IMG/VR virus record: IMGVR_UViG_3300006735_005664
Coordinates: 1-59,936 of that record
DNA length: 59,936 nt
From: a virus
Reading direction: 5' to 3' (one strand)
The notes under the pieces are model-generated. The model was not told the DNA's origin, ran no database searches, and saw nothing but the letters and a program-made list of their open reading frames with translations. Shown in pieces: positions 1 to 59,936 of the stretch. How positions within the stretch are numbered: the first letter of the stretch is position 1; every line of letters begins with the position of its first letter. Both the position numbers and the translations under genes were made by a program.

Positions 1-1
1 T

Positions 2-3000
2 AATGGAGATAATTATAGTAGGAAAGTTTTAGATATAAGCAGAAAAGATTTAGAGTATTTAAAATATAAAAAAAGATTTCTTAAGGATGCAAAATCAACT
101 CAAAATTTTAATCAGTTAGTTGATAATACTAATGGTAATTTTAGATTAGTTGAAACAACAAAACCAAACGGTAGAAAATCTTATAGTCTTCAGTATAGAA
201 GTACTCATGGATATAAAACTTTTTCTACAGGTAACGAGGATTCTGGACTTGCAAATTTAACACCAGAATATATTGATGATCTAAAAAGAAAAGGTTGGAA
301 AGGTATATCTCAATACAGCAGTTGGTATGATTTAACACCTGAAGAAAGAAAACAATATGGACGTGAAGAATGGATTAACACACCTTTTCAAACAGATTTA
401 CGTATAGATAAAGATGGTAATACATGGAGTGGATGGGACTCTTATGGAAACATTAGTAAATCAAAATCTCCTTTACACTACACACTTAGAGATCAGGATT
501 TATATATGCTTCCAGAAACTATAAAACAGAAATATGATCTTCTTGGGAATGACCGTTTGCAAATGGATCCAGGAAATGGTGAAATATATTTAGTTAACAA
601 TAGGGGAAGTCTAAGATCTGTGATTAGTCAAAAAGATATGAAATGGTTTCAAAATCCTGGTAGATTAAAAAAAGCGCATGATGATCCTAAATTTAATTTT
701 AAAGAAGATAATGTTCTTGATTATTTAAATAATTATGATTTTAAATATTGGACAGATACTCAACCCATAGAATCAGAAGCTCAGAATATTAAAATAGAAA
801 AACAACAACCTACACAATCTGTTGTTACTGATTCTGATAAAAATCTTAATGATGATGTATCAATAGAAACAAATATGCCTGAAGTAGTTCTTACTCCTCA
901 AATGGAAGAAGCAAGAAATAAAAAATCTGAACCAAAAGAATTTGCAAATGTTAGGGGATCTACTAAGTATGTAAATAAATCTGCGGATGCTATATTAGAC
1001 TCAATTAATAAAAATGATTATAGTGAACAAAATCTAAATAGAGATTTAGATATGTTTAAAAAATATTATGGAGAAGACAATCTTGCACTATTAAAAGATA
1101 GAATGTCAGAAATTCCAAAAGCACAAAGAGGTTCTGAAATAAGAAATATAGAAGAAAAAGATAAAAAAGAACCAGGATGGCTTGCAAAACGTTTAAGAGA
1201 ATCTGTAACTCCTATTGGTTATAATTTAACTCACGCCACTAAAGAAGTTATAGCAGGAAAAAAATTACCATTTGAATGGGATGGTAAATCTCAAACATGG
1301 GAAACATTTGGAGAAAATCTTGGAATGAGTCCTGAGATGTCTGAAAATATAAAAAATACTTCACAAGATTTATGGGATCAATATTTAGGTTTTAAACCTG
1401 AAAATGAAACAATAAAACAATCATCATTTATTCCTTCTAAAGGAAGTGGTACTGGAAAATATTATTCTTTTAACAATACAGAAAATATATGGAATGATGC
1501 TGTAAAAAACTATGGATCTAGTTTATTTGGGGCATATAAACCAGGAGATGAAAATAATGTTGTATGGGTAGAAGACTCTAGTGCTGGAGGGTTTGGTTTA
1601 AAAAATTATAAATTAGAAAAAGGATTTGATAAGGAACGTAATCTTCCTTATATATCTTATTATGATGAATTTGATTTTGATATTCCTGTTGCAGGATTTG
1701 CTAAAATAAAAGGTGAAAAAATAGCTGGAGATCCTTTTGAACTATATGGTAGACTTTATTATGATGAAAAACCTGATCTAGATGGAAATATAATTCCAAT
1801 AAATGAAGACGATATAAATGACTACCATACAGATCGTGAAGCTTTAAAGGCTGGTATAATTTATGTAGAAAGCAATGATGGAAAATATATGAGTAATGCT
1901 GAATCTACTTCCACAGGTTTATATGGTCAATTATTTTCAGAAGTAGAAGATAATGAAAAGTATGATGGTAATAGAGATGACTTTAAAGTGGATGTAAAAG
2001 CACAAGATAATATCTTTAATGAAAGATATAATGGTACTTTATTTAAAAATCAAAAAGGATTACAAGAATCAGCAGATGATTTATATACAGAATATAAAAA
2101 TCAAATACCAGAATTTCCGTATGATAAAACAGAAGTTGCGGCATTAATTAATTTTTTAGGTAGACAAGGCACTAGAGAATTTTTATCAAAAGTTGTTAGA
2201 GATGGTAAAGATATAGAAGAAGTATTTCCTAATTTATATTCAGAAGATGCAGATCAAAATAATAAAACACCTAATGAATATATAGAGCAATTTAGAGATG
2301 GTGTTAAAAAATATAAAAAATATGCTACATTTGAAGATTATGTTCTTAAGGTCTTACCTCAAAATATATCAGAACAATTATTAATTGATTATGATGAAGA
2401 AGAAATAGAAAATAAAGAGTTTTCAAAAGGAGGAGAAATGAAAGGTAAATTCTATAGGAAGTGGGATACCTTAATGCATCAACTGGATAAGTATGAAAAT
2501 GGTGGAAAAGTATCTGGCGTTGTTAAAGATGAATTAATGCTTTATGATTTAATAGACAAACCAAAAAGAAAATTTAGCACAGGTGGACCTGTAACTGATG
2601 GTTCTGATTGGAAAGGTGTTCCTCAATCTCAAATGACTGATATTCAATATGAACGAATGTTAGAAGATATGAAAAAAGGAAAAGGAAAAAAAGAAAAAGA
2701 AGAAGAACCAGTTATTATACCACCAGATGTAGATAAATATGAACCAGAAAATATAAAAGAAGAAGAGGAAAAAATAGTTATTAATAAGAAAGAAACTAAA
2801 CCTAAACCTAAAGTAAATAAAATAAATGTTAGTAATGATTATGATAATCTTTCATTTGGTCCAGCATTTGATAAGTTTAGATCTGAATTAGGTCCAAACC
2901 GTATATTTACTTGGAGAGGAAATAAATATCAAACTAATAAACATGGAGAACCTTGGAATCCTTCTGAAGCAGAACTTGAAATAAATAATTTAAATAACAA

Positions 3001-5386
3001 AACAACACACACTAATATTCAAACAGAAAAAAAATTAGTTAATTCTATACATACTAATAAGGTATCTCCTGATTTAGAGACTGCTACAAACACATGGAAA
3101 AATATAAAAAATGTAAAGAGTAATAATGATGATGTTAATAAATTACAAAATATTGATAAAATTCATTATTACCATAATCAAGATCTTCCGGAAAATGAAC
3201 TATATGAAACTATTGAGTATACAGTTAAAGATGGAGATGATTTAAATTATATTGCAAAAGATAACTTAATTAGTATGGGTAAACTCATGCAAGATAATAA
3301 TTTAAATAGTAATACTATTCAATCTGGTCAAACTTTAACTATAAGAAAACCTAAATTAAAACCTTATATAGTTATAGATAAAAAGGCTGGTAAAACTTAT
3401 GTTTATTATCCAGGAGATTCTCAACCTTATGATTCTTACAATACTTTACTTGGTAAAAATACTGGAGATGAGCAAACTGTTACTAAAGCTATAGATCAAA
3501 ATAATGATGGTGTAATTAATGATAAAGATAAAGTTAATGGTAAATTTATATTTGATCCTGGATCTGGTAATAGAAAAACAGGAGCTGGTATTTTTACTAT
3601 ATCAAAGGTAAATTCTGATTCTCAATTTTGGGATGAATCTGGACAAAACCGTCCTACACCTTCTTTTAATCTTACAAATGATAATCAACCAGATGGTCAA
3701 GAAATAGGAACTACTATACATGGTATAAAAACTGATAATGAAGCAGGACAAAAAAGAAAAGATGCTTTATATAGTTCAACTTCAGGTGATAATAGAACAA
3801 CCTATGGGTGTGCTAATTTAGGTTGTAGTGACTTAATTGATATGTCTAATATTGTAGAACCTGGAACTAAAGTTTATATTCTTCCTGATAATCCTAAAAA
3901 TTATTTTAATTATCAAGATGGTCAAATTGTATTTAAAGCAAATGAAGAAGCTCCAAAAAATAAAAAAGGTCAATTTATAAATCCAGAGACAGGAGAAGTA
4001 TCAAATGTAGGATGGTATCAAGATGAAAGAGGTACATGGCAAAAAGGTCAAGGAATCAATAGAACTAAAAATACAATTAATTATAATCCTATACGTATAT
4101 CTGTAGATAAAAATAAAATACAAGAAACTGGTATAGATTATAATTCTACTCCACATCAAGAAAATATTGAATTTAATAAAACTACTAAACCTTATTTAAA
4201 TTCTTTAGTAGAAAATAAATCAAAGATTTTAAAAGCTCTTTCATCTGAAGGAATTAATAGTGGTATTTCTAGTGATACGTATGACAGAATAGTACAATTA
4301 TCTTTTGGTATTTATGGAGTAGAAAGTGGAATGGGTAATGAAAATACTGAAGCAATGAATATTGCTTTAAGTCTTGGTAAAACTTTCAACTTAACCGAAA
4401 CTAATCCAGATGTTCAAAGAAAATATGATGGTTATGGTTTTTGGGGTATGGACAATATAGGAAAAATGAAACTTAATGCACAAGATATAGATGATAGTGT
4501 AGGATGGACACAAATTAGATGGGGTAAAATAAGACCAAAAGGAACAAGATATAAAGACAGCAATGGTGAGTGGCAAGTTGCAAAAAAAGATATGGGTACT
4601 CAAGCACTAACTCCTAAAGAAATGAAACTCTTAAATAAACTAGGTATTAAAGATCAACATGATTTAATGGATCCTAAAAAAGCAGCAATAGCTACTCAAG
4701 CTCTTTTAAGTATGAGATATAATACTAGATTATCACATTTAACAGAAGATGAAAAAAATAGTGATATGATATATGATGAACTTGCTGGAACTTGGAATAC
4801 AAATAAAAGTTATTCAAAAAGAGTTTCAAATTATTTTGAATTTATAGATGTATATACAGCTAATATGGATGATATTGAAGAATCAGATATAAAAGAAAAG
4901 GCTCCATCAAATATTCCATTTATTCAAGGAGCAGAAGGAGAACCTACTATTCAAACTGAACCTGACATTATTTATCTTGATATATTAGGAAATGAAGTTT
5001 CTGCTGATAGTGTAAAAGCAATATTTTCTAAAAATCTTACTGATGGAAAAATTAGAAAACATACACCTACCCCTGGTGTTAAAACTGAAGGAAATTATAA
5101 AAGTGAAGAAAAAGAAACACCTCTTCCACCCCCACAATTTGGTTTATCTAACATAGGTCCTAGAATTGCAACTTGGGTTTATGATTCAGTGGTGAAGAAA
5201 GTAGATGGAGGACAGATAGATTCAGATACACAAAAACAAATATATACAGATTATATAAATGGAAATTTTGACAATACAAATCAAGAAGTTAAAGTTAAAA
5301 AGTTAATTGATAAAATGAATAGAGTTTATTATAATACATCTAAAGCTGCAGGAGGACATGTTTATGATTATATTAGAAAATTATAA
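2..5386 (+). CDS. Giant virion-associated cell-wall-active protein, 5' partial
   Basis: The reading frame is open from base 2 with no stop, so the ATG at 506 is probably internal and the gene starts before the window; about 1,794 residues are visible. Numbering from base 2, residues 1073-1117 form a LysM peptidoglycan-binding domain (YTVKDGDDLNYIA ... SGQTLTI). Residues about 1121-1297 resemble a YkuD L,D-transpeptidase, with His1240 in TTIHGI and Cys1270 in TTYGCAN, where the usual Ser is Thr and the usual Arg is Asn. Residues about 1417-1617 look like a lysozyme or transglycosylase fold, with a catalytic-type Glu in GVESGMG near 1440 and a conserved GWTQIRWG segment. An EF-hand-like loop (DQNNDGVINDKD) lies inside the transpeptidase region. 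Low-complexity KE-rich linkers and several short x-GG-x motifs divide the domains. The probable role is local wall opening during entry, as a virion cargo or tail component. Domain calls are by motif only. Confidence 0.8.
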   Translation, partial: NGDNYSRKVLDISRKDLEYLKYKKRFLKDAKSTQNFNQLVDNTNGNFRLVETTKPNGRKSYSLQYRSTHGYKTFSTGNEDSGLANLTPEYIDDLKRKGWKGISQYSSWYDLTPEERKQYGREEWINTPFQTDLRIDKDGNTWSGWDSYGNISKSKSPLHYTLRDQDLYMLPETIKQKYDLLGNDRLQMDPGNGEIYLVNNRGSLRSVISQKDMKWFQNPGRLKKAHDDPKFNFKEDNVLDYLNNYDFKYWTDTQPIESEAQNIKIEKQQPTQSVVTDSDKNLNDDVSIETNMPEVVLTPQMEEARNKKSEPKEFANVRGSTKYVNKSADAILDSINKNDYSEQNLNRDLDMFKKYYGEDNLALLKDRMSEIPKAQRGSEIRNIEEKDKKEPGWLAKRLRESVTPIGYNLTHATKEVIAGKKLPFEWDGKSQTWETFGENLGMSPEMSENIKNTSQDLWDQYLGFKPENETIKQSSFIPSKGSGTGKYYSFNNTENIWNDAVKNYGSSLFGAYKPGDENNVVWVEDSSAGGFGLKNYKLEKGFDKERNLPYISYYDEFDFDIPVAGFAKIKGEKIAGDPFELYGRLYYDEKPDLDGNIIPINEDDINDYHTDREALKAGIIYVESNDGKYMSNAESTSTGLYGQLFSEVEDNEKYDGNRDDFKVDVKAQDNIFNERYNGTLFKNQKGLQESADDLYTEYKNQIPEFPYDKTEVAALINFLGRQGTREFLSKVVRDGKDIEEVFPNLYSEDADQNNKTPNEYIEQFRDGVKKYKKYATFEDYVLKVLPQNISEQLLIDYDEEEIENKEFSKGGEMKGKFYRKWDTLMHQLDKYENGGKVSGVVKDELMLYDLIDKPKRKFSTGGPVTDGSDWKGVPQSQMTDIQYERMLEDMKKGKGKKEKEEEPVIIPPDVDKYEPENIKEEEEKIVINKKETKPKPKVNKINVSNDYDNLSFGPAFDKFRSELGPNRIFTWRGNKYQTNKHGEPWNPSEAELEINNLNNKTTHTNIQTEKKLVNSIHTNKVSPDLETATNTWKNIKNVKSNNDDVNKLQNIDKIHYYHNQDLPENELYETIEYTVKDGDDLNYIAKDNLISMGKLMQDNNLNSNTIQSGQTLTIRKPKLKPYIVIDKKAGKTYVYYPGDSQPYDSYNTLLGKNTGDEQTVTKAIDQNNDGVINDKDKVNGKFIFDPGSGNRKTGAGIFTISKVNSDSQFWDESGQNRPTPSFNLTNDNQPDGQEIGTTIHGIKTDNEAGQKRKDALYSSTSGDNRTTYGCANLGCSDLIDMSNIVEPGTKVYILPDNPKNYFNYQDGQIVFKANEEAPKNKKGQFINPETGEVSNVGWYQDERGTWQKGQGINRTKNTINYNPIRISVDKNKIQETGIDYNSTPHQENIEFNKTTKPYLNSLVENKSKILKALSSEGINSGISSDTYDRIVQLSFGIYGVESGMGNENTEAMNIALSLGKTFNLTETNPDVQRKYDGYGFWGMDNIGKMKLNAQDIDDSVGWTQIRWGKIRPKGTRYKDSNGEWQVAKKDMGTQALTPKEMKLLNKLGIKDQHDLMDPKKAAIATQALLSMRYNTRLSHLTEDEKNSDMIYDELAGTWNTNKSYSKRVSNYFEFIDVYTANMDDIEESDIKEKAPSNIPFIQGAEGEPTIQTEPDIIYLDILGNEVSADSVKAIFSKNLTDGKIRKHTPTPGVKTEGNYKSEEKETPLPPPQFGLSNIGPRIATWVYDSVVKKVDGGQIDSDTQKQIYTDYINGNFDNTNQEVKVKKLIDKMNRVYYNTSKAAGGHVYDYIRKL

Positions 5387-5406
5387 ATTAGATTATCTCC
5401 TTATTA

Positions 5407-5420
5407 TTTAGTATATTATT
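5407..5420 (+). promoter_or_regulatory. Possible promoter-like motif (TTTAGTATATT)
   Basis: A TTT-x-GTATATT element lies 30 bases upstream of the ATG at 5441, in the only noncoding gap after the wall-active protein. Similar elements precede the genes at 39411 and 48370. It may be a phage promoter, but the surroundings are very AT-rich and chance occurrence is possible. Confidence 0.22.
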
Positions 5421-5440
5421 ATATATAGTGTATTTTTTAT

Positions 5441-8400
5441 ATGAGTAAAAAAAGTAAAAATATAAATTGTCCAACAGCATGTGAATCTCCTGATTTACAA
5501 GCTGCTAATGAGAATGCTGCTGTAGAAAATGCAAGCTATAGACAATCTGAAGGAAAAAATGGATGTGAAGGATGTGCTCTTTTTGATGTTTCTAACAGAA
5601 TGAAAAAATGTATTGATGATAATTCTGGTAATGTAGGATATTGTTGGTCAAATTATTTTAAATGCAAAGCAGGAATGACTTGTGATGCTTTTGAAGAAGG
5701 TGGTCCTTTAACTAGTGACAGTGCATCAGAAGAATTGCAAAATAGATTTAAAGAAGAAGCACTTAGTAATCAACCTATTCCAGTTACTGCTCAGGGAGCA
5801 GAATCTCAAACGACAGAACAAATGATGCAGAATCCACAAATACAACAGCAATCAATGCAAGGCCCACCTCCAGAAGGAATGATGCCTCCTCAAGCTATGA
5901 TACCTCAGCAAGGAATGCAACAACCTATGTTTCAAGAAGGTGGAGAAGAAGATAATCCTGTTACACCAGAACAAGAAGAGTTAATGTTGAACTACTGGGA
6001 ATCTCTTGATACTAATGAAGATGGTCAATATAATGAACAAGATAGTATATATTATAATCCTTACTATCATTCTGTTTATGATTTTCGTAGTGATGCTCCT
6101 AAAAACGAAGAAGGAGATTTTATAGATCAAAACATGTTTGATTATGATGAGGAAGGTAATCCTCAAATGTCACAAGAAATGTATGATAAATATGCTCATT
6201 ATATATTACCTAATTTAAATGAACAGGGTAACTATGCTAGTATTTTTGATGATTCTGATCAACTAATAATACCACAAAGAGATGCACAAGGTAATATATA
6301 TTTACCTGGATATGAAATGGCAGATGAAGTAATGACAGAAGACGTATATTCTGATGTTGAAAGAGAACTTCCACAAAAAATAATTGATCAAGTAGGAGAA
6401 GTAGCATTTGATGCTTGGTTAGTTGGACTAGGTAGTCAACAATTAGTTAATCCTACTTCAAAAGTAGTAAATAAGGTTAGCGAAAAAGTAATTAAAAATA
6501 AAGTAATAAAAGAAGGTACTAAACAAGGTGTTAAAAATCTTCTTAAACTAGGTACTAAAGGTGCAGGTGCAGTAGCATGGCCTCTTGAAATTGCGGATTT
6601 TGCATACCAAACTATTAAAGGAGAACCTGAAAACTATTGGTTGTGGAAAGATATTGCTAAACCAGCAGCAAATTGGGTATGGGACAAATGGGGAGATGCT
6701 CTTGATTGGGGTAATGAACAACTTAGAAAAGATAATCAATTCCGTGAAACTCAAGATAATTTAAATTCTAATAATCCAGAAAACAAAAAAGAGGGATTAA
6801 ATCAATTGTATCAAGGTTTTGGTGGTTACTCTATTCCTACAAGATATTGGCAACAAGGTGGTGAGCAATTACCATATGTAACTAGAGAATATGATAGTCT
6901 TGATGAATATCATACAGCTAAAAGTCAAAGAAAAGGAAATAGTCTTGGTGTATCACCATTAGCCGGTGTAGGAGATACAAATATAACAGATGTATTTGGC
7001 CCACTTCTTGATACAAATAAAAAAAGAAAAACACATACATTATATAATGAAAGTGATGAAACAATGTTTTATGATCCAACAAATCCTACTAGATTATATA
7101 ATGATGAAGAGTGGGAACAATATAATACTCAAAAAGGTTCAGATAACTTTGTTGCAGCATTAAATAAAAGGCATGAGCAAATGCCAGATAAATATCAAAA
7201 GGTTACAGGCTTTGATCCAGTAACAAAAGAAATAACATATGCAGGAGATAAATTAGAAGGTGACTTATTAAATGAAGGATGGCAAGATCAAGTTGAAAGT
7301 GGTAATTTTCCAGAATATCATGGTTGGACGCAAACAGAAGATTCTGTAATAAATGATGGAGTAATGACAGGGTTTGATAAAGGAACTAATATACTTGATG
7401 AAGATGAAACAGGACAATATACTTTTGGAGAAGGAGATGACAAAAGAACATTCAAAAAAACATCTTATCCTACAGAAGCTTATGGTGGAGATATAAGACA
7501 TTTCTTTCCTGAATTTGAATTAGGTTCTGAAACTCTTGACGCATATGGAATAACCAGAAGACCGCCTAATCCAAGTTCTCAAATGGATGTAAGAAAACCT
7601 ATCAGTCATTATCAAACAGGTGGTATTTATGATCATGAAATTAATCCATATACTACATATGATGAGAATGGTAATATAGTTGGTACTGATAATCCTTTTT
7701 TAACTGAAGAGTCAATGGAAACTAGAAATTATACTAAAGATGTATATGACCGTTCAGAAAATGAAGGAGGTACAGGATGGGGTTATGGTAATCCAGAAAG
7801 AGATCTTGACTATGTTCCACAATCAGCATGTCCTTGTGATGATGGAACAATGTCTATAGATTGTTGTAAAAAAGAACCAAAAGCTGAAGATCCATGTCCA
7901 CCATGTAATGGAATAGTTCCAGAAAGAGATGCTAATGGTGATTGTCCTCCTTGTGATCAAAATGATGATGGTCAACCGTGTCCTTGTCCAGATGGAACAG
8001 AATCTATTGATTGTTGTGATGAAACTGATCTTGGAAATAGAGATGATAGTGCACCAGGAGGAAGAGGTAATTTTGATGTTGGAGCAGCTGCTGTTGGTTT
8101 AATTGATACACTTAGACCAATAAATAGAATGTTTAGAGCTAAAAAAGAAAGGGATAGAGCAAATGATTTAAAGAGAAATCAATTAGCAGATAATCAATTT
8201 ACTGTTGCAGGTAATCAAGAATCAAAAGGAGATTATGATGTTAATACAGGACAACTAAAACAAAACAAAAGAGTTAGAAGTAGACAAGGTAAATACGGAG
8301 CCGAACTATCAAAATTTTTATTTGGTTCAGAGTATCAAGATGGAGGATCTTATAAAATACAAGATGAAATAGATGGTGGAGATATAGTAGATTTAGATGA

Positions 8401-8452
8401 AAAAACAATTAAACAACTAATAGCTGCAGGAGCAGATATAGAAATATTATAA
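5441..8452 (+). CDS. Cysteine-rich large virion protein of unknown function
   Basis: I do not recognise a family for the whole 1,003 residues. The N-terminus has eight cysteines (C10, C14, C42, C45, C57, C68, C75, C81), including CEGCALFD and GYC, a spacing that could bind a metal or an iron-sulfur cluster. A Q/M/P-rich linker follows (about 120-160), then an EF-hand-like loop DTNEDGQYNEQD near 190, an amphipathic Trp-rich region near 400, and a second cysteine-rich section near 790-865 with two related CPCDDGT-x-SIDCC and CPCPDGTESIDCC units. Aromatic-x-x-GG motifs recur (FEEGG, FQEGG, WQQGG, YQTGG, YQDGG). It stands in the giant late-gene block and its stop is two bases from the next ATG, so it is probably a virion protein co-expressed with its neighbours. 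Confidence 0.85.
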   Translation: MSKKSKNINCPTACESPDLQAANENAAVENASYRQSEGKNGCEGCALFDVSNRMKKCIDDNSGNVGYCWSNYFKCKAGMTCDAFEEGGPLTSDSASEELQNRFKEEALSNQPIPVTAQGAESQTTEQMMQNPQIQQQSMQGPPPEGMMPPQAMIPQQGMQQPMFQEGGEEDNPVTPEQEELMLNYWESLDTNEDGQYNEQDSIYYNPYYHSVYDFRSDAPKNEEGDFIDQNMFDYDEEGNPQMSQEMYDKYAHYILPNLNEQGNYASIFDDSDQLIIPQRDAQGNIYLPGYEMADEVMTEDVYSDVERELPQKIIDQVGEVAFDAWLVGLGSQQLVNPTSKVVNKVSEKVIKNKVIKEGTKQGVKNLLKLGTKGAGAVAWPLEIADFAYQTIKGEPENYWLWKDIAKPAANWVWDKWGDALDWGNEQLRKDNQFRETQDNLNSNNPENKKEGLNQLYQGFGGYSIPTRYWQQGGEQLPYVTREYDSLDEYHTAKSQRKGNSLGVSPLAGVGDTNITDVFGPLLDTNKKRKTHTLYNESDETMFYDPTNPTRLYNDEEWEQYNTQKGSDNFVAALNKRHEQMPDKYQKVTGFDPVTKEITYAGDKLEGDLLNEGWQDQVESGNFPEYHGWTQTEDSVINDGVMTGFDKGTNILDEDETGQYTFGEGDDKRTFKKTSYPTEAYGGDIRHFFPEFELGSETLDAYGITRRPPNPSSQMDVRKPISHYQTGGIYDHEINPYTTYDENGNIVGTDNPFLTEESMETRNYTKDVYDRSENEGGTGWGYGNPERDLDYVPQSACPCDDGTMSIDCCKKEPKAEDPCPPCNGIVPERDANGDCPPCDQNDDGQPCPCPDGTESIDCCDETDLGNRDDSAPGGRGNFDVGAAAVGLIDTLRPINRMFRAKKERDRANDLKRNQLADNQFTVAGNQESKGDYDVNTGQLKQNKRVRSRQGKYGAELSKFLFGSEYQDGGSYKIQDEIDGGDIVDLDEKTIKQLIAAGADIEIL

Positions 8453-8454
8453 TT

Positions 8455-9660
8455 ATGGGAAGAAAAGTAAGAATAAAAAGTTTACCTAAAGGTTACTCTA
8501 TTTCAGAAGGCAAAGTTATCATGCAAGAAGGAGGATCTAAAACAGGAGATCAAAGCAATTTTGGGCTAACTACTTTTCCTGAAGTTGCAAATCTTAATGG
8601 TGGTGATAATACTTCTTATTTTCCATCAGGAGGTTCTGTTAAAAAAACTTTACAACCTGTACCTAGAGATGAAGCAAATCTTGAAGCAGAAAAAGGAGAA
8701 ACTGCTTTAACTGATATGAATAATGATGGAGACTTTGAATTATATAATATAGGTGGTAAAAGACATCATTCAGGTGGAACTCCATTAAATTTACCTGATC
8801 AATCATTTATTTTTTCTGATACTTCAAAAATGAAACTTAATAAAGGTGAGTTAGCAGAAATAGGTATAGACTCTGAAAAGAAAATAACTCCTGCAAAAGT
8901 TTCAAAAAATTATGATCTTAATAAATTTATAGAAGTATTAGATGATCCTCATTCTGATAAAATTTCTGTTGATACTGCAGAATATATGTTAGATAAAAAT
9001 AAAAATAAACTTTCTCAATTAGCTTTTATACAGGAAGCAAAAAAAGGTTTTGAAGAAGGAGTACCTTTAGCAGCTCATCCCTATTTAAAGTCTCAAGGAA
9101 TTAATCCTGGAGAATATGCTGTAAAAATAAAACAAGTTAATATGGAAGAAGAACAAGCTAAACAAGGTTTAGAAACTCCTCCTACTAATAATGAAAGAAT
9201 GATGGTTCTTCAACAGTTTATACAGCAATCACAACCTAAACCTCAACGTATTCCAGAACTTGGAGAAGTTGTTGCACAAGAGTCAAATGAAATGACACAA
9301 CTACCTATGGCACAATTAGGAGGAGAAGGTATAAGAAATTTTGCTCAAAAAGAAATGGAAAAATTACAAGGATCTAATTTATCTAATCAAATGGGCTTTG
9401 TTAATCCTTTTAAACCAAAAGGTAAAGGTAGTGTATTTAATACTACAGATTTAGCAATAGGAGAAACTGAACAATTTCAAAAAGGAGGATCAAAAAAGAA
9501 AAGAACTGACTTACAAGAAAATTGGGGTAGTGATGAGTGGGTTGATTTTAAAGATAAGTTTTATGATTTATATGCACAAAGAACAAACAAAACACTAACA
9601 GATGAGGATAAAGAAAAATTAGATCAAATGTTCTATAAAGATATGGAAAAAAAAAATTAA
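8455..9660 (+). CDS. Virion protein, upstream half of a possible frameshift pair
   Basis: A 401-residue protein of unknown function. It starts with the basic MGRKVRIKSLPKGYS and contains GG motifs (MQEGGS, FPSGGS, FQKGGS) and a distinctive segment GGKRHHSGGTPLNLPDQSF followed by a short acidic EF-hand-like loop. The middle is Gln-rich and helical. The ORF ends in TAA directly after a run of ten A (9647-9656), and the ATG of the next gene overlaps the stop (TAATG at 9658-9662). The two genes may therefore be translationally coupled or expressed partly as a single -1 frameshift fusion of about 830 residues. The surrounding block indicates a virion role; no catalytic motif is visible. Confidence 0.82.
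   Translation: MGRKVRIKSLPKGYSISEGKVIMQEGGSKTGDQSNFGLTTFPEVANLNGGDNTSYFPSGGSVKKTLQPVPRDEANLEAEKGETALTDMNNDGDFELYNIGGKRHHSGGTPLNLPDQSFIFSDTSKMKLNKGELAEIGIDSEKKITPAKVSKNYDLNKFIEVLDDPHSDKISVDTAEYMLDKNKNKLSQLAFIQEAKKGFEEGVPLAAHPYLKSQGINPGEYAVKIKQVNMEEEQAKQGLETPPTNNERMMVLQQFIQQSQPKPQRIPELGEVVAQESNEMTQLPMAQLGGEGIRNFAQKEMEKLQGSNLSNQMGFVNPFKPKGKGSVFNTTDLAIGETEQFQKGGSKKKRTDLQENWGSDEWVDFKDKFYDLYAQRTNKTLTDEDKEKLDQMFYKDMEKKN
9647..9656 (+). other. A10 slippery run, candidate -1 frameshift site
   Basis: Ten consecutive A residues end the ORF that starts at 8455. In that frame the heptamer A-AAA-AAA (9648-9654) allows a -1 slip into the frame of the next gene, whose frame is open upstream across the run (GGA AAA AAA AAA TTA ATG). 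The fusion junction would read MEKKKLMHEN. A homopolymer sequencing error would look the same, and so would simple coupling through TAATG. Confidence 0.4.
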
Positions 9661-10946
9661 TGCATGAGAATTTAGATAAAGATTTTTTAAAAGGTGATGA
9701 CTGGGATACAGCATGGACAGAAGATGATGATGGTAATTCTATTAAAGATCATAACTGGAAGTATAAAAGTGCTGTAGATAAAATCAAAAGTGATCATGGT
9801 TATGAAGGAGAAGCATTTACTCAAGATGAGGTTGTTCAAATGGAAGATTTTTATAAGACCATGAATGCTATGGGTAATGATGATCAATATAAAAGTTTAT
9901 TAGAAGGAACTCAATTTTATGATTCAGGAACAGGTGATCAAAGAATGGGTGAAGATTATGATTCTTCAGGATATTATGGAAATGATTTTGTTGGATTTGG
10001 TGTTAATACACAATTTGAAGAAGAAGGAGATGGTCCACCTCCAACAATAAATGCTCCAGAACCAAATGATCCAGATTTTTGGCTGCAAGATAAATTAGGA
10101 ATAGCTAATGCTGTTGCAAATAAGTTCGGCTTAAAGAAACGTTATCCAGTTGGAGTAACATATCAAGAGAATTTAATAGAACCTTTATATCAAGATCCAG
10201 GAAGAGCAATAGCTGCTATTGGAGAACAAGCAGCAATTGCAGCTAATTCAGCATCTACATTTGCAGGCCCTCAAAGAGCAGCTGCAGTACAAGCTAAAGC
10301 ACAAGGTGTTGCCGCAGAGCAGATAGCAGATACATTAGCTAAAGTTGATAATCAAAATCAAAAGATTGCATCTGAAACTAATATGAGAAATGCAGAAATT
10401 AAATGGAAAACACAAGATGCAAATAAAAAAGAATTAAAAGAACTGTATAATAATACAAACCTTACAGAAGAAAACTATGATAATCAGTTAAGAGCTGCTA
10501 ATGAAGTTATTACAAAAAGAATGCAAGAGGCTTACACTAACAGAGCTAACACTGATAATCTTAATAAGTTATATCCTCAATTTGATATTGATCCATCAAC
10601 AGGAGGTCTGATAAATATAACAGATCCAAAAGCTTTCTATGCTCATTTAAATAAAGATCAATCTGAATTTGATAAAAGATTAAACAAATTAAATAAATTA
10701 GATGAAAAAGGTTGGATTCCTGAAGATGGTATAGATGATAAGACAATACAACTATTATTAAAGAGTGAAGGTCAAAATCCTAGTTCAGATATGGAAAATT
10801 CAATCATGTCAGGTGGCTATCAAAATCCTGCTGCTTTTACTAATACTTTTGATCAACAGAATATATCAAGATATGGTTCTGAATATAAACCTTTTGCATT
10901 ACAAAGAAAAAAAAGAAGACTTAAAAATGTACCGGATGTATTTTAA
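9660..10946 (+). CDS. Virion protein, downstream half of a possible frameshift pair
   Basis: A 428-residue unknown protein. The N-terminal 100 residues are acidic with short helices. A central Ala- and Gln-rich stretch near 180-230 (GRAIAAIGEQAAIAANSAS and following) predicts a long helix or coiled coil, and the C-terminus is very basic. The Ala-rich helix is typical of ejected or internal virion proteins, which is an inference. The ATG overlaps the upstream TAA by one base, and no independent ribosome-binding site is evident. Translation through coupling or -1 frameshifting from the preceding gene is likely. Confidence 0.8.
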   Translation: MHENLDKDFLKGDDWDTAWTEDDDGNSIKDHNWKYKSAVDKIKSDHGYEGEAFTQDEVVQMEDFYKTMNAMGNDDQYKSLLEGTQFYDSGTGDQRMGEDYDSSGYYGNDFVGFGVNTQFEEEGDGPPPTINAPEPNDPDFWLQDKLGIANAVANKFGLKKRYPVGVTYQENLIEPLYQDPGRAIAAIGEQAAIAANSASTFAGPQRAAAVQAKAQGVAAEQIADTLAKVDNQNQKIASETNMRNAEIKWKTQDANKKELKELYNNTNLTEENYDNQLRAANEVITKRMQEAYTNRANTDNLNKLYPQFDIDPSTGGLINITDPKAFYAHLNKDQSEFDKRLNKLNKLDEKGWIPEDGIDDKTIQLLLKSEGQNPSSDMENSIMSGGYQNPAAFTNTFDQQNISRYGSEYKPFALQRKKRRLKNVPDVF

Positions 10947-11008
10947 TACACCTTAAAAGTGTAGCATTATTAGTTTTAAAACTTAAAAAATTTTATTATT
11001 TTTGATAT

Positions 11009-14000
11009 ATGGCCAGTTATTTACCAAATCACCAAGGATACATACCGCAGTTGCAGACGTTTACGCCTGACTATAAGTTCTTATCTAATGTTCTTCAGCA
11101 AAGGCAAAATAGGTATGATCAAAATTATAATGCTATAAATAACCTATATGGCCAAGTAGTATATGCTCCATTAACTAGAGATGACAATAAAGAAAAAAGA
11201 GATCAGTATGCAAATGATATAAGCAACTCTTTAAAACAAGTTTCTGGTTTAGATCTTTCCTTACAGCAAAATGTTGAAACAGCAAAAGCTTTATTTAAAC
11301 CTTTTTATGATGATGAAGAGTTGGTTCAAGATATGTTTAGAACTAGAAGATATCAAGAAGAATCACAAAATATGATGGAGATGAAAAACTCTAACATTAA
11401 AAAAAGAAGAGATAACTATTGGACTTATGGTGATAGATTTTTACAAATGAATATGGAAAAGTTTAAAACTCTTTCAGCTGATGAAGCATATAATTTACCT
11501 ATGCCTGAGTATGTAGAAAATCCTAATCTATTTGAAGAAGGTCAAAGATTATTAAGTGATCCTAATCTTGATGGAGATACTAGTGATGCTATGAAAATAG
11601 AGTATACAGATACATCAGGAGACTTTATAGTTACGTATGAGAACGGAAGAGCAATGACTAATTTTCCATACATTGATGAAAATGGTGTACAACGTTATAA
11701 AAATTGGGGAACAGAATGGTTAGCACAAGCTCTTCAAGATGATCCTAAAGTACAAAGAGGTTACTATGTAATGGGACAAGTTGTTGCAGAAGATTGGATT
11801 CAATCTAATTTAGAAGAGTATGGAGGTAACCGTTTTGCAGCTCAAAAAGCATGGGATGATAAAATTATAAAAGAATCTGTAGATGCACAAATAATAAAAT
11901 TATCAGAAACAGAAACTGCTTTGTTAGCTGCATCATTATCTGCTGAAAGTTGGGAAGAATATAAAAAAACTAATGGTATTGTAGAAGGAACAGCAGAAGC
12001 TAAATTATTAGATAGAAAAAAATATGAACTTCAATTAGCTCAAGATGCTAATAAAAGATTAATTGATAGAATAGAAAATCAAAAATCTCCAACTGATGAT
12101 CCAGAAGGATATCATCAAAAAGCTTTAGTATCATTTATGTCTATGCAGATAGGTGAGCAAATGGATGCTGCTGCTACAAAGTATGCACAGGGTACTTCTA
12201 AAGTAGAGTATGAAGTAAATGAACCTAAGCTTCAAGAAAAAAAACATTTATTTGAAAAAGGAATGCAAGAAGCTAAACAAGCATTTGAATGGGATAAAAT
12301 GATGCAAGAGCATCAAAATAAATTAGAACAAATAGCTGCTGAAGGAGGAAAGGGAAAAGGTGATAATAAAACAGGTAAAGGAAGTCAAGCAGATATGATA
12401 TCTGGCATGCTTGATGATATAGTAATGTCAGGTAATCTTAATCTTATTGGTCCACCAACACAAGAAAATCCTGAACAACTTTCTTCAGGATGGGAAGCTT
12501 TATATTCAAGTTATGAAGGAACAAAAAAAATGAAGTGGGCTCAAATAAGTTTATTATATAATAATATAAAACTTGCACAAGATCAACTAAGTGGTGGAGC
12601 TGGTGCAGGATCATTTCAAGTTATAGATGGTGGTAAAAAAGTAACAAAAAGTTTAGAAGAAGCTATGATGTTTCTTTTACAACCTGAAAATTCTGATGAA
12701 TTAGATAGAATTTATTCACAAATTCAAAAATGGACTAATGAAACAGATGAAGTTGAAACAGAAAATGGAATGGTTACTTTACAAAGATTTGCTCAAGGTG
12801 ATCCTGGATGGAATATGTATGTTGGAGATGATCCTAATACTAAAGAATTAGAAGGTACACCACTAAGAGTTTTACTTGCTGCTAATGAAACAGATATAAT
12901 GGGTAATACACTTATGTTACCAGAAATATCAAAACAGTTTAAAACAGATATTCAAAAAAGTTATAGGTATTTAAAACAAAATCAACCAACTAGTGAATAT
13001 TCTATTAATGCTAAAAATGGATATGCAGATAGAGTTGCACCAACAGCTGTATGGGAAGGTATGAGATGGGGTTTTACATGGGGTGATTTATATGCTCCAG
13101 AAGATGCAACAAGACAAGATGGTTCTTCACATTGGGATTGGATGGAGAAAGAGTTTAAAGCTCGTAATTTACTTAAACCAGATGACCAATTAACAGCTGA
13201 AGAATTAAAAATGTCTATAAGAGAAAGAATCATGAATACTCCATTAGATTATATGGTAGATAAGGATTATAGAAACTTTCAAATGTTAAGTTTACAAGGT
13301 CTTTCTACTGGTGGTAAAGATGAAAGTGGATGGTATCATGATAATAATGCTGAACAACGTACAAAAGAATATCTTAATAAATATTTTTGGGATGATGTTG
13401 ATGGTGCAAAACAACAAAAATTCTTTAGTGGTTGGAATAGTGGTAGAGGAGAAGTTTGGAATTTTGATAAAAGTAAAGGTTGGTACTTTGATTCTATAAA
13501 AGCTCAAAATCTAATTAATGAACATATGGTTAATATGGATAAAGAATTAAATAATTTATGGAGTGATGATAAAGCAATGCTAAAAGAAAAAGGTGTACCT
13601 CATCCAACTGTAGTACAAGATGTATATAATTTAGATGTAGATGATGCAGGATCAGGATTAATAGTATATCCAGTTAGTAATACTAATTTTGACACAAGAG
13701 AACCATCTGAATCAGCAATGGATAATTTTACAGCTGCTATACAAGCATTTAAAGCTGAAGATGCAATAGCAACTATAATTGGTGGTGATTGGAGTACAAA
13801 ATTTCCTGAAGAAACTATAGATGATCCTATGGCAAAACAAGCACTATCTCTTTTATTTGGTCAAGTACAAACAGGATTAAATAGTGACTTAGAGAGTAAT
13901 CAAACAAATTTTTTAATGAGCTGGACACAAGCAGGTGGTGGTGAAGGTTCTAGAACTGATGCAGATGGTGATGGTGTAGATGAGTATCATTCTCTTTATA

Positions 14001-14515
14001 CATTTGATTTAACAGACTCTGGTATACTTGATAAACTTAAAACTATAGAAGGTCCTGGGTATCAAGATGGAGAATTAAAAGATAAGATTAAATTTGAAGA
14101 ATCTGATCTTTATAAATCTAAAAAAATATCAATGCTTGTAGATCAAGAATTTGATAAAATACATAATAATAAAAATCTTATTAATAATAAACCAGATGGA
14201 TTAACATTGCTTGTAAATGAAATGGGCACCTATACACCAGACAAGATTCCAGGAGGGGGAACACTTACTGTATATAAAGATGATGCTGGTAATTTTAGAA
14301 TGAAAGTAGAAAGTCAAGGATTCAATCCTGTTACAGGAAACATAGAATGGGATCCAGGTTTAATAACTAACAGAATTATTGACCCTCAAATGATTTCTGC
14401 TGAGGTTGCACAACAACAATTTGATTTTCAAACTTTATCAATAGCAAATAGTTATATGCAAAACCAATGGAAAGAATTAAAAAAAGAAGAAGCTAACAAT
14501 GCAGAAAACCAATAA
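11009..14515 (+). CDS. Large virion protein of unknown function (1,168 aa)
   Basis: The first gene after a 62-base AT-rich gap, ending two bases before the giant polymerase gene. No known domain is recognised. The N-terminal 130 residues are rich in Tyr, Asn and Gln (NVLQQRQNRYDQNYNAINN), which suggests an assembly or oligomerisation helix. The centre (about 400-450) has a charged Lys/Glu helix followed by a Gly/Lys-rich flexible segment, and an EF-hand-like DADGDGVDE loop lies near residue 990. There is no signal peptide or membrane span. Position and size suggest an internal capsid or tail cargo protein delivered with the neighbouring giant polypeptides. Confidence 0.85.
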   Translation: MASYLPNHQGYIPQLQTFTPDYKFLSNVLQQRQNRYDQNYNAINNLYGQVVYAPLTRDDNKEKRDQYANDISNSLKQVSGLDLSLQQNVETAKALFKPFYDDEELVQDMFRTRRYQEESQNMMEMKNSNIKKRRDNYWTYGDRFLQMNMEKFKTLSADEAYNLPMPEYVENPNLFEEGQRLLSDPNLDGDTSDAMKIEYTDTSGDFIVTYENGRAMTNFPYIDENGVQRYKNWGTEWLAQALQDDPKVQRGYYVMGQVVAEDWIQSNLEEYGGNRFAAQKAWDDKIIKESVDAQIIKLSETETALLAASLSAESWEEYKKTNGIVEGTAEAKLLDRKKYELQLAQDANKRLIDRIENQKSPTDDPEGYHQKALVSFMSMQIGEQMDAAATKYAQGTSKVEYEVNEPKLQEKKHLFEKGMQEAKQAFEWDKMMQEHQNKLEQIAAEGGKGKGDNKTGKGSQADMISGMLDDIVMSGNLNLIGPPTQENPEQLSSGWEALYSSYEGTKKMKWAQISLLYNNIKLAQDQLSGGAGAGSFQVIDGGKKVTKSLEEAMMFLLQPENSDELDRIYSQIQKWTNETDEVETENGMVTLQRFAQGDPGWNMYVGDDPNTKELEGTPLRVLLAANETDIMGNTLMLPEISKQFKTDIQKSYRYLKQNQPTSEYSINAKNGYADRVAPTAVWEGMRWGFTWGDLYAPEDATRQDGSSHWDWMEKEFKARNLLKPDDQLTAEELKMSIRERIMNTPLDYMVDKDYRNFQMLSLQGLSTGGKDESGWYHDNNAEQRTKEYLNKYFWDDVDGAKQQKFFSGWNSGRGEVWNFDKSKGWYFDSIKAQNLINEHMVNMDKELNNLWSDDKAMLKEKGVPHPTVVQDVYNLDVDDAGSGLIVYPVSNTNFDTREPSESAMDNFTAAIQAFKAEDAIATIIGGDWSTKFPEETIDDPMAKQALSLLFGQVQTGLNSDLESNQTNFLMSWTQAGGGEGSRTDADGDGVDEYHSLYTFDLTDSGILDKLKTIEGPGYQDGELKDKIKFEESDLYKSKKISMLVDQEFDKIHNNKNLINNKPDGLTLLVNEMGTYTPDKIPGGGTLTVYKDDAGNFRMKVESQGFNPVTGNIEWDPGLITNRIIDPQMISAEVAQQQFDFQTLSIANSYMQNQWKELKKEEANNAENQ

Positions 14516-14517
14516 TA

Positions 14518-17500
14518 ATGGCAGAAGAAAAAGAAATAACTAATAATTTGCCTCAACCAATACCTCCCGCAAAAGATGGAGTTAATCAAACTCCTATTGT
14601 TGATGAGACAAATTTTAATATACCTAATTATCCCAAACCACAAGAGTTTGATAGTATAGCAGATTCTATTATACAAGGTGTACAGAATGAAGCTCCTACA
14701 ATAGATGACAATACAAGAGCTGCACTTGAAGCTGCTTCATATGATATTAATAAAGTACTTCCTCAAATAGGAGGATATAAAAAATATTTAAGCCCAGGTC
14801 CTTCTGGACAAGGGTTTAATCCTTGGGAAGCTAGTACAAATAATTTTAATTTAAATACTGTAGAAGGTAGAAGAGCTTTTATGGCAGGTAGTAGTCAAAG
14901 AGCTGCACAAAATTTTCAAGACACAGGTAGAGGAACACCTTCTTCAGGAGCATGGCAAGATCCTGTTGTATTTGGAATGCGGGCTATGAATGCTGATAGA
15001 TATTGGAATCATCCTAAATTTGAAGAAATAGGATATCATCCATTTCAAGATAATGAAAGCTATTATAATACTAATAGTAGTTGGTGGGATGATATGAATA
15101 GATCTAGAGGAGCTTTTAGTACAATGTTTGGTCCTGCTTTTACAAGTAACTGGAGAGCTATTAGAGACTTTTTTCATGGTGATAATTTAGCAATGGACTA
15201 TAAAGGTTCTGAAGCTATGGCAGATGCCATGAGAATAGGATCTTCTAGTAGAGGAGGTATAGGTGGTTTTGCTAATGATCTTTTTATTAACAGTGCATAC
15301 ACTGCTGGTATTATTAGTAGTATGTTTGTTGAAGAAGCAGCTTTAACAATGGGAACAGCTTTTACTGGGGGTGCAACTTCTGGTATACAAGCCCTAAGAA
15401 CTGCTGGTCATATGAAAACACTTTTTAATTTAGGAGATAAAATTAGTGATATGAGTAGAACAGTGGGTAACTATTCAACTGATTTTCTCAGACAAATAGG
15501 CGATGTTGAATATGCTAGAAAATTTTATAACTGGACAAAGGGTAGTACATTCACACCTAGATCAGCTAGATGGTTAGCTAGTCAGCTTGCTCCAGAAACA
15601 TCTTATGCTATGTCTAAAATAAATTCAACTAGAAATACAGTTGAAAATATGGGTAACTTAGCAAAAACAGGAAAGTTATTTGGTGGATTTTATAGAGATG
15701 CAAGAGCTTTAAGTTTAGCTTGGTCTGAATCTAAATTAGAAGGGGGACTCCAAGAACTAGAAAAAAGAGAAGAATACTACATGAGAATGTTAGAGGAGAA
15801 CGGTGGTAATCCTTTATCTCAACAACAATGGGAAGCTTTAGATTATTTAGCAAAAGCAGATGGTCTTAGTACTGCATGGAAAAACTTTCCTATAATATGG
15901 TTAAGTAATAAATTTGTACTAGATGGAGCTTTAAGAGGTTTTAAACCTTTAGGTAGAATGCTAGATGAAACTATGGAAGGTGCAGGTGGTAGAATAATGA
16001 GAGGAGAAGTTAGTGGAAAACAAATGTGGTTTGATGCAGGAACAGGTCTCAAAAGAGTTTGGAATGCTGGATTCAAAGGTAATGCCCGTTTATTTGGAGC
16101 AGCAGCTCTAAGATACTCTACAGCTAATTTTGCTGAAGGTTTTCAAGAATTAGCACAAGAGGGTGTTTCTGCTGGTACAGGACGTTATTATGATGGGTTA
16201 TTTGAAGAAGCATTATCAACATCCATAGATCTTGATATTGCTGCTGTAGAATCTGCTAGAAAGACAAATACATATGAAGATGTAATGAAGGGTATTTCTG
16301 CTGGTTTTCAAGGAGAGTCAGTTAACTTTCATACGTTTATGTCAGGATTTTTAATGGGTGGTATGGTACAACCATTTCAAGCTGTTTTATTTAAACATAT
16401 GCCAAATCTCTATAAAAGAGTTTCAGACCCTAAAGAATTTAAAGCATATCAAAAAGCAAAAGAAAAATACATAACAAATTCTGTTAATACTCTAAATGAA
16501 TTATGGAATGAAAACCCTAGAAAGTATTTTGATATAACAAAGCTAGATGCATTAAATCAAAGATCATTAAATCAAGAAATGTTAAAAGCATCTTATCTAA
16601 ATGATATAATGGCTTTTAAAGATGCTAAAGATCAAGCAATCTTTAGTAAACTATATACAATGATTAAGCTTGGTAAGGGTGCACAATTTTCAGAGCATAT
16701 TAAAAACTTTTTAAATATGACTGATGAAGAATTGTTACAAGCATTTCCAGAAGCAGATGCATCAGTTAAAGATATAAGAAAAAGATTTGAGGGAATGGAT
16801 AAAAAGCTTCTTGATATGCAAGATAAATATCATAAGTTAAATGAAAAATATGTAAATCCATTTGATGAAAATAAATATGAGTTTGGATCTAGAGCTTATG
16901 CTCAAGAAGCTATAAGGCAAATGGCATATGATCATGCCAAAATGATGTTAATGTTTACCAATAACACATATGAAAGATCAGTAGAAAGAATGAATTCAAT
17001 CTATGAAAAACTTTCTGTAGATCCTGTTGTTGATAAAATGGCTGCTAATGATATCAATGCCTTATTAACTAGAGAGGGCATGATGAAAGAGATAAGAATA
17101 TTAGAAGATGAACTAGCAGTTCCTCCTGGTAAAACAGCAAAAAAAGAATATAAAGAAATATATAAACAAAAACAAGAAAAATTAAAGCTTCTAACTGATT
17201 ATAAAAATGTTTTAAATAGTGATAAAAATAAAAATAAAGACGGCACATTTAAAAAAGCTAAACTACCACTTCTTAAAAAAGCTTTTTTAAAGTATGTTAA
17301 TCATATTAAAGACACTTCAAATGGTAAGCTTACAGATAATGATGGAATAGATCAAGCAATTGAAATGATAGTAGATCATAAGATTTTAAACGGAAGACTT
17401 TCTGATTATGATAGAGCTAGAAGAATATTAGATAATCCAGATCATTTAGTTGAAGTTGCTGATAGAGTTGCTAATGCAATGAATAGAGTATGGGAGGCAA

Positions 17501-20500
17501 ATAAAAAAGAATATAAAATATATAAAGACACAAAAGAATTTGTTAATAATCAAGAACGCTCTAAAGTATTAACAGATTTAGCTAAAGAAGGTATTTTTGC
17601 TGATTCAGATCAAGCAATAATCTATCTTAAGTCTGGAGTTGTTCCTGATATATGGTATAGTGAGGATAGTAAAATTACTCCTATGACAGCTTTTGAAAAT
17701 CCTAATGCTTGGAAAACAAAAAATAGAATTTTAAGAAATCATAAAAAAATAAAAGAAGAAGAAGCAAAATCAGATGCTGTAGAAAAACAAAAAGTTAAAA
17801 ATCAAACAGAAGGTGATCAGGGAGATATAACTGATAAGGAGGTTAAAGATGTAAAAGAAGGAAAAAATAAAACTGAAAGAAGTGTATTTCAAGAATTCTT
17901 ATCTACAGATCCTAATACTGAAAAGATATTAGAAAAACAATATGAACAATATGAAGAGCAGTATGATCAGTTAATAACTAAACCTGCTTTTTATGAGTTC
18001 AATGAATGGATTCAAAGAGGTGATGGTGGTGCTCCAGTATTGAGGGCTAGAATGAAGTTGTATAATTTATGGAATGCACAGTCAGCAAAAGCAAAAGCAA
18101 AAGAACCTTTTGAACTTTGGTTAAAACAAAATCAAGGTAGAGCTGATGTTAATAATATTATTACAAATCAAAAATCCGCAAATGGTGAAAGTTTGGTAGC
18201 GGCAGATGTTATGTATGATACAGTGATGAATGAAAAATCAGAACTTCAACATACGTTAGACACAGAAGAAACTCAATTATATATTTTAAAAGATGCAGGA
18301 ATAGCTGTTATAAGAGTGGATGTATTTGATGAAGACACTCAAACTAAATCAAAGTATTTTAGAATAATAACATTAAACGGTAAGGATGCTTATGATGTAT
18401 ATGAGGATTTAGATAAAACTGGAGAGGTAATTAAAAAAACTTATAATAGAAAAACAGATGTAGATAATGCTGCTAAGTTTATCAAAGACAATAAAGTTAA
18501 AGGTGATACTTTTAAATTTGAAATTGCTCCTGGAGAATTTCAAGATCTTACTACTAAACAGCATATATATAAAGATAATAAAAAGTATATAGTACAATCA
18601 AGAAAATCACTAGTTGAAGAACATGGTAATCTATTTGTTACACCACAAGAAGGTGGAGACCCTATAAAGATTAATCCTGGTGAGTTTACTTCAGAAGGGT
18701 GGACTATAGGTGAAACATCAGCAGAAAGAAAAGATAAACCTGTACAGCTGTCAACAACTGAAGATGTTAGTAGCTTGACAAGACTTAGAGTAAATGAACC
18801 TATATCTTTTTATAAGTATATTTCAGATGAACAAGAAGCACAAGGCTACACTTCTGAAGAAGCTATACAAGATTTTGAAGAAACTTTAAAAAGACTTACA
18901 CCTGAAGATAGAAAAAACTTAACATTGAAAATAACAAAAGGTGAAAACTTTGAGGCGGTTATTGAAAATGCACCTGAAGATGCTAAAGGAATACAAAAGC
19001 ATTTTAAAGATTTTCCACAGTTTTATAATCAACAAGAAGATGATTTTTATAAAGCTAATTCTCAACTTAAAAGAGGTGCCTCTAAATTTAATGTAGTATT
19101 AATGTTAAATGACCAACCTATTGGGAGAATGTCATCATTTCATGATGCTGTTTTATTAGATAAAAACGGTGAAAGACTTGATCCTTTAACAATAACTGCT
19201 GATCAAGCAAAAAGATTATTTAGAACAAAAGGTCATGGTAGAGATGCTCACATAACTATTCAAAATAATTATGCATACTCATTAATGATAGAAAAAAAGT
19301 TTGATGATCTTTTAAAAGGAAAAGATACTGCTGATGTAAAAGTTGAAGATCTTAAAGATGATAATATTCATCTTCTTCTAGATCCAGGTAGACCTGCTTA
19401 TGGTAACAGAAAGAAAAAGAAACTATTTACTAAAATAAATGATCTTGATTATTGGGATATAGGGGAATATAAAGGTCAAAAAATATTTTACGTAGTTAAT
19501 CAACAAAGAAGATCTGGTAAAGCTGCTAGAGTAGAATCACCACCTATTACTAATCATCCACAAGAAGAAGCTGATATTCCTGCTTTTGAAAATCTTAGAG
19601 ATGAAGTAGATGCTATAATGGGTAATCAAGGTAAGACATCTTTTGATTACAAATTAAGAATGGGAAGATATATTATGTTTGTTAAGACTCCTAATGGAAC
19701 TATGACTGCTATTGAATTAAAGTCTCCACCCTTAACTGATGCTAAACTAAATGAAATATTTACAGATCTTAAAACTAAATCTGCAGAAATAGCTGACAAT
19801 CATATAGTTAATGAAAATAAAAGTAATGAAAGCTATTCAGATCAAGCAGAAGAAATTGCATATAACTTTGCTGATCAATTAGCATCTGAATTATTTATAG
19901 CTTCAGAAACTGAAGGTCAAAACATATCAATAGAACTTCAACCATACGGAGGAGTTGTTATTAGTGACTATAACACAACAAGTAAGAAACAAAGACATAT
20001 TACTATTTCACGTGGTAAGATGAAACAAATAGCAGACTTAAATGAGTTTATAGAATTTACTAATAAAAAGTGGACTGATGAACATGGTACTGACAACAAA
20101 ATAGAATTAAAAAAAGAATATTTAAGAAAAAATATTCCAAATAATATATCTGTTGAAGACTTTAAATCCGACATGACTGCTAATATACAACCTCATATAA
20201 GATATCAATTAGGTTTAAATCTTGAATATACTGGTGATGTTGAGGCATTAAAAGAAGCTCATGCACAAGCTAAAAAAGATAAGATATTAAAAAAAGAAAA
20301 TGCTGGATCTGTAGAAACAACTACAACAGATAAAAAAGAAATCAAAGAATTAAATAGAGAAACATTTAAAGCAATTGCTGCAAGTCAATTTAGAAGAGTT
20401 CCTGAAGGTATAATCAGAAGTATTGCACAAAAGATAGTAAACAAAGAAGAACTTACTCCACAAGAACAAGCAATAGCTAATTCACCTCAACAAAAAAGTA

Positions 20501-23500
20501 GAATTGCAGCTGAAAGAATGTCTTTAATGAATTCTCAGAATAGTCCAGAATCTGAAAAAAGAGTAAAGTCTGGTGACTTATTTAAAAGTAAAACTAGGAA
20601 AAATGAAAAAGCTCAAACTGATAAATTAAAAGAGCAAGCAGATCAAGCATGGATGGAAGCATTTGAAGAAGGTTTGATTAAATTTAATGGTGATAAAAAA
20701 GCAGCTAGTAAAATGGCTGATAATGATAAAAAATATATATCATTAATGGCTCAGTATAAAGATGCTAGAGAGAACTTGCCAGGTTTAAAAGTATTAGATA
20801 GCTTAGATAATTTTGACGAAGAAGATATACAAAAAATTGAAGATTTTGTTGAATGGGCTAAACAAAATTTACCTGACTGGATTCAAATAGAAAGTATAGA
20901 AGATCTAGGTGAAAGACTTAAGAATAGTGGCATGACAGTGGGAGCATTCTTAATGCATTTAAAAAACTCAGCACTTGGAGTAAGTGGAGGATATATAGGT
21001 AAAATTTATGTAGGTAAAAAAACTCCATATAAATACCATGAGGCTTTTCATGCTGTATTTAGAATGATGCTAAGTGAAGAACAAATCAATAAATTTTTAA
21101 ATCTTGCTAAAAAAGATGTAAATAAATTATTAAGATCCACCAAAGGTTATGAAATGATACCAGGGTTTTTTGCTAAAAGTAAGAAACAAGCTCTTGACAA
21201 ATTAAGAACGCTAAGTCCTGTGTATGAAAAGATGAGTGATAAAAAGCTAGAAGATGTATTAAATGAAGAATATTTAGCAGATCAATTTGAGATGTTCAGA
21301 CAAAATCCTAAAACATCAAAAGTAGATTCTCAGGTTAAATCTTGGTTCACAGTTGTATGGGAATTTATTATGTCAATCTTTACAAAGATGGGCAGTAAAA
21401 ATAATACACAAGAAGATCCAATGCATGAATTATTTAAAGATATTGATTCAGCAAAATATAAAACAGCTAATGTTCAAAATAATAGATTTACAGAAGCTGC
21501 TGCAAAATTAAACGGTGGTATTACTACACCTGCTTATAAGTTATTAACTAAAGATGAAATAGAAGTTCCTGTACAAATTAGAAGAGCTGGTGAATTAATA
21601 ACTGTTAAAAAGAAAATAAAACAAACCTTTACAAGTGATGAGTCAGATTTACTTGTTAGAAATTCTGTTAGTGCATATTGGGATTTACGTGCTAAATTAA
21701 AAATAGATCAAAAGAAAAAGAAAGTAGCAGACAAAGCTAGAAAAGCAGCTGAAAAAAATGTTATACATGAAGCTGTTAATTTAGTTATTCAATATCATGA
21801 TCCTAATGGTCCAGCATGGGATAACTTAGATATGAAAACAGAAGCTGGTAAAAAAGAATATAAGCAACAAAAAGATAAATACGAAGCTCTTTTAGCTTAT
21901 AGAAAAGATTTTAGAGATGCTGTTAGAAGTTATCTTGATTTAGTACAAAAACAAGATCAAGATATGATAGATGATTATGATTTGGCAGATAATGCAGAAG
22001 TTAAAAGTACAGAAGATTGGGATGAAGAAGCAAATCAAAGAGGAGGATATAGAAATCTTCCAACACAATTAAGAATGTTTATAGCTACTACTGTTATTGC
22101 AGAGCAAGATAAACATGGCAACCCTATATACTTAAATCCTGATGCTCCAAAAAATAAAAGAATACAACTTAAGGCTGGTGTAGATTATATTCAAGCATAC
22201 AATGGTTTATTAAAATCTGTATCAGGTACTTTAGATGAAGTAGATATGTTAAAGAAAATGTATTTATTTTCAAGAACAAATAATCATAGTAGAGCTGTAA
22301 TTAGAAAGTTCTTTAATAAAATATTTGGTAAGAACGGTATGCAGATTGTTGAGCAAACAGTTATAGAAAATGGACAGTTGCCTGCACAATCTCAAATAGC
22401 TGATCCAGAATTTTTAAACATGATGTTTAATGGTTTCTATCAATTCAGAGTTGATTATATATTTGCACTAAGAGATAAGAAAACTGGAGAAACTAGTTTG
22501 TTTGCTGCAAATCATAAAGATGATGCTCACAATCAGACAACAAAATGGAATGCTGCTCATCAAACAAAAATTAAAGCATTAAGAAATAGAAACTCAATGT
22601 TAAAAGGAGGAGCTTTAAGAAAGTTAAATAGTTATGTAATTAATCCTTTAACTAATGATTTAAGATCAACTGAATCTCCAAAAAGCTTTGAGGCCTTAGA
22701 GGATAAGTCAAGAAGATATGCAGAGCAACTAGAGGATTTAACAGGAATAAGTTTAAGTGCAAATTATATTGCATATAGTATATTACAAACTAAAGATCCT
22801 TCTGATCCTAACTTAATTGCATTAAAGACAGCATATACAGAACAAGGAATAACATTTGAAGATCTTGAAGAGTTATCTATATCCCTACAAAAGGGTGAAG
22901 AAATATTTTATGATCATCAAGAAATTGATAACCCTGATAAAGTTAAAGACAATGATGGTAATGAAACTGTTCCAGATACTGAAATAGTAGAAGGGGGTAT
23001 AAAAGGTAGATTAAAAAAGTGGGCATTAGGAAATGCTGTTTTTGATGAAACAGTTGGATCAACAGTATTTTTAGATCCAAAAGGTAATTTTATATATGCA
23101 CATCAATTACCTACTTATCATTTAGAAAAAGTTGCCATGATTAATTCTGCAGAAGGAATTAAAATGGAAAAAGATGCTAACCCTGATTATGTTAAAAATT
23201 ATTTACTTAATGATCCAGCATTTAATTCTTTAGCTGAAAATCAACAGTTAAAGGTTTTAAGAATGATAGGGTTTAAAGAAACAACAACTAGTCTTACAGC
23301 AGATGGAACTAGAGTTGAAAATAAAGGTTTAGATGCAAATGCTATGCCTGGTAAATCTTATGGAGAGCTTACTGATGCAGAGCAGCAAGCTAATTTAATT
23401 AATATGTATCTTCTTAATGTTAGTCAAAGGTCAGGTAAACTTAGACAAGAAAATTATTATACTGAACAAAAAGGTAGAAGAAATAATACAATAGAATTTG

Positions 23501-26500
23501 CTACATCTCCAGTTATGATTAGAGTTATTGAGGCTTCAAATACTGCTGACTGGGTAAATCTATCAGTTATTAAAGCTGTAGAGCTTGATAAAAAATCAGG
23601 TGAAATTGTATTAACTGATAAATTAGTTAATGGATTTTTAGATAAAGTTGAAAAAGAATTTAATTTAATTTCAGATGAATCAGCAAAACTAAGTGATCCT
23701 GAATGGATGGACAAAGAAGATGTATATGATGGATATCATACAGATAAAAAAGGAAATATAGCTTCTAGTATAAAACAAATTGAGGAGCATGAGAATGATA
23801 AAAAGAATAAAAAGAATCAACATCAACAATATAGAGCATATAAGTTTACAGAAAATGAATCTGTTTTAGTTATAAGAAAACCTAAAGAAAAAATAGATAC
23901 TCTAACAAATGATAACGTTAGAGGTACATTAGGTAATGTTGAATATGGAAGAATAGAAACAGGAGATCAAAAAGTATTTGTAAAAGATAATTTAATTAGT
24001 GGTTTACAAGCTGGTGGTAGAGCAGAAGTTATGATCGGAGAAGAGATATTTATGATAGATCATCTAGGTAGAAAAAATAGAACCCAATATGATCTACTTA
24101 AAGCTATTCTAGATGGTGAATTTGGTACTGCTGTTAGCACTGAAGTAACTGATAAACATTCTAAAAATAATAAAATTACTTTATCAGATCCAGAAGGAGG
24201 TTCATATGAGTTCTATACAGAAAGTGCTAAGCTTGCTAAGTTTTTTAATAATCCTAAAATAGATAAAAATATTTATAGAATATTACCTAGAGAAGATTAT
24301 TTAAACGAGCTAAAAGAAAAAGGTCAAGTAATGAGTTTACAAAAAGGGACTGTTGATATGTCTCTTAAACAAGAATTAGAAAGATTAGCAAGACAAGGTG
24401 ATGTGAGTTTTTCACAAGCTTTAGATAAGTTAGATACATTACGTGAAGAAAAGGGTTTAAATAGTGTAAGAGATACTGTTAAAGCAGCTTTAAAATCTCA
24501 ATATAATTTATATAACATTGCTATTAATAAAATAGGTGTTATGGACAGGCTTGATGCACGCTTAAAGAACGGCATAACAGCTGATAGTGCTAAGAAAAAA
24601 GGATATGCTAAAAGCGGTAAAAATAAAGCAACTAGACATACATCTAAATTAATGAATCTTACAGAGGATGTTGAATACAATTTACAACAAATATTTTTTA
24701 GTAATTGGCTTAATACTAGTTCTCTTAATGAAGTATTACTAGGCAATGAATCAATATCTTTAAAAGATGGTGTTGATAAAATTAAAAGAGCAAAAATGCA
24801 AAATGCAGCTGGTCCTAATGCAAGATCAGTTGTTACAAAACCAGAATGGGGTATAAATGATATTACCACACATGTAGATGGAATTGTAATTGAAGATCCT
24901 GAGTTTGAAAAAACATATGATGGAACTGGTAAAGGTCATCAACAAACTGATGCTCAAGTTTATATGACTATTAAGGCTTTTAAACAAACTTGGTTTGGTC
25001 TTGGTAAATTAAACAAACAACAAGCAGAATTGATTGAAAAAGTTACAAAGGGACAACCTATAACAGCAGAAGAATTTTTTGGAGCTGTTGATAAAAATAG
25101 TTTAGGTTATAAACAATTTGATGCGCAATTAAATTCTAAAAAATATGTTTATGGAGATGGTATGCGATATGTAAAGATGTCTGTATTTGTTCTTACTCCA
25201 GAATTTGATAGTCATAAAGATGGCAAACCTTTAGAGAGTAGAGTAAAGCTTTATAACTTAAGAAAAAAGATGGAGGAATATGAAGCAAAGAATAAAACTA
25301 TTATGTGGGCTATTCCTAAAAGTGCATCTAAAATGGCAAATAAAAATGTTATTAAACCTGAAATAGCATTTAATAGTGATACTAATTATGACGATACTTT
25401 TGGAAAAGGAAATAAGAATGTTACAAAATTTGATGCACGTTGGTTAAGATTACAACAAGTTACTCCATCTAATAAAATAGAAATTGTTGATCCTAGACAA
25501 ATAAAAAATCTTATACTTAATGAACAAGATGATAGTGTAACTGTTATACTTGAAGGTAAGGAATATACAGTAGGTGAAATTAAAAAACTTTATGAATTAT
25601 CTTTAACACATAGAGTTGAATTAAAATACTTAAATAGAAGAAATCTTATATTTGATGTTGACAGTGCTCTTGGAGAGTTAACAAAAAGTATTGCATCTGG
25701 AGGAATTACTCCAGACTTACAATCATTTTTAGATTATGCAACAGCAGCTTTAGAGGCTTCTCAATCTAAATCTCAGTTCATAGAATTTTTCAGTATGGAA
25801 AATAATACATCTAAGTATGAGCTAAACAATCCTATTACTATACAGAGATATACAGAACTAATAATGAGCTTCTTCGGTCAAGGAGTATTGTCTGAAAAAC
25901 AACCAGGACACACAGTTACTCTTGCATCTGATTATGGTGTAGATGTAATTAAGCAAGTAGAAGAAGTTGATGGAAATGGAAACCCAATAGCATGGAGAGT
26001 TGTGCGCACAGATGAATGGACAAATAAATCTGAAGAAGAAAGATCTACATTATCTGCAATTAAAGAAAATAAAGACGGAACTTTTTCAGGGTTAGCAAAA
26101 GATCAATATTATGTAGATAGACTAAGACATGATATAGTTGAATACAAAAGAGGCAAGGATGGTAAACTAATAAAAAAGAATGGTAAACTTGTAAAAACAA
26201 AACAAAGATTTTCTGAGTTTATGATACCTCCTCATTTTTCAGAAATGATGACTAATCTTGATCCAACAAAACCTATACCAGATACATTAGCTAAAATGTT
26301 TGGTGTACGTATACCATCTCAAGATAAACATTCAGCAATAAACTTAAAGATTGTAGATTTTATGCCTGTTTATTATGGATCTACTGCTATATTTTCAAGA
26401 GAACTTATTGAGGTATCTGGAGCTGACTTTGATATTGATAAACTTTATATTCAAAATAAAGAATTCTATGTTAATGAAAAAGGTGAGTTTAAAGAATACG

Positions 26501-29500
26501 GTAAAGCAAAAAAAGAAAAAGATCAATTTGCAGATTATATAAGATATACGTTAAAACAATTTAAAAATAAACAGTCTAGTGAAGCATTAGCACTTAAAAA
26601 GTGGAGAAGAAGAGCAGACTCAACAGACAAAAAAACTCAGACTGACATTATAAAAGATGTAAATGTAATAGAAAAAGAATTTGATTATTGGTTTAGAACT
26701 AATAAAAGTAATTTAGGGGTTAGTACAGATGACAGCCCTTCTTATAAAGAACTAATAGAAAATTCTGCTAAAAAAACATTTGCTGATACAGAAGGTTATG
26801 ATTATGATGAGCTTTCCGGTAAGTTTCAACCTGTATATAAAGAAGATACAGAGATCACAGAAAGAGCATCAAATGAAGAGATCTTACAATACTTTAAAGA
26901 AAATAAATTTATAGCTGGTGCTTTAGGTATTTTAAAACTACCAATTAATTTTACTGAATATAAACAGTTTAAAGAAGATAATAAAGTTGAAATAAATAAT
27001 GATTTAACTTTTTATGCAGAACCTTATGCTGGTGGATATAATAATCAAGTTCTTGATTATAAAATTGCTTTACTTGGTAATGATCATATGACCAAAGTAG
27101 AGTCTGGATCTACAGCATCTATTAAAAATGAACCAGCAGATTTAGGACCCCTAACAGATATAGTAGAAGAAATAGAAAATGATCTTCCTAATTTAGCTGA
27201 AGAATTTAATGAAGATGGTCTTGATGTCAATAATATGCTTGGTATTCTAAAAGCTTGGTCAAATAATAAAGCTGGTGCAAGAAATATTGGAGCTGCAGTA
27301 TTACCTAATGTATATTTAGGATGGCTTAAAAATGCTAATATACAACTAAGAGAAGCTAATTCTAAAGGTACACCAATTCCGTTATTAAGATTAAATAAAC
27401 ATGATTATAAAAACTTTGGTATTAATTATGAAATAGATACTAAAACAGGAAAAGAAAATAAGTCAGGATATAGAACTCAATATATCATTTCTGCTCTTAT
27501 AACAGCAATGACAGATAATGCAAAAGAACGTCTTGCTGCAAAGCTTGGTTTAAATAAAGATGCTCTAGCTGTTGTAACTAACATGGTTGCTTTAGGTGTT
27601 AACATTAAAACAGCTATATACTTAGTTAATTATCCTACAATTAAAGACGCTTACTTTAAAGCTATGAATAAAAAATCACCCACTGATCCAGGTATAAGAT
27701 CATTAATAATGGGACAGATTATAAGTTTAGATAAAGGAGAGGTTGCAGAGTTATCTAAAAAGGTTGAAGTTACAGATGGTTTACTAAGAGAACATATATT
27801 AGATTTTAAGAATGCTCAAGAAACTGCAATTATAAATCAAGAACCTTTAGCTAATGAATGGAAAGCAGAAGAACTTGCAGTTCTAAAGCAGTTTATGAAT
27901 ATATGGATGATAAAAGACTCTACTTCAAAGCTTAGTACTATTGCTAATATTCAAAAGGGAATGGGTAGAGATATGCAAACTATTGAGGCTAAGAGTGCTG
28001 ATTTTGAAGCACTAGGTTTAGAGTTATCTGATCAAGATTTTTCAGAAACAAATATTCCATTTGATATAAGACATTTAGTTAAAAATCCAGATACAATTAT
28101 GGGTGTTAACTATTTAATGTATAAACAATTTACAGAAAGAATTTTACCACAAGCTCTTGTAGTAGCCTCTAAACCATTTAAAAAACTACATAATATTATT
28201 AGAGAAAATTTTGGAGCACTACCTCCAGCACTTGCAGAAGCTGCAATTGAAAAATCTAGAAAAGATATTTTAACATATGTTAATGGCTTAGCTTATATGA
28301 ATCTTGTAGCAGGTACAAATAATTTTACTGCAACATCATTAAATAACTCTCTTATATATCAAGAAATGGACGGACCTGTTGATATATATGATGTTGTTAA
28401 TAAAACAAGAGCTTATCTAAAAGAAAAAAATGTTGAAAACAAATTCTTAGAAAAATTTATCTTTAATGATAAAGCATATACTGGAGAAAATAAATCAGCA
28501 TTAAACCGTATTACAGCTAATCAATGGACTCAACTAGCTCCAAGTCAAATTACAGAGCTACAAGACGGACTACTTTCTTTATGGAGTGGTAATGAAGTGG
28601 AAAGAGAAGCAGCAACACATTTAATTAACTACTTATTAGTTAAAGATGGATTCCAATATAAATCAGATTCATTTTTAAACATTGTTCCTCCAGTAATGTT
28701 AAGTACATTCTTGCAAGCATCAGAGGCTGTAAAAGAATTATTTTCACAAGACAATCCTACGGATACAGGTTTTGAAAATGTATTTGGACAAGGTGTAAAC
28801 TTTGAAGTATTAGCAGAATATATGACAGAATATTTTGAATCAGCTTCTACTGAACATTTTGTGCAACCAATTATTGCTCAAGATCAATGGGGTAAACTTA
28901 TACAAATGGCTTATGGTGTACAAGCAGAAGTAGATACCGAAATATACTCTTCAATGATAAATGAAAAAGTTGCTTTAGGAAGACCTAATGCAATATTTGT
29001 AACTCAAGATACTCAAGCTCAAGATGTTATAAGAAATAATAGAGTTAGAAATTTACCAAATGTGTTTACTATACCTACTAGAAAATCTAAAAAAGAACCT
29101 TTTACTGATGATGAGATTTTAGAAAATAAAGATATTATTACTGAAGCTTTAGATAAAATAAGAGATGTAATTGGTGAATCTGGAATGCCTTTAAATCTTG
29201 ATGTAGAAGGATTTGGTGTAGGTAAAGGTTGGGATATGGAAACAGATGCTCCTGAAACTTTTAAATTTTTATCAGATGAACTAAAAAGATTATTTGCATA
29301 TAAACAACCATACTTTAGATCAGAAAAAACTAAATCTAAAGACGGTGTTACAAAAGTTATTTCCGGAATGCAAACTGGTGTAGATCAAATAGGTTTAGAA
29401 GTTGCTAAAGAATTAGGAATAAAAACAGGTGGTACAGCTCCTAGAGATTTTGTAACAGAAGAAGGAAAAGCAAAAGAACTTGCTGAAGAATATGGTGTTA

Positions 29501-31065
29501 AGGAAGTAACTGAAGACAGTAATAAAAAATATGGTAAACCTGAAGAAGAACTTTATTCAGCTAGAACTGAATTAAATGTAATGAATTCAGATGGTACTGT
29601 GTATTTTAATTTTGGTGAAACTTCACCAGGATTACAATCTACTAAAGGTTTTGTTGAAAATGTATTAGCAAGAAAAATTCAAGATCCTGAAAATAAAAGT
29701 AAACAAATTATAAGACCAGACAAACCTTTTATATTAAATCCTACAGTAGAACAACTAAAAGAATTTATTAAAAATAATAAAATTAAAACACTTAATGTTG
29801 CTGGTAATAGACTTAGTAAAATGAATTCTGACCAACAAAAAAATGTTAAAGAAATTTTAGAAGATGCATTGGGTGTAGAAAAGAAAGGAGGTAAAAAAAC
29901 AAGAGTAGCAGGATCAGTGGATAAAGTAACAGAACAAAAGTATGCATCATATTTAAATCTTCAAGAACCAGGTAAAGCTATAATGATAGTTGATGCAATG
30001 TTAGGTACAAGAAGAGATAAAACTAAAAAGAAAGTTGTATTTAGTAAAGGTTATAAAAAAAGAAAAGGGGAAACTCAAAAGCAATATAATGCAAGAATTA
30101 AAAAAGCAAAAGCTAATAAATCTCAATTAAAAAGAAGTGGGCGTAAGACTAAAGTTATAACCATAAACAATCAAGAAATAGATGTATTTACTTTTAAGAC
30201 ACATGAAAAAATAAGAGTTCCTGTTGTTTATAAAGATTTAAAAGATGGAAAAATAAAAAAACATAAAACAAAAAAAATTACAATACTTCTAAAAAGAACT
30301 AAACTATATGTTCCTTACACAGCAGAAGAGATACCACAAGCAGGAGATGTTTTTAATTTAGATAATCCAGAAAGCACTGTGTGGGGCACTAGAGCAGAAT
30401 ATGTACAAGTTCTTAGCCGAGGTAGTAAACAACAAAACGGAATGTCTTTTATTTATGATCCTGTTGATGGCGGTGTTATTATAAGAAGACCAGCATATGA
30501 TGCATTAAGAGAAGCACAAAAAGCAGCTGAAGTTGTTAATGATAAAACAGGTGCTGGTGGTAGCAATGTAGTACTAGAAGCACAATTGGAAGCAGCTGCA
30601 AATAGAGTAGCAAAGTCTGGTACTAAAGGTAATATTAATAATACAAATATTAATCAAGTAAATTCAACTAATGATAATATTGAATTGATAGCCGGTAATA
30701 CAAAAGTAGGAGATACTAAAGATGAGTATATTGGAAGTATAATAAAAAAGAATTTAATAGGAAAGGATAAACCTAAAGCTGAAGGAAGTGTTGGATCTAG
30801 TTTATTTAAAAAACAAAGTAAGGTACAGGATATAAAACCTAAGATTACTAAGAAAGATTTAACTGAAAAAAATGAGAATCCTAACAAAAATTATAGTAAC
30901 TTGCGACAATATTTAGAAGAATTAGGAGGACCTAGAAGATTTAAACTTGCTTCAATTATGGGATTTTCAGATGGTAATATATCTACATTTGAAAATGATT
31001 TAGATAAATCATCATATACTGAAAAAGAATATTTAGAGGACTTAAAGAAATGTTATAATTCATAA
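14518..31065 (+). CDS. Giant 5,515-residue virion RNA polymerase fused to zincin and SLOG-like domains
   Basis: An unbroken 16.5-kb reading frame. Three modules can be seen. (1) A zincin-type metallopeptidase motif HEAFHAVF at residues 2174-2181, with a downstream Glu candidate in EEYLADQF. (2) A beta-prime-like RNA polymerase active site at D3970-F-D-I-D3974 in SGADFDIDKLYI, preceded by RIPSQDKHSAINLKIVDF; this parallels the R-P-x(n)-NADFDGD arrangement of cellular polymerases and the single-chain polymerases of crAss-like phages. Lys-rich conserved-looking segments near 3454-3620 (GDGMRYVKMSVFVLTPEF, MWAIPKSASKM) may be the beta-like barrel. (3) From about 4948, ISGMQTGVDQIGLEVAKELG and GGTAPRDF match the permuted YpsA-like SLOG (molybdenum carrier-like) family. 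The first 700 residues hold hydrophobic, Gly/Ala-rich helices that might help membrane passage. Injection with the DNA and early transcription are inferred from family knowledge. Confidence 0.9.
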   Translation: MAEEKEITNNLPQPIPPAKDGVNQTPIVDETNFNIPNYPKPQEFDSIADSIIQGVQNEAPTIDDNTRAALEAASYDINKVLPQIGGYKKYLSPGPSGQGFNPWEASTNNFNLNTVEGRRAFMAGSSQRAAQNFQDTGRGTPSSGAWQDPVVFGMRAMNADRYWNHPKFEEIGYHPFQDNESYYNTNSSWWDDMNRSRGAFSTMFGPAFTSNWRAIRDFFHGDNLAMDYKGSEAMADAMRIGSSSRGGIGGFANDLFINSAYTAGIISSMFVEEAALTMGTAFTGGATSGIQALRTAGHMKTLFNLGDKISDMSRTVGNYSTDFLRQIGDVEYARKFYNWTKGSTFTPRSARWLASQLAPETSYAMSKINSTRNTVENMGNLAKTGKLFGGFYRDARALSLAWSESKLEGGLQELEKREEYYMRMLEENGGNPLSQQQWEALDYLAKADGLSTAWKNFPIIWLSNKFVLDGALRGFKPLGRMLDETMEGAGGRIMRGEVSGKQMWFDAGTGLKRVWNAGFKGNARLFGAAALRYSTANFAEGFQELAQEGVSAGTGRYYDGLFEEALSTSIDLDIAAVESARKTNTYEDVMKGISAGFQGESVNFHTFMSGFLMGGMVQPFQAVLFKHMPNLYKRVSDPKEFKAYQKAKEKYITNSVNTLNELWNENPRKYFDITKLDALNQRSLNQEMLKASYLNDIMAFKDAKDQAIFSKLYTMIKLGKGAQFSEHIKNFLNMTDEELLQAFPEADASVKDIRKRFEGMDKKLLDMQDKYHKLNEKYVNPFDENKYEFGSRAYAQEAIRQMAYDHAKMMLMFTNNTYERSVERMNSIYEKLSVDPVVDKMAANDINALLTREGMMKEIRILEDELAVPPGKTAKKEYKEIYKQKQEKLKLLTDYKNVLNSDKNKNKDGTFKKAKLPLLKKAFLKYVNHIKDTSNGKLTDNDGIDQAIEMIVDHKILNGRLSDYDRARRILDNPDHLVEVADRVANAMNRVWEANKKEYKIYKDTKEFVNNQERSKVLTDLAKEGIFADSDQAIIYLKSGVVPDIWYSEDSKITPMTAFENPNAWKTKNRILRNHKKIKEEEAKSDAVEKQKVKNQTEGDQGDITDKEVKDVKEGKNKTERSVFQEFLSTDPNTEKILEKQYEQYEEQYDQLITKPAFYEFNEWIQRGDGGAPVLRARMKLYNLWNAQSAKAKAKEPFELWLKQNQGRADVNNIITNQKSANGESLVAADVMYDTVMNEKSELQHTLDTEETQLYILKDAGIAVIRVDVFDEDTQTKSKYFRIITLNGKDAYDVYEDLDKTGEVIKKTYNRKTDVDNAAKFIKDNKVKGDTFKFEIAPGEFQDLTTKQHIYKDNKKYIVQSRKSLVEEHGNLFVTPQEGGDPIKINPGEFTSEGWTIGETSAERKDKPVQLSTTEDVSSLTRLRVNEPISFYKYISDEQEAQGYTSEEAIQDFEETLKRLTPEDRKNLTLKITKGENFEAVIENAPEDAKGIQKHFKDFPQFYNQQEDDFYKANSQLKRGASKFNVVLMLNDQPIGRMSSFHDAVLLDKNGERLDPLTITADQAKRLFRTKGHGRDAHITIQNNYAYSLMIEKKFDDLLKGKDTADVKVEDLKDDNIHLLLDPGRPAYGNRKKKKLFTKINDLDYWDIGEYKGQKIFYVVNQQRRSGKAARVESPPITNHPQEEADIPAFENLRDEVDAIMGNQGKTSFDYKLRMGRYIMFVKTPNGTMTAIELKSPPLTDAKLNEIFTDLKTKSAEIADNHIVNENKSNESYSDQAEEIAYNFADQLASELFIASETEGQNISIELQPYGGVVISDYNTTSKKQRHITISRGKMKQIADLNEFIEFTNKKWTDEHGTDNKIELKKEYLRKNIPNNISVEDFKSDMTANIQPHIRYQLGLNLEYTGDVEALKEAHAQAKKDKILKKENAGSVETTTTDKKEIKELNRETFKAIAASQFRRVPEGIIRSIAQKIVNKEELTPQEQAIANSPQQKSRIAAERMSLMNSQNSPESEKRVKSGDLFKSKTRKNEKAQTDKLKEQADQAWMEAFEEGLIKFNGDKKAASKMADNDKKYISLMAQYKDARENLPGLKVLDSLDNFDEEDIQKIEDFVEWAKQNLPDWIQIESIEDLGERLKNSGMTVGAFLMHLKNSALGVSGGYIGKIYVGKKTPYKYHEAFHAVFRMMLSEEQINKFLNLAKKDVNKLLRSTKGYEMIPGFFAKSKKQALDKLRTLSPVYEKMSDKKLEDVLNEEYLADQFEMFRQNPKTSKVDSQVKSWFTVVWEFIMSIFTKMGSKNNTQEDPMHELFKDIDSAKYKTANVQNNRFTEAAAKLNGGITTPAYKLLTKDEIEVPVQIRRAGELITVKKKIKQTFTSDESDLLVRNSVSAYWDLRAKLKIDQKKKKVADKARKAAEKNVIHEAVNLVIQYHDPNGPAWDNLDMKTEAGKKEYKQQKDKYEALLAYRKDFRDAVRSYLDLVQKQDQDMIDDYDLADNAEVKSTEDWDEEANQRGGYRNLPTQLRMFIATTVIAEQDKHGNPIYLNPDAPKNKRIQLKAGVDYIQAYNGLLKSVSGTLDEVDMLKKMYLFSRTNNHSRAVIRKFFNKIFGKNGMQIVEQTVIENGQLPAQSQIADPEFLNMMFNGFYQFRVDYIFALRDKKTGETSLFAANHKDDAHNQTTKWNAAHQTKIKALRNRNSMLKGGALRKLNSYVINPLTNDLRSTESPKSFEALEDKSRRYAEQLEDLTGISLSANYIAYSILQTKDPSDPNLIALKTAYTEQGITFEDLEELSISLQKGEEIFYDHQEIDNPDKVKDNDGNETVPDTEIVEGGIKGRLKKWALGNAVFDETVGSTVFLDPKGNFIYAHQLPTYHLEKVAMINSAEGIKMEKDANPDYVKNYLLNDPAFNSLAENQQLKVLRMIGFKETTTSLTADGTRVENKGLDANAMPGKSYGELTDAEQQANLINMYLLNVSQRSGKLRQENYYTEQKGRRNNTIEFATSPVMIRVIEASNTADWVNLSVIKAVELDKKSGEIVLTDKLVNGFLDKVEKEFNLISDESAKLSDPEWMDKEDVYDGYHTDKKGNIASSIKQIEEHENDKKNKKNQHQQYRAYKFTENESVLVIRKPKEKIDTLTNDNVRGTLGNVEYGRIETGDQKVFVKDNLISGLQAGGRAEVMIGEEIFMIDHLGRKNRTQYDLLKAILDGEFGTAVSTEVTDKHSKNNKITLSDPEGGSYEFYTESAKLAKFFNNPKIDKNIYRILPREDYLNELKEKGQVMSLQKGTVDMSLKQELERLARQGDVSFSQALDKLDTLREEKGLNSVRDTVKAALKSQYNLYNIAINKIGVMDRLDARLKNGITADSAKKKGYAKSGKNKATRHTSKLMNLTEDVEYNLQQIFFSNWLNTSSLNEVLLGNESISLKDGVDKIKRAKMQNAAGPNARSVVTKPEWGINDITTHVDGIVIEDPEFEKTYDGTGKGHQQTDAQVYMTIKAFKQTWFGLGKLNKQQAELIEKVTKGQPITAEEFFGAVDKNSLGYKQFDAQLNSKKYVYGDGMRYVKMSVFVLTPEFDSHKDGKPLESRVKLYNLRKKMEEYEAKNKTIMWAIPKSASKMANKNVIKPEIAFNSDTNYDDTFGKGNKNVTKFDARWLRLQQVTPSNKIEIVDPRQIKNLILNEQDDSVTVILEGKEYTVGEIKKLYELSLTHRVELKYLNRRNLIFDVDSALGELTKSIASGGITPDLQSFLDYATAALEASQSKSQFIEFFSMENNTSKYELNNPITIQRYTELIMSFFGQGVLSEKQPGHTVTLASDYGVDVIKQVEEVDGNGNPIAWRVVRTDEWTNKSEEERSTLSAIKENKDGTFSGLAKDQYYVDRLRHDIVEYKRGKDGKLIKKNGKLVKTKQRFSEFMIPPHFSEMMTNLDPTKPIPDTLAKMFGVRIPSQDKHSAINLKIVDFMPVYYGSTAIFSRELIEVSGADFDIDKLYIQNKEFYVNEKGEFKEYGKAKKEKDQFADYIRYTLKQFKNKQSSEALALKKWRRRADSTDKKTQTDIIKDVNVIEKEFDYWFRTNKSNLGVSTDDSPSYKELIENSAKKTFADTEGYDYDELSGKFQPVYKEDTEITERASNEEILQYFKENKFIAGALGILKLPINFTEYKQFKEDNKVEINNDLTFYAEPYAGGYNNQVLDYKIALLGNDHMTKVESGSTASIKNEPADLGPLTDIVEEIENDLPNLAEEFNEDGLDVNNMLGILKAWSNNKAGARNIGAAVLPNVYLGWLKNANIQLREANSKGTPIPLLRLNKHDYKNFGINYEIDTKTGKENKSGYRTQYIISALITAMTDNAKERLAAKLGLNKDALAVVTNMVALGVNIKTAIYLVNYPTIKDAYFKAMNKKSPTDPGIRSLIMGQIISLDKGEVAELSKKVEVTDGLLREHILDFKNAQETAIINQEPLANEWKAEELAVLKQFMNIWMIKDSTSKLSTIANIQKGMGRDMQTIEAKSADFEALGLELSDQDFSETNIPFDIRHLVKNPDTIMGVNYLMYKQFTERILPQALVVASKPFKKLHNIIRENFGALPPALAEAAIEKSRKDILTYVNGLAYMNLVAGTNNFTATSLNNSLIYQEMDGPVDIYDVVNKTRAYLKEKNVENKFLEKFIFNDKAYTGENKSALNRITANQWTQLAPSQITELQDGLLSLWSGNEVEREAATHLINYLLVKDGFQYKSDSFLNIVPPVMLSTFLQASEAVKELFSQDNPTDTGFENVFGQGVNFEVLAEYMTEYFESASTEHFVQPIIAQDQWGKLIQMAYGVQAEVDTEIYSSMINEKVALGRPNAIFVTQDTQAQDVIRNNRVRNLPNVFTIPTRKSKKEPFTDDEILENKDIITEALDKIRDVIGESGMPLNLDVEGFGVGKGWDMETDAPETFKFLSDELKRLFAYKQPYFRSEKTKSKDGVTKVISGMQTGVDQIGLEVAKELGIKTGGTAPRDFVTEEGKAKELAEEYGVKEVTEDSNKKYGKPEEELYSARTELNVMNSDGTVYFNFGETSPGLQSTKGFVENVLARKIQDPENKSKQIIRPDKPFILNPTVEQLKEFIKNNKIKTLNVAGNRLSKMNSDQQKNVKEILEDALGVEKKGGKKTRVAGSVDKVTEQKYASYLNLQEPGKAIMIVDAMLGTRRDKTKKKVVFSKGYKKRKGETQKQYNARIKKAKANKSQLKRSGRKTKVITINNQEIDVFTFKTHEKIRVPVVYKDLKDGKIKKHKTKKITILLKRTKLYVPYTAEEIPQAGDVFNLDNPESTVWGTRAEYVQVLSRGSKQQNGMSFIYDPVDGGVIIRRPAYDALREAQKAAEVVNDKTGAGGSNVVLEAQLEAAANRVAKSGTKGNINNTNINQVNSTNDNIELIAGNTKVGDTKDEYIGSIIKKNLIGKDKPKAEGSVGSSLFKKQSKVQDIKPKITKKDLTEKNENPNKNYSNLRQYLEELGGPRRFKLASIMGFSDGNISTFENDLDKSSYTEKEYLEDLKKCYNS

Positions 31066-31068
31066 GCT

Positions 31069-34000
31069 ATGGCAAAATGTTTTAATAGAAATACACCGGA
31101 GTATCAAGCTCTTCAAGAAAAATTTGAAACAACTACTGTTACAAATAGTGTTATAAATGCTTGGCAAGTAGTTAACAATTCAGATGCTATACCTACAATT
31201 TATCAAGCAGAAAAATTTACCTCAAAACAAAAGGCTTTTAAAAGTCTTGGTACAAACGCTTTAAAAGATGCTGTCTTAAATAACTTAAGAAGAAAAAAAC
31301 TTATAAGTAAACTATATGGAAGATACTATATAAACAATTCAGCACCTCAAGCATTTGAATCTGATCCTGCTGTACTAAAAGCTAACACAGATAAAGTAAT
31401 GCAGATGTTAGATTGGTGGGGTGTAAATCTAGACTCTGTTATAATAACTCCAACCCAAAAATCTGTTAGAATAGATATTAATGCAAATGAAATTGGAGTT
31501 AATGATGCTGTACTTCAATCTAAAGATAGTACACATTTACCAGATATAATTTCTCATTTAACAAGATTATTTCCAGACGTTAACATTATGACAATGGAAG
31601 TTCAAGAGGCAGAAAAATATTATAATTCATTACCACAATTTAGATATCTTCAAGAAAGAGTTAAAGATTTTAATAAGGTTAGAAGTTTTTATGATGGAAA
31701 CGGTAATGCTGTCCTTATTAAAGGAAGGGTTAATTCAGAAATAGCAATAGAAGAAGTGTTACATCCTTTCATTAATTCTCTTGCTATGGATAAACCTACT
31801 TTGTTTGACAATTTAACAAGAGAAGCTAGGGCAAACTTTCCCAAACTACGTCAAGAAATTGATGATGCTTACAATAATGATCTAGGTTTTACACAAGAAG
31901 ATAGAAATAGAGAGCTTGTTACCCAATCATTATCTAGATATTTTAAAAGAGAATATGAAACACAACCAACACAAAGTTGGAAGTCTCAAGTTAAGCTCTT
32001 ATTAAAATGGTTAATGGATATAATTAATGATCTTAGCAGATATGTAGTTGGATCTGATTTAAAATTACGTCCAGGTATGATAGACAATAGAACTACAATG
32101 TCTGATATTGCTAAGCTTTTAAATACAGGAGACTTAGAATTTGTACTTGGAGATGATATTGGAAGAGATAGAAAAGTATTTCATAAACTTACTGATAGAT
32201 TACAAAAAGTCTTAGACTACCAATTAGAACAAGCAGAAACAGAGTATCAAGGAGAGATAGCAGAAAGATTATTTAATATTAAAACTGATAAAACAGAGTT
32301 TGATGATTTTACTGTAGGGCTATCAGGTAATCCAAACTATCCTTTGTTAATGTTAAATAGAGCAGATCATAAGTATATAAATCCAGATAGTTTAATGGAA
32401 TTTAATGGCTTAACAAGTAAGATTGGTGGTCATATGTCTAAAAGTTATAAAATAAAAGATGGCCAAACAATACAAGATATACTTAAAGAAAATGATATAG
32501 AAAATATAGATGATGTTATAGAACTGAATCCTATAGGATTAGACATATTAAATCTTGAAGATGCTGAGGGAAATACATTAACAGAAATTTTTATACCTGA
32601 AACAGATTATCAAACTAATATAGATATTGGTAATGATTTTGATTCCTTAGTAGAAGCATATCTTTTAGATGAACCTATTGATACAGTAGACCTTAAGGTT
32701 GTAGATAAAAAAGTTGCAATAGAGTTTACTAAACAAATGTCTAATAGACTTGAAGGTATTAGAAGAGGAGGTGGAATTTTAATTCCTCAAGTTGTTGTGT
32801 CAGATGGTGCCTCAAGAACAGGAAGTGCTGTAGATTTATTGCTTATACAACCCGATGGATCAATAAATATTATAGATCTAAAGACAAGTAAGAATGAAAT
32901 ATTTGATGTTAATGAAAATGGAGAATTAAAATATGATATAAAATATCCTGTAAAATATGGAAGTATTTTTTATAATGAATCTCTTCCTCACAACAAACAA
33001 GTAAAGCTTTCTAAAAGACAGCAACATAATCTTCAGGTTAATGCTTATTCTCAAATTCTTAAAAATCAAGGTCATAATGTTACCAAAGCAACCACCTTGC
33101 ATGTTCATACACCTACTGTTGGTGAAAAGAAAAATCAAAGGTATACACAAAACTTTACTATAGAAAGAGAAATAAACCATATGGAAACTGCAGATGTACA
33201 ACTACCAGATGGTACATTTGCTGGTGAACAATTAATTGCACCTGGAATAGATCCTCAAGCTGAAAAGAAAATGGAGGATATAGCTAGAAAAACTGGACAA
33301 ACTTTAGAAGATGTTTCTGAAAGTGAAAAGATAGCAGAAGAACAAGCACAAACGCATGCAACAGAACAAGCTATAACAGGATTATTAACAGACTTTTCAA
33401 CAGCCTTAGTTACAAGAAAAGATGCTGTTAAAAAAATAAGAAATCAAGCAGTTTTATTACGAGACAAACAAGAGATATTAAATGATATAGACAATGTAAC
33501 AACACAAATTAATATTGCAGTAATAGAAGGCAGGGTGGGACCTTTATATACACAGCTACTTAAACAGTCTATTGATATGATGGATGAGTTTATAGTATTT
33601 GCTAATGATCCTAATAATTGGGGTAAAGAAGAGTTTATTGGTAAAGTATTAAACTTTCAATCCATGGTTAATACATATATAGGATTGACTAAAATAAAAA
33701 ATGTAAAAGGTCTTAAGCGTGAACAATCAGATGCAGTACTAAAACTTATAGAAAGATTAAACACTATTAATGGTGTGTCTGATGGATTAAATAATATTAA
33801 AGAAGGTGAAGAAGGATTAATAAATCAGTCTATTGATAATTATGTTAAAACATATGTATCTGAAAACTCTAATAAAGATTTTACTAAAGACGAATTAGAA
33901 GATCTTCTTAGGTTAGGAAAAGACATTGGTATGATTGAATATCAAACAGGTGATATGGCTACATCTTCTGATACTATATTAGCACTAATGGATAAAATCT

Positions 34001-36843
34001 TTAAACAAAAAAGACAAGAAGTTCTTGATAAGATTGCAGATAGAGAAGATATGATTAGAGAAAAGGCAATGAAGCTTCAAAAATTTTATCCTACTAATAA
34101 AGTTAATTATGACTTTATGTTGGTAATGGGACCTGATGGCATACCTACAGGAAACTATGTTACTAAAATGGGACAAAAGTATGTTAAGATGGAAGAAGTT
34201 CTTGCTGATAAATTAAAAGATGAGGTTGGTGATCCTTTGGAATATGTTGTAAAAGACAATAAAGAAGATTACACAAATGCAGAATTAGAATATAATAGAA
34301 AGCTTTTTGAAGATAGACAAGCATTTAGAAATTTTAAACAAGCAGAAACTCAATATAATGGTGAGCTATTAGACGGTGATTATCATAAATATACTGATGA
34401 ATTTAAAGAAGAAAGAAAAAAATATATGGTTTGGGTTGTTAATCCTAACACTGATAGAGGAAGATGGAAAAAAAGAGGTAGAGTTTCTACTGAAGAATAC
34501 ATAAGGTTTAGAACTAAATTTTATGAAAGTAAACCTTTTAAGAAAATGAAAAGAGATAATAATAATCAACCAACAGGTGTAGTAGAAGATGAGGTTGGTA
34601 AATTTATTAAAAGTGAATATGTAGAAGCTAGAGAAATAAGTGGTACTGGAGAAGAAATGAGAAGTGAAAAATACCTAAAACTTCAAAATCCTCAAACAGA
34701 ATTACAGCGGGCTGAAAAAGAATTCTATGATATGTTTGTAGATAACTTTGAAAATGATCTTTTAAAAAAATTACCCATGCATGTTGCTCAACAAATGTAT
34801 GGAAGAATGCCTTTAATCAAAGATAATCTTTATAAAACTTTAAAAAAGAAAGGTAATTTATTTACTAGACTTTGGTCTAAAACTAAAAACGGTGCCACTA
34901 ATTTATTCACAACTTCACAAAGTAGTAAAATAGTTTTAACAGATGAGAATGGTAGATTTAAAAATACTTTACCTATGTTTTATGTTGGTAAAGTTCAAGA
35001 TGAAAAAACACTTAAACAAATTGACAACAAACTTAATTCTTTAAAGGAGCAATATAACGCCAAGCAAATCAGTGAAAGTGAGTATAAAGAACAAACTGGA
35101 GATCTTATAGACAAAAGACAGAGACTTCAGGCAAGACCTAAAGCAGAAGAGCTTAGTACAGATATGGCAGATAATCTTATGAGATTTAGTTCTATGGCTG
35201 AAAATTATGAAGTTATGAGTGGTATTGAAGATACACTTAGCTCTATGATTAAAGTTTTAGAAAGGAGAGAATATGCTCCAGCAGGTTCTTCAAAAATTAA
35301 AACTTATATTAAAGGTAGACTTAAAGAAGTGGGTATAAAAGGAAGAGACACTAATACTTCAGAGCCTAATATTGTTAGAAGGGCTAGAAAGTGGATGGAG
35401 ATGGTATATTATGATAATGATGAAAAAAGTCAAAACTTTTTTGATAAAGTTGCTAAAGGTTTAATTAATTATACATCCTTAACTTATGTTGGTTTTAACC
35501 CTTGGGGTAATATAAATAACTATGCTATAGGTAGATTAAATAATATGATTGAAACTGTAGGTGGTTTATACTTTGAAGGTGCAGCAATGAGAAGAGCAAC
35601 TAAAGAATTTAATACTAGAATGATACCTGACTTTATGAAAAGGATGGCTGGCAAAACAGCTCTTAATGATGTACTAGGTATGAGCCCTAGTGATTATGCT
35701 AAATTGAAACCAGGAAGTAAATATGAAGCTCTTGTAGATCTTTTTAGAATGATGGATGATAAGGCAGATATACGAGAACAAGGTCAGTTATCAGGAAAAG
35801 AATCTACTTTTAGAAGAGTGTCTGGTTGGGGTTATATTTTAAATGATAGCTTTGAGTTTAATGTACAGAGTAAAGTGGGTATGGCTATACTAATGTCTAC
35901 TAAAGTAAAAAATAGTAAGACAGGTGATGTTATATCTTTATTTGATGCTTATCAATATAATCAACAAACCGGTGAACTTACTATGAAAGAAGGTTTTGAT
36001 ACTGTTATAGATTTCAAAACAAAGAAAGAAAAGAAAATGTCAGATAATGTTAGGTATGATATTAGAAATAACATACGTGAAGTTAATAAACAGATACATG
36101 GTAACTATGCTTATGAAGATAGAATGGTTATGCAGTCTAGTTCATTAGGACAATTAGCGGCACAATTTCATAAATGGATTGCACCGGCTATTAAAGCAAG
36201 ATATAGATCAGAATATTTTGATGAAAATTTAGGATGGGTTGAAGGTAGATATAGAACATTCTGGAGTTTTATGCTTCATACAGTTAAACATGTTGGTAGA
36301 GCTAAAGAAGCTGAAAAAGAATGGAAAGCAGATCAACATCCTGACAAAGTCAATATGAAATTAAGAAACATATATAGAACTACAGGGGAGTTGTCTTTAA
36401 TTGTACTTACTTTAATGATGAAAATGATTTTTTCAGGTTTATATGATCCTGAAGATGAAGATAAATCTGCAACAAGAAAAAGAGCAGAAAATGCTATCAT
36501 GTATCAATTAGATAGACAAAGAAGAGAGATGTCACAATTTTTACCTATAATAGGTTTTGCTGATGCATATATGATGATGAAGTCTCCAATCTCTTCTACT
36601 AGAATGCTTGGAGAAATGGCAGAGGCTTTAATGACTATGATTCAAACACCAATGGTTTTAACTGGTGCAGCTATTTCAGGAAACATGGATGATATAAAAT
36701 TAGATAAAAGAATTTATTACCAAAGAGGAAATAGAAAAGGACAATTAAGAATGAAAAAAGAATGGATGGATGTGTTTCCTATTCTTTATGCTCTTAATAG
36801 ATGGCTTTCATATGATAAAGTTAAAAACTTTCATGTTAAATAA
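31069..36843 (+). CDS. Giant virion protein with embedded PD-(D/E)XK nuclease domain (1,924 aa)
   Basis: The gene starts three bases after the polymerase-containing gene and ends the late block. Residues about 580-665 carry a RecB/Cas4-like nuclease signature: GSAVDLLLIQPDG at 585 with the metal Asp, IDLKTSK near 602 with D-x-K, and QQHNLQVNAYSQIL near 652-664, the usual downstream Q-x(3)-Y helix. The remainder is mostly charged helix. Residues near 1450-1900 include Trp/Arg-rich and hydrophobic stretches (SLIVLTLMMKMIFSGLY), perhaps membrane-interacting. It is probably a virion cargo protein injected along with the polymerase. The nuclease might process incoming or host DNA, which is inference. 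A Cys-cluster as in Cas4 is not evident. Confidence 0.87.
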   Translation: MAKCFNRNTPEYQALQEKFETTTVTNSVINAWQVVNNSDAIPTIYQAEKFTSKQKAFKSLGTNALKDAVLNNLRRKKLISKLYGRYYINNSAPQAFESDPAVLKANTDKVMQMLDWWGVNLDSVIITPTQKSVRIDINANEIGVNDAVLQSKDSTHLPDIISHLTRLFPDVNIMTMEVQEAEKYYNSLPQFRYLQERVKDFNKVRSFYDGNGNAVLIKGRVNSEIAIEEVLHPFINSLAMDKPTLFDNLTREARANFPKLRQEIDDAYNNDLGFTQEDRNRELVTQSLSRYFKREYETQPTQSWKSQVKLLLKWLMDIINDLSRYVVGSDLKLRPGMIDNRTTMSDIAKLLNTGDLEFVLGDDIGRDRKVFHKLTDRLQKVLDYQLEQAETEYQGEIAERLFNIKTDKTEFDDFTVGLSGNPNYPLLMLNRADHKYINPDSLMEFNGLTSKIGGHMSKSYKIKDGQTIQDILKENDIENIDDVIELNPIGLDILNLEDAEGNTLTEIFIPETDYQTNIDIGNDFDSLVEAYLLDEPIDTVDLKVVDKKVAIEFTKQMSNRLEGIRRGGGILIPQVVVSDGASRTGSAVDLLLIQPDGSINIIDLKTSKNEIFDVNENGELKYDIKYPVKYGSIFYNESLPHNKQVKLSKRQQHNLQVNAYSQILKNQGHNVTKATTLHVHTPTVGEKKNQRYTQNFTIEREINHMETADVQLPDGTFAGEQLIAPGIDPQAEKKMEDIARKTGQTLEDVSESEKIAEEQAQTHATEQAITGLLTDFSTALVTRKDAVKKIRNQAVLLRDKQEILNDIDNVTTQINIAVIEGRVGPLYTQLLKQSIDMMDEFIVFANDPNNWGKEEFIGKVLNFQSMVNTYIGLTKIKNVKGLKREQSDAVLKLIERLNTINGVSDGLNNIKEGEEGLINQSIDNYVKTYVSENSNKDFTKDELEDLLRLGKDIGMIEYQTGDMATSSDTILALMDKIFKQKRQEVLDKIADREDMIREKAMKLQKFYPTNKVNYDFMLVMGPDGIPTGNYVTKMGQKYVKMEEVLADKLKDEVGDPLEYVVKDNKEDYTNAELEYNRKLFEDRQAFRNFKQAETQYNGELLDGDYHKYTDEFKEERKKYMVWVVNPNTDRGRWKKRGRVSTEEYIRFRTKFYESKPFKKMKRDNNNQPTGVVEDEVGKFIKSEYVEAREISGTGEEMRSEKYLKLQNPQTELQRAEKEFYDMFVDNFENDLLKKLPMHVAQQMYGRMPLIKDNLYKTLKKKGNLFTRLWSKTKNGATNLFTTSQSSKIVLTDENGRFKNTLPMFYVGKVQDEKTLKQIDNKLNSLKEQYNAKQISESEYKEQTGDLIDKRQRLQARPKAEELSTDMADNLMRFSSMAENYEVMSGIEDTLSSMIKVLERREYAPAGSSKIKTYIKGRLKEVGIKGRDTNTSEPNIVRRARKWMEMVYYDNDEKSQNFFDKVAKGLINYTSLTYVGFNPWGNINNYAIGRLNNMIETVGGLYFEGAAMRRATKEFNTRMIPDFMKRMAGKTALNDVLGMSPSDYAKLKPGSKYEALVDLFRMMDDKADIREQGQLSGKESTFRRVSGWGYILNDSFEFNVQSKVGMAILMSTKVKNSKTGDVISLFDAYQYNQQTGELTMKEGFDTVIDFKTKKEKKMSDNVRYDIRNNIREVNKQIHGNYAYEDRMVMQSSSLGQLAAQFHKWIAPAIKARYRSEYFDENLGWVEGRYRTFWSFMLHTVKHVGRAKEAEKEWKADQHPDKVNMKLRNIYRTTGELSLIVLTLMMKMIFSGLYDPEDEDKSATRKRAENAIMYQLDRQRREMSQFLPIIGFADAYMMMKSPISSTRMLGEMAEALMTMIQTPMVLTGAAISGNMDDIKLDKRIYYQRGNRKGQLRMKKEWMDVFPILYALNRWLSYDKVKNFHVK

Positions 36844-36904
36844 TTTAACATAAGCTTAACATAAAACTTACAGATAATTAACAAGAGTTCACTATCTTAT
36901 ATAT

Positions 36905-36979
36905 ATGAAGATAGATGTAACTCCATATATTTATATACTACTGATAGTGTCAGTTTTTACATTAGGAATATGCCTATAA
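36905..36979 (+). CDS. Possible 24-residue membrane peptide
   Basis: ATG to TAA gives MKIDVTPYIYILLIVSVFTL plus GICL, a single hydrophobic span with a short polar N-terminus. It overlaps the start of the next small ORF by ten bases in another frame. The composition is like real phage micro-membrane proteins, but an ORF this short could arise by chance. Upstream lies a duplicated TTAACATAA element (around 36845-36865). Confidence 0.3.
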   Translation: MKIDVTPYIYILLIVSVFTLGICL

Positions 36980-37140
36980 ACAAAAAGATTCTTAAAATAA
37001 CTAAAGAAGAGTATGATAAACTTAATAAAGAATATTCATATATCTTAGATTTATATATGTCAGATAATACATATTATGTTATTGGAACTTTTGAGGACCT
37101 TAAGGGTGTGGGTCTTGATCCTGGCGTTCCTTTTGTTTAA
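36970..37140 (+). CDS. Small hypothetical protein (56 aa)
   Basis: The ORF encodes a lysine- and tyrosine-rich N-terminal helix (KKILKITKEEYDKLNKEY), then a short beta-like stretch (TYYVIGTFEDL) and GLDPGVPFV at the end. Composition and codon use match the neighbouring phage genes. It lies just after the giant gene and converges on the minus-strand DUF5522-like gene, with which it overlaps by about 41 bases. No function can be given. Confidence 0.5.
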   Translation: MPINKKILKITKEEYDKLNKEYSYILDLYMSDNTYYVIGTFEDLKGVGLDPGVPFV

Positions 37141-37249
37141 AAGGACAATGCCTGCAGCCACTACCGCAGCAATATCCCCTTTTACGGTGATATGCTGCAG
37201 TCATAACCATCTTACCTTTTTCAAAATAATAATACTTACTTGACTTCAC
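37100..37249 (-). CDS. DUF5522-like small cysteine-rich protein
   Basis: The minus-strand frame downstream of the reductase encodes YYYFEKGKMVMTAAYHRKRG followed by YCCGSGCRHCPF. This matches the conserved core of the short DUF5522 family of Bacteroidota (D/S-YY-x(n)-T-x(2)-YH-x-KRG-x-CC-G-x-GCRHCP). The cysteines and histidines suggest metal binding; the family has no established function. The N-terminal part of the conserved region lies upstream of the first ATG (37210), so a GTG start at 37249 that overlaps the end of the reductase gene is preferred, giving 49 residues. Overlap with the reductase suggests coupled translation. A small redox or metal protein beside a Cys-dependent, B12-dependent reductase is suggestive but not proven. 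Confidence 0.6.
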   Translation of the reverse strand: MKSSKYYYFEKGKMVMTAAYHRKRGYCCGSGCRHCPFKQKERQDQDPHP

Positions 37250-39095
37250 AAGCACCACCAGCACATGCTAATTCTCCTGTTAAGTTGGTTTCATCATCTT
37301 GTTCAACAATCTTAGATAGATCAATGTCCATTAATGATTTAACCATTTCATTATATTTCTTTTTAGTAATATCTTCAAACGGAGCTTGTGTATATGTACC
37401 ACCATCATATGGTAGAACAGCAAGACCATTGTAGTGATCTCTATTTTTCCACATCCAGTCACCAGCTAAGTCCCAGTCTTCATCTTTTAAACTAATTGTA
37501 GCAGAAACATTATGAGTATTAGACCCAGTTCTATGTCCAGTCTTTACCCATTCAGTTGCTACTTTCTTTACTCTCTCCAATAATTGGAAAGCAGATTCAG
37601 TTCTTAAGATAGAGCCTTCCGGGGCTTTTTGGGGTATACTTATAACTGCAGTGTCATGACCCCGGAAAACACAATCTTCTACTAGATCAGGATGATTCTT
37701 AGCAAGATAACCATATATAGCTTCATTCTTTCCTACACGGATTCTTCTTACATAGTAATCATTATGCCAAGCATGAATACCAGAACTTGTACCTAAAGTT
37801 AATGATGTTGTACCAGCAGGTTTTACTGTTGTGCATCTAGCTGCCTTCTTAATTCCAATTAATTTAGCTACTCTTGCATTCTCTTTCTTTACCACAGAAG
37901 CGGCTACCTTCATGTCATAACCAAGTATTCTACCAGATCCTATACCAGTCATAGAAACACCAATCAATGCATCTTTTTCTGTAGTCTCTTGCCATACTGG
38001 TCTGAGATAGTGGAAGTTAGTGTATCCTGCTTGAAGTGTTCCTATAAATGCAGCAGCCTTAACTCTTGACTCTAAGTCTTCTTGAGATTCAATATTACTT
38101 ACATTAACTTCACAAAGGTTACAGAACTGAAAGGGACGTAGAGCAATTTCACAACAAGGGTTTGTACCCCAGTCTTTATCATTGTTAAAGTAAATACCAG
38201 GTTCACCGGCTTTACTCAACTCTACTCTTTTCCATAAATCCATAAAGAAAGACTTAGTTATTTTATGTCTCATTAATACTGCAGAGTTATTAGCTCTACC
38301 ACGTTGTGGATTAAGTTCCCACCAAGCACCAGCCTTACAAGATATCATTTCATCATCAGCAGCACTAAACAAACTAATTAACGCAGCTCTTCTAATCCCA
38401 CCAGCTAATACAGCATCTGCAATGTGACAAATTATATCATGTGTTTCTAATGTAGACAATGCGTCTCCATCTTCTTTATTATCTAGTATACCTGTGATCT
38501 TGAGTATGCATTCTTTTAATGGTTGTGGTCCAGGAGCTTTACCACCTGATGTTACTAGTCTTGCTCCTTTAGGTCTAATATCTGAATAGTCAAATAGTAT
38601 ACGTGACCCTTTACCGTTTAAGTATGACTTCATTAACATCTTAATAGCATCTGCCCATCCTTCAATAGAGTCACTAATTAAATAACGCCTAGTTCTTTTT
38701 GGATATGGTTTGTTTATTAATGGAAGCTTATCCACATGATGTCTTTGTACAGAGTAACCAACACCGGTTCCTCCAAGTAATAAGAACATGGTTTCACTAA
38801 ATGCATCTATATGATCTATAGGAAGGTATGCACAGTTATATATTCTATTAGGACTAATCTCAATTGGTTTACCACCAAACTGCATGGACCTCATAGAAGG
38901 TAATACTTTCTTTTCACTAACATAACTATAAGCAGTTATGATTTCATTCATAAGCTTTGGGTATGATTTAATATGCATTTCCATATTTCTTGTGACTAAC
39001 TCTTTCCAAGTCTCTCTTCTCTTTAATTCTGGATTATACCGTGCATATTTCATATGGACAGTGATATCACTAAGAATTTTGTTATTTAATTCCAT
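37236..39095 (-). CDS. nrdJ: Adenosylcobalamin-dependent ribonucleoside-triphosphate reductase (class II, monomeric type)
   Basis: This enzyme reduces ribonucleotides to deoxyribonucleotides with a B12 radical, feeding phage DNA synthesis in the cytoplasm. Visible hallmarks of the monomeric RTPR family are C88 in RIYNCAYLP, the loop LLLGGTGVGYSVQ, the active-site segment NPCCEIALRPFQFCNL with C314, E316 and C325, the phosphate loop KPAGTTSLTLGTSSGIHAWH, and a C-terminal redox pair C611/C616 in ACAGGACEVK. Length (619) is shorter than the typical 700-740 of Lactobacillus-type enzymes, mainly through a reduced N-terminus and insert, so allosteric control may be simplified. It is transcribed against the flanking late genes, after the small gene at 39338. 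No cobalamin riboswitch is apparent in the 69-base leader. Confidence in the family is high. Confidence 0.95.
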   Translation of the reverse strand: MELNNKILSDITVHMKYARYNPELKRRETWKELVTRNMEMHIKSYPKLMNEIITAYSYVSEKKVLPSMRSMQFGGKPIEISPNRIYNCAYLPIDHIDAFSETMFLLLGGTGVGYSVQRHHVDKLPLINKPYPKRTRRYLISDSIEGWADAIKMLMKSYLNGKGSRILFDYSDIRPKGARLVTSGGKAPGPQPLKECILKITGILDNKEDGDALSTLETHDIICHIADAVLAGGIRRAALISLFSAADDEMISCKAGAWWELNPQRGRANNSAVLMRHKITKSFFMDLWKRVELSKAGEPGIYFNNDKDWGTNPCCEIALRPFQFCNLCEVNVSNIESQEDLESRVKAAAFIGTLQAGYTNFHYLRPVWQETTEKDALIGVSMTGIGSGRILGYDMKVAASVVKKENARVAKLIGIKKAARCTTVKPAGTTSLTLGTSSGIHAWHNDYYVRRIRVGKNEAIYGYLAKNHPDLVEDCVFRGHDTAVISIPQKAPEGSILRTESAFQLLERVKKVATEWVKTGHRTGSNTHNVSATISLKDEDWDLAGDWMWKNRDHYNGLAVLPYDGGTYTQAPFEDITKKKYNEMVKSLMDIDLSKIVEQDDETNLTGELACAGGACEVK

Positions 39096-39164
39096 GTTTT
39101 AATATTTAATAGTTAATAAATGTAGCTCCCTGAGATAAACAGGTAATAATAATATAGTCAAAAA

Positions 39165-39338
39165 TTATGAGTTATATTTGACGTAAGTGAAATTTATTTT
39201 AAAAAATAAAAAACCCAATTCAATTTGTAGTGCTGGATGCCATTTTTTATCTTCAAATTGCATTTCACAATTATGAATATAGAGTCCAATTAAAGGACTT
39301 TGTGGAAGTGGTTCAATACCAAATTCATATCTTTTCAT
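39165..39338 (-). CDS. Small hypothetical protein (57 aa) upstream of the reductase
   Basis: The ORF starts MKRYEFGIEPLPQSPLIGLY and ends in a beta-like hydrophobic stretch (LQIELGFLFFKINFTYVKY). Its pattern of alternating aromatic residues resembles the 49-residue product at 48370 (FTFRFGVITLFELNW), so the two may be distant relatives. It lies 69 bases before the reductase on the same strand and probably shares its transcript. A TATATTTG box (complement of 39389-39396) lies about 50 bases upstream of its ATG. Function unknown. Confidence 0.6.
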   Translation of the reverse strand: MKRYEFGIEPLPQSPLIGLYIHNCEMQFEDKKWHPALQIELGFLFFKINFTYVKYNS

Positions 39339-39363
39339 ATAGTTGATTTTTAATTGATTGTTA

Positions 39364-39379
39364 TTTTTTGTATATTGTA
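39364..39379 (+). promoter_or_regulatory. Candidate phage promoter motif in a divergent intergenic region
   Basis: TTTTTTGTATATTGTA stands 31 bases before the ATG at 39411, in the 72-base gap between a minus-strand and a plus-strand block, where a promoter is needed. Nearly the same string occurs at 48331-48347. It does not match the flavobacterial -33/-7 pair, so it might be read by the phage polymerase; this is inference. Confidence 0.4.
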
Positions 39380-39410
39380 TTTATAATACAAATATAATAA
39401 AATAAACGTT

Positions 39411-39743
39411 ATGGTAAAAGTAAGTCAAGGGGCTGATCACAAACTAGAAATACTAGCAGAAATTGGAAGGTCTTTAAAACAATTAGAGTTTGGAACTCAA
39501 GGTGCTAAACTAATAAATGATACAGCAACCGATGCACATACTGAAGGTTTTTATGCAATACAAGCAATTAATTCTTGTGTATTAGACTTTACAAGTGGTG
39601 CATCTACTCAAAGTAAAGTTGGAACAGGAATGAAAGGTTTTGATGCAAATCTTTCAATACCAAATGGAGTAATTGTATATGGTGATTTTACAAAAATTAC
39701 TTTAGCTTCTGCTGGAACTTGTATAGCTTATTTTAATAAATAA
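39411..39743 (+). CDS. Putative small virion decoration protein (110 aa)
   Basis: The first gene of the plus-strand accessory virion block. After a short N-terminal helix (KLEILAEIGRSLKQLEFG) the protein is beta-rich: FYAIQAINSCVLDFTSG, LSIPNGVIVYGDFTKITLAS, ending AYFNK. Small proteins with this layout are common in marine phages beside fibre and head-decoration genes. It shares the general size and beta content of the four proteins at 41450-43742. There is no signal peptide. The role as a capsid or tail decoration is inferred from context. Confidence 0.75.
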   Translation: MVKVSQGADHKLEILAEIGRSLKQLEFGTQGAKLINDTATDAHTEGFYAIQAINSCVLDFTSGASTQSKVGTGMKGFDANLSIPNGVIVYGDFTKITLASAGTCIAYFNK

Positions 39744-39746
39744 ATT

Positions 39747-40712
39747 ATGTCAGGAATAGGAATAGGTATTGGAGTTCACAAAAATACAATAATTAGTGAT
39801 CCTGGAAGAATTGTTGTACCACCAGTAGCTTTAGTTGGATGGTGGGATTTTACAAAAATAGAAACATTATTTGTAAGTAGAGCGGGAACTACTGCTGTAA
39901 CTAGTAATGGTGATGAAATAGGTTGGGTAAAAAATATTGCTCCTGGTGATGGAAATGGAGATAAATTAGGTGCTTTTTTAAGATCTACAACTGATACTTC
40001 TACTCATAGACCTGTTTTTAAAACAGGAGGTGTAAATGGTAACAGTTATGCTGATTTTGGTGTTGACGGTTCTGTTACTAGTCAAATAGGTTTAAGAGCT
40101 GGTTATTTTGATACTGCAGCTTGTAATTTAGATGGTGGAGAAACAGCAACTAAATTTTCTGATTTAAATCTAAATATGGAAGATTGCACAATGTTTGTAG
40201 TAGCTAAACATGATACTGGAAATTTAGGAACTTCATCTAATGATTATCTAGTAAATTTAAAAGGTTATGGAGGTGGTGGTACTTCAGAGTCTGCAGGTTC
40301 TAATTTTAATTTAGAAAATGCTGGTACTGATTATATACGGTGGAGTTATAGTGATGCATCAGGTTTGGAATCCGTAAGTACTTTTGGTTCAGGTCCAGGA
40401 ACTTCTTTACAATGTTTTACATTGATTGGTGGAGAAGGAACAAATGCAATGCAGTTAGAAATTGATGGGACTCAAGAAGATCAAGATGATAGTAAAGAGG
40501 TTACAATAAATTTTTCAAAAGAAGATACCGCTATTGGTGGATCTCCACGTGTATCTGTAGGATCTTATGTTATTCAACCTACAGGTGCTACAAGTAGCAC
40601 ATGGCAAGGAGATGTATATGAAGTTATGATTTACAAAGGTCTTCTTTCAGCAGATCAATTATCAGATGTAGAGACATATATAACAAATAAGTATGGAATA
40701 ACCTTCAGTTAG
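39747..40712 (+). CDS. LamG/concanavalin-like lectin-fold virion protein
   Basis: A 321-residue protein with features of a concanavalin-A/LamG jelly roll: LVGWWDFTKIETLF near residue 30, a core MFVVAKHDTG strand near 150, and the typical ending GDVYEVMIYKGLLSADQL plus a YITNKYGI tail. The N-terminus is glycine-rich (SGIGIGIGVHK). Proteins of this type in phages act as head or tail fibres that bind glycans on the cell surface, so a receptor-binding or adhesion role is probable. It follows the small decoration protein by three bases and belongs to the same operon. Confidence 0.78.
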   Translation: MSGIGIGIGVHKNTIISDPGRIVVPPVALVGWWDFTKIETLFVSRAGTTAVTSNGDEIGWVKNIAPGDGNGDKLGAFLRSTTDTSTHRPVFKTGGVNGNSYADFGVDGSVTSQIGLRAGYFDTAACNLDGGETATKFSDLNLNMEDCTMFVVAKHDTGNLGTSSNDYLVNLKGYGGGGTSESAGSNFNLENAGTDYIRWSYSDASGLESVSTFGSGPGTSLQCFTLIGGEGTNAMQLEIDGTQEDQDDSKEVTINFSKEDTAIGGSPRVSVGSYVIQPTGATSSTWQGDVYEVMIYKGLLSADQLSDVETYITNKYGITFS

Positions 40713-40746
40713 TTTTAAAAATCATATTTTTTTATTATATTATTAT

Positions 40747-41055
40747 ATGGAGCAGTACATCTTTACGGTTATCATTACAGCTTTAACTGTATTATTTAGT
40801 GCAGAAGCGTGGAGATATTATAGATCTAAACTTAATATTAATTATAATAAAGAATCCATGGCTGAAAAAAAAGAAAGAGCATACGTTGATAGTTTAGAAG
40901 GAAGAATCTGTAAATTAGAAGATTTATTAAGTGCAAGTTCAGCAGAAAAAGATGACCTCCGAGATAAAGTAATTGACTTAACAGCTGAAGTTGCTACTCT
41001 ACGTGAAAGAGTTAAATCACTTGAAGCTGAAAATGATAGACTAAAAAGAGTATAA
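40747..41055 (+). CDS. Single-TM coiled-coil protein, spanin-like candidate
   Basis: A 102-residue protein with an N-terminal membrane segment (YIFTVIITALTVLFSAEAW) and then an unbroken heptad-rich helix, with LEGRICKLEDLLSASSAEKD and LREKVKSLEAEN-like repeats. N-in topology with a periplasmic coiled coil fits an inner-membrane spanin, or a scaffold. No matching outer-membrane partner lies directly next to it, although a small lipoprotein occurs at 47074. The assignment to lysis is weak. Confidence 0.75.
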   Translation: MEQYIFTVIITALTVLFSAEAWRYYRSKLNINYNKESMAEKKERAYVDSLEGRICKLEDLLSASSAEKDDLRDKVIDLTAEVATLRERVKSLEAENDRLKRV

Positions 41056-41057
41056 TT

Positions 41058-41447
41058 ATGATGAACAGAAACATGGTACGTCTTAGAAATAGATCTTATG
41101 ATAGATTAAGAGACAAGCCTTTTATGCAAAGAGGGGGGCCTATGCCAGCACAACCGCCTGTTCAAGCACCAATGCCAAACATGGATAATGCTCAAGTAGC
41201 TTTTAATAAAGTCAGAAAAGATGCCATTAATGGTATATTAAATGAAAATATAATTCTAAAAAAAGAAAATCATTTAATAAAAACTGAAATGAAAAAACAA
41301 CAACTGATCAATTCAGGAAGAAAGAAACCACAAGATTTTGAAAAAAAAAGAACACCTAGACAAATGGGTGGTGTTATCAATGTTAGACAAATTGAAGCAC
41401 AAAAGAAAGTAAGAAGAGGTGGATTTATAACAATGAAAAATAAATAG
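41058..41447 (+). CDS. Basic protein with GG motifs (129 aa)
   Basis: Starts two bases after the coiled-coil gene. It is strongly basic, with an Arg-rich N-terminus, a Pro/Met linker (MPAQPPVQAPMP), a short coiled coil (ENIILKKENHLIKTEMKKQQ) and a lysine-rich tail. It carries the block's recurrent glycine-pair motif three times: MQRGG, RQMGG and RRGGF. It may bind nucleic acid or be a minor virion protein. No family recognised. Confidence 0.75.
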   Translation: MMNRNMVRLRNRSYDRLRDKPFMQRGGPMPAQPPVQAPMPNMDNAQVAFNKVRKDAINGILNENIILKKENHLIKTEMKKQQLINSGRKKPQDFEKKRTPRQMGGVINVRQIEAQKKVRRGGFITMKNK

Positions 41448-41449
41448 AT

Positions 41450-41860
41450 ATGGCAACTACTACAGCTCAATTAAAATTAGATAGTGCAGCAGGAAGTTTA
41501 TTAACTTCTGTTTTAGCTATTGATGATACAATGACTTTGTATGATAAGGGCACAACTACTGGTATGACAAAAACTACCGGTTTAGCTAGGCAAACATTTG
41601 CAGCTGCAACAGCTACTAGAATTTTATCAGCTTCTGATTATACAACTAATAAATGTCATAAGTTATATATAAAGAATACAGATTCTTCTGGTACACATAC
41701 TGTAGAAATAAAAATAGGTGATTTATCTGGTACTAATGTAAATTTAGGATTTTTAGATCCAGATCAATGGGCTATAGTACCATGGTCAGCAGGAGCTGAT
41801 GTAAATGTAGAATGTACATCTGCATCAACAGTAGTTGAATGGATGTTAATTTTTGAATAA
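41450..41860 (+). CDS. Beta-rich virion protein, tandem paralogue 1 (136 aa)
   Basis: Begins MATTTAQLKLDSAAGSL and contains KLYIKNTDSSGTHTVEIKIG and WAIVPWSAGADVNVECTS. This order (N-terminal MAT-x-Q-KL, central YIKN, late PW-x-A) is repeated in the proteins at 41879, 42278 and, less closely, 43371. Such small beta-sandwich products in tandem are likely decoration or fibre-cap subunits. It starts three bases after the previous stop. Confidence 0.78.
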   Translation: MATTTAQLKLDSAAGSLLTSVLAIDDTMTLYDKGTTTGMTKTTGLARQTFAAATATRILSASDYTTNKCHKLYIKNTDSSGTHTVEIKIGDLSGTNVNLGFLDPDQWAIVPWSAGADVNVECTSASTVVEWMLIFE

Positions 41861-41878
41861 TAAATAAAATAAAAAGAT

Positions 41879-42256
41879 ATGGCAACTTTAAACGCGCAAA
41901 CTAAATTAACAGTATCAGACATAGTAGCTGATGATATTGCATTAGATGTAACAATGTCTCCAAGTGTAATAGCTGGAGGTGTTACAAGTAAAAAATTAAC
42001 TTCAGCTAGAGCAACAGGTTCTGCCTTAACAGTTGTAGAAGCAACTTATTATGCAGAAGGAACTGTTATTTATTTAAGAAATATGAGTTCTCATGAAACA
42101 ATTTCTGTAGAGTTAACTGCAGGAACTACTCATTTAACTTTAGGTCCTTTAACTTGGACAGTATTTCCTTGGAAAGCCGCTACAGATATATTAGTTTTTT
42201 CAACAAATGGTACAGAAGCTCCTACATTAGAAGTGGGTATATTTTCAGGATCATAA
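41879..42256 (+). CDS. Beta-rich virion protein, tandem paralogue 2 (125 aa)
   Basis: Begins MATLNAQTKLTVSDIVADD, with IYLRNMSSHETISVEL and LTWTVFPWKAATDILVFST. It is most similar to paralogue 3 at 42278, sharing GGVTSKK/R, Y-x-EG/AGD-x-IYLRN and FPW-x-A. The spacer before it (TAAATAAAATAAAAAGAT then ATGGCAAC) is nearly identical to the one before 42278, consistent with gene duplication including the translation-initiation region. Confidence 0.78.
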   Translation: MATLNAQTKLTVSDIVADDIALDVTMSPSVIAGGVTSKKLTSARATGSALTVVEATYYAEGTVIYLRNMSSHETISVELTAGTTHLTLGPLTWTVFPWKAATDILVFSTNGTEAPTLEVGIFSGS

Positions 42257-42277
42257 TAATAAATAAAATAAATAGAT

Positions 42278-42646
42278 ATGGCAACATTAACAGGACAATT
42301 AAAATTAGACATTTCAGGAATAACTTCTGATGCAATTTCTATAGATGAAAGTTTTACATTTACAGCTACCTCTGGTGGAGTTACTAGTAGATCTATTGAT
42401 ACAACAGCTACTTCTGGAGAAAAAGTTATAGAAGCTGATGAATATGCAGCAGGTGATATTGTATATTTAAGAAACAGATCTACAGGAACTGATGTTATTA
42501 CAATTAGATTAGGAGCTGATGTAGATGGAGAATTTGAATTAAAGGCTGGACAGTTTGCAATATTTCCTTGGGCAAAAAATGCAGATGTATTGGCATATAC
42601 AAGTGCTAATGCTCCTGTATTAGAAATTGGAACATTTGCAGCATAG
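42278..42646 (+). CDS. Beta-rich virion protein, tandem paralogue 3 (122 aa)
   Basis: Begins MATLTGQLKLDISGI and contains GGVTSRS, DIVYLRNRSTGTDVITIRLG and FAIFPWAKNADVLAYTS. It is the closest relative of paralogue 2, and its upstream spacer is also near identical. The stop is TAG, with the next ATG three bases on. Inferred to be a virion surface protein. Confidence 0.78.
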   Translation: MATLTGQLKLDISGITSDAISIDESFTFTATSGGVTSRSIDTTATSGEKVIEADEYAAGDIVYLRNRSTGTDVITIRLGADVDGEFELKAGQFAIFPWAKNADVLAYTSANAPVLEIGTFAA

Positions 42647-42649
42647 GTC

Positions 42650-42934
42650 ATGGCAAAAGAATTAAATGAAGACACAGGTTTTAAGGTTAGTATAAAAACC
42701 TTAATTGGTATAGGTGTAGCAATGGCTACAGTTATTGGAATGTGGTTTGCGCTTCAAGCAGATATTGAAGAAGCTAAACTACTTCCTGAGCCACCTGCAC
42801 CAGATGTAACAAGGATGGAGTTTGATATGAAGGATAAAAATATACGTCTCACTATTGAGAACACTCAAGATGATGTGACAGAGATCAAAGAAGATCTTAG
42901 ACGTATAGAGGACAAAATTGATGATTTAAAATGA
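42650..42934 (+). CDS. TM plus coiled-coil small protein, lysis-related candidate (94 aa)
   Basis: A membrane segment (IGIGVAMATVIGMWFALQA, about residues 21-40) is followed by a Pro/Glu stretch and a C-terminal coiled coil (QDDVTEIKEDLRRIEDKIDD). The design resembles small phage hemolysin/XhlA-like or spanin proteins. It overlaps the start of the next gene by four bases (ATGA), so the two are translationally coupled; the partner is an exported protein, which supports an envelope role. Confidence 0.75.
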   Translation: MAKELNEDTGFKVSIKTLIGIGVAMATVIGMWFALQADIEEAKLLPEPPAPDVTRMEFDMKDKNIRLTIENTQDDVTEIKEDLRRIEDKIDDLK

Positions 42935-43254
42935 AAAACCTAATGATAATATTTCTGCTACTTGCAGGCATAGTTAGTGCACAAGTAGAAGTAATTCATT
43001 TTAATGCGGGATGGAATGCATCTAATGATGTTAAGTGGGTAGATGATTTAAATGATTGCGAGATAAAATATATTGACATAGCAAAGAATACTAAAGCTCA
43101 AACTAAATATGAAATAACTGTTGTTCCAACAATATTAATATTGGATGATGGAGAAGAAGATGAAAGATATGAAGCAGATATATCTTTTAGTATGAAGGCT
43201 ACTAAAGAAGAAGTGCAAGAATACATTGATGAATTAGTAATAAATAAATTTTAA
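42931..43254 (+). CDS. Exported thioredoxin-fold protein lacking the CxxC motif
   Basis: Residues 1-17 form a signal peptide (NLMIIFLLLAGIVSAQ). The mature part reads as a thioredoxin fold: VEVIHFNAGW aligns with the strand before the active site, CEIKYIDIAKN with the next strand, and ITVVPTILILDDGEE with the cis-proline loop. Where thioredoxins have WCxxC there is WNASN, so disulfide exchange is not expected. The protein is probably a periplasmic binding or folding scaffold. It is coupled by ATGA to the TM gene before it and is followed one base later by a cysteine-rich peptide gene. Confidence 0.75.
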   Translation: MKNLMIIFLLLAGIVSAQVEVIHFNAGWNASNDVKWVDDLNDCEIKYIDIAKNTKAQTKYEITVVPTILILDDGEEDERYEADISFSMKATKEEVQEYIDELVINKF

Positions 43255-43255
43255 A

Positions 43256-43351
43256 ATGAAGAAATTTTTGTGTAAATTATTATGTATAGTTAGTTTCTAT
43301 ACAATATGTTTAAAATGGTGTGGTAAAACATGCTGTAAAGATAAGTGTTAA
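43256..43351 (+). CDS. Cysteine-rich membrane-type micropeptide (31 aa)
   Basis: ATG to TAA encodes a 31-residue product with seven cysteines: MKKFLCKLLCIVSFYTICLK and then WCGKTCCKDKC. The first 19 residues are a basic-hydrophobic, signal-anchor-like segment. The start lies two bases after the stop of the thioredoxin-like gene, as in a coupled operon. It may be a small secreted or membrane peptide held by disulfides or metal. It is short, so certainty is moderate. Confidence 0.5.
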   Translation: MKKFLCKLLCIVSFYTICLKWCGKTCCKDKC

Positions 43352-43370
43352 TTAATAAATAATAAAGAAT

Positions 43371-43742
43371 ATGGCAACTTTAACAAGTGTATTACAACTT
43401 TCAACAAGCGGTGTAGCAAAAGATAGAGTAAATGTTACTTTTTCTAAAATAGCAAATATAAAAAATCCTGCTATTCAGACTGGTACAATGAACATATCAA
43501 CTATTGTTCCTATAGCTACTGCACCTTCAGGTTCAGGAGCTAGTGACGGTATGTATATGTATATAAAGAATTTGGATGCTAGTGCGTTTTTGAATGTTAC
43601 CTTTGACTCAAACAATACATTAAAGATAGGACCGGGTGAGGTTAGTTTCTTTTGTGTTCATGATGCAAGGGTTGTAAAAGGTACTGCTAGTACTGGAACT
43701 ATAAAAATAGAGTACGGCACATGGACATTAGATAAGTATTAA
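43371..43742 (+). CDS. Beta-rich virion protein, paralogue 4 (123 aa)
   Basis: Begins MATLTSVLQLSTSGVAKDR and contains MYMYIKNLDASAFLNVTFD and LKIGPGEVSFFCVHDARVV. It keeps the N-terminal and central YIKN features of the proteins at 41450-42646 but is more diverged. It probably has the same fold and a related surface role in the virion. It sits between exported-protein genes. Confidence 0.75.
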   Translation: MATLTSVLQLSTSGVAKDRVNVTFSKIANIKNPAIQTGTMNISTIVPIATAPSGSGASDGMYMYIKNLDASAFLNVTFDSNNTLKIGPGEVSFFCVHDARVVKGTASTGTIKIEYGTWTLDKY

Positions 43743-43753
43743 AAATAAGTACT

Positions 43754-46700
43754 ATGTCTAGGTATGTAATGTTGATTGTGTGTATACTATCAAGTATAGC
43801 ACACTCACAGTCTGATTCATGGATTGAAATAGAATTTCAATTTGACGGATATGCTGAGGAAGTGTCATGGAGTTTTTATAATTCTACTGATACTATTTCT
43901 GTTGATACAGGTTTCTATTCAGAGGGACAACCTAATGCATATCAATTCATAGAATTAGATTCTGGAGATTATACATTTCAATTAATGGATTCATGGGGTG
44001 ATGGCTTGTCATATCCTGAAGATGGTTGGTGTTTAGTTTCTAATGCTTGTCAAGACACTTTATTCTTTGTAGAAGGTGATTATGGTATGGGCCTAATTGA
44101 ATCCCTTACAATTGCTCCCTGTGCTCCTCCTGAGCCTGCAGTAATTGATTGTATGGATGAAAACGCAACAAACTATAATCCAGATGCTGATGTAAATGAT
44201 CAGTCTTTATGTGAATATCCACCATGTGAAGGTTGGGGTGAACCTTTTGTAGATCAGGTATGTGATGGTGGTCAAGCACTTCTTTATTGGAATTGGGAAG
44301 CTTCAGATAATCCTAATTGTAATGTAATTCAAATAATTTATAGCGGTGAAAACACTAACTCTTACAACTTTGATGTTGATATAGACAATGGTATATGGGG
44401 TGTTTATACTGGTAATGGTCAGATGCCTCCTAACTGGGAAGAGGAATATTCATTCCAAGCAATGTTTGCTGATAGTACTATGTCAGATACATTATTTCAT
44501 ACACCATACCCATGTACACAAGGATGTACAGATGATAATGCTCCTAATTATAATCCATGGGCTACAGTAGATGACGGATCTTGTGGAGGTCAAGCATGTG
44601 ATGCGGGATACACTTCTATAACAGTAGATATAACTTTAGATAATTGGCCAGGTGAAACAGGATGGTCAATTGTTAGTGGTGGGGTAATAGATGAGCATGC
44701 TGATGGAGATTATGACTATCAAGATATAGGTCAAACATTTTCATATTCTTATTGTGTAATGGAAGATGGATTTGAATTTATTGTTTCAGATACCTTTGGA
44801 GATGGATTAGCCGGTTCTACTTCAGGTGGAGATCTTGATGGAGACATTGTTATAAAAGGATGTGACGGGGATACAATAACAGCTTTATCTTCCGGAACTT
44901 GGTTAAACGCAGCACAAGACACGGTAGGTGTTGGTTTTGGTAGTGTAGCTTATTCAGGATGGCAACAAGCTACTATATGTGAAACAAATGATGTTTCAGG
45001 ATGCACTGATCCAACATATCAAGAATTTAATCCAGAAGCTGTTATAGATGATTACTCATGTGTTACAGAGCATATATACGGTTGTATAAATGAAAATGCT
45101 TTTAACTATGATGAAAACGCAACAGCAATGGATATATATCCTAACTGTAACTATGAACTATGGATAGGAGATGCAGCTGCTGATGGTTGGGGTAACTCAT
45201 TCTTAGGAGTTGTACAAGGTGACAATCAATGGTCATTCACAATGGGTCCAGGAGAATATGAACAAACTTTTCCTATTTGGCTAGAAACAGATAAACCGGT
45301 AAAGATATTTTACTTTGAAGTAGGTGGAGCACAAACTCCTCCAGAAGAGGTGGCTTTTCAAACACTACATAATTCATTTAAGTTAACAAATGATAATGGT
45401 GTAATACTAATGTATGAAGGAGGAAATCCTTTTGCAGGTAACGGTCAAGGTGCGCTTCAAGCTTTTGAACCTCCATTTTTTCAGACATATCAAGCAATGC
45501 CTTTCTGTGGTACACTCTGTATTCCTACAGTAGAAGGTTGTTTAGATGCTACAGCACTAAACTATAACGAAGAGGCAAATACAGATGACGGTAGCTGCAT
45601 AGAGATTATAGAAGGTTGTACTAATGAATTAGCTTTCAACTATGATGAAGAAGCTAACTATGATGACGGGTCATGTGAAGCTGTAGTTGTTGGTTGCATG
45701 GATGAGATAGCATGGAACTACAATGAGGATGCTAATACAGATGGTGGTGACTGTATATATTTAGGATGTACAGACATTGATGCTTGTAACTACAATGCTA
45801 ATGCTAATGCAGATAGTGGGGGTTGTACTTATCCTGATGACTACTATAATTGTAGTGATGTGTGTATAAATGATGCTGACGCAGATGGAGTATGTGATGA
45901 GCTTGAAGTACTAGGATGTACTAGTGTAGCTGCTATTAACTACAATCCAGAAGCAACTGATAATGATGGTTCTTGTATAGGTATAGTTTATGGATGTACA
46001 GACCCAGTAGCGTTTAACTATGATGAAACTGCTAATACAGACAACGGTTCTTGTGTACCTGTAATATTTGGTTGTACAAATTCAGCGGCATTAAATTATA
46101 ATGCTACTGCTAATACTGATAACGGGTCATGTATTACAGTAGTAACAGGTTGCACAGACTCAGCAGCACTTAATTATAATGAAAATGCAAATGTAGAAGA
46201 TGGAAGTTGTATAGATGTAGTATACGGATGTACTGATTCTACTGCACTTAATTACAATGAATTAGCAAATACAGATAACGGTTCTTGTATTACTATTATT
46301 TATGGATGCACAGACCCTGATGCTCTTAACTATGATGAGCTAGCTAACGTTGATGATTTTAGTTGTATTGATCCAGTATATGGTTGTACAGATTCAAATT
46401 CTTATAATTATAATGAATTAGCTAACGTAGATAATGAAAGTTGTATAGACTTTGCATATGGGTGCATTGATTCAGATGCTCTTAACTATGATGCTTCAGC
46501 AAATACTTTAGATCCTGATGTACCATGTTGCTATGTTAGTGGATGTACTGATTCAGCTGCATTAAACTACAATATAAATGCGTGTTATGATGATGGGTCA
46601 TGTGTAGAAATTATAGAAGGGTGTGCTGATCCTAATGCATATAACTATGATCCGCTAGTTAACTTACCAGATAATACTGATTGTCTTTATGATGCTGGTT

Positions 46701-47077
46701 GCTATGGTGGGCCAGGTGAACCTTATTGGTTAAATGATCCTTGTTATGCTTGGGTTATAGATGTGGATAGTTATTGTTGTACATCTATATGGGATGATAC
46801 TTGTCAATCTATGTATAACTATTGTGAAGATGGGTGGCCAGTTAGTATAGATGAACTATCAGGTAGTGATATAGTTGTTTATCCAAATCCTACAGCAAAT
46901 ACTTTTACTATAGAAACAAGATTAAATGTTGATGTAGAACTATATAATATGGTAGGTGAGCTTATAAAAGTAGATAATATAAAAAGAATAGATGTATCAG
47001 ATTACCCTGATGGAATATATAATTTGATTATTACATATGATAAAATAAGAATAACAAAGAAAATAATTAAACTATGA
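43754..47077 (+). CDS. Secreted repeat adhesin with type IX secretion C-terminal sorting domain (1,107 aa)
   Basis: Residues 1-18 are a signal peptide (YVMLIVCILSSIAHS). The N-terminal half has beta domains with DSWGDGLS and DTFGDGLAG loops like those in Bacteroidota surface proteins. About 18 repeats of GC-x-(D/N)-x(2)-A-x-NYN-x(2)-A-x(4)-GSC follow, most between residues 595 and 980; they resemble calcium- and disulfide-stabilised linker repeats. Residues about 1036-1107 form a T9SS type A sorting domain: IVVYPNPTANTFTIET, VELYNMVGELI, and DYPDGIYNLIITY with a basic end ITKKIIKL. In Bacteroidota this domain directs substrates across the outer membrane through the type IX system and is then removed. 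The product should therefore be secreted or displayed by the infected host. Its stop overlaps the lipoprotein start (ATGA). Recent acquisition from a host is possible. Confidence 0.9.
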   Translation: MSRYVMLIVCILSSIAHSQSDSWIEIEFQFDGYAEEVSWSFYNSTDTISVDTGFYSEGQPNAYQFIELDSGDYTFQLMDSWGDGLSYPEDGWCLVSNACQDTLFFVEGDYGMGLIESLTIAPCAPPEPAVIDCMDENATNYNPDADVNDQSLCEYPPCEGWGEPFVDQVCDGGQALLYWNWEASDNPNCNVIQIIYSGENTNSYNFDVDIDNGIWGVYTGNGQMPPNWEEEYSFQAMFADSTMSDTLFHTPYPCTQGCTDDNAPNYNPWATVDDGSCGGQACDAGYTSITVDITLDNWPGETGWSIVSGGVIDEHADGDYDYQDIGQTFSYSYCVMEDGFEFIVSDTFGDGLAGSTSGGDLDGDIVIKGCDGDTITALSSGTWLNAAQDTVGVGFGSVAYSGWQQATICETNDVSGCTDPTYQEFNPEAVIDDYSCVTEHIYGCINENAFNYDENATAMDIYPNCNYELWIGDAAADGWGNSFLGVVQGDNQWSFTMGPGEYEQTFPIWLETDKPVKIFYFEVGGAQTPPEEVAFQTLHNSFKLTNDNGVILMYEGGNPFAGNGQGALQAFEPPFFQTYQAMPFCGTLCIPTVEGCLDATALNYNEEANTDDGSCIEIIEGCTNELAFNYDEEANYDDGSCEAVVVGCMDEIAWNYNEDANTDGGDCIYLGCTDIDACNYNANANADSGGCTYPDDYYNCSDVCINDADADGVCDELEVLGCTSVAAINYNPEATDNDGSCIGIVYGCTDPVAFNYDETANTDNGSCVPVIFGCTNSAALNYNATANTDNGSCITVVTGCTDSAALNYNENANVEDGSCIDVVYGCTDSTALNYNELANTDNGSCITIIYGCTDPDALNYDELANVDDFSCIDPVYGCTDSNSYNYNELANVDNESCIDFAYGCIDSDALNYDASANTLDPDVPCCYVSGCTDSAALNYNINACYDDGSCVEIIEGCADPNAYNYDPLVNLPDNTDCLYDAGCYGGPGEPYWLNDPCYAWVIDVDSYCCTSIWDDTCQSMYNYCEDGWPVSIDELSGSDIVVYPNPTANTFTIETRLNVDVELYNMVGELIKVDNIKRIDVSDYPDGIYNLIITYDKIRITKKIIKL
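45536..46690 (+). repeat. Tandem 20-25-residue coding repeats (GCTD...NYN...GSC)
   Basis: About 14 head-to-tail units of roughly 75-100 bases inside the adhesin gene, each encoding GCTD-x(2)-A-x-NYN-x(2)-AN-x(3)-GSC followed by four to six linker residues. Units 10-15 are the most alike. DNA of the units differs at many third positions, so the similarity is kept mainly at the protein level. Four more diverged units lie upstream (44149-45130). Confidence 0.9.
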
Positions 47078-47265
47078 AATACTTAGCAGCAATATGGGTT
47101 CTATTAATTGTAGGTTGTGGATTATTTAATCCTGCAAAGTATAATCCTAATCCAAGACCAGTGGTAGAAGAGTGTTGTCCTAAAGATTCAATAAGAGTTG
47201 ATACAATAAGATTAACAAACGGAGTAGATCATATTATAATGTTAGATACAGTTAAAGTAAAATGA
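47074..47265 (+). CDS. Small outer-envelope lipoprotein (63 aa)
   Basis: The N-terminus MKYLAAIWVLLIVGCG is a lipoprotein signal with the lipobox IVGC at residues 12-15. The mature part begins GLFNPAKYNPNP, has a pair of cysteines (EECCPKDS) and ends in a beta-like VDHIIMLDTVKVK. It overlaps the adhesin stop and the next start by ATGA, so all three are coupled. It may help export or assembly of the barrel and adhesin; an outer-membrane spanin is another possibility. Confidence 0.8.
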   Translation: MKYLAAIWVLLIVGCGLFNPAKYNPNPRPVVEECCPKDSIRVDTIRLTNGVDHIIMLDTVKVK

Positions 47266-48320
47266 GAATAATTTTATCCATATTATTACTTTTATCATTT
47301 ACGATAAATGCACAAGAAGAAAATAAATTTAAGAAAGAACTTAAAAAGACTTTTAAGTTTTCTACATTCTATGCTGCAGTAAACGGTGGAACTTCTATTT
47401 CAGATCAGAATGTATATTCTGTATTAGACCAACTTCAAACCGATGTAATAGAAACCCCATTTGATTATGCCTTAACTCTAGGTGTAAGAAAGATACAGAG
47501 ATTTGGATACGAGAACAAGGCTAACACATTCAAGGATGGTACAGAAGCTTCATACTCTGATGCCGCTACCATTGGACGAACTAAAGGATTTGAGTTTTTA
47601 TTTGAGATGGATTACCAAAGAAAGTTTGGTGATACATACATAGACCAAAATCATTTTTTACGATACTTAGCAGACAAATGGGTTGTTAAAGTAGAGTACT
47701 TACAAGACGGTTTTGCTGATGTAGAGTATATGGAGGCATCACAAAGATACAGACATAAACTAGGAAAGAGAATTTCTCTTACTGCTGGAGCTGTACAACG
47801 AATATCTGAACCTTATGGTTTTGATCCATTAGCTGACTGGGTGTTATCCAATGGGAATATACACTATACAAACCTTGCTTTAGAGGAAGGGTACACAATT
47901 GGTTTTGACCCAACAGGAATAAGCTACTTTAACCCTAGTGGATCGGTAGTTGCTACAAGTAGTGAAGTTTGGGAAGAAGTGGTGATCCCACAAGTTCTTG
48001 ATGATTATGTTAAAGCAAGTAAAGATGCATTACCTGTACAGTGGTGTCACTCATTAGTAATTGGTTTTGATTATTACTACTACACTAAAAGTATCTGGTT
48101 ACACTCATGGGGTAATGTACTTCCTGTTCATCTTAATACAGGAGGAGACTACTCATATCACAACTTTAATGGTGGTAATTGGATAGATTATTCTGCTGGT
48201 TTAATTTTTGGATATAAGATTAATAAGAATCTTGGTCTTTTTATTGAAGGTAAATATAACAAGTATTGGAACAGGGACTGGCATGATTTCAAGTTTGGAA
48301 TAAATTATATTATTCTTTAG
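47262..48320 (+). CDS. Exported beta-barrel-like outer-membrane protein (352 aa)
   Basis: A signal peptide (IILSILLLLSFTINAQ, residues 1-17) precedes a protein made of alternating aromatic strands: FEFLFEMDYQRKFG, WVVKVEYLQDGFADVEY, HSLVIGFDYYYYTKSIWL, AGLIFGYKINKNLGLFIEG, ending WHDFKFGINYIIL. The final strand with alternating hydrophobics fits a BAM recognition signal. No TonB or OmpA domain is seen. It is the third member of the coupled adhesin-lipoprotein-barrel set. Possible roles are receptor masking, superinfection exclusion or a surface anchor; none is proven. Confidence 0.78.
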   Translation: MRIILSILLLLSFTINAQEENKFKKELKKTFKFSTFYAAVNGGTSISDQNVYSVLDQLQTDVIETPFDYALTLGVRKIQRFGYENKANTFKDGTEASYSDAATIGRTKGFEFLFEMDYQRKFGDTYIDQNHFLRYLADKWVVKVEYLQDGFADVEYMEASQRYRHKLGKRISLTAGAVQRISEPYGFDPLADWVLSNGNIHYTNLALEEGYTIGFDPTGISYFNPSGSVVATSSEVWEEVVIPQVLDDYVKASKDALPVQWCHSLVIGFDYYYYTKSIWLHSWGNVLPVHLNTGGDYSYHNFNGGNWIDYSAGLIFGYKINKNLGLFIEGKYNKYWNRDWHDFKFGINYIIL

Positions 48321-48330
48321 ATTTTCCCTA

Positions 48331-48347
48331 TTTTTTTGTATATTATA
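48331..48347 (+). promoter_or_regulatory. Candidate phage promoter motif before the small basic protein cluster
   Basis: TTTTTTTGTATATTATA occurs in the 49-base gap after the barrel gene, 22 bases before the ATG at 48370. It matches the element at 39364-39379 at 14 of about 16 positions. The gap and the restart of a gene run make a promoter plausible. Confidence 0.4.
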
Positions 48348-48369
48348 GTATAACCAAAACCGTAAAATT

Positions 48370-48519
48370 ATGAACTGGATTAACAGTTGGCGTGAAGGTA
48401 ACAAAAAGAATATTGTTGACTTCACATTTAGATTTGGGGTAATAACCCTATTTGAATTAAATTGGAACCCGAAGAAAAGCTTTAGGTTAATAGTATTAAA
48501 TTTTGGATTTGAGCTATGA
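48370..48519 (+). CDS. Small hypothetical protein (49 aa)
   Basis: The product starts MNWINSWREGNKKN and continues with aromatic beta-like segments (IVDFTFRFGVITLFELNW, FRLIVLNFGFEL). Its stop overlaps the next start by four bases (ATGA at 48516-48519), as is usual for real genes in this block. It shows weak similarity in pattern to the 57-residue product at 39338. Function unknown. Confidence 0.6.
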   Translation: MNWINSWREGNKKNIVDFTFRFGVITLFELNWNPKKSFRLIVLNFGFEL

Positions 48520-48845
48520 TGAAAGGTCTTAAAAATATTAGTATTACTGATACTAGAACACAAATGACTTTTTGTGCAAGCTGTAAAACATGCCCAGCAA
48601 TAGACATTTCCAAAGACTCAGATAAAGTAATAGTGGGTGGTAAAGACGAAGGTTACACCCACTTCACTAAAGATCAGTTTGCTTTATTTGTAAAAACAGT
48701 TAAAGAAGGCATGTATGATAAATATTTCACTAAAGACTGTGTCTGTGGAACTACATCTAATGAAGATGGTACTTGTGATGGAACTCACAAAAATGTTTGT
48801 GATGAACCTTCAGATCTGAATGAAGATGTACCATTTGGAGATTAA
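48516..48845 (+). CDS. Cysteine-containing hypothetical protein (109 aa)
   Basis: Starts MMKGLKNISITDTRTQMTF followed by CASCKTCPAID, a CxxCxxC arrangement, and has three more cysteines in CVCGTTSNEDGTC and one near the end, so metal binding is likely. The middle is a helix (FTKDQFALFVKTVKEGMYDKY). The start overlaps the preceding stop. It contains no signal peptide. Unknown function. Confidence 0.75.
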   Translation: MMKGLKNISITDTRTQMTFCASCKTCPAIDISKDSDKVIVGGKDEGYTHFTKDQFALFVKTVKEGMYDKYFTKDCVCGTTSNEDGTCDGTHKNVCDEPSDLNEDVPFGD

Positions 48846-48856
48846 ATATTAATGAT

Positions 48857-49144
48857 ATGCCAGGTAAACTAGGAAGAAAAATAGCACAACTTTTTAAAAA
48901 AGGTGCAAAAAAAACAAAAGATACTCTTAAAGAAATTAAGTACACTGTTAGAGATAAAGGTACTGTTAGAGACATGAGATGGAAAGAAAGAAATCCAGAA
49001 GGATATCATTATAACATGATAAGAAAGAATAAACCTTATAGTGGTACAGGATCTAATCAATTTGGAGGAGAACAAGTAACTAATCATAAAGGTATGAAAG
49101 TTCCAGGTATGTATAAAGATGGTGGTTCAAAATATAAAAAATGA
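48857..49144 (+). CDS. Small basic protein with MPGK start and VPGM/GG end (95 aa)
   Basis: Begins MPGKLGRKIAQLFKKGAKKT, a cationic amphipathic helix shared in pattern with the products at 50082, 50521, 50819 and 51533. It ends in KGMKVPGMYKDGGSKYKK, with the VPGM and GGSKYK elements also found at 49141 and 51533. It overlaps the next gene by ATGA. The charge suggests binding to DNA or membrane. Unknown family; probably a virion component. Confidence 0.72.
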   Translation: MPGKLGRKIAQLFKKGAKKTKDTLKEIKYTVRDKGTVRDMRWKERNPEGYHYNMIRKNKPYSGTGSNQFGGEQVTNHKGMKVPGMYKDGGSKYKK

Positions 49145-49830
49145 GAAAAAGAGTATTAGGTGGACCGCGAAGAGTTAAGAAAAAACTAGTTATAAAAAAA
49201 AACGGTGGTAAAGTAGAACCTACTGGATCAACCGCTGATAAACAGTTAAAAGATTTAAAAGAACGTTATATGAAAAAAAATAAAAAAATGTCTTATAAAA
49301 AAGGAGGTCCAAAATATAAAAAAGGTGGTTCTAAACCAGATTATTTAGATTTTGACAAAGATGGTAATACAACTGAACCTATGAAGAGTACATATTATGG
49401 GGGTGGATCTATTTATACTAAAAAAGGTAAAAAGATTCCTGGAATGCAAATGGGAGGTGTACCAAGACCACAACAAATGCCACCTTCCGAAAAAGATATG
49501 ATAGCTATGCGTCAAAAACCTCAACCTGTAAGTCCTTCTGAGCCTGACTTTCCTCCTATGGAAGAAAATCAGCCTGATGCTAGAGGAAATTTAATTCAAA
49601 CACCCGGAATGAATAGATCTATGTTAACACAAGAGATGATAGATGCAGGATATACAGCAGATGAAAAAGGTTTTATTGATGGACCTAAAAATCAACCAGA
49701 AATGGCAGTTAGTGGAAATGCAAGAACGAGACATATGGACAGCTTGGGTAATAGATTATTAAAACAAAAAGGTGGAGCAGTATATACTAAAAAAGGAATG
49801 AGAGTTCCTGGAATGAGAAAAGGAAGATAA
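49141..49830 (+). CDS. Basic GG-motif protein (229 aa)
   Basis: Lysine- and glycine-rich, with five or more glycine-pair motifs (KNGGK, YKKGGP, YKKGGS, YGGGS, MQMGGV, QKGGAV). The element IYTKKGKKIPGM in the middle recurs at the C-terminus as VYTKKGMRVPGMRKGR, so the protein may have arisen by internal duplication. A Pro/Met-rich linker (PQQMPPSEKDMIAMRQKP) separates the two. No enzyme motif. Coupled to the upstream gene by ATGA. Confidence 0.72.
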   Translation: MRKRVLGGPRRVKKKLVIKKNGGKVEPTGSTADKQLKDLKERYMKKNKKMSYKKGGPKYKKGGSKPDYLDFDKDGNTTEPMKSTYYGGGSIYTKKGKKIPGMQMGGVPRPQQMPPSEKDMIAMRQKPQPVSPSEPDFPPMEENQPDARGNLIQTPGMNRSMLTQEMIDAGYTADEKGFIDGPKNQPEMAVSGNARTRHMDSLGNRLLKQKGGAVYTKKGMRVPGMRKGR

Positions 49831-49831
49831 A

Positions 49832-50062
49832 ATGCCTATTTTTAATAAATTAAGGAAAAAAAGAATAGAGAATAAGATTAATAAACTTAACTCTAGAACA
49901 GAAGAGCTTCAGGGTATACCAGAAGGCTACTTTCAACAACCTGCATGGGATGAAGGTGGTTCAGAAGTTGTAAAAAACACAAAAAAGGTAATAGACTTGA
50001 AAGATAGATTAAAAAAGTTTAAAAAATATGGTGGTTGTGTAGGACCTAATGGAGTATTATAA
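49832..50062 (+). CDS. Small basic protein with C-terminal GPNGVL tag (76 aa)
   Basis: Begins MPIFNKLRKKRIENKINKL, a charged helix, and ends KKYGGCVGPNGVL. The final GPNG(V/I)L at the carboxyl end is shared with the next three small proteins at 50082, 50521 and 50819 although their middles are unrelated. An EGGSE motif lies near residue 41. One base after the preceding stop. Function unknown. Confidence 0.75.
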   Translation: MPIFNKLRKKRIENKINKLNSRTEELQGIPEGYFQQPAWDEGGSEVVKNTKKVIDLKDRLKKFKKYGGCVGPNGVL

Positions 50063-50081
50063 ATATTAAAAAAGTAAAATT

Positions 50082-50381
50082 ATGCCTGGAAAGAGATTTT
50101 TAAAAAAATTATTAAAAAAGAAACCTAAATCAAACCCAAACGTTATAGGTGGTAAAGATGTAACTCAAACAAGATTTAGAGGTGTTAATAGAACAGGTGA
50201 AGGTGTTGTAAAAACAGGAGTGCATGGTAAGGTAGAAAAAAGTTACTTCCAAGGTGTAAAAGATTCTGAAAGATTGTTTAAAAAGGTAAAAAAGAACAAG
50301 AAAAACAGTTTATGGGATAATAAACAAAGCTTAAAAAATAAAAAATTTGGAGGAGCTGCGGGTCCTAATGGTGTATTATAA
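50082..50381 (+). CDS. Small basic protein with MPGK start and GPNGVL end (99 aa)
   Basis: Begins MPGKRFLKKLLKKKPKSNP and ends KKFGGAAGPNGVL. The middle has a GGKDVTQTRFRGV stretch and basic helices. Its last base is the first base of the next ATG. It is one of four proteins with the same C-terminal tag. Highly cationic; no known domain. Confidence 0.75.
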   Translation: MPGKRFLKKLLKKKPKSNPNVIGGKDVTQTRFRGVNRTGEGVVKTGVHGKVEKSYFQGVKDSERLFKKVKKNKKNSLWDNKQSLKNKKFGGAAGPNGVL

Positions 50382-50509
50382 TGGCTAAAGGAAACACATT
50401 TGTATTTAAAGGATCTAATGCTACAAAAAAAAGAAGAGGTGTACATAGTAAAAATGCTAGTAAATCTCAAAATGCATATAAAAAACTCTATAGAGGACAA
50501 GGAAAATAA
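50381..50509 (+). CDS. Lys/Arg-rich 42-residue protein
   Basis: The ORF overlaps the preceding stop by one base (TAATG) and encodes MAKGNTFVFKGSNATKKRRG followed by VHSKNASKSQNAYKKLYRGQ and GK. About a third of residues are basic. Compact K/R/S/N-rich proteins of this kind, ending YRGQG(K/R), look like small nucleic-acid-binding or internal virion proteins. It lacks both the MPGK and GPNG end motifs of its neighbours. Confidence 0.65.
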   Translation: MAKGNTFVFKGSNATKKRRGVHSKNASKSQNAYKKLYRGQGK

Positions 50510-50520
50510 AATTTAAAATT

Positions 50521-50808
50521 ATGCCAGGAAAGTTTTTAAAAAAGTTATTTAAGAAAGGTTCTAAACCAAAATCTTATAAAATAGATGGTAAAATAGTTAA
50601 TGAACTTCCTGATGGAAGAAAATTATCTAAAGAATATCTTAAAAAGAATCCTAGTCAATCTTTAAAAGGCACTCCTAAAGATTTTGAAGTGTCATGGGCA
50701 AACTATTTAAGAGAAAAAGGATTAGTTAATCAAAATCCTGGAAAAGTTAAAAATTGGAAGTCAAAAAAGAGTTATGGAGGGTCCGTGGGTCCCAATGGAA
50801 TATTATAA
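50521..50808 (+). CDS. Small basic protein with MPGK start and GPNGIL end (95 aa)
   Basis: Begins MPGKFLKKLFKKGSKPKSYK and ends KSYGGSVGPNGIL. The middle (VNELPDGRKLSKEYLKKNP, DFEVSWANYLREKGL) differs from its neighbours. The start is the ATG just after a short AT-rich spacer (AAATTTAAAATT). Part of the four-gene tag family. Confidence 0.75.
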   Translation: MPGKFLKKLFKKGSKPKSYKIDGKIVNELPDGRKLSKEYLKKNPSQSLKGTPKDFEVSWANYLREKGLVNQNPGKVKNWKSKKSYGGSVGPNGIL

Positions 50809-50818
50809 AGTTAAGATT

Positions 50819-51118
50819 ATGCCTGGTAAGAAAATTTTACAGAAGATAGCAAAAAGAAAAAAGACTACTAAAAAAGGAGTGGAGTATGGTCCTGACTATA
50901 AGAATTTAGATGATGTTATAGAAAGAAAATATTCAAATTTTTATCCAAACATTACTAAAAGTAAAACAGATGTATCTAATTTAAATGAAACCTTTATGAG
51001 GAATCAAAATCCATATAAAAACGTCTGGAATAAAAAAAAATCAACTCGTCCAGATTCATTTTGGGAGATAAAAGGATATAAAGATGGAGGGGCAGTAGGG
51101 CCTAATGGGATTTTATAA
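50819..51118 (+). CDS. Small basic protein with MPGK start and GPNGIL end (99 aa)
   Basis: I use the ATG at 50819, not an upstream in-frame ATG at 50774 inside the previous gene, because it gives the shared N-terminus MPGKKILQKIAKRKKTTKK. The product ends GYKDGGAVGPNGIL. The middle has aromatic and polar stretches (YSNFYPNITKSKTD). Fourth member of the tag family; unknown role. Confidence 0.73.
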   Translation: MPGKKILQKIAKRKKTTKKGVEYGPDYKNLDDVIERKYSNFYPNITKSKTDVSNLNETFMRNQNPYKNVWNKKKSTRPDSFWEIKGYKDGGAVGPNGIL

Positions 51119-51134
51119 ACTAAAAACATAAATT

Positions 51135-51530
51135 ATGGGAATATTAAATAAAATATTTTCTGGAGGAGCTAGCAAATTAGTTGAATCGGTAGGTGGTGTT
51201 ATAGATAATTTAGTAACAACAGATGAAGAAAAGCTTGATGCAAAAAGAAAGCTTAAAGAAATGATCATGAACCATGAGGTTCAGATGGAAAAAAATATAA
51301 CTGACCGTTGGACTGCAGATATGAATTCTGATAGTTGGTTAAGTAAAAATGTAAGACCTATGGTTCTTATTTTTTTAATTATATGCACTATGCTTCTTAT
51401 CTTTATTGATGCAGGAGCAGTGTCATTTGAAGTAGAAGAAAAATGGACAGATTTACTTCAGTTAGTATTAATAACAGTTATTGGTGCCTACTTTGGTGGT
51501 AGGACTGCTGAAAAATTTAAAAAGAAATAG
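51135..51530 (+). CDS. Phage holin, 3-TM type
   Basis: A 131-residue protein with the layout of the Holin_3TMs family: an N-terminal amphipathic helix (MGILNKIFSGGASKLVESVG), a charged helix ending ITDRWTADMNSDSWLSKNVRP, then membrane spans MVLIFLIICTMLLIFIDAG and LLQLVLITVIGAYFGGRTA with a basic end. NVRPM and GAYFGGRTAEK are characteristic. Holins form inner-membrane holes that time lysis and let the endolysin or wall-degrading proteins reach the wall. It lies between the tag-family genes and the last basic protein. Confidence 0.88.
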   Translation: MGILNKIFSGGASKLVESVGGVIDNLVTTDEEKLDAKRKLKEMIMNHEVQMEKNITDRWTADMNSDSWLSKNVRPMVLIFLIICTMLLIFIDAGAVSFEVEEKWTDLLQLVLITVIGAYFGGRTAEKFKKK

Positions 51531-51532
51531 TT

Positions 51533-52120
51533 ATGCCTGGTAAAAAGAAAATAATAAAAAAAATTGTTAAGCCTCCTAAGCCTCCGAAGAAGCCTAAGAA
51601 TACTAATAAGAATATTAATAAAAAAAATACTAGCAATAAAAAAAATACTAGTAGTAAAAAGTCTAATACTAGTAATAAAAATAAAACAAATACTACTACT
51701 AGTAATAAAAATTGGGACAACCCTAAAATAACTACAGGTGATGCTGCTAAAAAAATAGTTGCTACTGGAGGTAAGAATATAGGTAAATTTATAAAATATG
51801 GTACAATATTGGCTGGTATAAAAGAAACACTTGGTGATTGGACCGGTTTAACTAATCTTATAACTGGTAAAGGAAAATATGCTGCTCCATCTAAAAACAT
51901 GGAAAACTATGATGCAAATCCTGGAATTAAAGGAAATACTAAAGATCCTGATAACAAAAACTATGAAGTTCCTGATCAATTTCAACAAGGTGGACCTGTT
52001 TTTAACTTTAAAGGTCAACAAGTTCCTGGTATGAGAACTGATGCTCCTATGACTAGAGATGAAAGAGGTGTCTATAGAAGAGGAGGATCTAAATATAAAA
52101 AAGGAGGATCTAAATATTAG
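51533..52120 (+). CDS. Low-complexity basic protein with VPGM and GGSKY motifs (195 aa)
   Basis: Begins MPGKKKIIKKIVKPPKPPKK, then a long Asn/Lys/Ser/Thr-only stretch (residues about 20-62). A hydrophobic or amphipathic segment lies near residues 80-110 (IGKFIKYGTILAGIKETLG). It ends with FKGQQVPGM and two GGSKY units, as in the product at 48857. The stop (TAG) abuts the 3' end of the tRNA gene on the other strand. Unknown function; likely virion. Confidence 0.72.
   Translation: MPGKKKIIKKIVKPPKPPKKPKNTNKNINKKNTSNKKNTSSKKSNTSNKNKTNTTTSNKNWDNPKITTGDAAKKIVATGGKNIGKFIKYGTILAGIKETLGDWTGLTNLITGKGKYAAPSKNMENYDANPGIKGNTKDPDNKNYEVPDQFQQGGPVFNFKGQQVPGMRTDAPMTRDERGVYRRGGSKYKKGGSKY
51597..51712 (+). 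repeat. Imperfect short tandem repeat (AATACTAGTAATAAAAA-like)
   Basis: Several imperfect copies of an ACTAGTAATAAAAA unit, 15-18 bases apart, encode the Asn/Lys/Ser/Thr linker of the gene at 51533. The tract probably changes length by slippage. Confidence 0.6.
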
Positions 52121-52194
52121 TACACCCAGTAGGACTTGAACCTACAACCTACAGCTTAGAAGGCTGTCGCTCTATCCAATTGAGCTATGAGTGC
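52121..52194 (-). tRNA. tRNA-Arg (anticodon UCU)
   Basis: Read on the minus strand, the 74 bases from 52194 to 52121 fold into a full cloverleaf. The acceptor stem is GCACTCA with TGGGTGT (two G-U pairs), the D stem GCTC/GAGC, the anticodon stem ACAGC/GCTGT with loop CTTCTAA (anticodon TCT), and the T stem GTAGG/CCTAC with loop TTCAAGT. The discriminator is A and CCA is not encoded. It reads AGA/AGG, and AGA is by far the commonest Arg codon in this genome, so it probably supports late translation. Confidence 0.95.
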
Positions 52195-52196
52195 AT

Positions 52197-52222
52197 AAAA
52201 AAAGAGGGACTTACGTCCCTCT
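52197..52222 (-). terminator. Rho-independent terminator
   Basis: On the minus strand, AGAGGGAC-GTAA-GTCCCTCT (eight base pairs, four-base loop) is followed by a run of seven T. It ends transcripts of the minus-strand block that starts upstream, or separates them from the tRNA gene directly after it. Confidence 0.8.
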
Positions 52223-52245
52223 CTTCATATATGGAGGTATTGGTT

Positions 52246-52563
52246 TTAATTACCTCTCTCTTTGATAAGTCCCTCAATAATAATTAAATAGTTTATGGCA
52301 TCTCCTATTTTCTCATCTAAGAGTTCATCAGTTGGGACTTCATCAGGGCATTTGCTAATAATATTTTTGATTGACTCAAAGTGTTTACAAGCATATTCCC
52401 AAGCTACACCTTCTGGTGTATCATGAAAAGAAAAACCTACTCCTTTTTTAAATGATTGGAATACATCTAGGTCAGTAGCATATTCGTTCATTTTTCTAGA
52501 ATAAGTTTCTCTAGTCTTTTCAAATCTCTTTTCTAAGAGATCTTTAAAGTCTTTAATTTTCAT
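52246..52563 (-). CDS. Small helical phage protein, Nmad1/MazG-like in appearance (105 aa)
   Basis: An all-helical acidic protein: a KxxDFKDLLEKRFEK-type opening, a FSFHDTPEGVAWEYACKHF centre and an end DELLDEKIGDAINYLIIIEG. The EK-x-x-D-x-INY pattern recalls small phage helical proteins related to nucleotide-modification or MazG-like families, but the Glu cluster of MazG enzymes is not clear, so this is only a resemblance. It overlaps the next upstream gene by 11 bases. Its transcript ends at the terminator at 52197-52222. Confidence 0.75.
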   Translation of the reverse strand: MKIKDFKDLLEKRFEKTRETYSRKMNEYATDLDVFQSFKKGVGFSFHDTPEGVAWEYACKHFESIKNIISKCPDEVPTDELLDEKIGDAINYLIIIEGLIKERGN

Positions 52564-52705
52564 CTAAAATTATATTCATGTTATTAACATGATCTTCTGA
52601 AGTTTTAACATCAACATTTTTAACGTCAATATTATTTTCATTTATATTTTTAGGAATGCTAGGCATACCCATGTCATTTAATGACACTTTAATGGTTTTT
52701 TTCAT
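52553..52705 (-). CDS. Small Asn-rich protein (50 aa)
   Basis: The minus-strand ORF encodes MKKTIKVSLNDMGMPSIPKN, then an Asn/Asp/Val-rich stretch and the end MNIILDEN. It overlaps the start of the downstream gene at 52563 by 11 bases, which suggests translation coupling. No domain is visible. Confidence 0.5.
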   Translation of the reverse strand: MKKTIKVSLNDMGMPSIPKNINENNIDVKNVDVKTSEDHVNNMNIILDEN

Positions 52706-52748
52706 AATAAAATTTTTAATTAACAAATATCTATAGTACTTCTATAGT

Positions 52749-52919
52749 TTATTTAAGTTCTCCGTAACATTTTTTCATCAGTTTTGTAAGTTTTAACTCA
52801 AACCAAGTAACAACCTCAACTATTGCTGTAAGTATAAGAGCTGTAATCCAAAATATTACTATAACAACTAGTAAAAATGTACCAATTATCATTTTAAAGT
52901 ATTCAATAAGAGTTTTCAT
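52749..52919 (-). CDS. Small membrane protein (56 aa)
   Basis: The minus-strand ORF starts MKTLIEYFKMIIGTF and has one long hydrophobic span (FLLVVIVIFWITALILTAIV, residues 15-34), then an amphipathic basic tail (KLTKLMKKCYGELK). It lies nine bases after the radical SAM gene. It may act at the inner membrane, for example as an antiholin or superinfection protein, but there is no direct support. Confidence 0.55.
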   Translation of the reverse strand: MKTLIEYFKMIIGTFLLVVIVIFWITALILTAIVEVVTWFELKLTKLMKKCYGELK

Positions 52920-52928
52920 ATTATTATT

Positions 52929-53795
52929 TTAAAATATATATCTAATTTTATTCCACGGTATTACTTTATCATGTACATCAGTGAAATGTTGTATAAATTG
53001 TTTTTTTATATGTCTAATATATCTAAGATTTTGACTCCCATATTGCGATATTTTATCTTCTTGTAAATCAGGTCTCCATAAATCTTCTTCTCCTGGTATA
53101 TTATTTAACTCATTACTAAAATGTTTATCTACATTATGAGTTAAAAATATACATTCTGCTAATACGTTTTCTTCATTTATTATATTACTATTAATTAATT
53201 CAAAAAGCTCTTCATAATCTGTTAACCATCCTCTATATACTATTATAGGACTAAAGTTAATATGTACTTCATATCCTGCATCTTGAAATTTATCTATTGC
53301 TTTTATTCTTTCTAATATGGTAGATGTATTAGGCTCGTGAACTTTTCTTTTATTTTCAGGCATCATACTAAATCTTATTCTTATTTTTTTATTAGGATTA
53401 TACTTTAATAAATCTTCATTAACATATTTAGTTGCAAAACTTCCCATAATATTATCATGATGTTTAAAGAAATCAAATATTCTTTCCCATTCATGATGCT
53501 TAGCATGAAGAGCAAAATCTTCATTACAGCTAATATCATAGGTAATATATTTATGATGTGTTTGATTTGGTTTTTCTACTTCTACTGAAGCAAATAAAGC
53601 ATGTGTATTTATTTCTGTTAAAATTTGATTGGTGTTTGTTGATATAGACAATCCTTTAGGTTTATGCCTTTTCATATAACAATATGAACAGTTATATAGA
53701 CATCCCCAGCCAAAACTAGGAGATATAAAGTCTGTAGACCTGCCTGATTGGCGGATCTTCAGACTTTTTCTAATATCTTTTGTGATTAGTGTCAT
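52929..53795 (-). CDS. Spore photoproduct lyase-family radical SAM protein
   Basis: A radical SAM enzyme of 288 residues. The iron-sulfur cysteines are C32, C36 and C39 (GWGCLYNCSYCYMKRH). C90 in YDISCNEDF occupies the place of the hydrogen-donor Cys that follows the cluster in spore photoproduct lyase, and IRIRFSMMPENKRKVHEP and GYEVHINFSPIIVYRGW follow the family pattern. The known reaction is repair of spore photoproduct (a UV thymine dimer) by a 5'-deoxyadenosyl radical. In a marine phage it may repair UV-damaged phage DNA, which is an inference; related members act on other substrates. The start overlaps the upstream DUF932 gene by ATGA, so the two are coupled. Confidence 0.88.
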   Translation of the reverse strand: MTLITKDIRKSLKIRQSGRSTDFISPSFGWGCLYNCSYCYMKRHKPKGLSISTNTNQILTEINTHALFASVEVEKPNQTHHKYITYDISCNEDFALHAKHHEWERIFDFFKHHDNIMGSFATKYVNEDLLKYNPNKKIRIRFSMMPENKRKVHEPNTSTILERIKAIDKFQDAGYEVHINFSPIIVYRGWLTDYEELFELINSNIINEENVLAECIFLTHNVDKHFSNELNNIPGEEDLWRPDLQEDKISQYGSQNLRYIRHIKKQFIQHFTDVHDKVIPWNKIRYIF

Positions 53796-54703
53796 ATTTT
53801 AAATTCATCAAATGTGTCATAGTCTTGAGCTTCCATATCAGCATCAAAATCTGATCCTGTCATAATAGCTTGACTATAAACTCCTGCAGCATCTTCATTT
53901 CCAAATACTACACCAAATTCTTCACTTATATGACCATTGCCATTTTTATCTACCCAGTTTTTATCCATTTGATGTAAACCGGATTGACTTAATAGTTCTG
54001 CAGTCATAAACTCATGAAACTTAACTTGATCACTCATCCATGTTCTTGGGTGAGATTTCTTAAAAGAATGTGTAACATGATTATAAAATGTCCATGCATT
54101 ATTAAGATCAGCATTATAGTTATATGATGGATCTTTTATTTCTGCTTTAATAATAGAAACTTGTGAAGCATCTATGATCTCCTCATCCAAAAATAATCTA
54201 CCCACTAATTCAGCTTGACTTTTCTTAGGTAAGAATATTTTTCTCATCTGATTTTTGTCTTGAATTAACTTGGTATAGTACTTATTAGCTGATTTAATTT
54301 GTGAACTTATTTGAGTATGAATATCATGATCTGCTTTACCTGTATGTTTTCTAGCATAGTTTGCCATGTCTCCACATAACATCCCATTGCTACATACATT
54401 TACAAAAGCTCCTACAGCACACTGAAATCTTGTACTTTTATCATAAGAATTAGTCCAGGCAAACATCATACCCATTTCTTCATCTTCATTTGAAGCAAGG
54501 TGATATACTCCCTGTGCTACTTTAGCATTCATATTTGCTCTGTAAAGTTCTTTTGTGATTGTAAATCCACTTTTGTCTAATAGAGTTTTAGTAACATCTA
54601 TGACATCTTTATGAGGAATAACTGTATAAGTTTTTCCATGACTTGGTAATGGTGCTGCCACTAAAAAGTCTCTTGTAGTAGTTGTTGGTCTTGTGTATCC
54701 CAT
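53792..54703 (-). CDS. DUF932 family protein
   Basis: A 303-residue protein with DUF932-like features: MMFAWTNSYDKSTRFQCAVGAFVNVC and GMLCGDMANYARKHTG, which resembles the family's N-S-h-D-x(3)-R and HTG pattern. DUF932 proteins are frequent in phages and plasmids but have no established activity. A DKNGNGHISEEF segment near the end resembles an EF-hand loop, but the last position is Phe. A 100-base structured leader and a promoter-like box lie upstream. Coupled by ATGA to the photoproduct lyase gene. Confidence 0.8.
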   Translation of the reverse strand: MGYTRPTTTTRDFLVAAPLPSHGKTYTVIPHKDVIDVTKTLLDKSGFTITKELYRANMNAKVAQGVYHLASNEDEEMGMMFAWTNSYDKSTRFQCAVGAFVNVCSNGMLCGDMANYARKHTGKADHDIHTQISSQIKSANKYYTKLIQDKNQMRKIFLPKKSQAELVGRLFLDEEIIDASQVSIIKAEIKDPSYNYNADLNNAWTFYNHVTHSFKKSHPRTWMSDQVKFHEFMTAELLSQSGLHQMDKNWVDKNGNGHISEEFGVVFGNEDAAGVYSQAIMTGSDFDADMEAQDYDTFDEFKI

Positions 54704-54722
54704 AATTTTAGTTGGTTTATTG

Positions 54723-54788
54723 CCAATAGGGGGCCGTGCACGAATGATCTGTAAAATCTTTATTACAACGACCTTTGACCCCCCTTGG
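54723..54788 (-). promoter_or_regulatory. Structured GC-rich leader RNA before the DUF932 gene
   Basis: In an otherwise AT-rich genome this leader has CCAA-GGGGG pairing with CCCCC-TA-TTGG (nine base pairs with a two-base bulge) across a loop of about 45 bases. The loop contains a smaller GTAA/TTAC hairpin and an eight-base palindrome CGTGCACG. It sits between the -7-like box and the start codon, 20 bases before the ATG. It may be a riboswitch-like or translation-control RNA, or an operator; no known class is recognised. Confidence 0.45.
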
Positions 54789-54797
54789 ACTTATTTA

Positions 54798-54827
54798 CAA
54801 ATATAATAATAAAACTTATTCAAACAA
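54798..54827 (-). promoter_or_regulatory. Bacteroidota-type promoter for the DUF932 operon
   Basis: On the minus strand, TTG (54827-54825), 19 bases, then TATATTTG (54805-54798) match the flavobacterial consensus TTG-N(17-23)-TAnnTTTG. It overlaps the end of the polymerase gene and would start a leader of about 90 bases. Confidence 0.5.
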
Positions 54828-56720
54828 CAACAATTGGTCACTTTTTACACCAATTATGTTATTTATTTCCTTCTCAATTGCATTTAGATAATATTTTTCA
54901 TTAATGTCATAGTCTGACCATTTTTTATTTTCTATTTTATTCATTACAGTTTGAACCCATTGCCCAGACTCTAATTGAATTTCTCTTTTATCATTCTTAT
55001 TTATCTTTACGATCTTACAACCTTTATTTGAAATATAATATCTATTAATTTTCTGCAATTCATCTTGTTTTGCAATTCTATCCTTAACATATATAGCGTG
55101 TTGTCTCCACACTCCTTTAGATTTAGCTCCTATACAGTAATCAAGAATATTTCTATTATGTTTTAATGTATGTTCTGGTAAAGTTCCATCAACAAAGTAC
55201 GCATACAATGCTTTTGGAATGATCAGTTTAGACTTGTTCTTATGAAGAGCTAACCCTTCATATTCAAATCTACCTTTACATTTAGCCTTACCATTAGTGT
55301 CAACAGCTATATAGTTATTGACATCAGCTAATACTAATTTACTATACTGATCATGTTCTAAGTTAAGATTGGTAATCTCCTCCCATTCTTTACATATCTC
55401 CATATATAAGTCTACCTTATCCCGCGGGATTATAGTCTCAACACCATCAGTGTTTTGCATTAAAGCAACAGCCTCTGGTATTCTAGTCATAATCATCTCA
55501 TACAACATCATTAGTGTAAGTTGACCGTTAACAGTGATAAACATAGTAAACTGCGGATCATACAGGAAAGAGTTCTTGTCATTACTAAGACCATATGTAC
55601 TATTAAGTATAATTTTATACACATAGTTCATAGGGTCACTCTTTGGTATCTTCTTTCTTTCATCAAAGAACCATTTATATAATTCACAAAACTTTTCTTT
55701 AGGTATATGAGCCGGTGCATATTGATTAACAATAGCTAAATTAGGATAGAAGCTGGTAACATCTGAAGACATTATAACCTTCTTAGTATCAGACTCATAC
55801 ACCCCAGCTTTAGTAGCACCATGGGCACCACCTAATCCGAAGTCAGTTTTAACACCTTTATATTTTACAGAAGATTTAAACCCTCCTTTAGTATAATTAG
55901 GATTTACTTCTACTGTTTTAAACTTTTCTAATAAAGTTTTAAATTCAGGTGTCTCAAACTTAACATAGTCTAGTATAAGATCATTTACCTTAATTACATT
56001 TCTAAAAGTTCTCAACTTCTTAACTTCATATTTTGGCATGTCCAGTTCTTTACTAAGATAGTAAGCAAAAATCTCTTTACTTATTCTTGGTTCAGATGCA
56101 CTAAACAAGTTAATATTATATTTTTCAGTTAAGTTCTTTCTTAATGCAATCAAAGGTTTACATCTATTAAAGATCTCTTTAGTTGCTTCCACATCATTAA
56201 TACAGTATTCAATAATTAGATCTAACTGATCCTGTGTATTTATCTCTGTTTCATGGTGTATAGGCATGTCTAAAATATTATCCCAATCCATAGTGTATTC
56301 TATCCACTTAAGACTAGATCTCTTAGCCATGTTATCCCAATGGTTTAATTTAAATACATCTATTTGTTTAATAGACATGTGCCATTCAGGAAACTCTTGA
56401 AATTCATGGGCATTACTTTTTTCTATACATTTTTGTGCACAACCGTAAATCTCTTGAGCAATCTCTTCTCCGTCCATGAGTTTTAAATTCTCATAATCTT
56501 TTATTATATAGTGAGTGATCTGTGCATCAAATGCTAATCCATTATAGGATATGTGCCACTCTTTATTCCGTATATTTTCTTTTAAGAATTCTATGAACTT
56601 ATCAAAATCATTTTGCAGTTTACATATTGAAAAGATTTTAGTCTCTTCAGTTTTGTAATGTGTAAATACACCCACAAAACAATTAGATAATGTTTCATAA
56701 TCCATTACCCAATGATTCAT
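54816..56720 (-). CDS. Family B DNA polymerase with 3'-5' exonuclease, compact
   Basis: A 634-residue replicative polymerase. The exonuclease motifs are D7-Y-E9, N60-GLAF-D65 and Y172-CIN-D176. The polymerase motifs are motif A SDVTSFYPNL (D320), motif B K369-IILNSTYG and motif C MQNTDGVET (D425). In motif C the first Asp of the usual DTD is Asn, but the catalytic Asp is kept. GLGGAHGATKAG before motif A is typical of small phage family B enzymes. The length is short compared with 750-900 in most replicative members. It synthesises phage DNA in the cytoplasm. A terminator lies just upstream, so it probably has its own promoter. Confidence 0.9.
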   Translation of the reverse strand: MNHWVMDYETLSNCFVGVFTHYKTEETKIFSICKLQNDFDKFIEFLKENIRNKEWHISYNGLAFDAQITHYIIKDYENLKLMDGEEIAQEIYGCAQKCIEKSNAHEFQEFPEWHMSIKQIDVFKLNHWDNMAKRSSLKWIEYTMDWDNILDMPIHHETEINTQDQLDLIIEYCINDVEATKEIFNRCKPLIALRKNLTEKYNINLFSASEPRISKEIFAYYLSKELDMPKYEVKKLRTFRNVIKVNDLILDYVKFETPEFKTLLEKFKTVEVNPNYTKGGFKSSVKYKGVKTDFGLGGAHGATKAGVYESDTKKVIMSSDVTSFYPNLAIVNQYAPAHIPKEKFCELYKWFFDERKKIPKSDPMNYVYKIILNSTYGLSNDKNSFLYDPQFTMFITVNGQLTLMMLYEMIMTRIPEAVALMQNTDGVETIIPRDKVDLYMEICKEWEEITNLNLEHDQYSKLVLADVNNYIAVDTNGKAKCKGRFEYEGLALHKNKSKLIIPKALYAYFVDGTLPEHTLKHNRNILDYCIGAKSKGVWRQHAIYVKDRIAKQDELQKINRYYISNKGCKIVKINKNDKREIQLESGQWVQTVMNKIENKKWSDYDINEKYYLNAIEKEINNIIGVKSDQLLLFE

Positions 56721-56738
56721 ATAATTAAAATTTAGTAT

Positions 56739-56774
56739 AAAAAAAGGGAGCTGTCACACAAACCAACTCCCTTT
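56739..56774 (-). terminator. Rho-independent terminator
   Basis: On the minus strand, AAAGGGAG pairs with CTCCCTTT across a 16-base loop and is followed by seven T. It ends transcription of the gene at 56818-57255 before the polymerase gene. Confidence 0.75.
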
Positions 56775-56817
56775 ACCATGAAAACATGAGGACTTTATGG
56801 TGCCCCAAACCTTTTCC

Positions 56818-57255
56818 TTATGCTTTTGTAACCATTTCTGGTTTACCTACAGGAATAATTTTATCTTTTGCCTCTTTTGGTTGAGTCATAGATTTATAAT
56901 CAAATTCTTTTGCATTTACTGCAAATGATTCAATAAAACCGTTAATTTCTTCAGGTGTAAGTAAGTAAAATTCAGAAAATGTATCTACTAATCTTCTTTC
57001 TTCTTTATATTCTTTATTATTTGGTCTTGGTTTACCCTTAACAGGTATATGATCTCCATTATCATCTAACTTAGGGACCATATGATAAGATTGTTTCATT
57101 ACTTTACTTATAACTGCAAGAACTTTATCCTTTGCGGAGAACATACATTCAACATAAGGACAGTCTAATGTTATAGGAACTAATTTAAATGATTTTTCCA
57201 TGCTCTGAAAATCAGGAGCATTTACTAAAATCATATTTTTTCCAGCTTTTGACAT
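56818..57255 (-). CDS. Hypothetical protein (145 aa)
   Basis: Not recognised. It begins MSKAGKNMILVNAPDF and has beta-like segments (FKLVPITLDCPYVECMF, KVLAVISKVMK), a charged Lys/Pro loop (DDNGDHIPVKGKPRPNNKEY) and an acidic helical FLLTPEEINGFIESF-like end. The size and beta-plus-tail build could suit a single-stranded-DNA-binding or DNA metabolism accessory protein, but no motif supports it. It sits between the terminator and a promoter-like box, so it may be expressed alone and strongly. Confidence 0.72.
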   Translation of the reverse strand: MSKAGKNMILVNAPDFQSMEKSFKLVPITLDCPYVECMFSAKDKVLAVISKVMKQSYHMVPKLDDNGDHIPVKGKPRPNNKEYKEERRLVDTFSEFYLLTPEEINGFIESFAVNAKEFDYKSMTQPKEAKDKIIPVGKPEMVTKA

Positions 57256-57278
57256 AGTTTTAAATTTTAAAATTCTTT

Positions 57279-57286
57279 CAAATATA
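57279..57286 (-). promoter_or_regulatory. TATATTTG -7 box
   Basis: The complement strand has TATATTTG about 24 bases before the start at 57255. A clear -33 element is not present at the best spacing, so this is only a candidate promoter. Confidence 0.3.
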
Positions 57287-57292
57287 ATATTT

Positions 57293-57841
57293 TTATTTAA
57301 ATAAAGCTAATTCAACTAATTCTGTTTCAAAATTTTCTTTTTTTAAATCTGGTTTATCACATAATTCTCCTACTTCTTCTAAATCACTTATATTTATATT
57401 TAATATTTCTGAATATACTTCATAATATCTTTTTGGATATAAATAGCTTTCTATATATTCTGATAAAGTTCCTATTTCTCCAAAAAATTCTTTTATAATC
57501 TTCTTTGTTAATGCTGAAAATTTAGAGTACTTACCTTCTTTAAACATTTTCATGTCATGTTTAAAATAGTTTAAATTAAATGTTATTATATCTAAATGAT
57601 TTGTATGTGCTTTAAATTCAAAAAATTCATTTGATTCTAATTCTTCTTTTGTAAATTTTTCAAATTCTTTTTTATCATTTTTATCTATATGATAAACACA
57701 TATTAGTGAATTTATTTCTGGATAATTTTTCCATGATATATAAGTTTCTATAGGCACAAATCTTACACCCTTTCTAATTCCTAGTAAAGGGTATAAGAAT
57801 ACTTTGCTTTTTTGAAAATAAGATTTGTAAATTTTTTTCAT
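57293..57841 (-). CDS. Hypothetical protein (182 aa)
   Basis: Not recognised. It starts MKKIYKSYFQKSKVFLYPLLG and is mostly helical with clusters of Lys, Glu and Phe (KNDKKEFEKFTKEELESNEF). The part near GIRKGVRFVPIETYISW may be a small beta region. Its ATG overlaps the upstream nuclease gene stop by four bases, so they are co-translated. It is very AT-rich, even for this genome. Confidence 0.7.
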   Translation of the reverse strand: MKKIYKSYFQKSKVFLYPLLGIRKGVRFVPIETYISWKNYPEINSLICVYHIDKNDKKEFEKFTKEELESNEFFEFKAHTNHLDIITFNLNYFKHDMKMFKEGKYSKFSALTKKIIKEFFGEIGTLSEYIESYLYPKRYYEVYSEILNINISDLEEVGELCDKPDLKKENFETELVELALFK

Positions 57842-58836
57842 AAGGTTACATTGCCGTTAGCAAATACATATGGCAGATCATATTTTCTTTCACTGTAATG
57901 ATAGTTTGCTTCTTGTAATGATTCCTTCAAAGATGTCATCCATCTTACTAATGTTTCTTCCGATACAGGAAAGACATATACTTGATCATATTTGTCTATA
58001 ACAACAAATTTAAAAATAATTTTGTAATTCTGTTGATTTTCATCAACATTTTTCATTACAAGTAGTGAATATACGGCTGCTTGTAGCCAATAATTGTAAA
58101 AATCCACTGTTTCAGCAAAACTTTCTAATGGTTTTGCAGTAGTTTTAAGATCTACAATAGTTATTGTTTTTGACTCATCATCAACTATATACTTATCAAC
58201 TATACCTTTTAATCCAAATTTATAATCATTTAATTTACAATCTAATTTCTTTTCATTATATACTTGAATAGTATCCATTTCAAAATCAGTGGCTTCTTGC
58301 ATCAATAACTTAGTTACATCATCATTAGCCCGGATTATAACAACACGATCCATACAACGTGCAAATGTATCTGCATCAATTATAGTTTTACCTGTTGTTT
58401 GTAGAAATTTAAAATACGCTTCACTCTCTTCTGTTATTATTTTATCTAATCTTTTTTGGTCTTCCTTAAATGATTGATATAGATTCTCTTCTTTTAAAGC
58501 TTCTAGTATCTGAACATCTAAATCTTTTAACTTCATATAATTATTTGGATCAACAATTTTACTGCTGACATTTCTTAATACTTTTTTGACTGAATCTGTA
58601 GGCATCTTTAATGGTGACATAACAAATTCTTCTTCAAACCTATCTGGTTCTAATAGTAGCAGGTGTATTAACCTACCTTCTATCAGATGTTTTTCCATCT
58701 TGGTTTCCCTTTCTTTAAGGATATAATCTTTATAAAAAAGTTTTGGTGAAAATAATAACCTGTTTAAGGAAGAGTAACTGAAGTTAAACTCTCCCTTGTA
58801 AAACAAGTCTTCTTTAATTTTATCTTGCATAATCAT
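57838..58836 (-). CDS. PD-(D/E)XK nuclease, RecB/Cas4-like exonuclease
   Basis: A 332-residue protein with the core of the RecB-type nuclease fold: G54-RLI-H58 (metal His), GIVDKY with D214, IVDLKTT with D229 and K231, and the Q252-AAVY helix. Phages use such enzymes as recombination or end-processing exonucleases, probably with the polymerase and other genes of this block. No cysteine cluster is seen, so it is not a typical iron-sulfur Cas4. The start is ambiguous between MIMQ and the Met two residues later. It overlaps the upstream gene by 17 bases and the downstream gene by four. Confidence 0.83.
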   Translation of the reverse strand: MIMQDKIKEDLFYKGEFNFSYSSLNRLLFSPKLFYKDYILKERETKMEKHLIEGRLIHLLLLEPDRFEEEFVMSPLKMPTDSVKKVLRNVSSKIVDPNNYMKLKDLDVQILEALKEENLYQSFKEDQKRLDKIITEESEAYFKFLQTTGKTIIDADTFARCMDRVVIIRANDDVTKLLMQEATDFEMDTIQVYNEKKLDCKLNDYKFGLKGIVDKYIVDDESKTITIVDLKTTAKPLESFAETVDFYNYWLQAAVYSLLVMKNVDENQQNYKIIFKFVVIDKYDQVYVFPVSEETLVRWMTSLKESLQEANYHYSERKYDLPYVFANGNVTL

Positions 58837-59914
58837 GTGATTCAGTGTATTGATCTACCATGGCTTCTAATGCTTCTAGGTTATCAATAACAGGTTGTTC
58901 AACTTTTATTTTTGCTCTAAGTTCTGGTTTTAATTGAATACTCTCAGGACTAATGCTAAAGTTATTTTTACCATCAACACCATATTGACCAGATAATACA
59001 TCATCATACATTTTCTGAGCAATTTCTTTCCAAGCAACTTCAGTTAATGCATCATCTTTAATTAATTCTTCAAGCATATAATTATATACATGACACCAGT
59101 TCCAACCGTTCATATCAATATACTTCTGAAACTTTTTTCTTACGGATTTAAAGTTAACACTATTCCATATAGAAGCATCTTTCATAGAATCACTTAAGAA
59201 TGCAAATAATAAAGCTAAGTACGTATGAGATTCTTTAATATTACAATTAGCAATCATTGCTAATGCTAAGTTCATATTCTCTTTGTCTCTAGTACCTTGC
59301 CAACCACAACCTTCTTCAGTTTTTTCCCAACCAAGCATAGTTTTAAGTTGAATATACATATCCTCAGTTATTACTTCAGAATCTTCTGTAGCAAGATCAT
59401 TCATATTAGTATCCCAAACAAGTTTAGATAAATTATCTTGTATATTATTCCATTGATCTAATGATTCAATATAATAATGGTATTTGCTACCTTGAGTTAA
59501 TTTCTTTAATCCTTCAGCCATTTTTTCAAATCTACCAATATTAGTAGCAGTGTCATGATAATATGTACTAAACCATTCTGACTCAATTACAACATGAGCA
59601 TCTGCAGGTATTTTATTTAAATCATTTACAATTTCATCATAAAGATCATCTTCAAATACATCTTTATAAACTTGTGCCCAAGAAAGTACATCTGCAGGAT
59701 CTCCTTTTGATAACCATTTAGTACAAAATAATCCATCAAAATACTTTTCAGATACAATACCATAGTCTGCATCATGAAAATCTCTTTTCAATTTAAGATC
59801 AAACTTTTCTTGAAGTATCTTTACTTTATCTCTTGATAAACTAAGTCTAGGAAATCTATATAGTGCCGTGGCATTTTTAAGATCAGTAGATGTAATAGTA
59901 GAAATATCATCCAT
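58820..59914 (-). CDS. Hypothetical protein (364 aa)
   Basis: Not recognised. It is an acidic, mostly helical protein with many Trp residues (WLSKGDPADVLSWAQVY, GWEKTEEGCGWQGTRDKEN, MNGWNWCHVYNYMLEEL). It ends with a coiled region (VIDNLEALEAMVDQYTES). There is no visible catalytic or zinc motif. Its end overlaps the nuclease gene start, so it is likely to act in the same DNA-processing operon. The start ATG is the first in frame, 22 bases from the window edge; a longer form beyond the window cannot be excluded. Confidence 0.72.
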   Translation of the reverse strand: MDDISTITSTDLKNATALYRFPRLSLSRDKVKILQEKFDLKLKRDFHDADYGIVSEKYFDGLFCTKWLSKGDPADVLSWAQVYKDVFEDDLYDEIVNDLNKIPADAHVVIESEWFSTYYHDTATNIGRFEKMAEGLKKLTQGSKYHYYIESLDQWNNIQDNLSKLVWDTNMNDLATEDSEVITEDMYIQLKTMLGWEKTEEGCGWQGTRDKENMNLALAMIANCNIKESHTYLALLFAFLSDSMKDASIWNSVNFKSVRKKFQKYIDMNGWNWCHVYNYMLEELIKDDALTEVAWKEIAQKMYDDVLSGQYGVDGKNNFSISPESIQLKPELRAKIKVEQPVIDNLEALEAMVDQYTESHDYAR

Positions 59915-59936
59915 TATTTTCTTAATTTCTACATTA

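Follow-up and report, generated by a model that had tools for sequence, protein, structure and literature searches.

Folded enzymes of several hundred kilodaltons have to leave the capsid one after another, in the correct sequence, through a narrow tail; as to how they do so, partial unfolding is all that the crAss001 structural atlas could propose. The window, i.e. the whole stretch of 59,936 bases that was analysed, is a linear virus sequence that is probably a fragment. One frame of the plus strand (Table 1) is open for 5,515 codons, a run with a chance probability of ~1e-219 at 8.7% stops per random codon. A sequence-only reading had described this frame as a single uninterrupted chain joining an RNA polymerase, a zincin and a SLOG domain, and had regarded its combination of domains and its size as deserving attention. 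The open reading frame check and the motif positions bore out the layout, with HEAFH at 2174, DFDID at 3970 and the SLOG motif SGMQTG from 4949, where 4948 had been given.

Table 1. Positions of the features in the window, with the evidence for each.
Feature	Position	Strand	Evidence
Probable virion protein, 1,626 aa, LysM and YkuD L,D-transpeptidase domains	506-5386	+	Domain matches
401- and 428-aa proteins, 0 Cys, probable cargo or tail parts	8455..10946	+	Cys count; position only
1,168-aa protein, 0 Cys, directly upstream of the giant, probably cargo	11009..14515	+	Cys count; position only
Giant chain, 5,515 aa: gp47-like part joined to a gp50-like virion RNA polymerase, with C-terminal DUF7831 and SLOG modules	14518..31065	+	Open frame; layout as in cr118_1 and IMG/VR relatives
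HEAFH (2174-2178), predicted zincin zinc-binding and catalytic motif	21037..21051	+	Same motif in crAss001 gp47 and cr118_1
E2250-E2251 in the next helix, candidate for the third zinc ligand	21265..21270	+	Invariant in 54-66 relatives; helix 218-239 of model
RNA polymerase core, two double-psi beta-barrel type	24805..28104	+	Profile against 6vr4, model, Foldseek
DFDID (3970-3974), predicted metal-binding catalytic aspartates	26425..26439	+	Aligned to phi14:2 DFDID and crAss001 gp50 DFDVD
DUF7831 domain (PF25176)	28954..29277	+	29.3 bits against a cut-off of 27 when the piece was scanned
cpYpsA-type SLOG domain	29356..29865	+	PF12694 E=3.7e-25; 3imk E=1.6e-8
Cys5512, sole cysteine of the giant, 4th from the C-terminus	31051..31053	+	Cys count; conserved in 78/81 chains
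gp49-type RNA polymerase-associated cargo protein, 1,924 aa	31069..36843	+	Matches crAss 'putative RNA-polymerase subunit' and equivalents, best E=2e-22
Cys4 (MAKC), sole cysteine of the gp49-type protein	31078..31080	+	Cys count; conserved in 71/73 chains
Ribonucleotide reductase, directly after the cargo block on the opposite strand	37236-39095	-	phrog_367 E=2e-131
1,107-aa protein	43754-47077	+	Start resembling a signal peptide; numerous GCTD..A.NYN repeats; C-terminal sorting domain of type IX secretion (Por_Secre_tail E=3.8e-10)

In crAss001 the two catalytic motifs are found on two proteins, HEAFH at 2157 of the 2,341 residues of gp47 and DFDVD at 1,483 of the 2,412 residues of gp50. The phage cr118_1 carries both in a single annotated homologue of 4,946 aa (HEAFH 1734, DFDID 3209) that is followed by a gp49-type protein, which is the layout of the window, and the 4,287-aa giant chain of Fpv3 is likewise followed by a gp49-type protein; both share the terminal cysteine pair described below but lack the SLOG motif, and cr118_1 has four more, internal cysteines. 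The giant corresponds to crAss001 gp47 and gp50 in one polypeptide and would work with the gp49-type protein of the next gene; this partner gene shares a block with the giant as in Crassvirales-type virion RNA polymerases. An assembly artefact was ruled out by the cr118_1 homologue and by dozens of uninterrupted relatives in IMG/VR, where a scan with an alignment of the DFDID region returned 502 relatives, of which 80 were kept. An HExxH motif lies 1,250-1,850 residues before the DxDxD motif, in the same frame, in 67 of the 73 sufficiently long relatives; RNA polymerase and zincin in one giant chain are the norm for these phages. The uncommon part of the combination is the SLOG domain, carried inside the giant in only 4 of 50 records (a standalone copy occurs in one more), whereas the size and the pairing of polymerase and zincin are ordinary, crAss-like RNA polymerase genes of up to ~6,000 aa being cited in a review (PMC10136315). 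A frameshift probably accounts for the split found in L015, the corresponding region being unsplit in L016. The crAss001 major capsid protein matched 6 of 14 relatives' records, weakly in the nearer ones (E 9e-6 to 4e-9) and at 1e-56 in the L091 record, and the structural genes that define the order Crassvirales (crAss-type major capsid protein, portal and terminase) lie outside the 60-kb fragment.

Giant virion polymerases with metallopeptidases are known from N4-like phages (PMC5512222) and from Thermus phage P23-45 (PMC10770324). The N4-like enzyme, a polyvalent protein, is an injected polymerase of ~3,500 aa fused to a zincin, but it has a T7-type fold and forms one chain; P23-45 gp96 (5,002 aa) joins a two-barrel RNA polymerase to a metallopeptidase as the window does, yet it is fused to the tail tape measure of a long-tailed phage. 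In architecture the giant fits the polyvalent proteins, large chains delivered with the virion that combine unrelated enzyme domains, often with a zincin (Iyer et al. 2017), and to go by its relatives it would be delivered with the virion.

Among the neighbouring genes, the product of 43754-47077 appears to be secreted and carried by the phage, which suggests a host among the Bacteroidota. A row of small basic proteins is encoded at 49832-51118 (+). In several of them MPGK stands at the start or close to it, and four terminate in GPNG(V/I)L; they may be described as a tandem family.

The polymerase part was compared with known structures at three levels. A 200-aa piece around DFDID, a motif expected by chance 0.004 times in the chain, matched 6vr4, the phi14:2 virion polymerase, as the only structure (E=1e-6), and a profile of 61 relatives matched the same entry at E=9.8e-119 across 1,100 residues, so that homology extends over both barrels and includes DxDxD. 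The AlphaFold model of residues 3430-4529 (pLDDT 88.6, pTM 0.88) showed the two-barrel fold, and Foldseek placed 6vr4 at the top (E=2.1e-25), followed by QDE-1, a two-barrel enzyme too; the polymerase assignment thus withstood the structural test that had been named for it. For the RNA polymerase part, true homology to the virion polymerase of phi14:2 (numbered gp66 in the paper and gp077 in KC821624) is strongly supported. With this system, and with crAss001 gp47/gp49/gp50, the window shares a two-barrel enzyme with DFDID and partners of gp47 and gp49 type. It differs from both phages in having gp47 and gp50 as one chain and in the added DUF7831 and SLOG. In relatives the RNA polymerase is packaged, injected and transcribes early genes (PMC7886860, PMC10172136), and by likeness the 5,515-aa protein would be the virion-packaged, injected RNA polymerase of a crAss-like phage with the same role in early transcription. 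In the giant of L051 a P-loop kinase-like domain (AAA_33, residues 3437-3616) is inserted ~20 residues past the catalytic DFDID.

For the zincin part, HEAFH is the sole HExxH of the chain (0.06 expected). Alignment of 54 relatives revealed that H2174, E2175, H2178, E2250, E2251 and F2257 are invariant, the HExxH residues having been required for selection of the sequences and E2250, E2251 and F2257 not. In the structural model, parts of which were poorly modelled (pLDDT 73.9), HEAFH and the two glutamates lie in successive helices, as described for zincins. A Foldseek search of this model against PDB and BFVD returned no structural neighbour, and tblastn of the zincin part against named phages gave no match. 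Motif and conservation, with HExxH and a glutamate in the next predicted helix, support a zincin-like metallopeptidase, as the earlier reading had proposed. The gp49-type protein has, at about residue 225-235, EEVLHPF where the Leptolyngbya phage Lbo-JY46 has HEFMHPF, which makes it a second zincin, probably dead.

Cleavage by its own zincin, inside the head or once in the host, could release separate functional proteins from the giant, and the length of the chain would then be irrelevant. Zincins in polyvalent phage proteins have been proposed to process themselves, and the invariance of the zincin residues in the clade would fit such a role, but the N4 virion polymerase is packaged uncut with its zincin (PMC5512222) and gp77 and gp78 of phi14:2 lack HExxH. 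We regard self-cutting as possible though doubtful.

A different reading is suggested by the cysteines, on which the sequence-only reading had not remarked. The giant and the gp49-type protein have one cysteine each, on the two sides of the gene break. Counted over the window's giant and those of its relatives, there are 131 cysteines in 339,153 residues. A cysteine was found within the last ten residues of 78 of the 81 giants whose C-end is in view (0.31 expected) and within the first ten residues of 71 of the 73 downstream proteins (0.48 expected); both expectations assume uniform placement, and since the rows are related and not independent such chance values overstate the case, while the gene starts were partly set as the first Met near the previous stop. 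At the far end of the downstream protein, used as an outer control, none of 67 chains had a C-end cysteine. AT-rich composition as the cause of the low cysteine content was rejected, because 17-19 Cys per 1,000 residues occur in two other enzymes of this record, the DNA polymerase and the reductase. The N4 virion polymerase has no cysteine in 3,500 residues, and the absence of cysteine from N4-like polymerases has been tied to passage through tail and periplasm (PMC3715699, PMC3915230); such a polymerase would lack the terminal cysteine as well because it is one chain with no break.

The same pattern was observed where the chain is broken elsewhere. In phi14:2 and crAss001 the cysteines are found only or mainly at the termini, and crAss001 gp50 and phi14:2 gp77 have them at both ends: with negative numbers for the C-end, phi14:2 reads gp78 C(-1) / gp77 C3, C(-2) / gp76 C3 and crAss001 reads gp47 C(-3) / gp50 C5, C(-9) / gp49 C5. 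In L074, L078, L084 and L094 a break lies upstream of the zincin and a cysteine pair occurs there too, and in L063 a split in the C-terminal part of the polymerase gives three pieces with C(-1) / C3...C(-1) / C3. On the other side, not one cysteine occurs in L082 and L083, in which RNA polymerase and gp49 are fused, and where it is the gp47 part that is fused the chain carries none at the N-end.

Three genomes were fetched afterwards as a test of the rule, and it held in all of them. Phage phi17:2, placed outside Crassvirales in its record, has gp39 C(-1) / gp38 C4, C(-2) / gp36 C3 and no further cysteine in 4,388 residues; DAC15 has C(-3) / C5...C(-1) / C4; and crAss002 has C(-2) / C3, provided that the second gene starts at an internal MSC, with no cysteine at the fused far end. 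In the relatives, breaks between the gp47, gp50 and gp49 parts thus have a cysteine on either side, and the rule holds across distant groups and, which is more telling, moves with the breaks. Exceptions were found in some gut lineages, where the chains keep internal cysteines (L075 23, cr116_1 10, cr4_1 7, cr118_1 5), and in L054, which has none at the C-end of the giant. Probable gp45-type proteins (Lbo_2, Fpv3_30; L005:5866-7890 and L006:5769-7565) have a lone cysteine near the N-end, at position 5 (MKKKC), with no visible partner. Within the part of the literature covered, neither the cysteine rule nor a disulfide between cargo proteins was found reported, and the crAss001 reports there do not mention cargo cysteines.

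The sequence-only reading had supposed that the protein is folded or cut for its passage through the tail, while a lone cysteine at the terminus suggests instead that one continuous chain is threaded. The cargo would be threaded through the tail largely unfolded, and the cysteines would have been purged from the chain, as in N4, because of this threading. One cysteine would be kept on each side of a gene break, where the upstream protein ends and where the downstream one begins; in the virion a reversible disulfide between the two would join the proteins head to tail, the leading protein would pull the next through the tail, and the reducing cytoplasm would uncouple them. In fused genes a peptide bond would replace the coupling and the cysteines would vanish. 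Since the cysteines sit exactly at the breaks and are lost in fusions, end-to-end disulfide coupling would be their best explanation. Disulfides do occur in the tail of crAss001 virions (PMC10172136). They form poorly in the cytoplasm, so those of the cargo would need to arise in the capsid or once the cell has lysed. We give the account as a whole, that of a crAss-like virion RNA polymerase chain with a cargo putatively coupled end to end by disulfides and with a swapped-in SLOG, a probability of about 0.6. As a general proposition, we lean slightly towards the view that multi-part phage virion polymerases are joined by reversible disulfides between C-end and N-end, forming a continuous thread in ejection and coming apart in the host cytoplasm, with fusion and cysteine coupling being interchangeable.

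Terminal cysteines could also serve in anchoring to the capsid or portal, or in holding a folded complex after entry. They might hold the parts of the folded polymerase together, either in the capsid or after entry, as ordinary inter-subunit disulfides at neighbouring termini unrelated to the order of threading; the same pairing data fit any contact between two termini, and crAss001 virions do use inter-subunit disulfides in the tail (PMC10172136). We hold this to be unlikely, as the pairs occur at breaks in several different places of the chain, so that their position follows the gap in the chain rather than one fixed site of contact, and the cytoplasm in which the polymerase works is reducing. 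Alternatively, each cysteine might bind another partner (portal, packaging factor or metal) and tag its protein singly for packaging or ejection, a role that would fit a terminal and invariant residue. Such a tag would be expected on fused chains and on outer ends too, and the absence of cysteine from the L082 and L083 fusions and from the outer C-ends makes it very unlikely.

The module that sets the window apart is the SLOG domain. Its permuted YpsA-like type, proposed from the sequence, was confirmed by Pfam cpYpsA (PF12694), which scored 77-84 bits (83.6 for positions 29356-29865 of the window) against a curated cut-off of 26.2, and by the match to 3imk. It resembles the cpYpsA SLOG of the Maribacter phages Colly and Molly (~37-38% identical) and 3imk, which differ from it in being standalone and in having cysteines (two in Colly). 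Three of the in-chain copies, those of L076, L091 and L094, share 88-96% identity with one another and 51-52% with the window copy, while the polymerase cores of L094 and L091 are only 22% identical; in L094 the domain lies at the opposite end of the chain, before the zincin and beside a NADAR-like domain. That SLOG domains 88% alike occupy different ends of chains with such dissimilar polymerases points to horizontal movement of the module, and the SLOG looks like a rare, swapped-in and horizontally shuffled module. In-chain copies have no cysteine and standalone relatives have two or three, so that modules seem to be purged of cysteine on joining the chain. In phi17:2 a small gene, gp37 (L107:12714-13073), starts with MFKIIIAGGRDF, is SLOG-like by eye and lies between two Cys-paired cargo genes.

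Of the other added modules, DUF7831 was identified in the tails of 9 of 53 relatives as well as in the window chain, and NADAR was detected by Pfam in L016 (E=7e-11, above the cut-off), in L094 (1.1e-5) and weakly in L044 (0.004); NADAR-like domains read by eye in the tails of L011 and L052 were dropped as they had no Pfam support. The use of TQP/QTSEV linkers as module borders was also dropped, TQP alone occurring at about chance frequency (23 expected), and their flanking of modules in L094, L016 and L028 is at most suggestive as a border mark.

Iyer and colleagues proposed that viral YpsA-like SLOG and NADAR domains, typically standalone, act against immune signals of the ADP-ribose kind, and found few such domains in short-tailed phages (PMC9503650). 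By analogy, the SLOG on the injected chain would most likely bind or cleave immune signals of the NAD/ADP-ribose type before the phage genes are expressed. It might instead sense a nucleotide and regulate the polymerase or the zincin, sensor roles having been proposed for SLOG domains fused to nucleic-acid enzymes (Iyer et al. 2022, PMC9503650), but a regulator should keep its place and the L094 module does not, which renders this reading somewhat unlikely.

The rule of cysteines at chain breaks is a simple sequence pattern that is present in isolated laboratory phages, and it makes one answer to the question of exit through the tail directly testable. The SLOG finding would add a way in which probable anti-immune domains are delivered by short-tailed phages, namely as a part of the polymerase that they inject.
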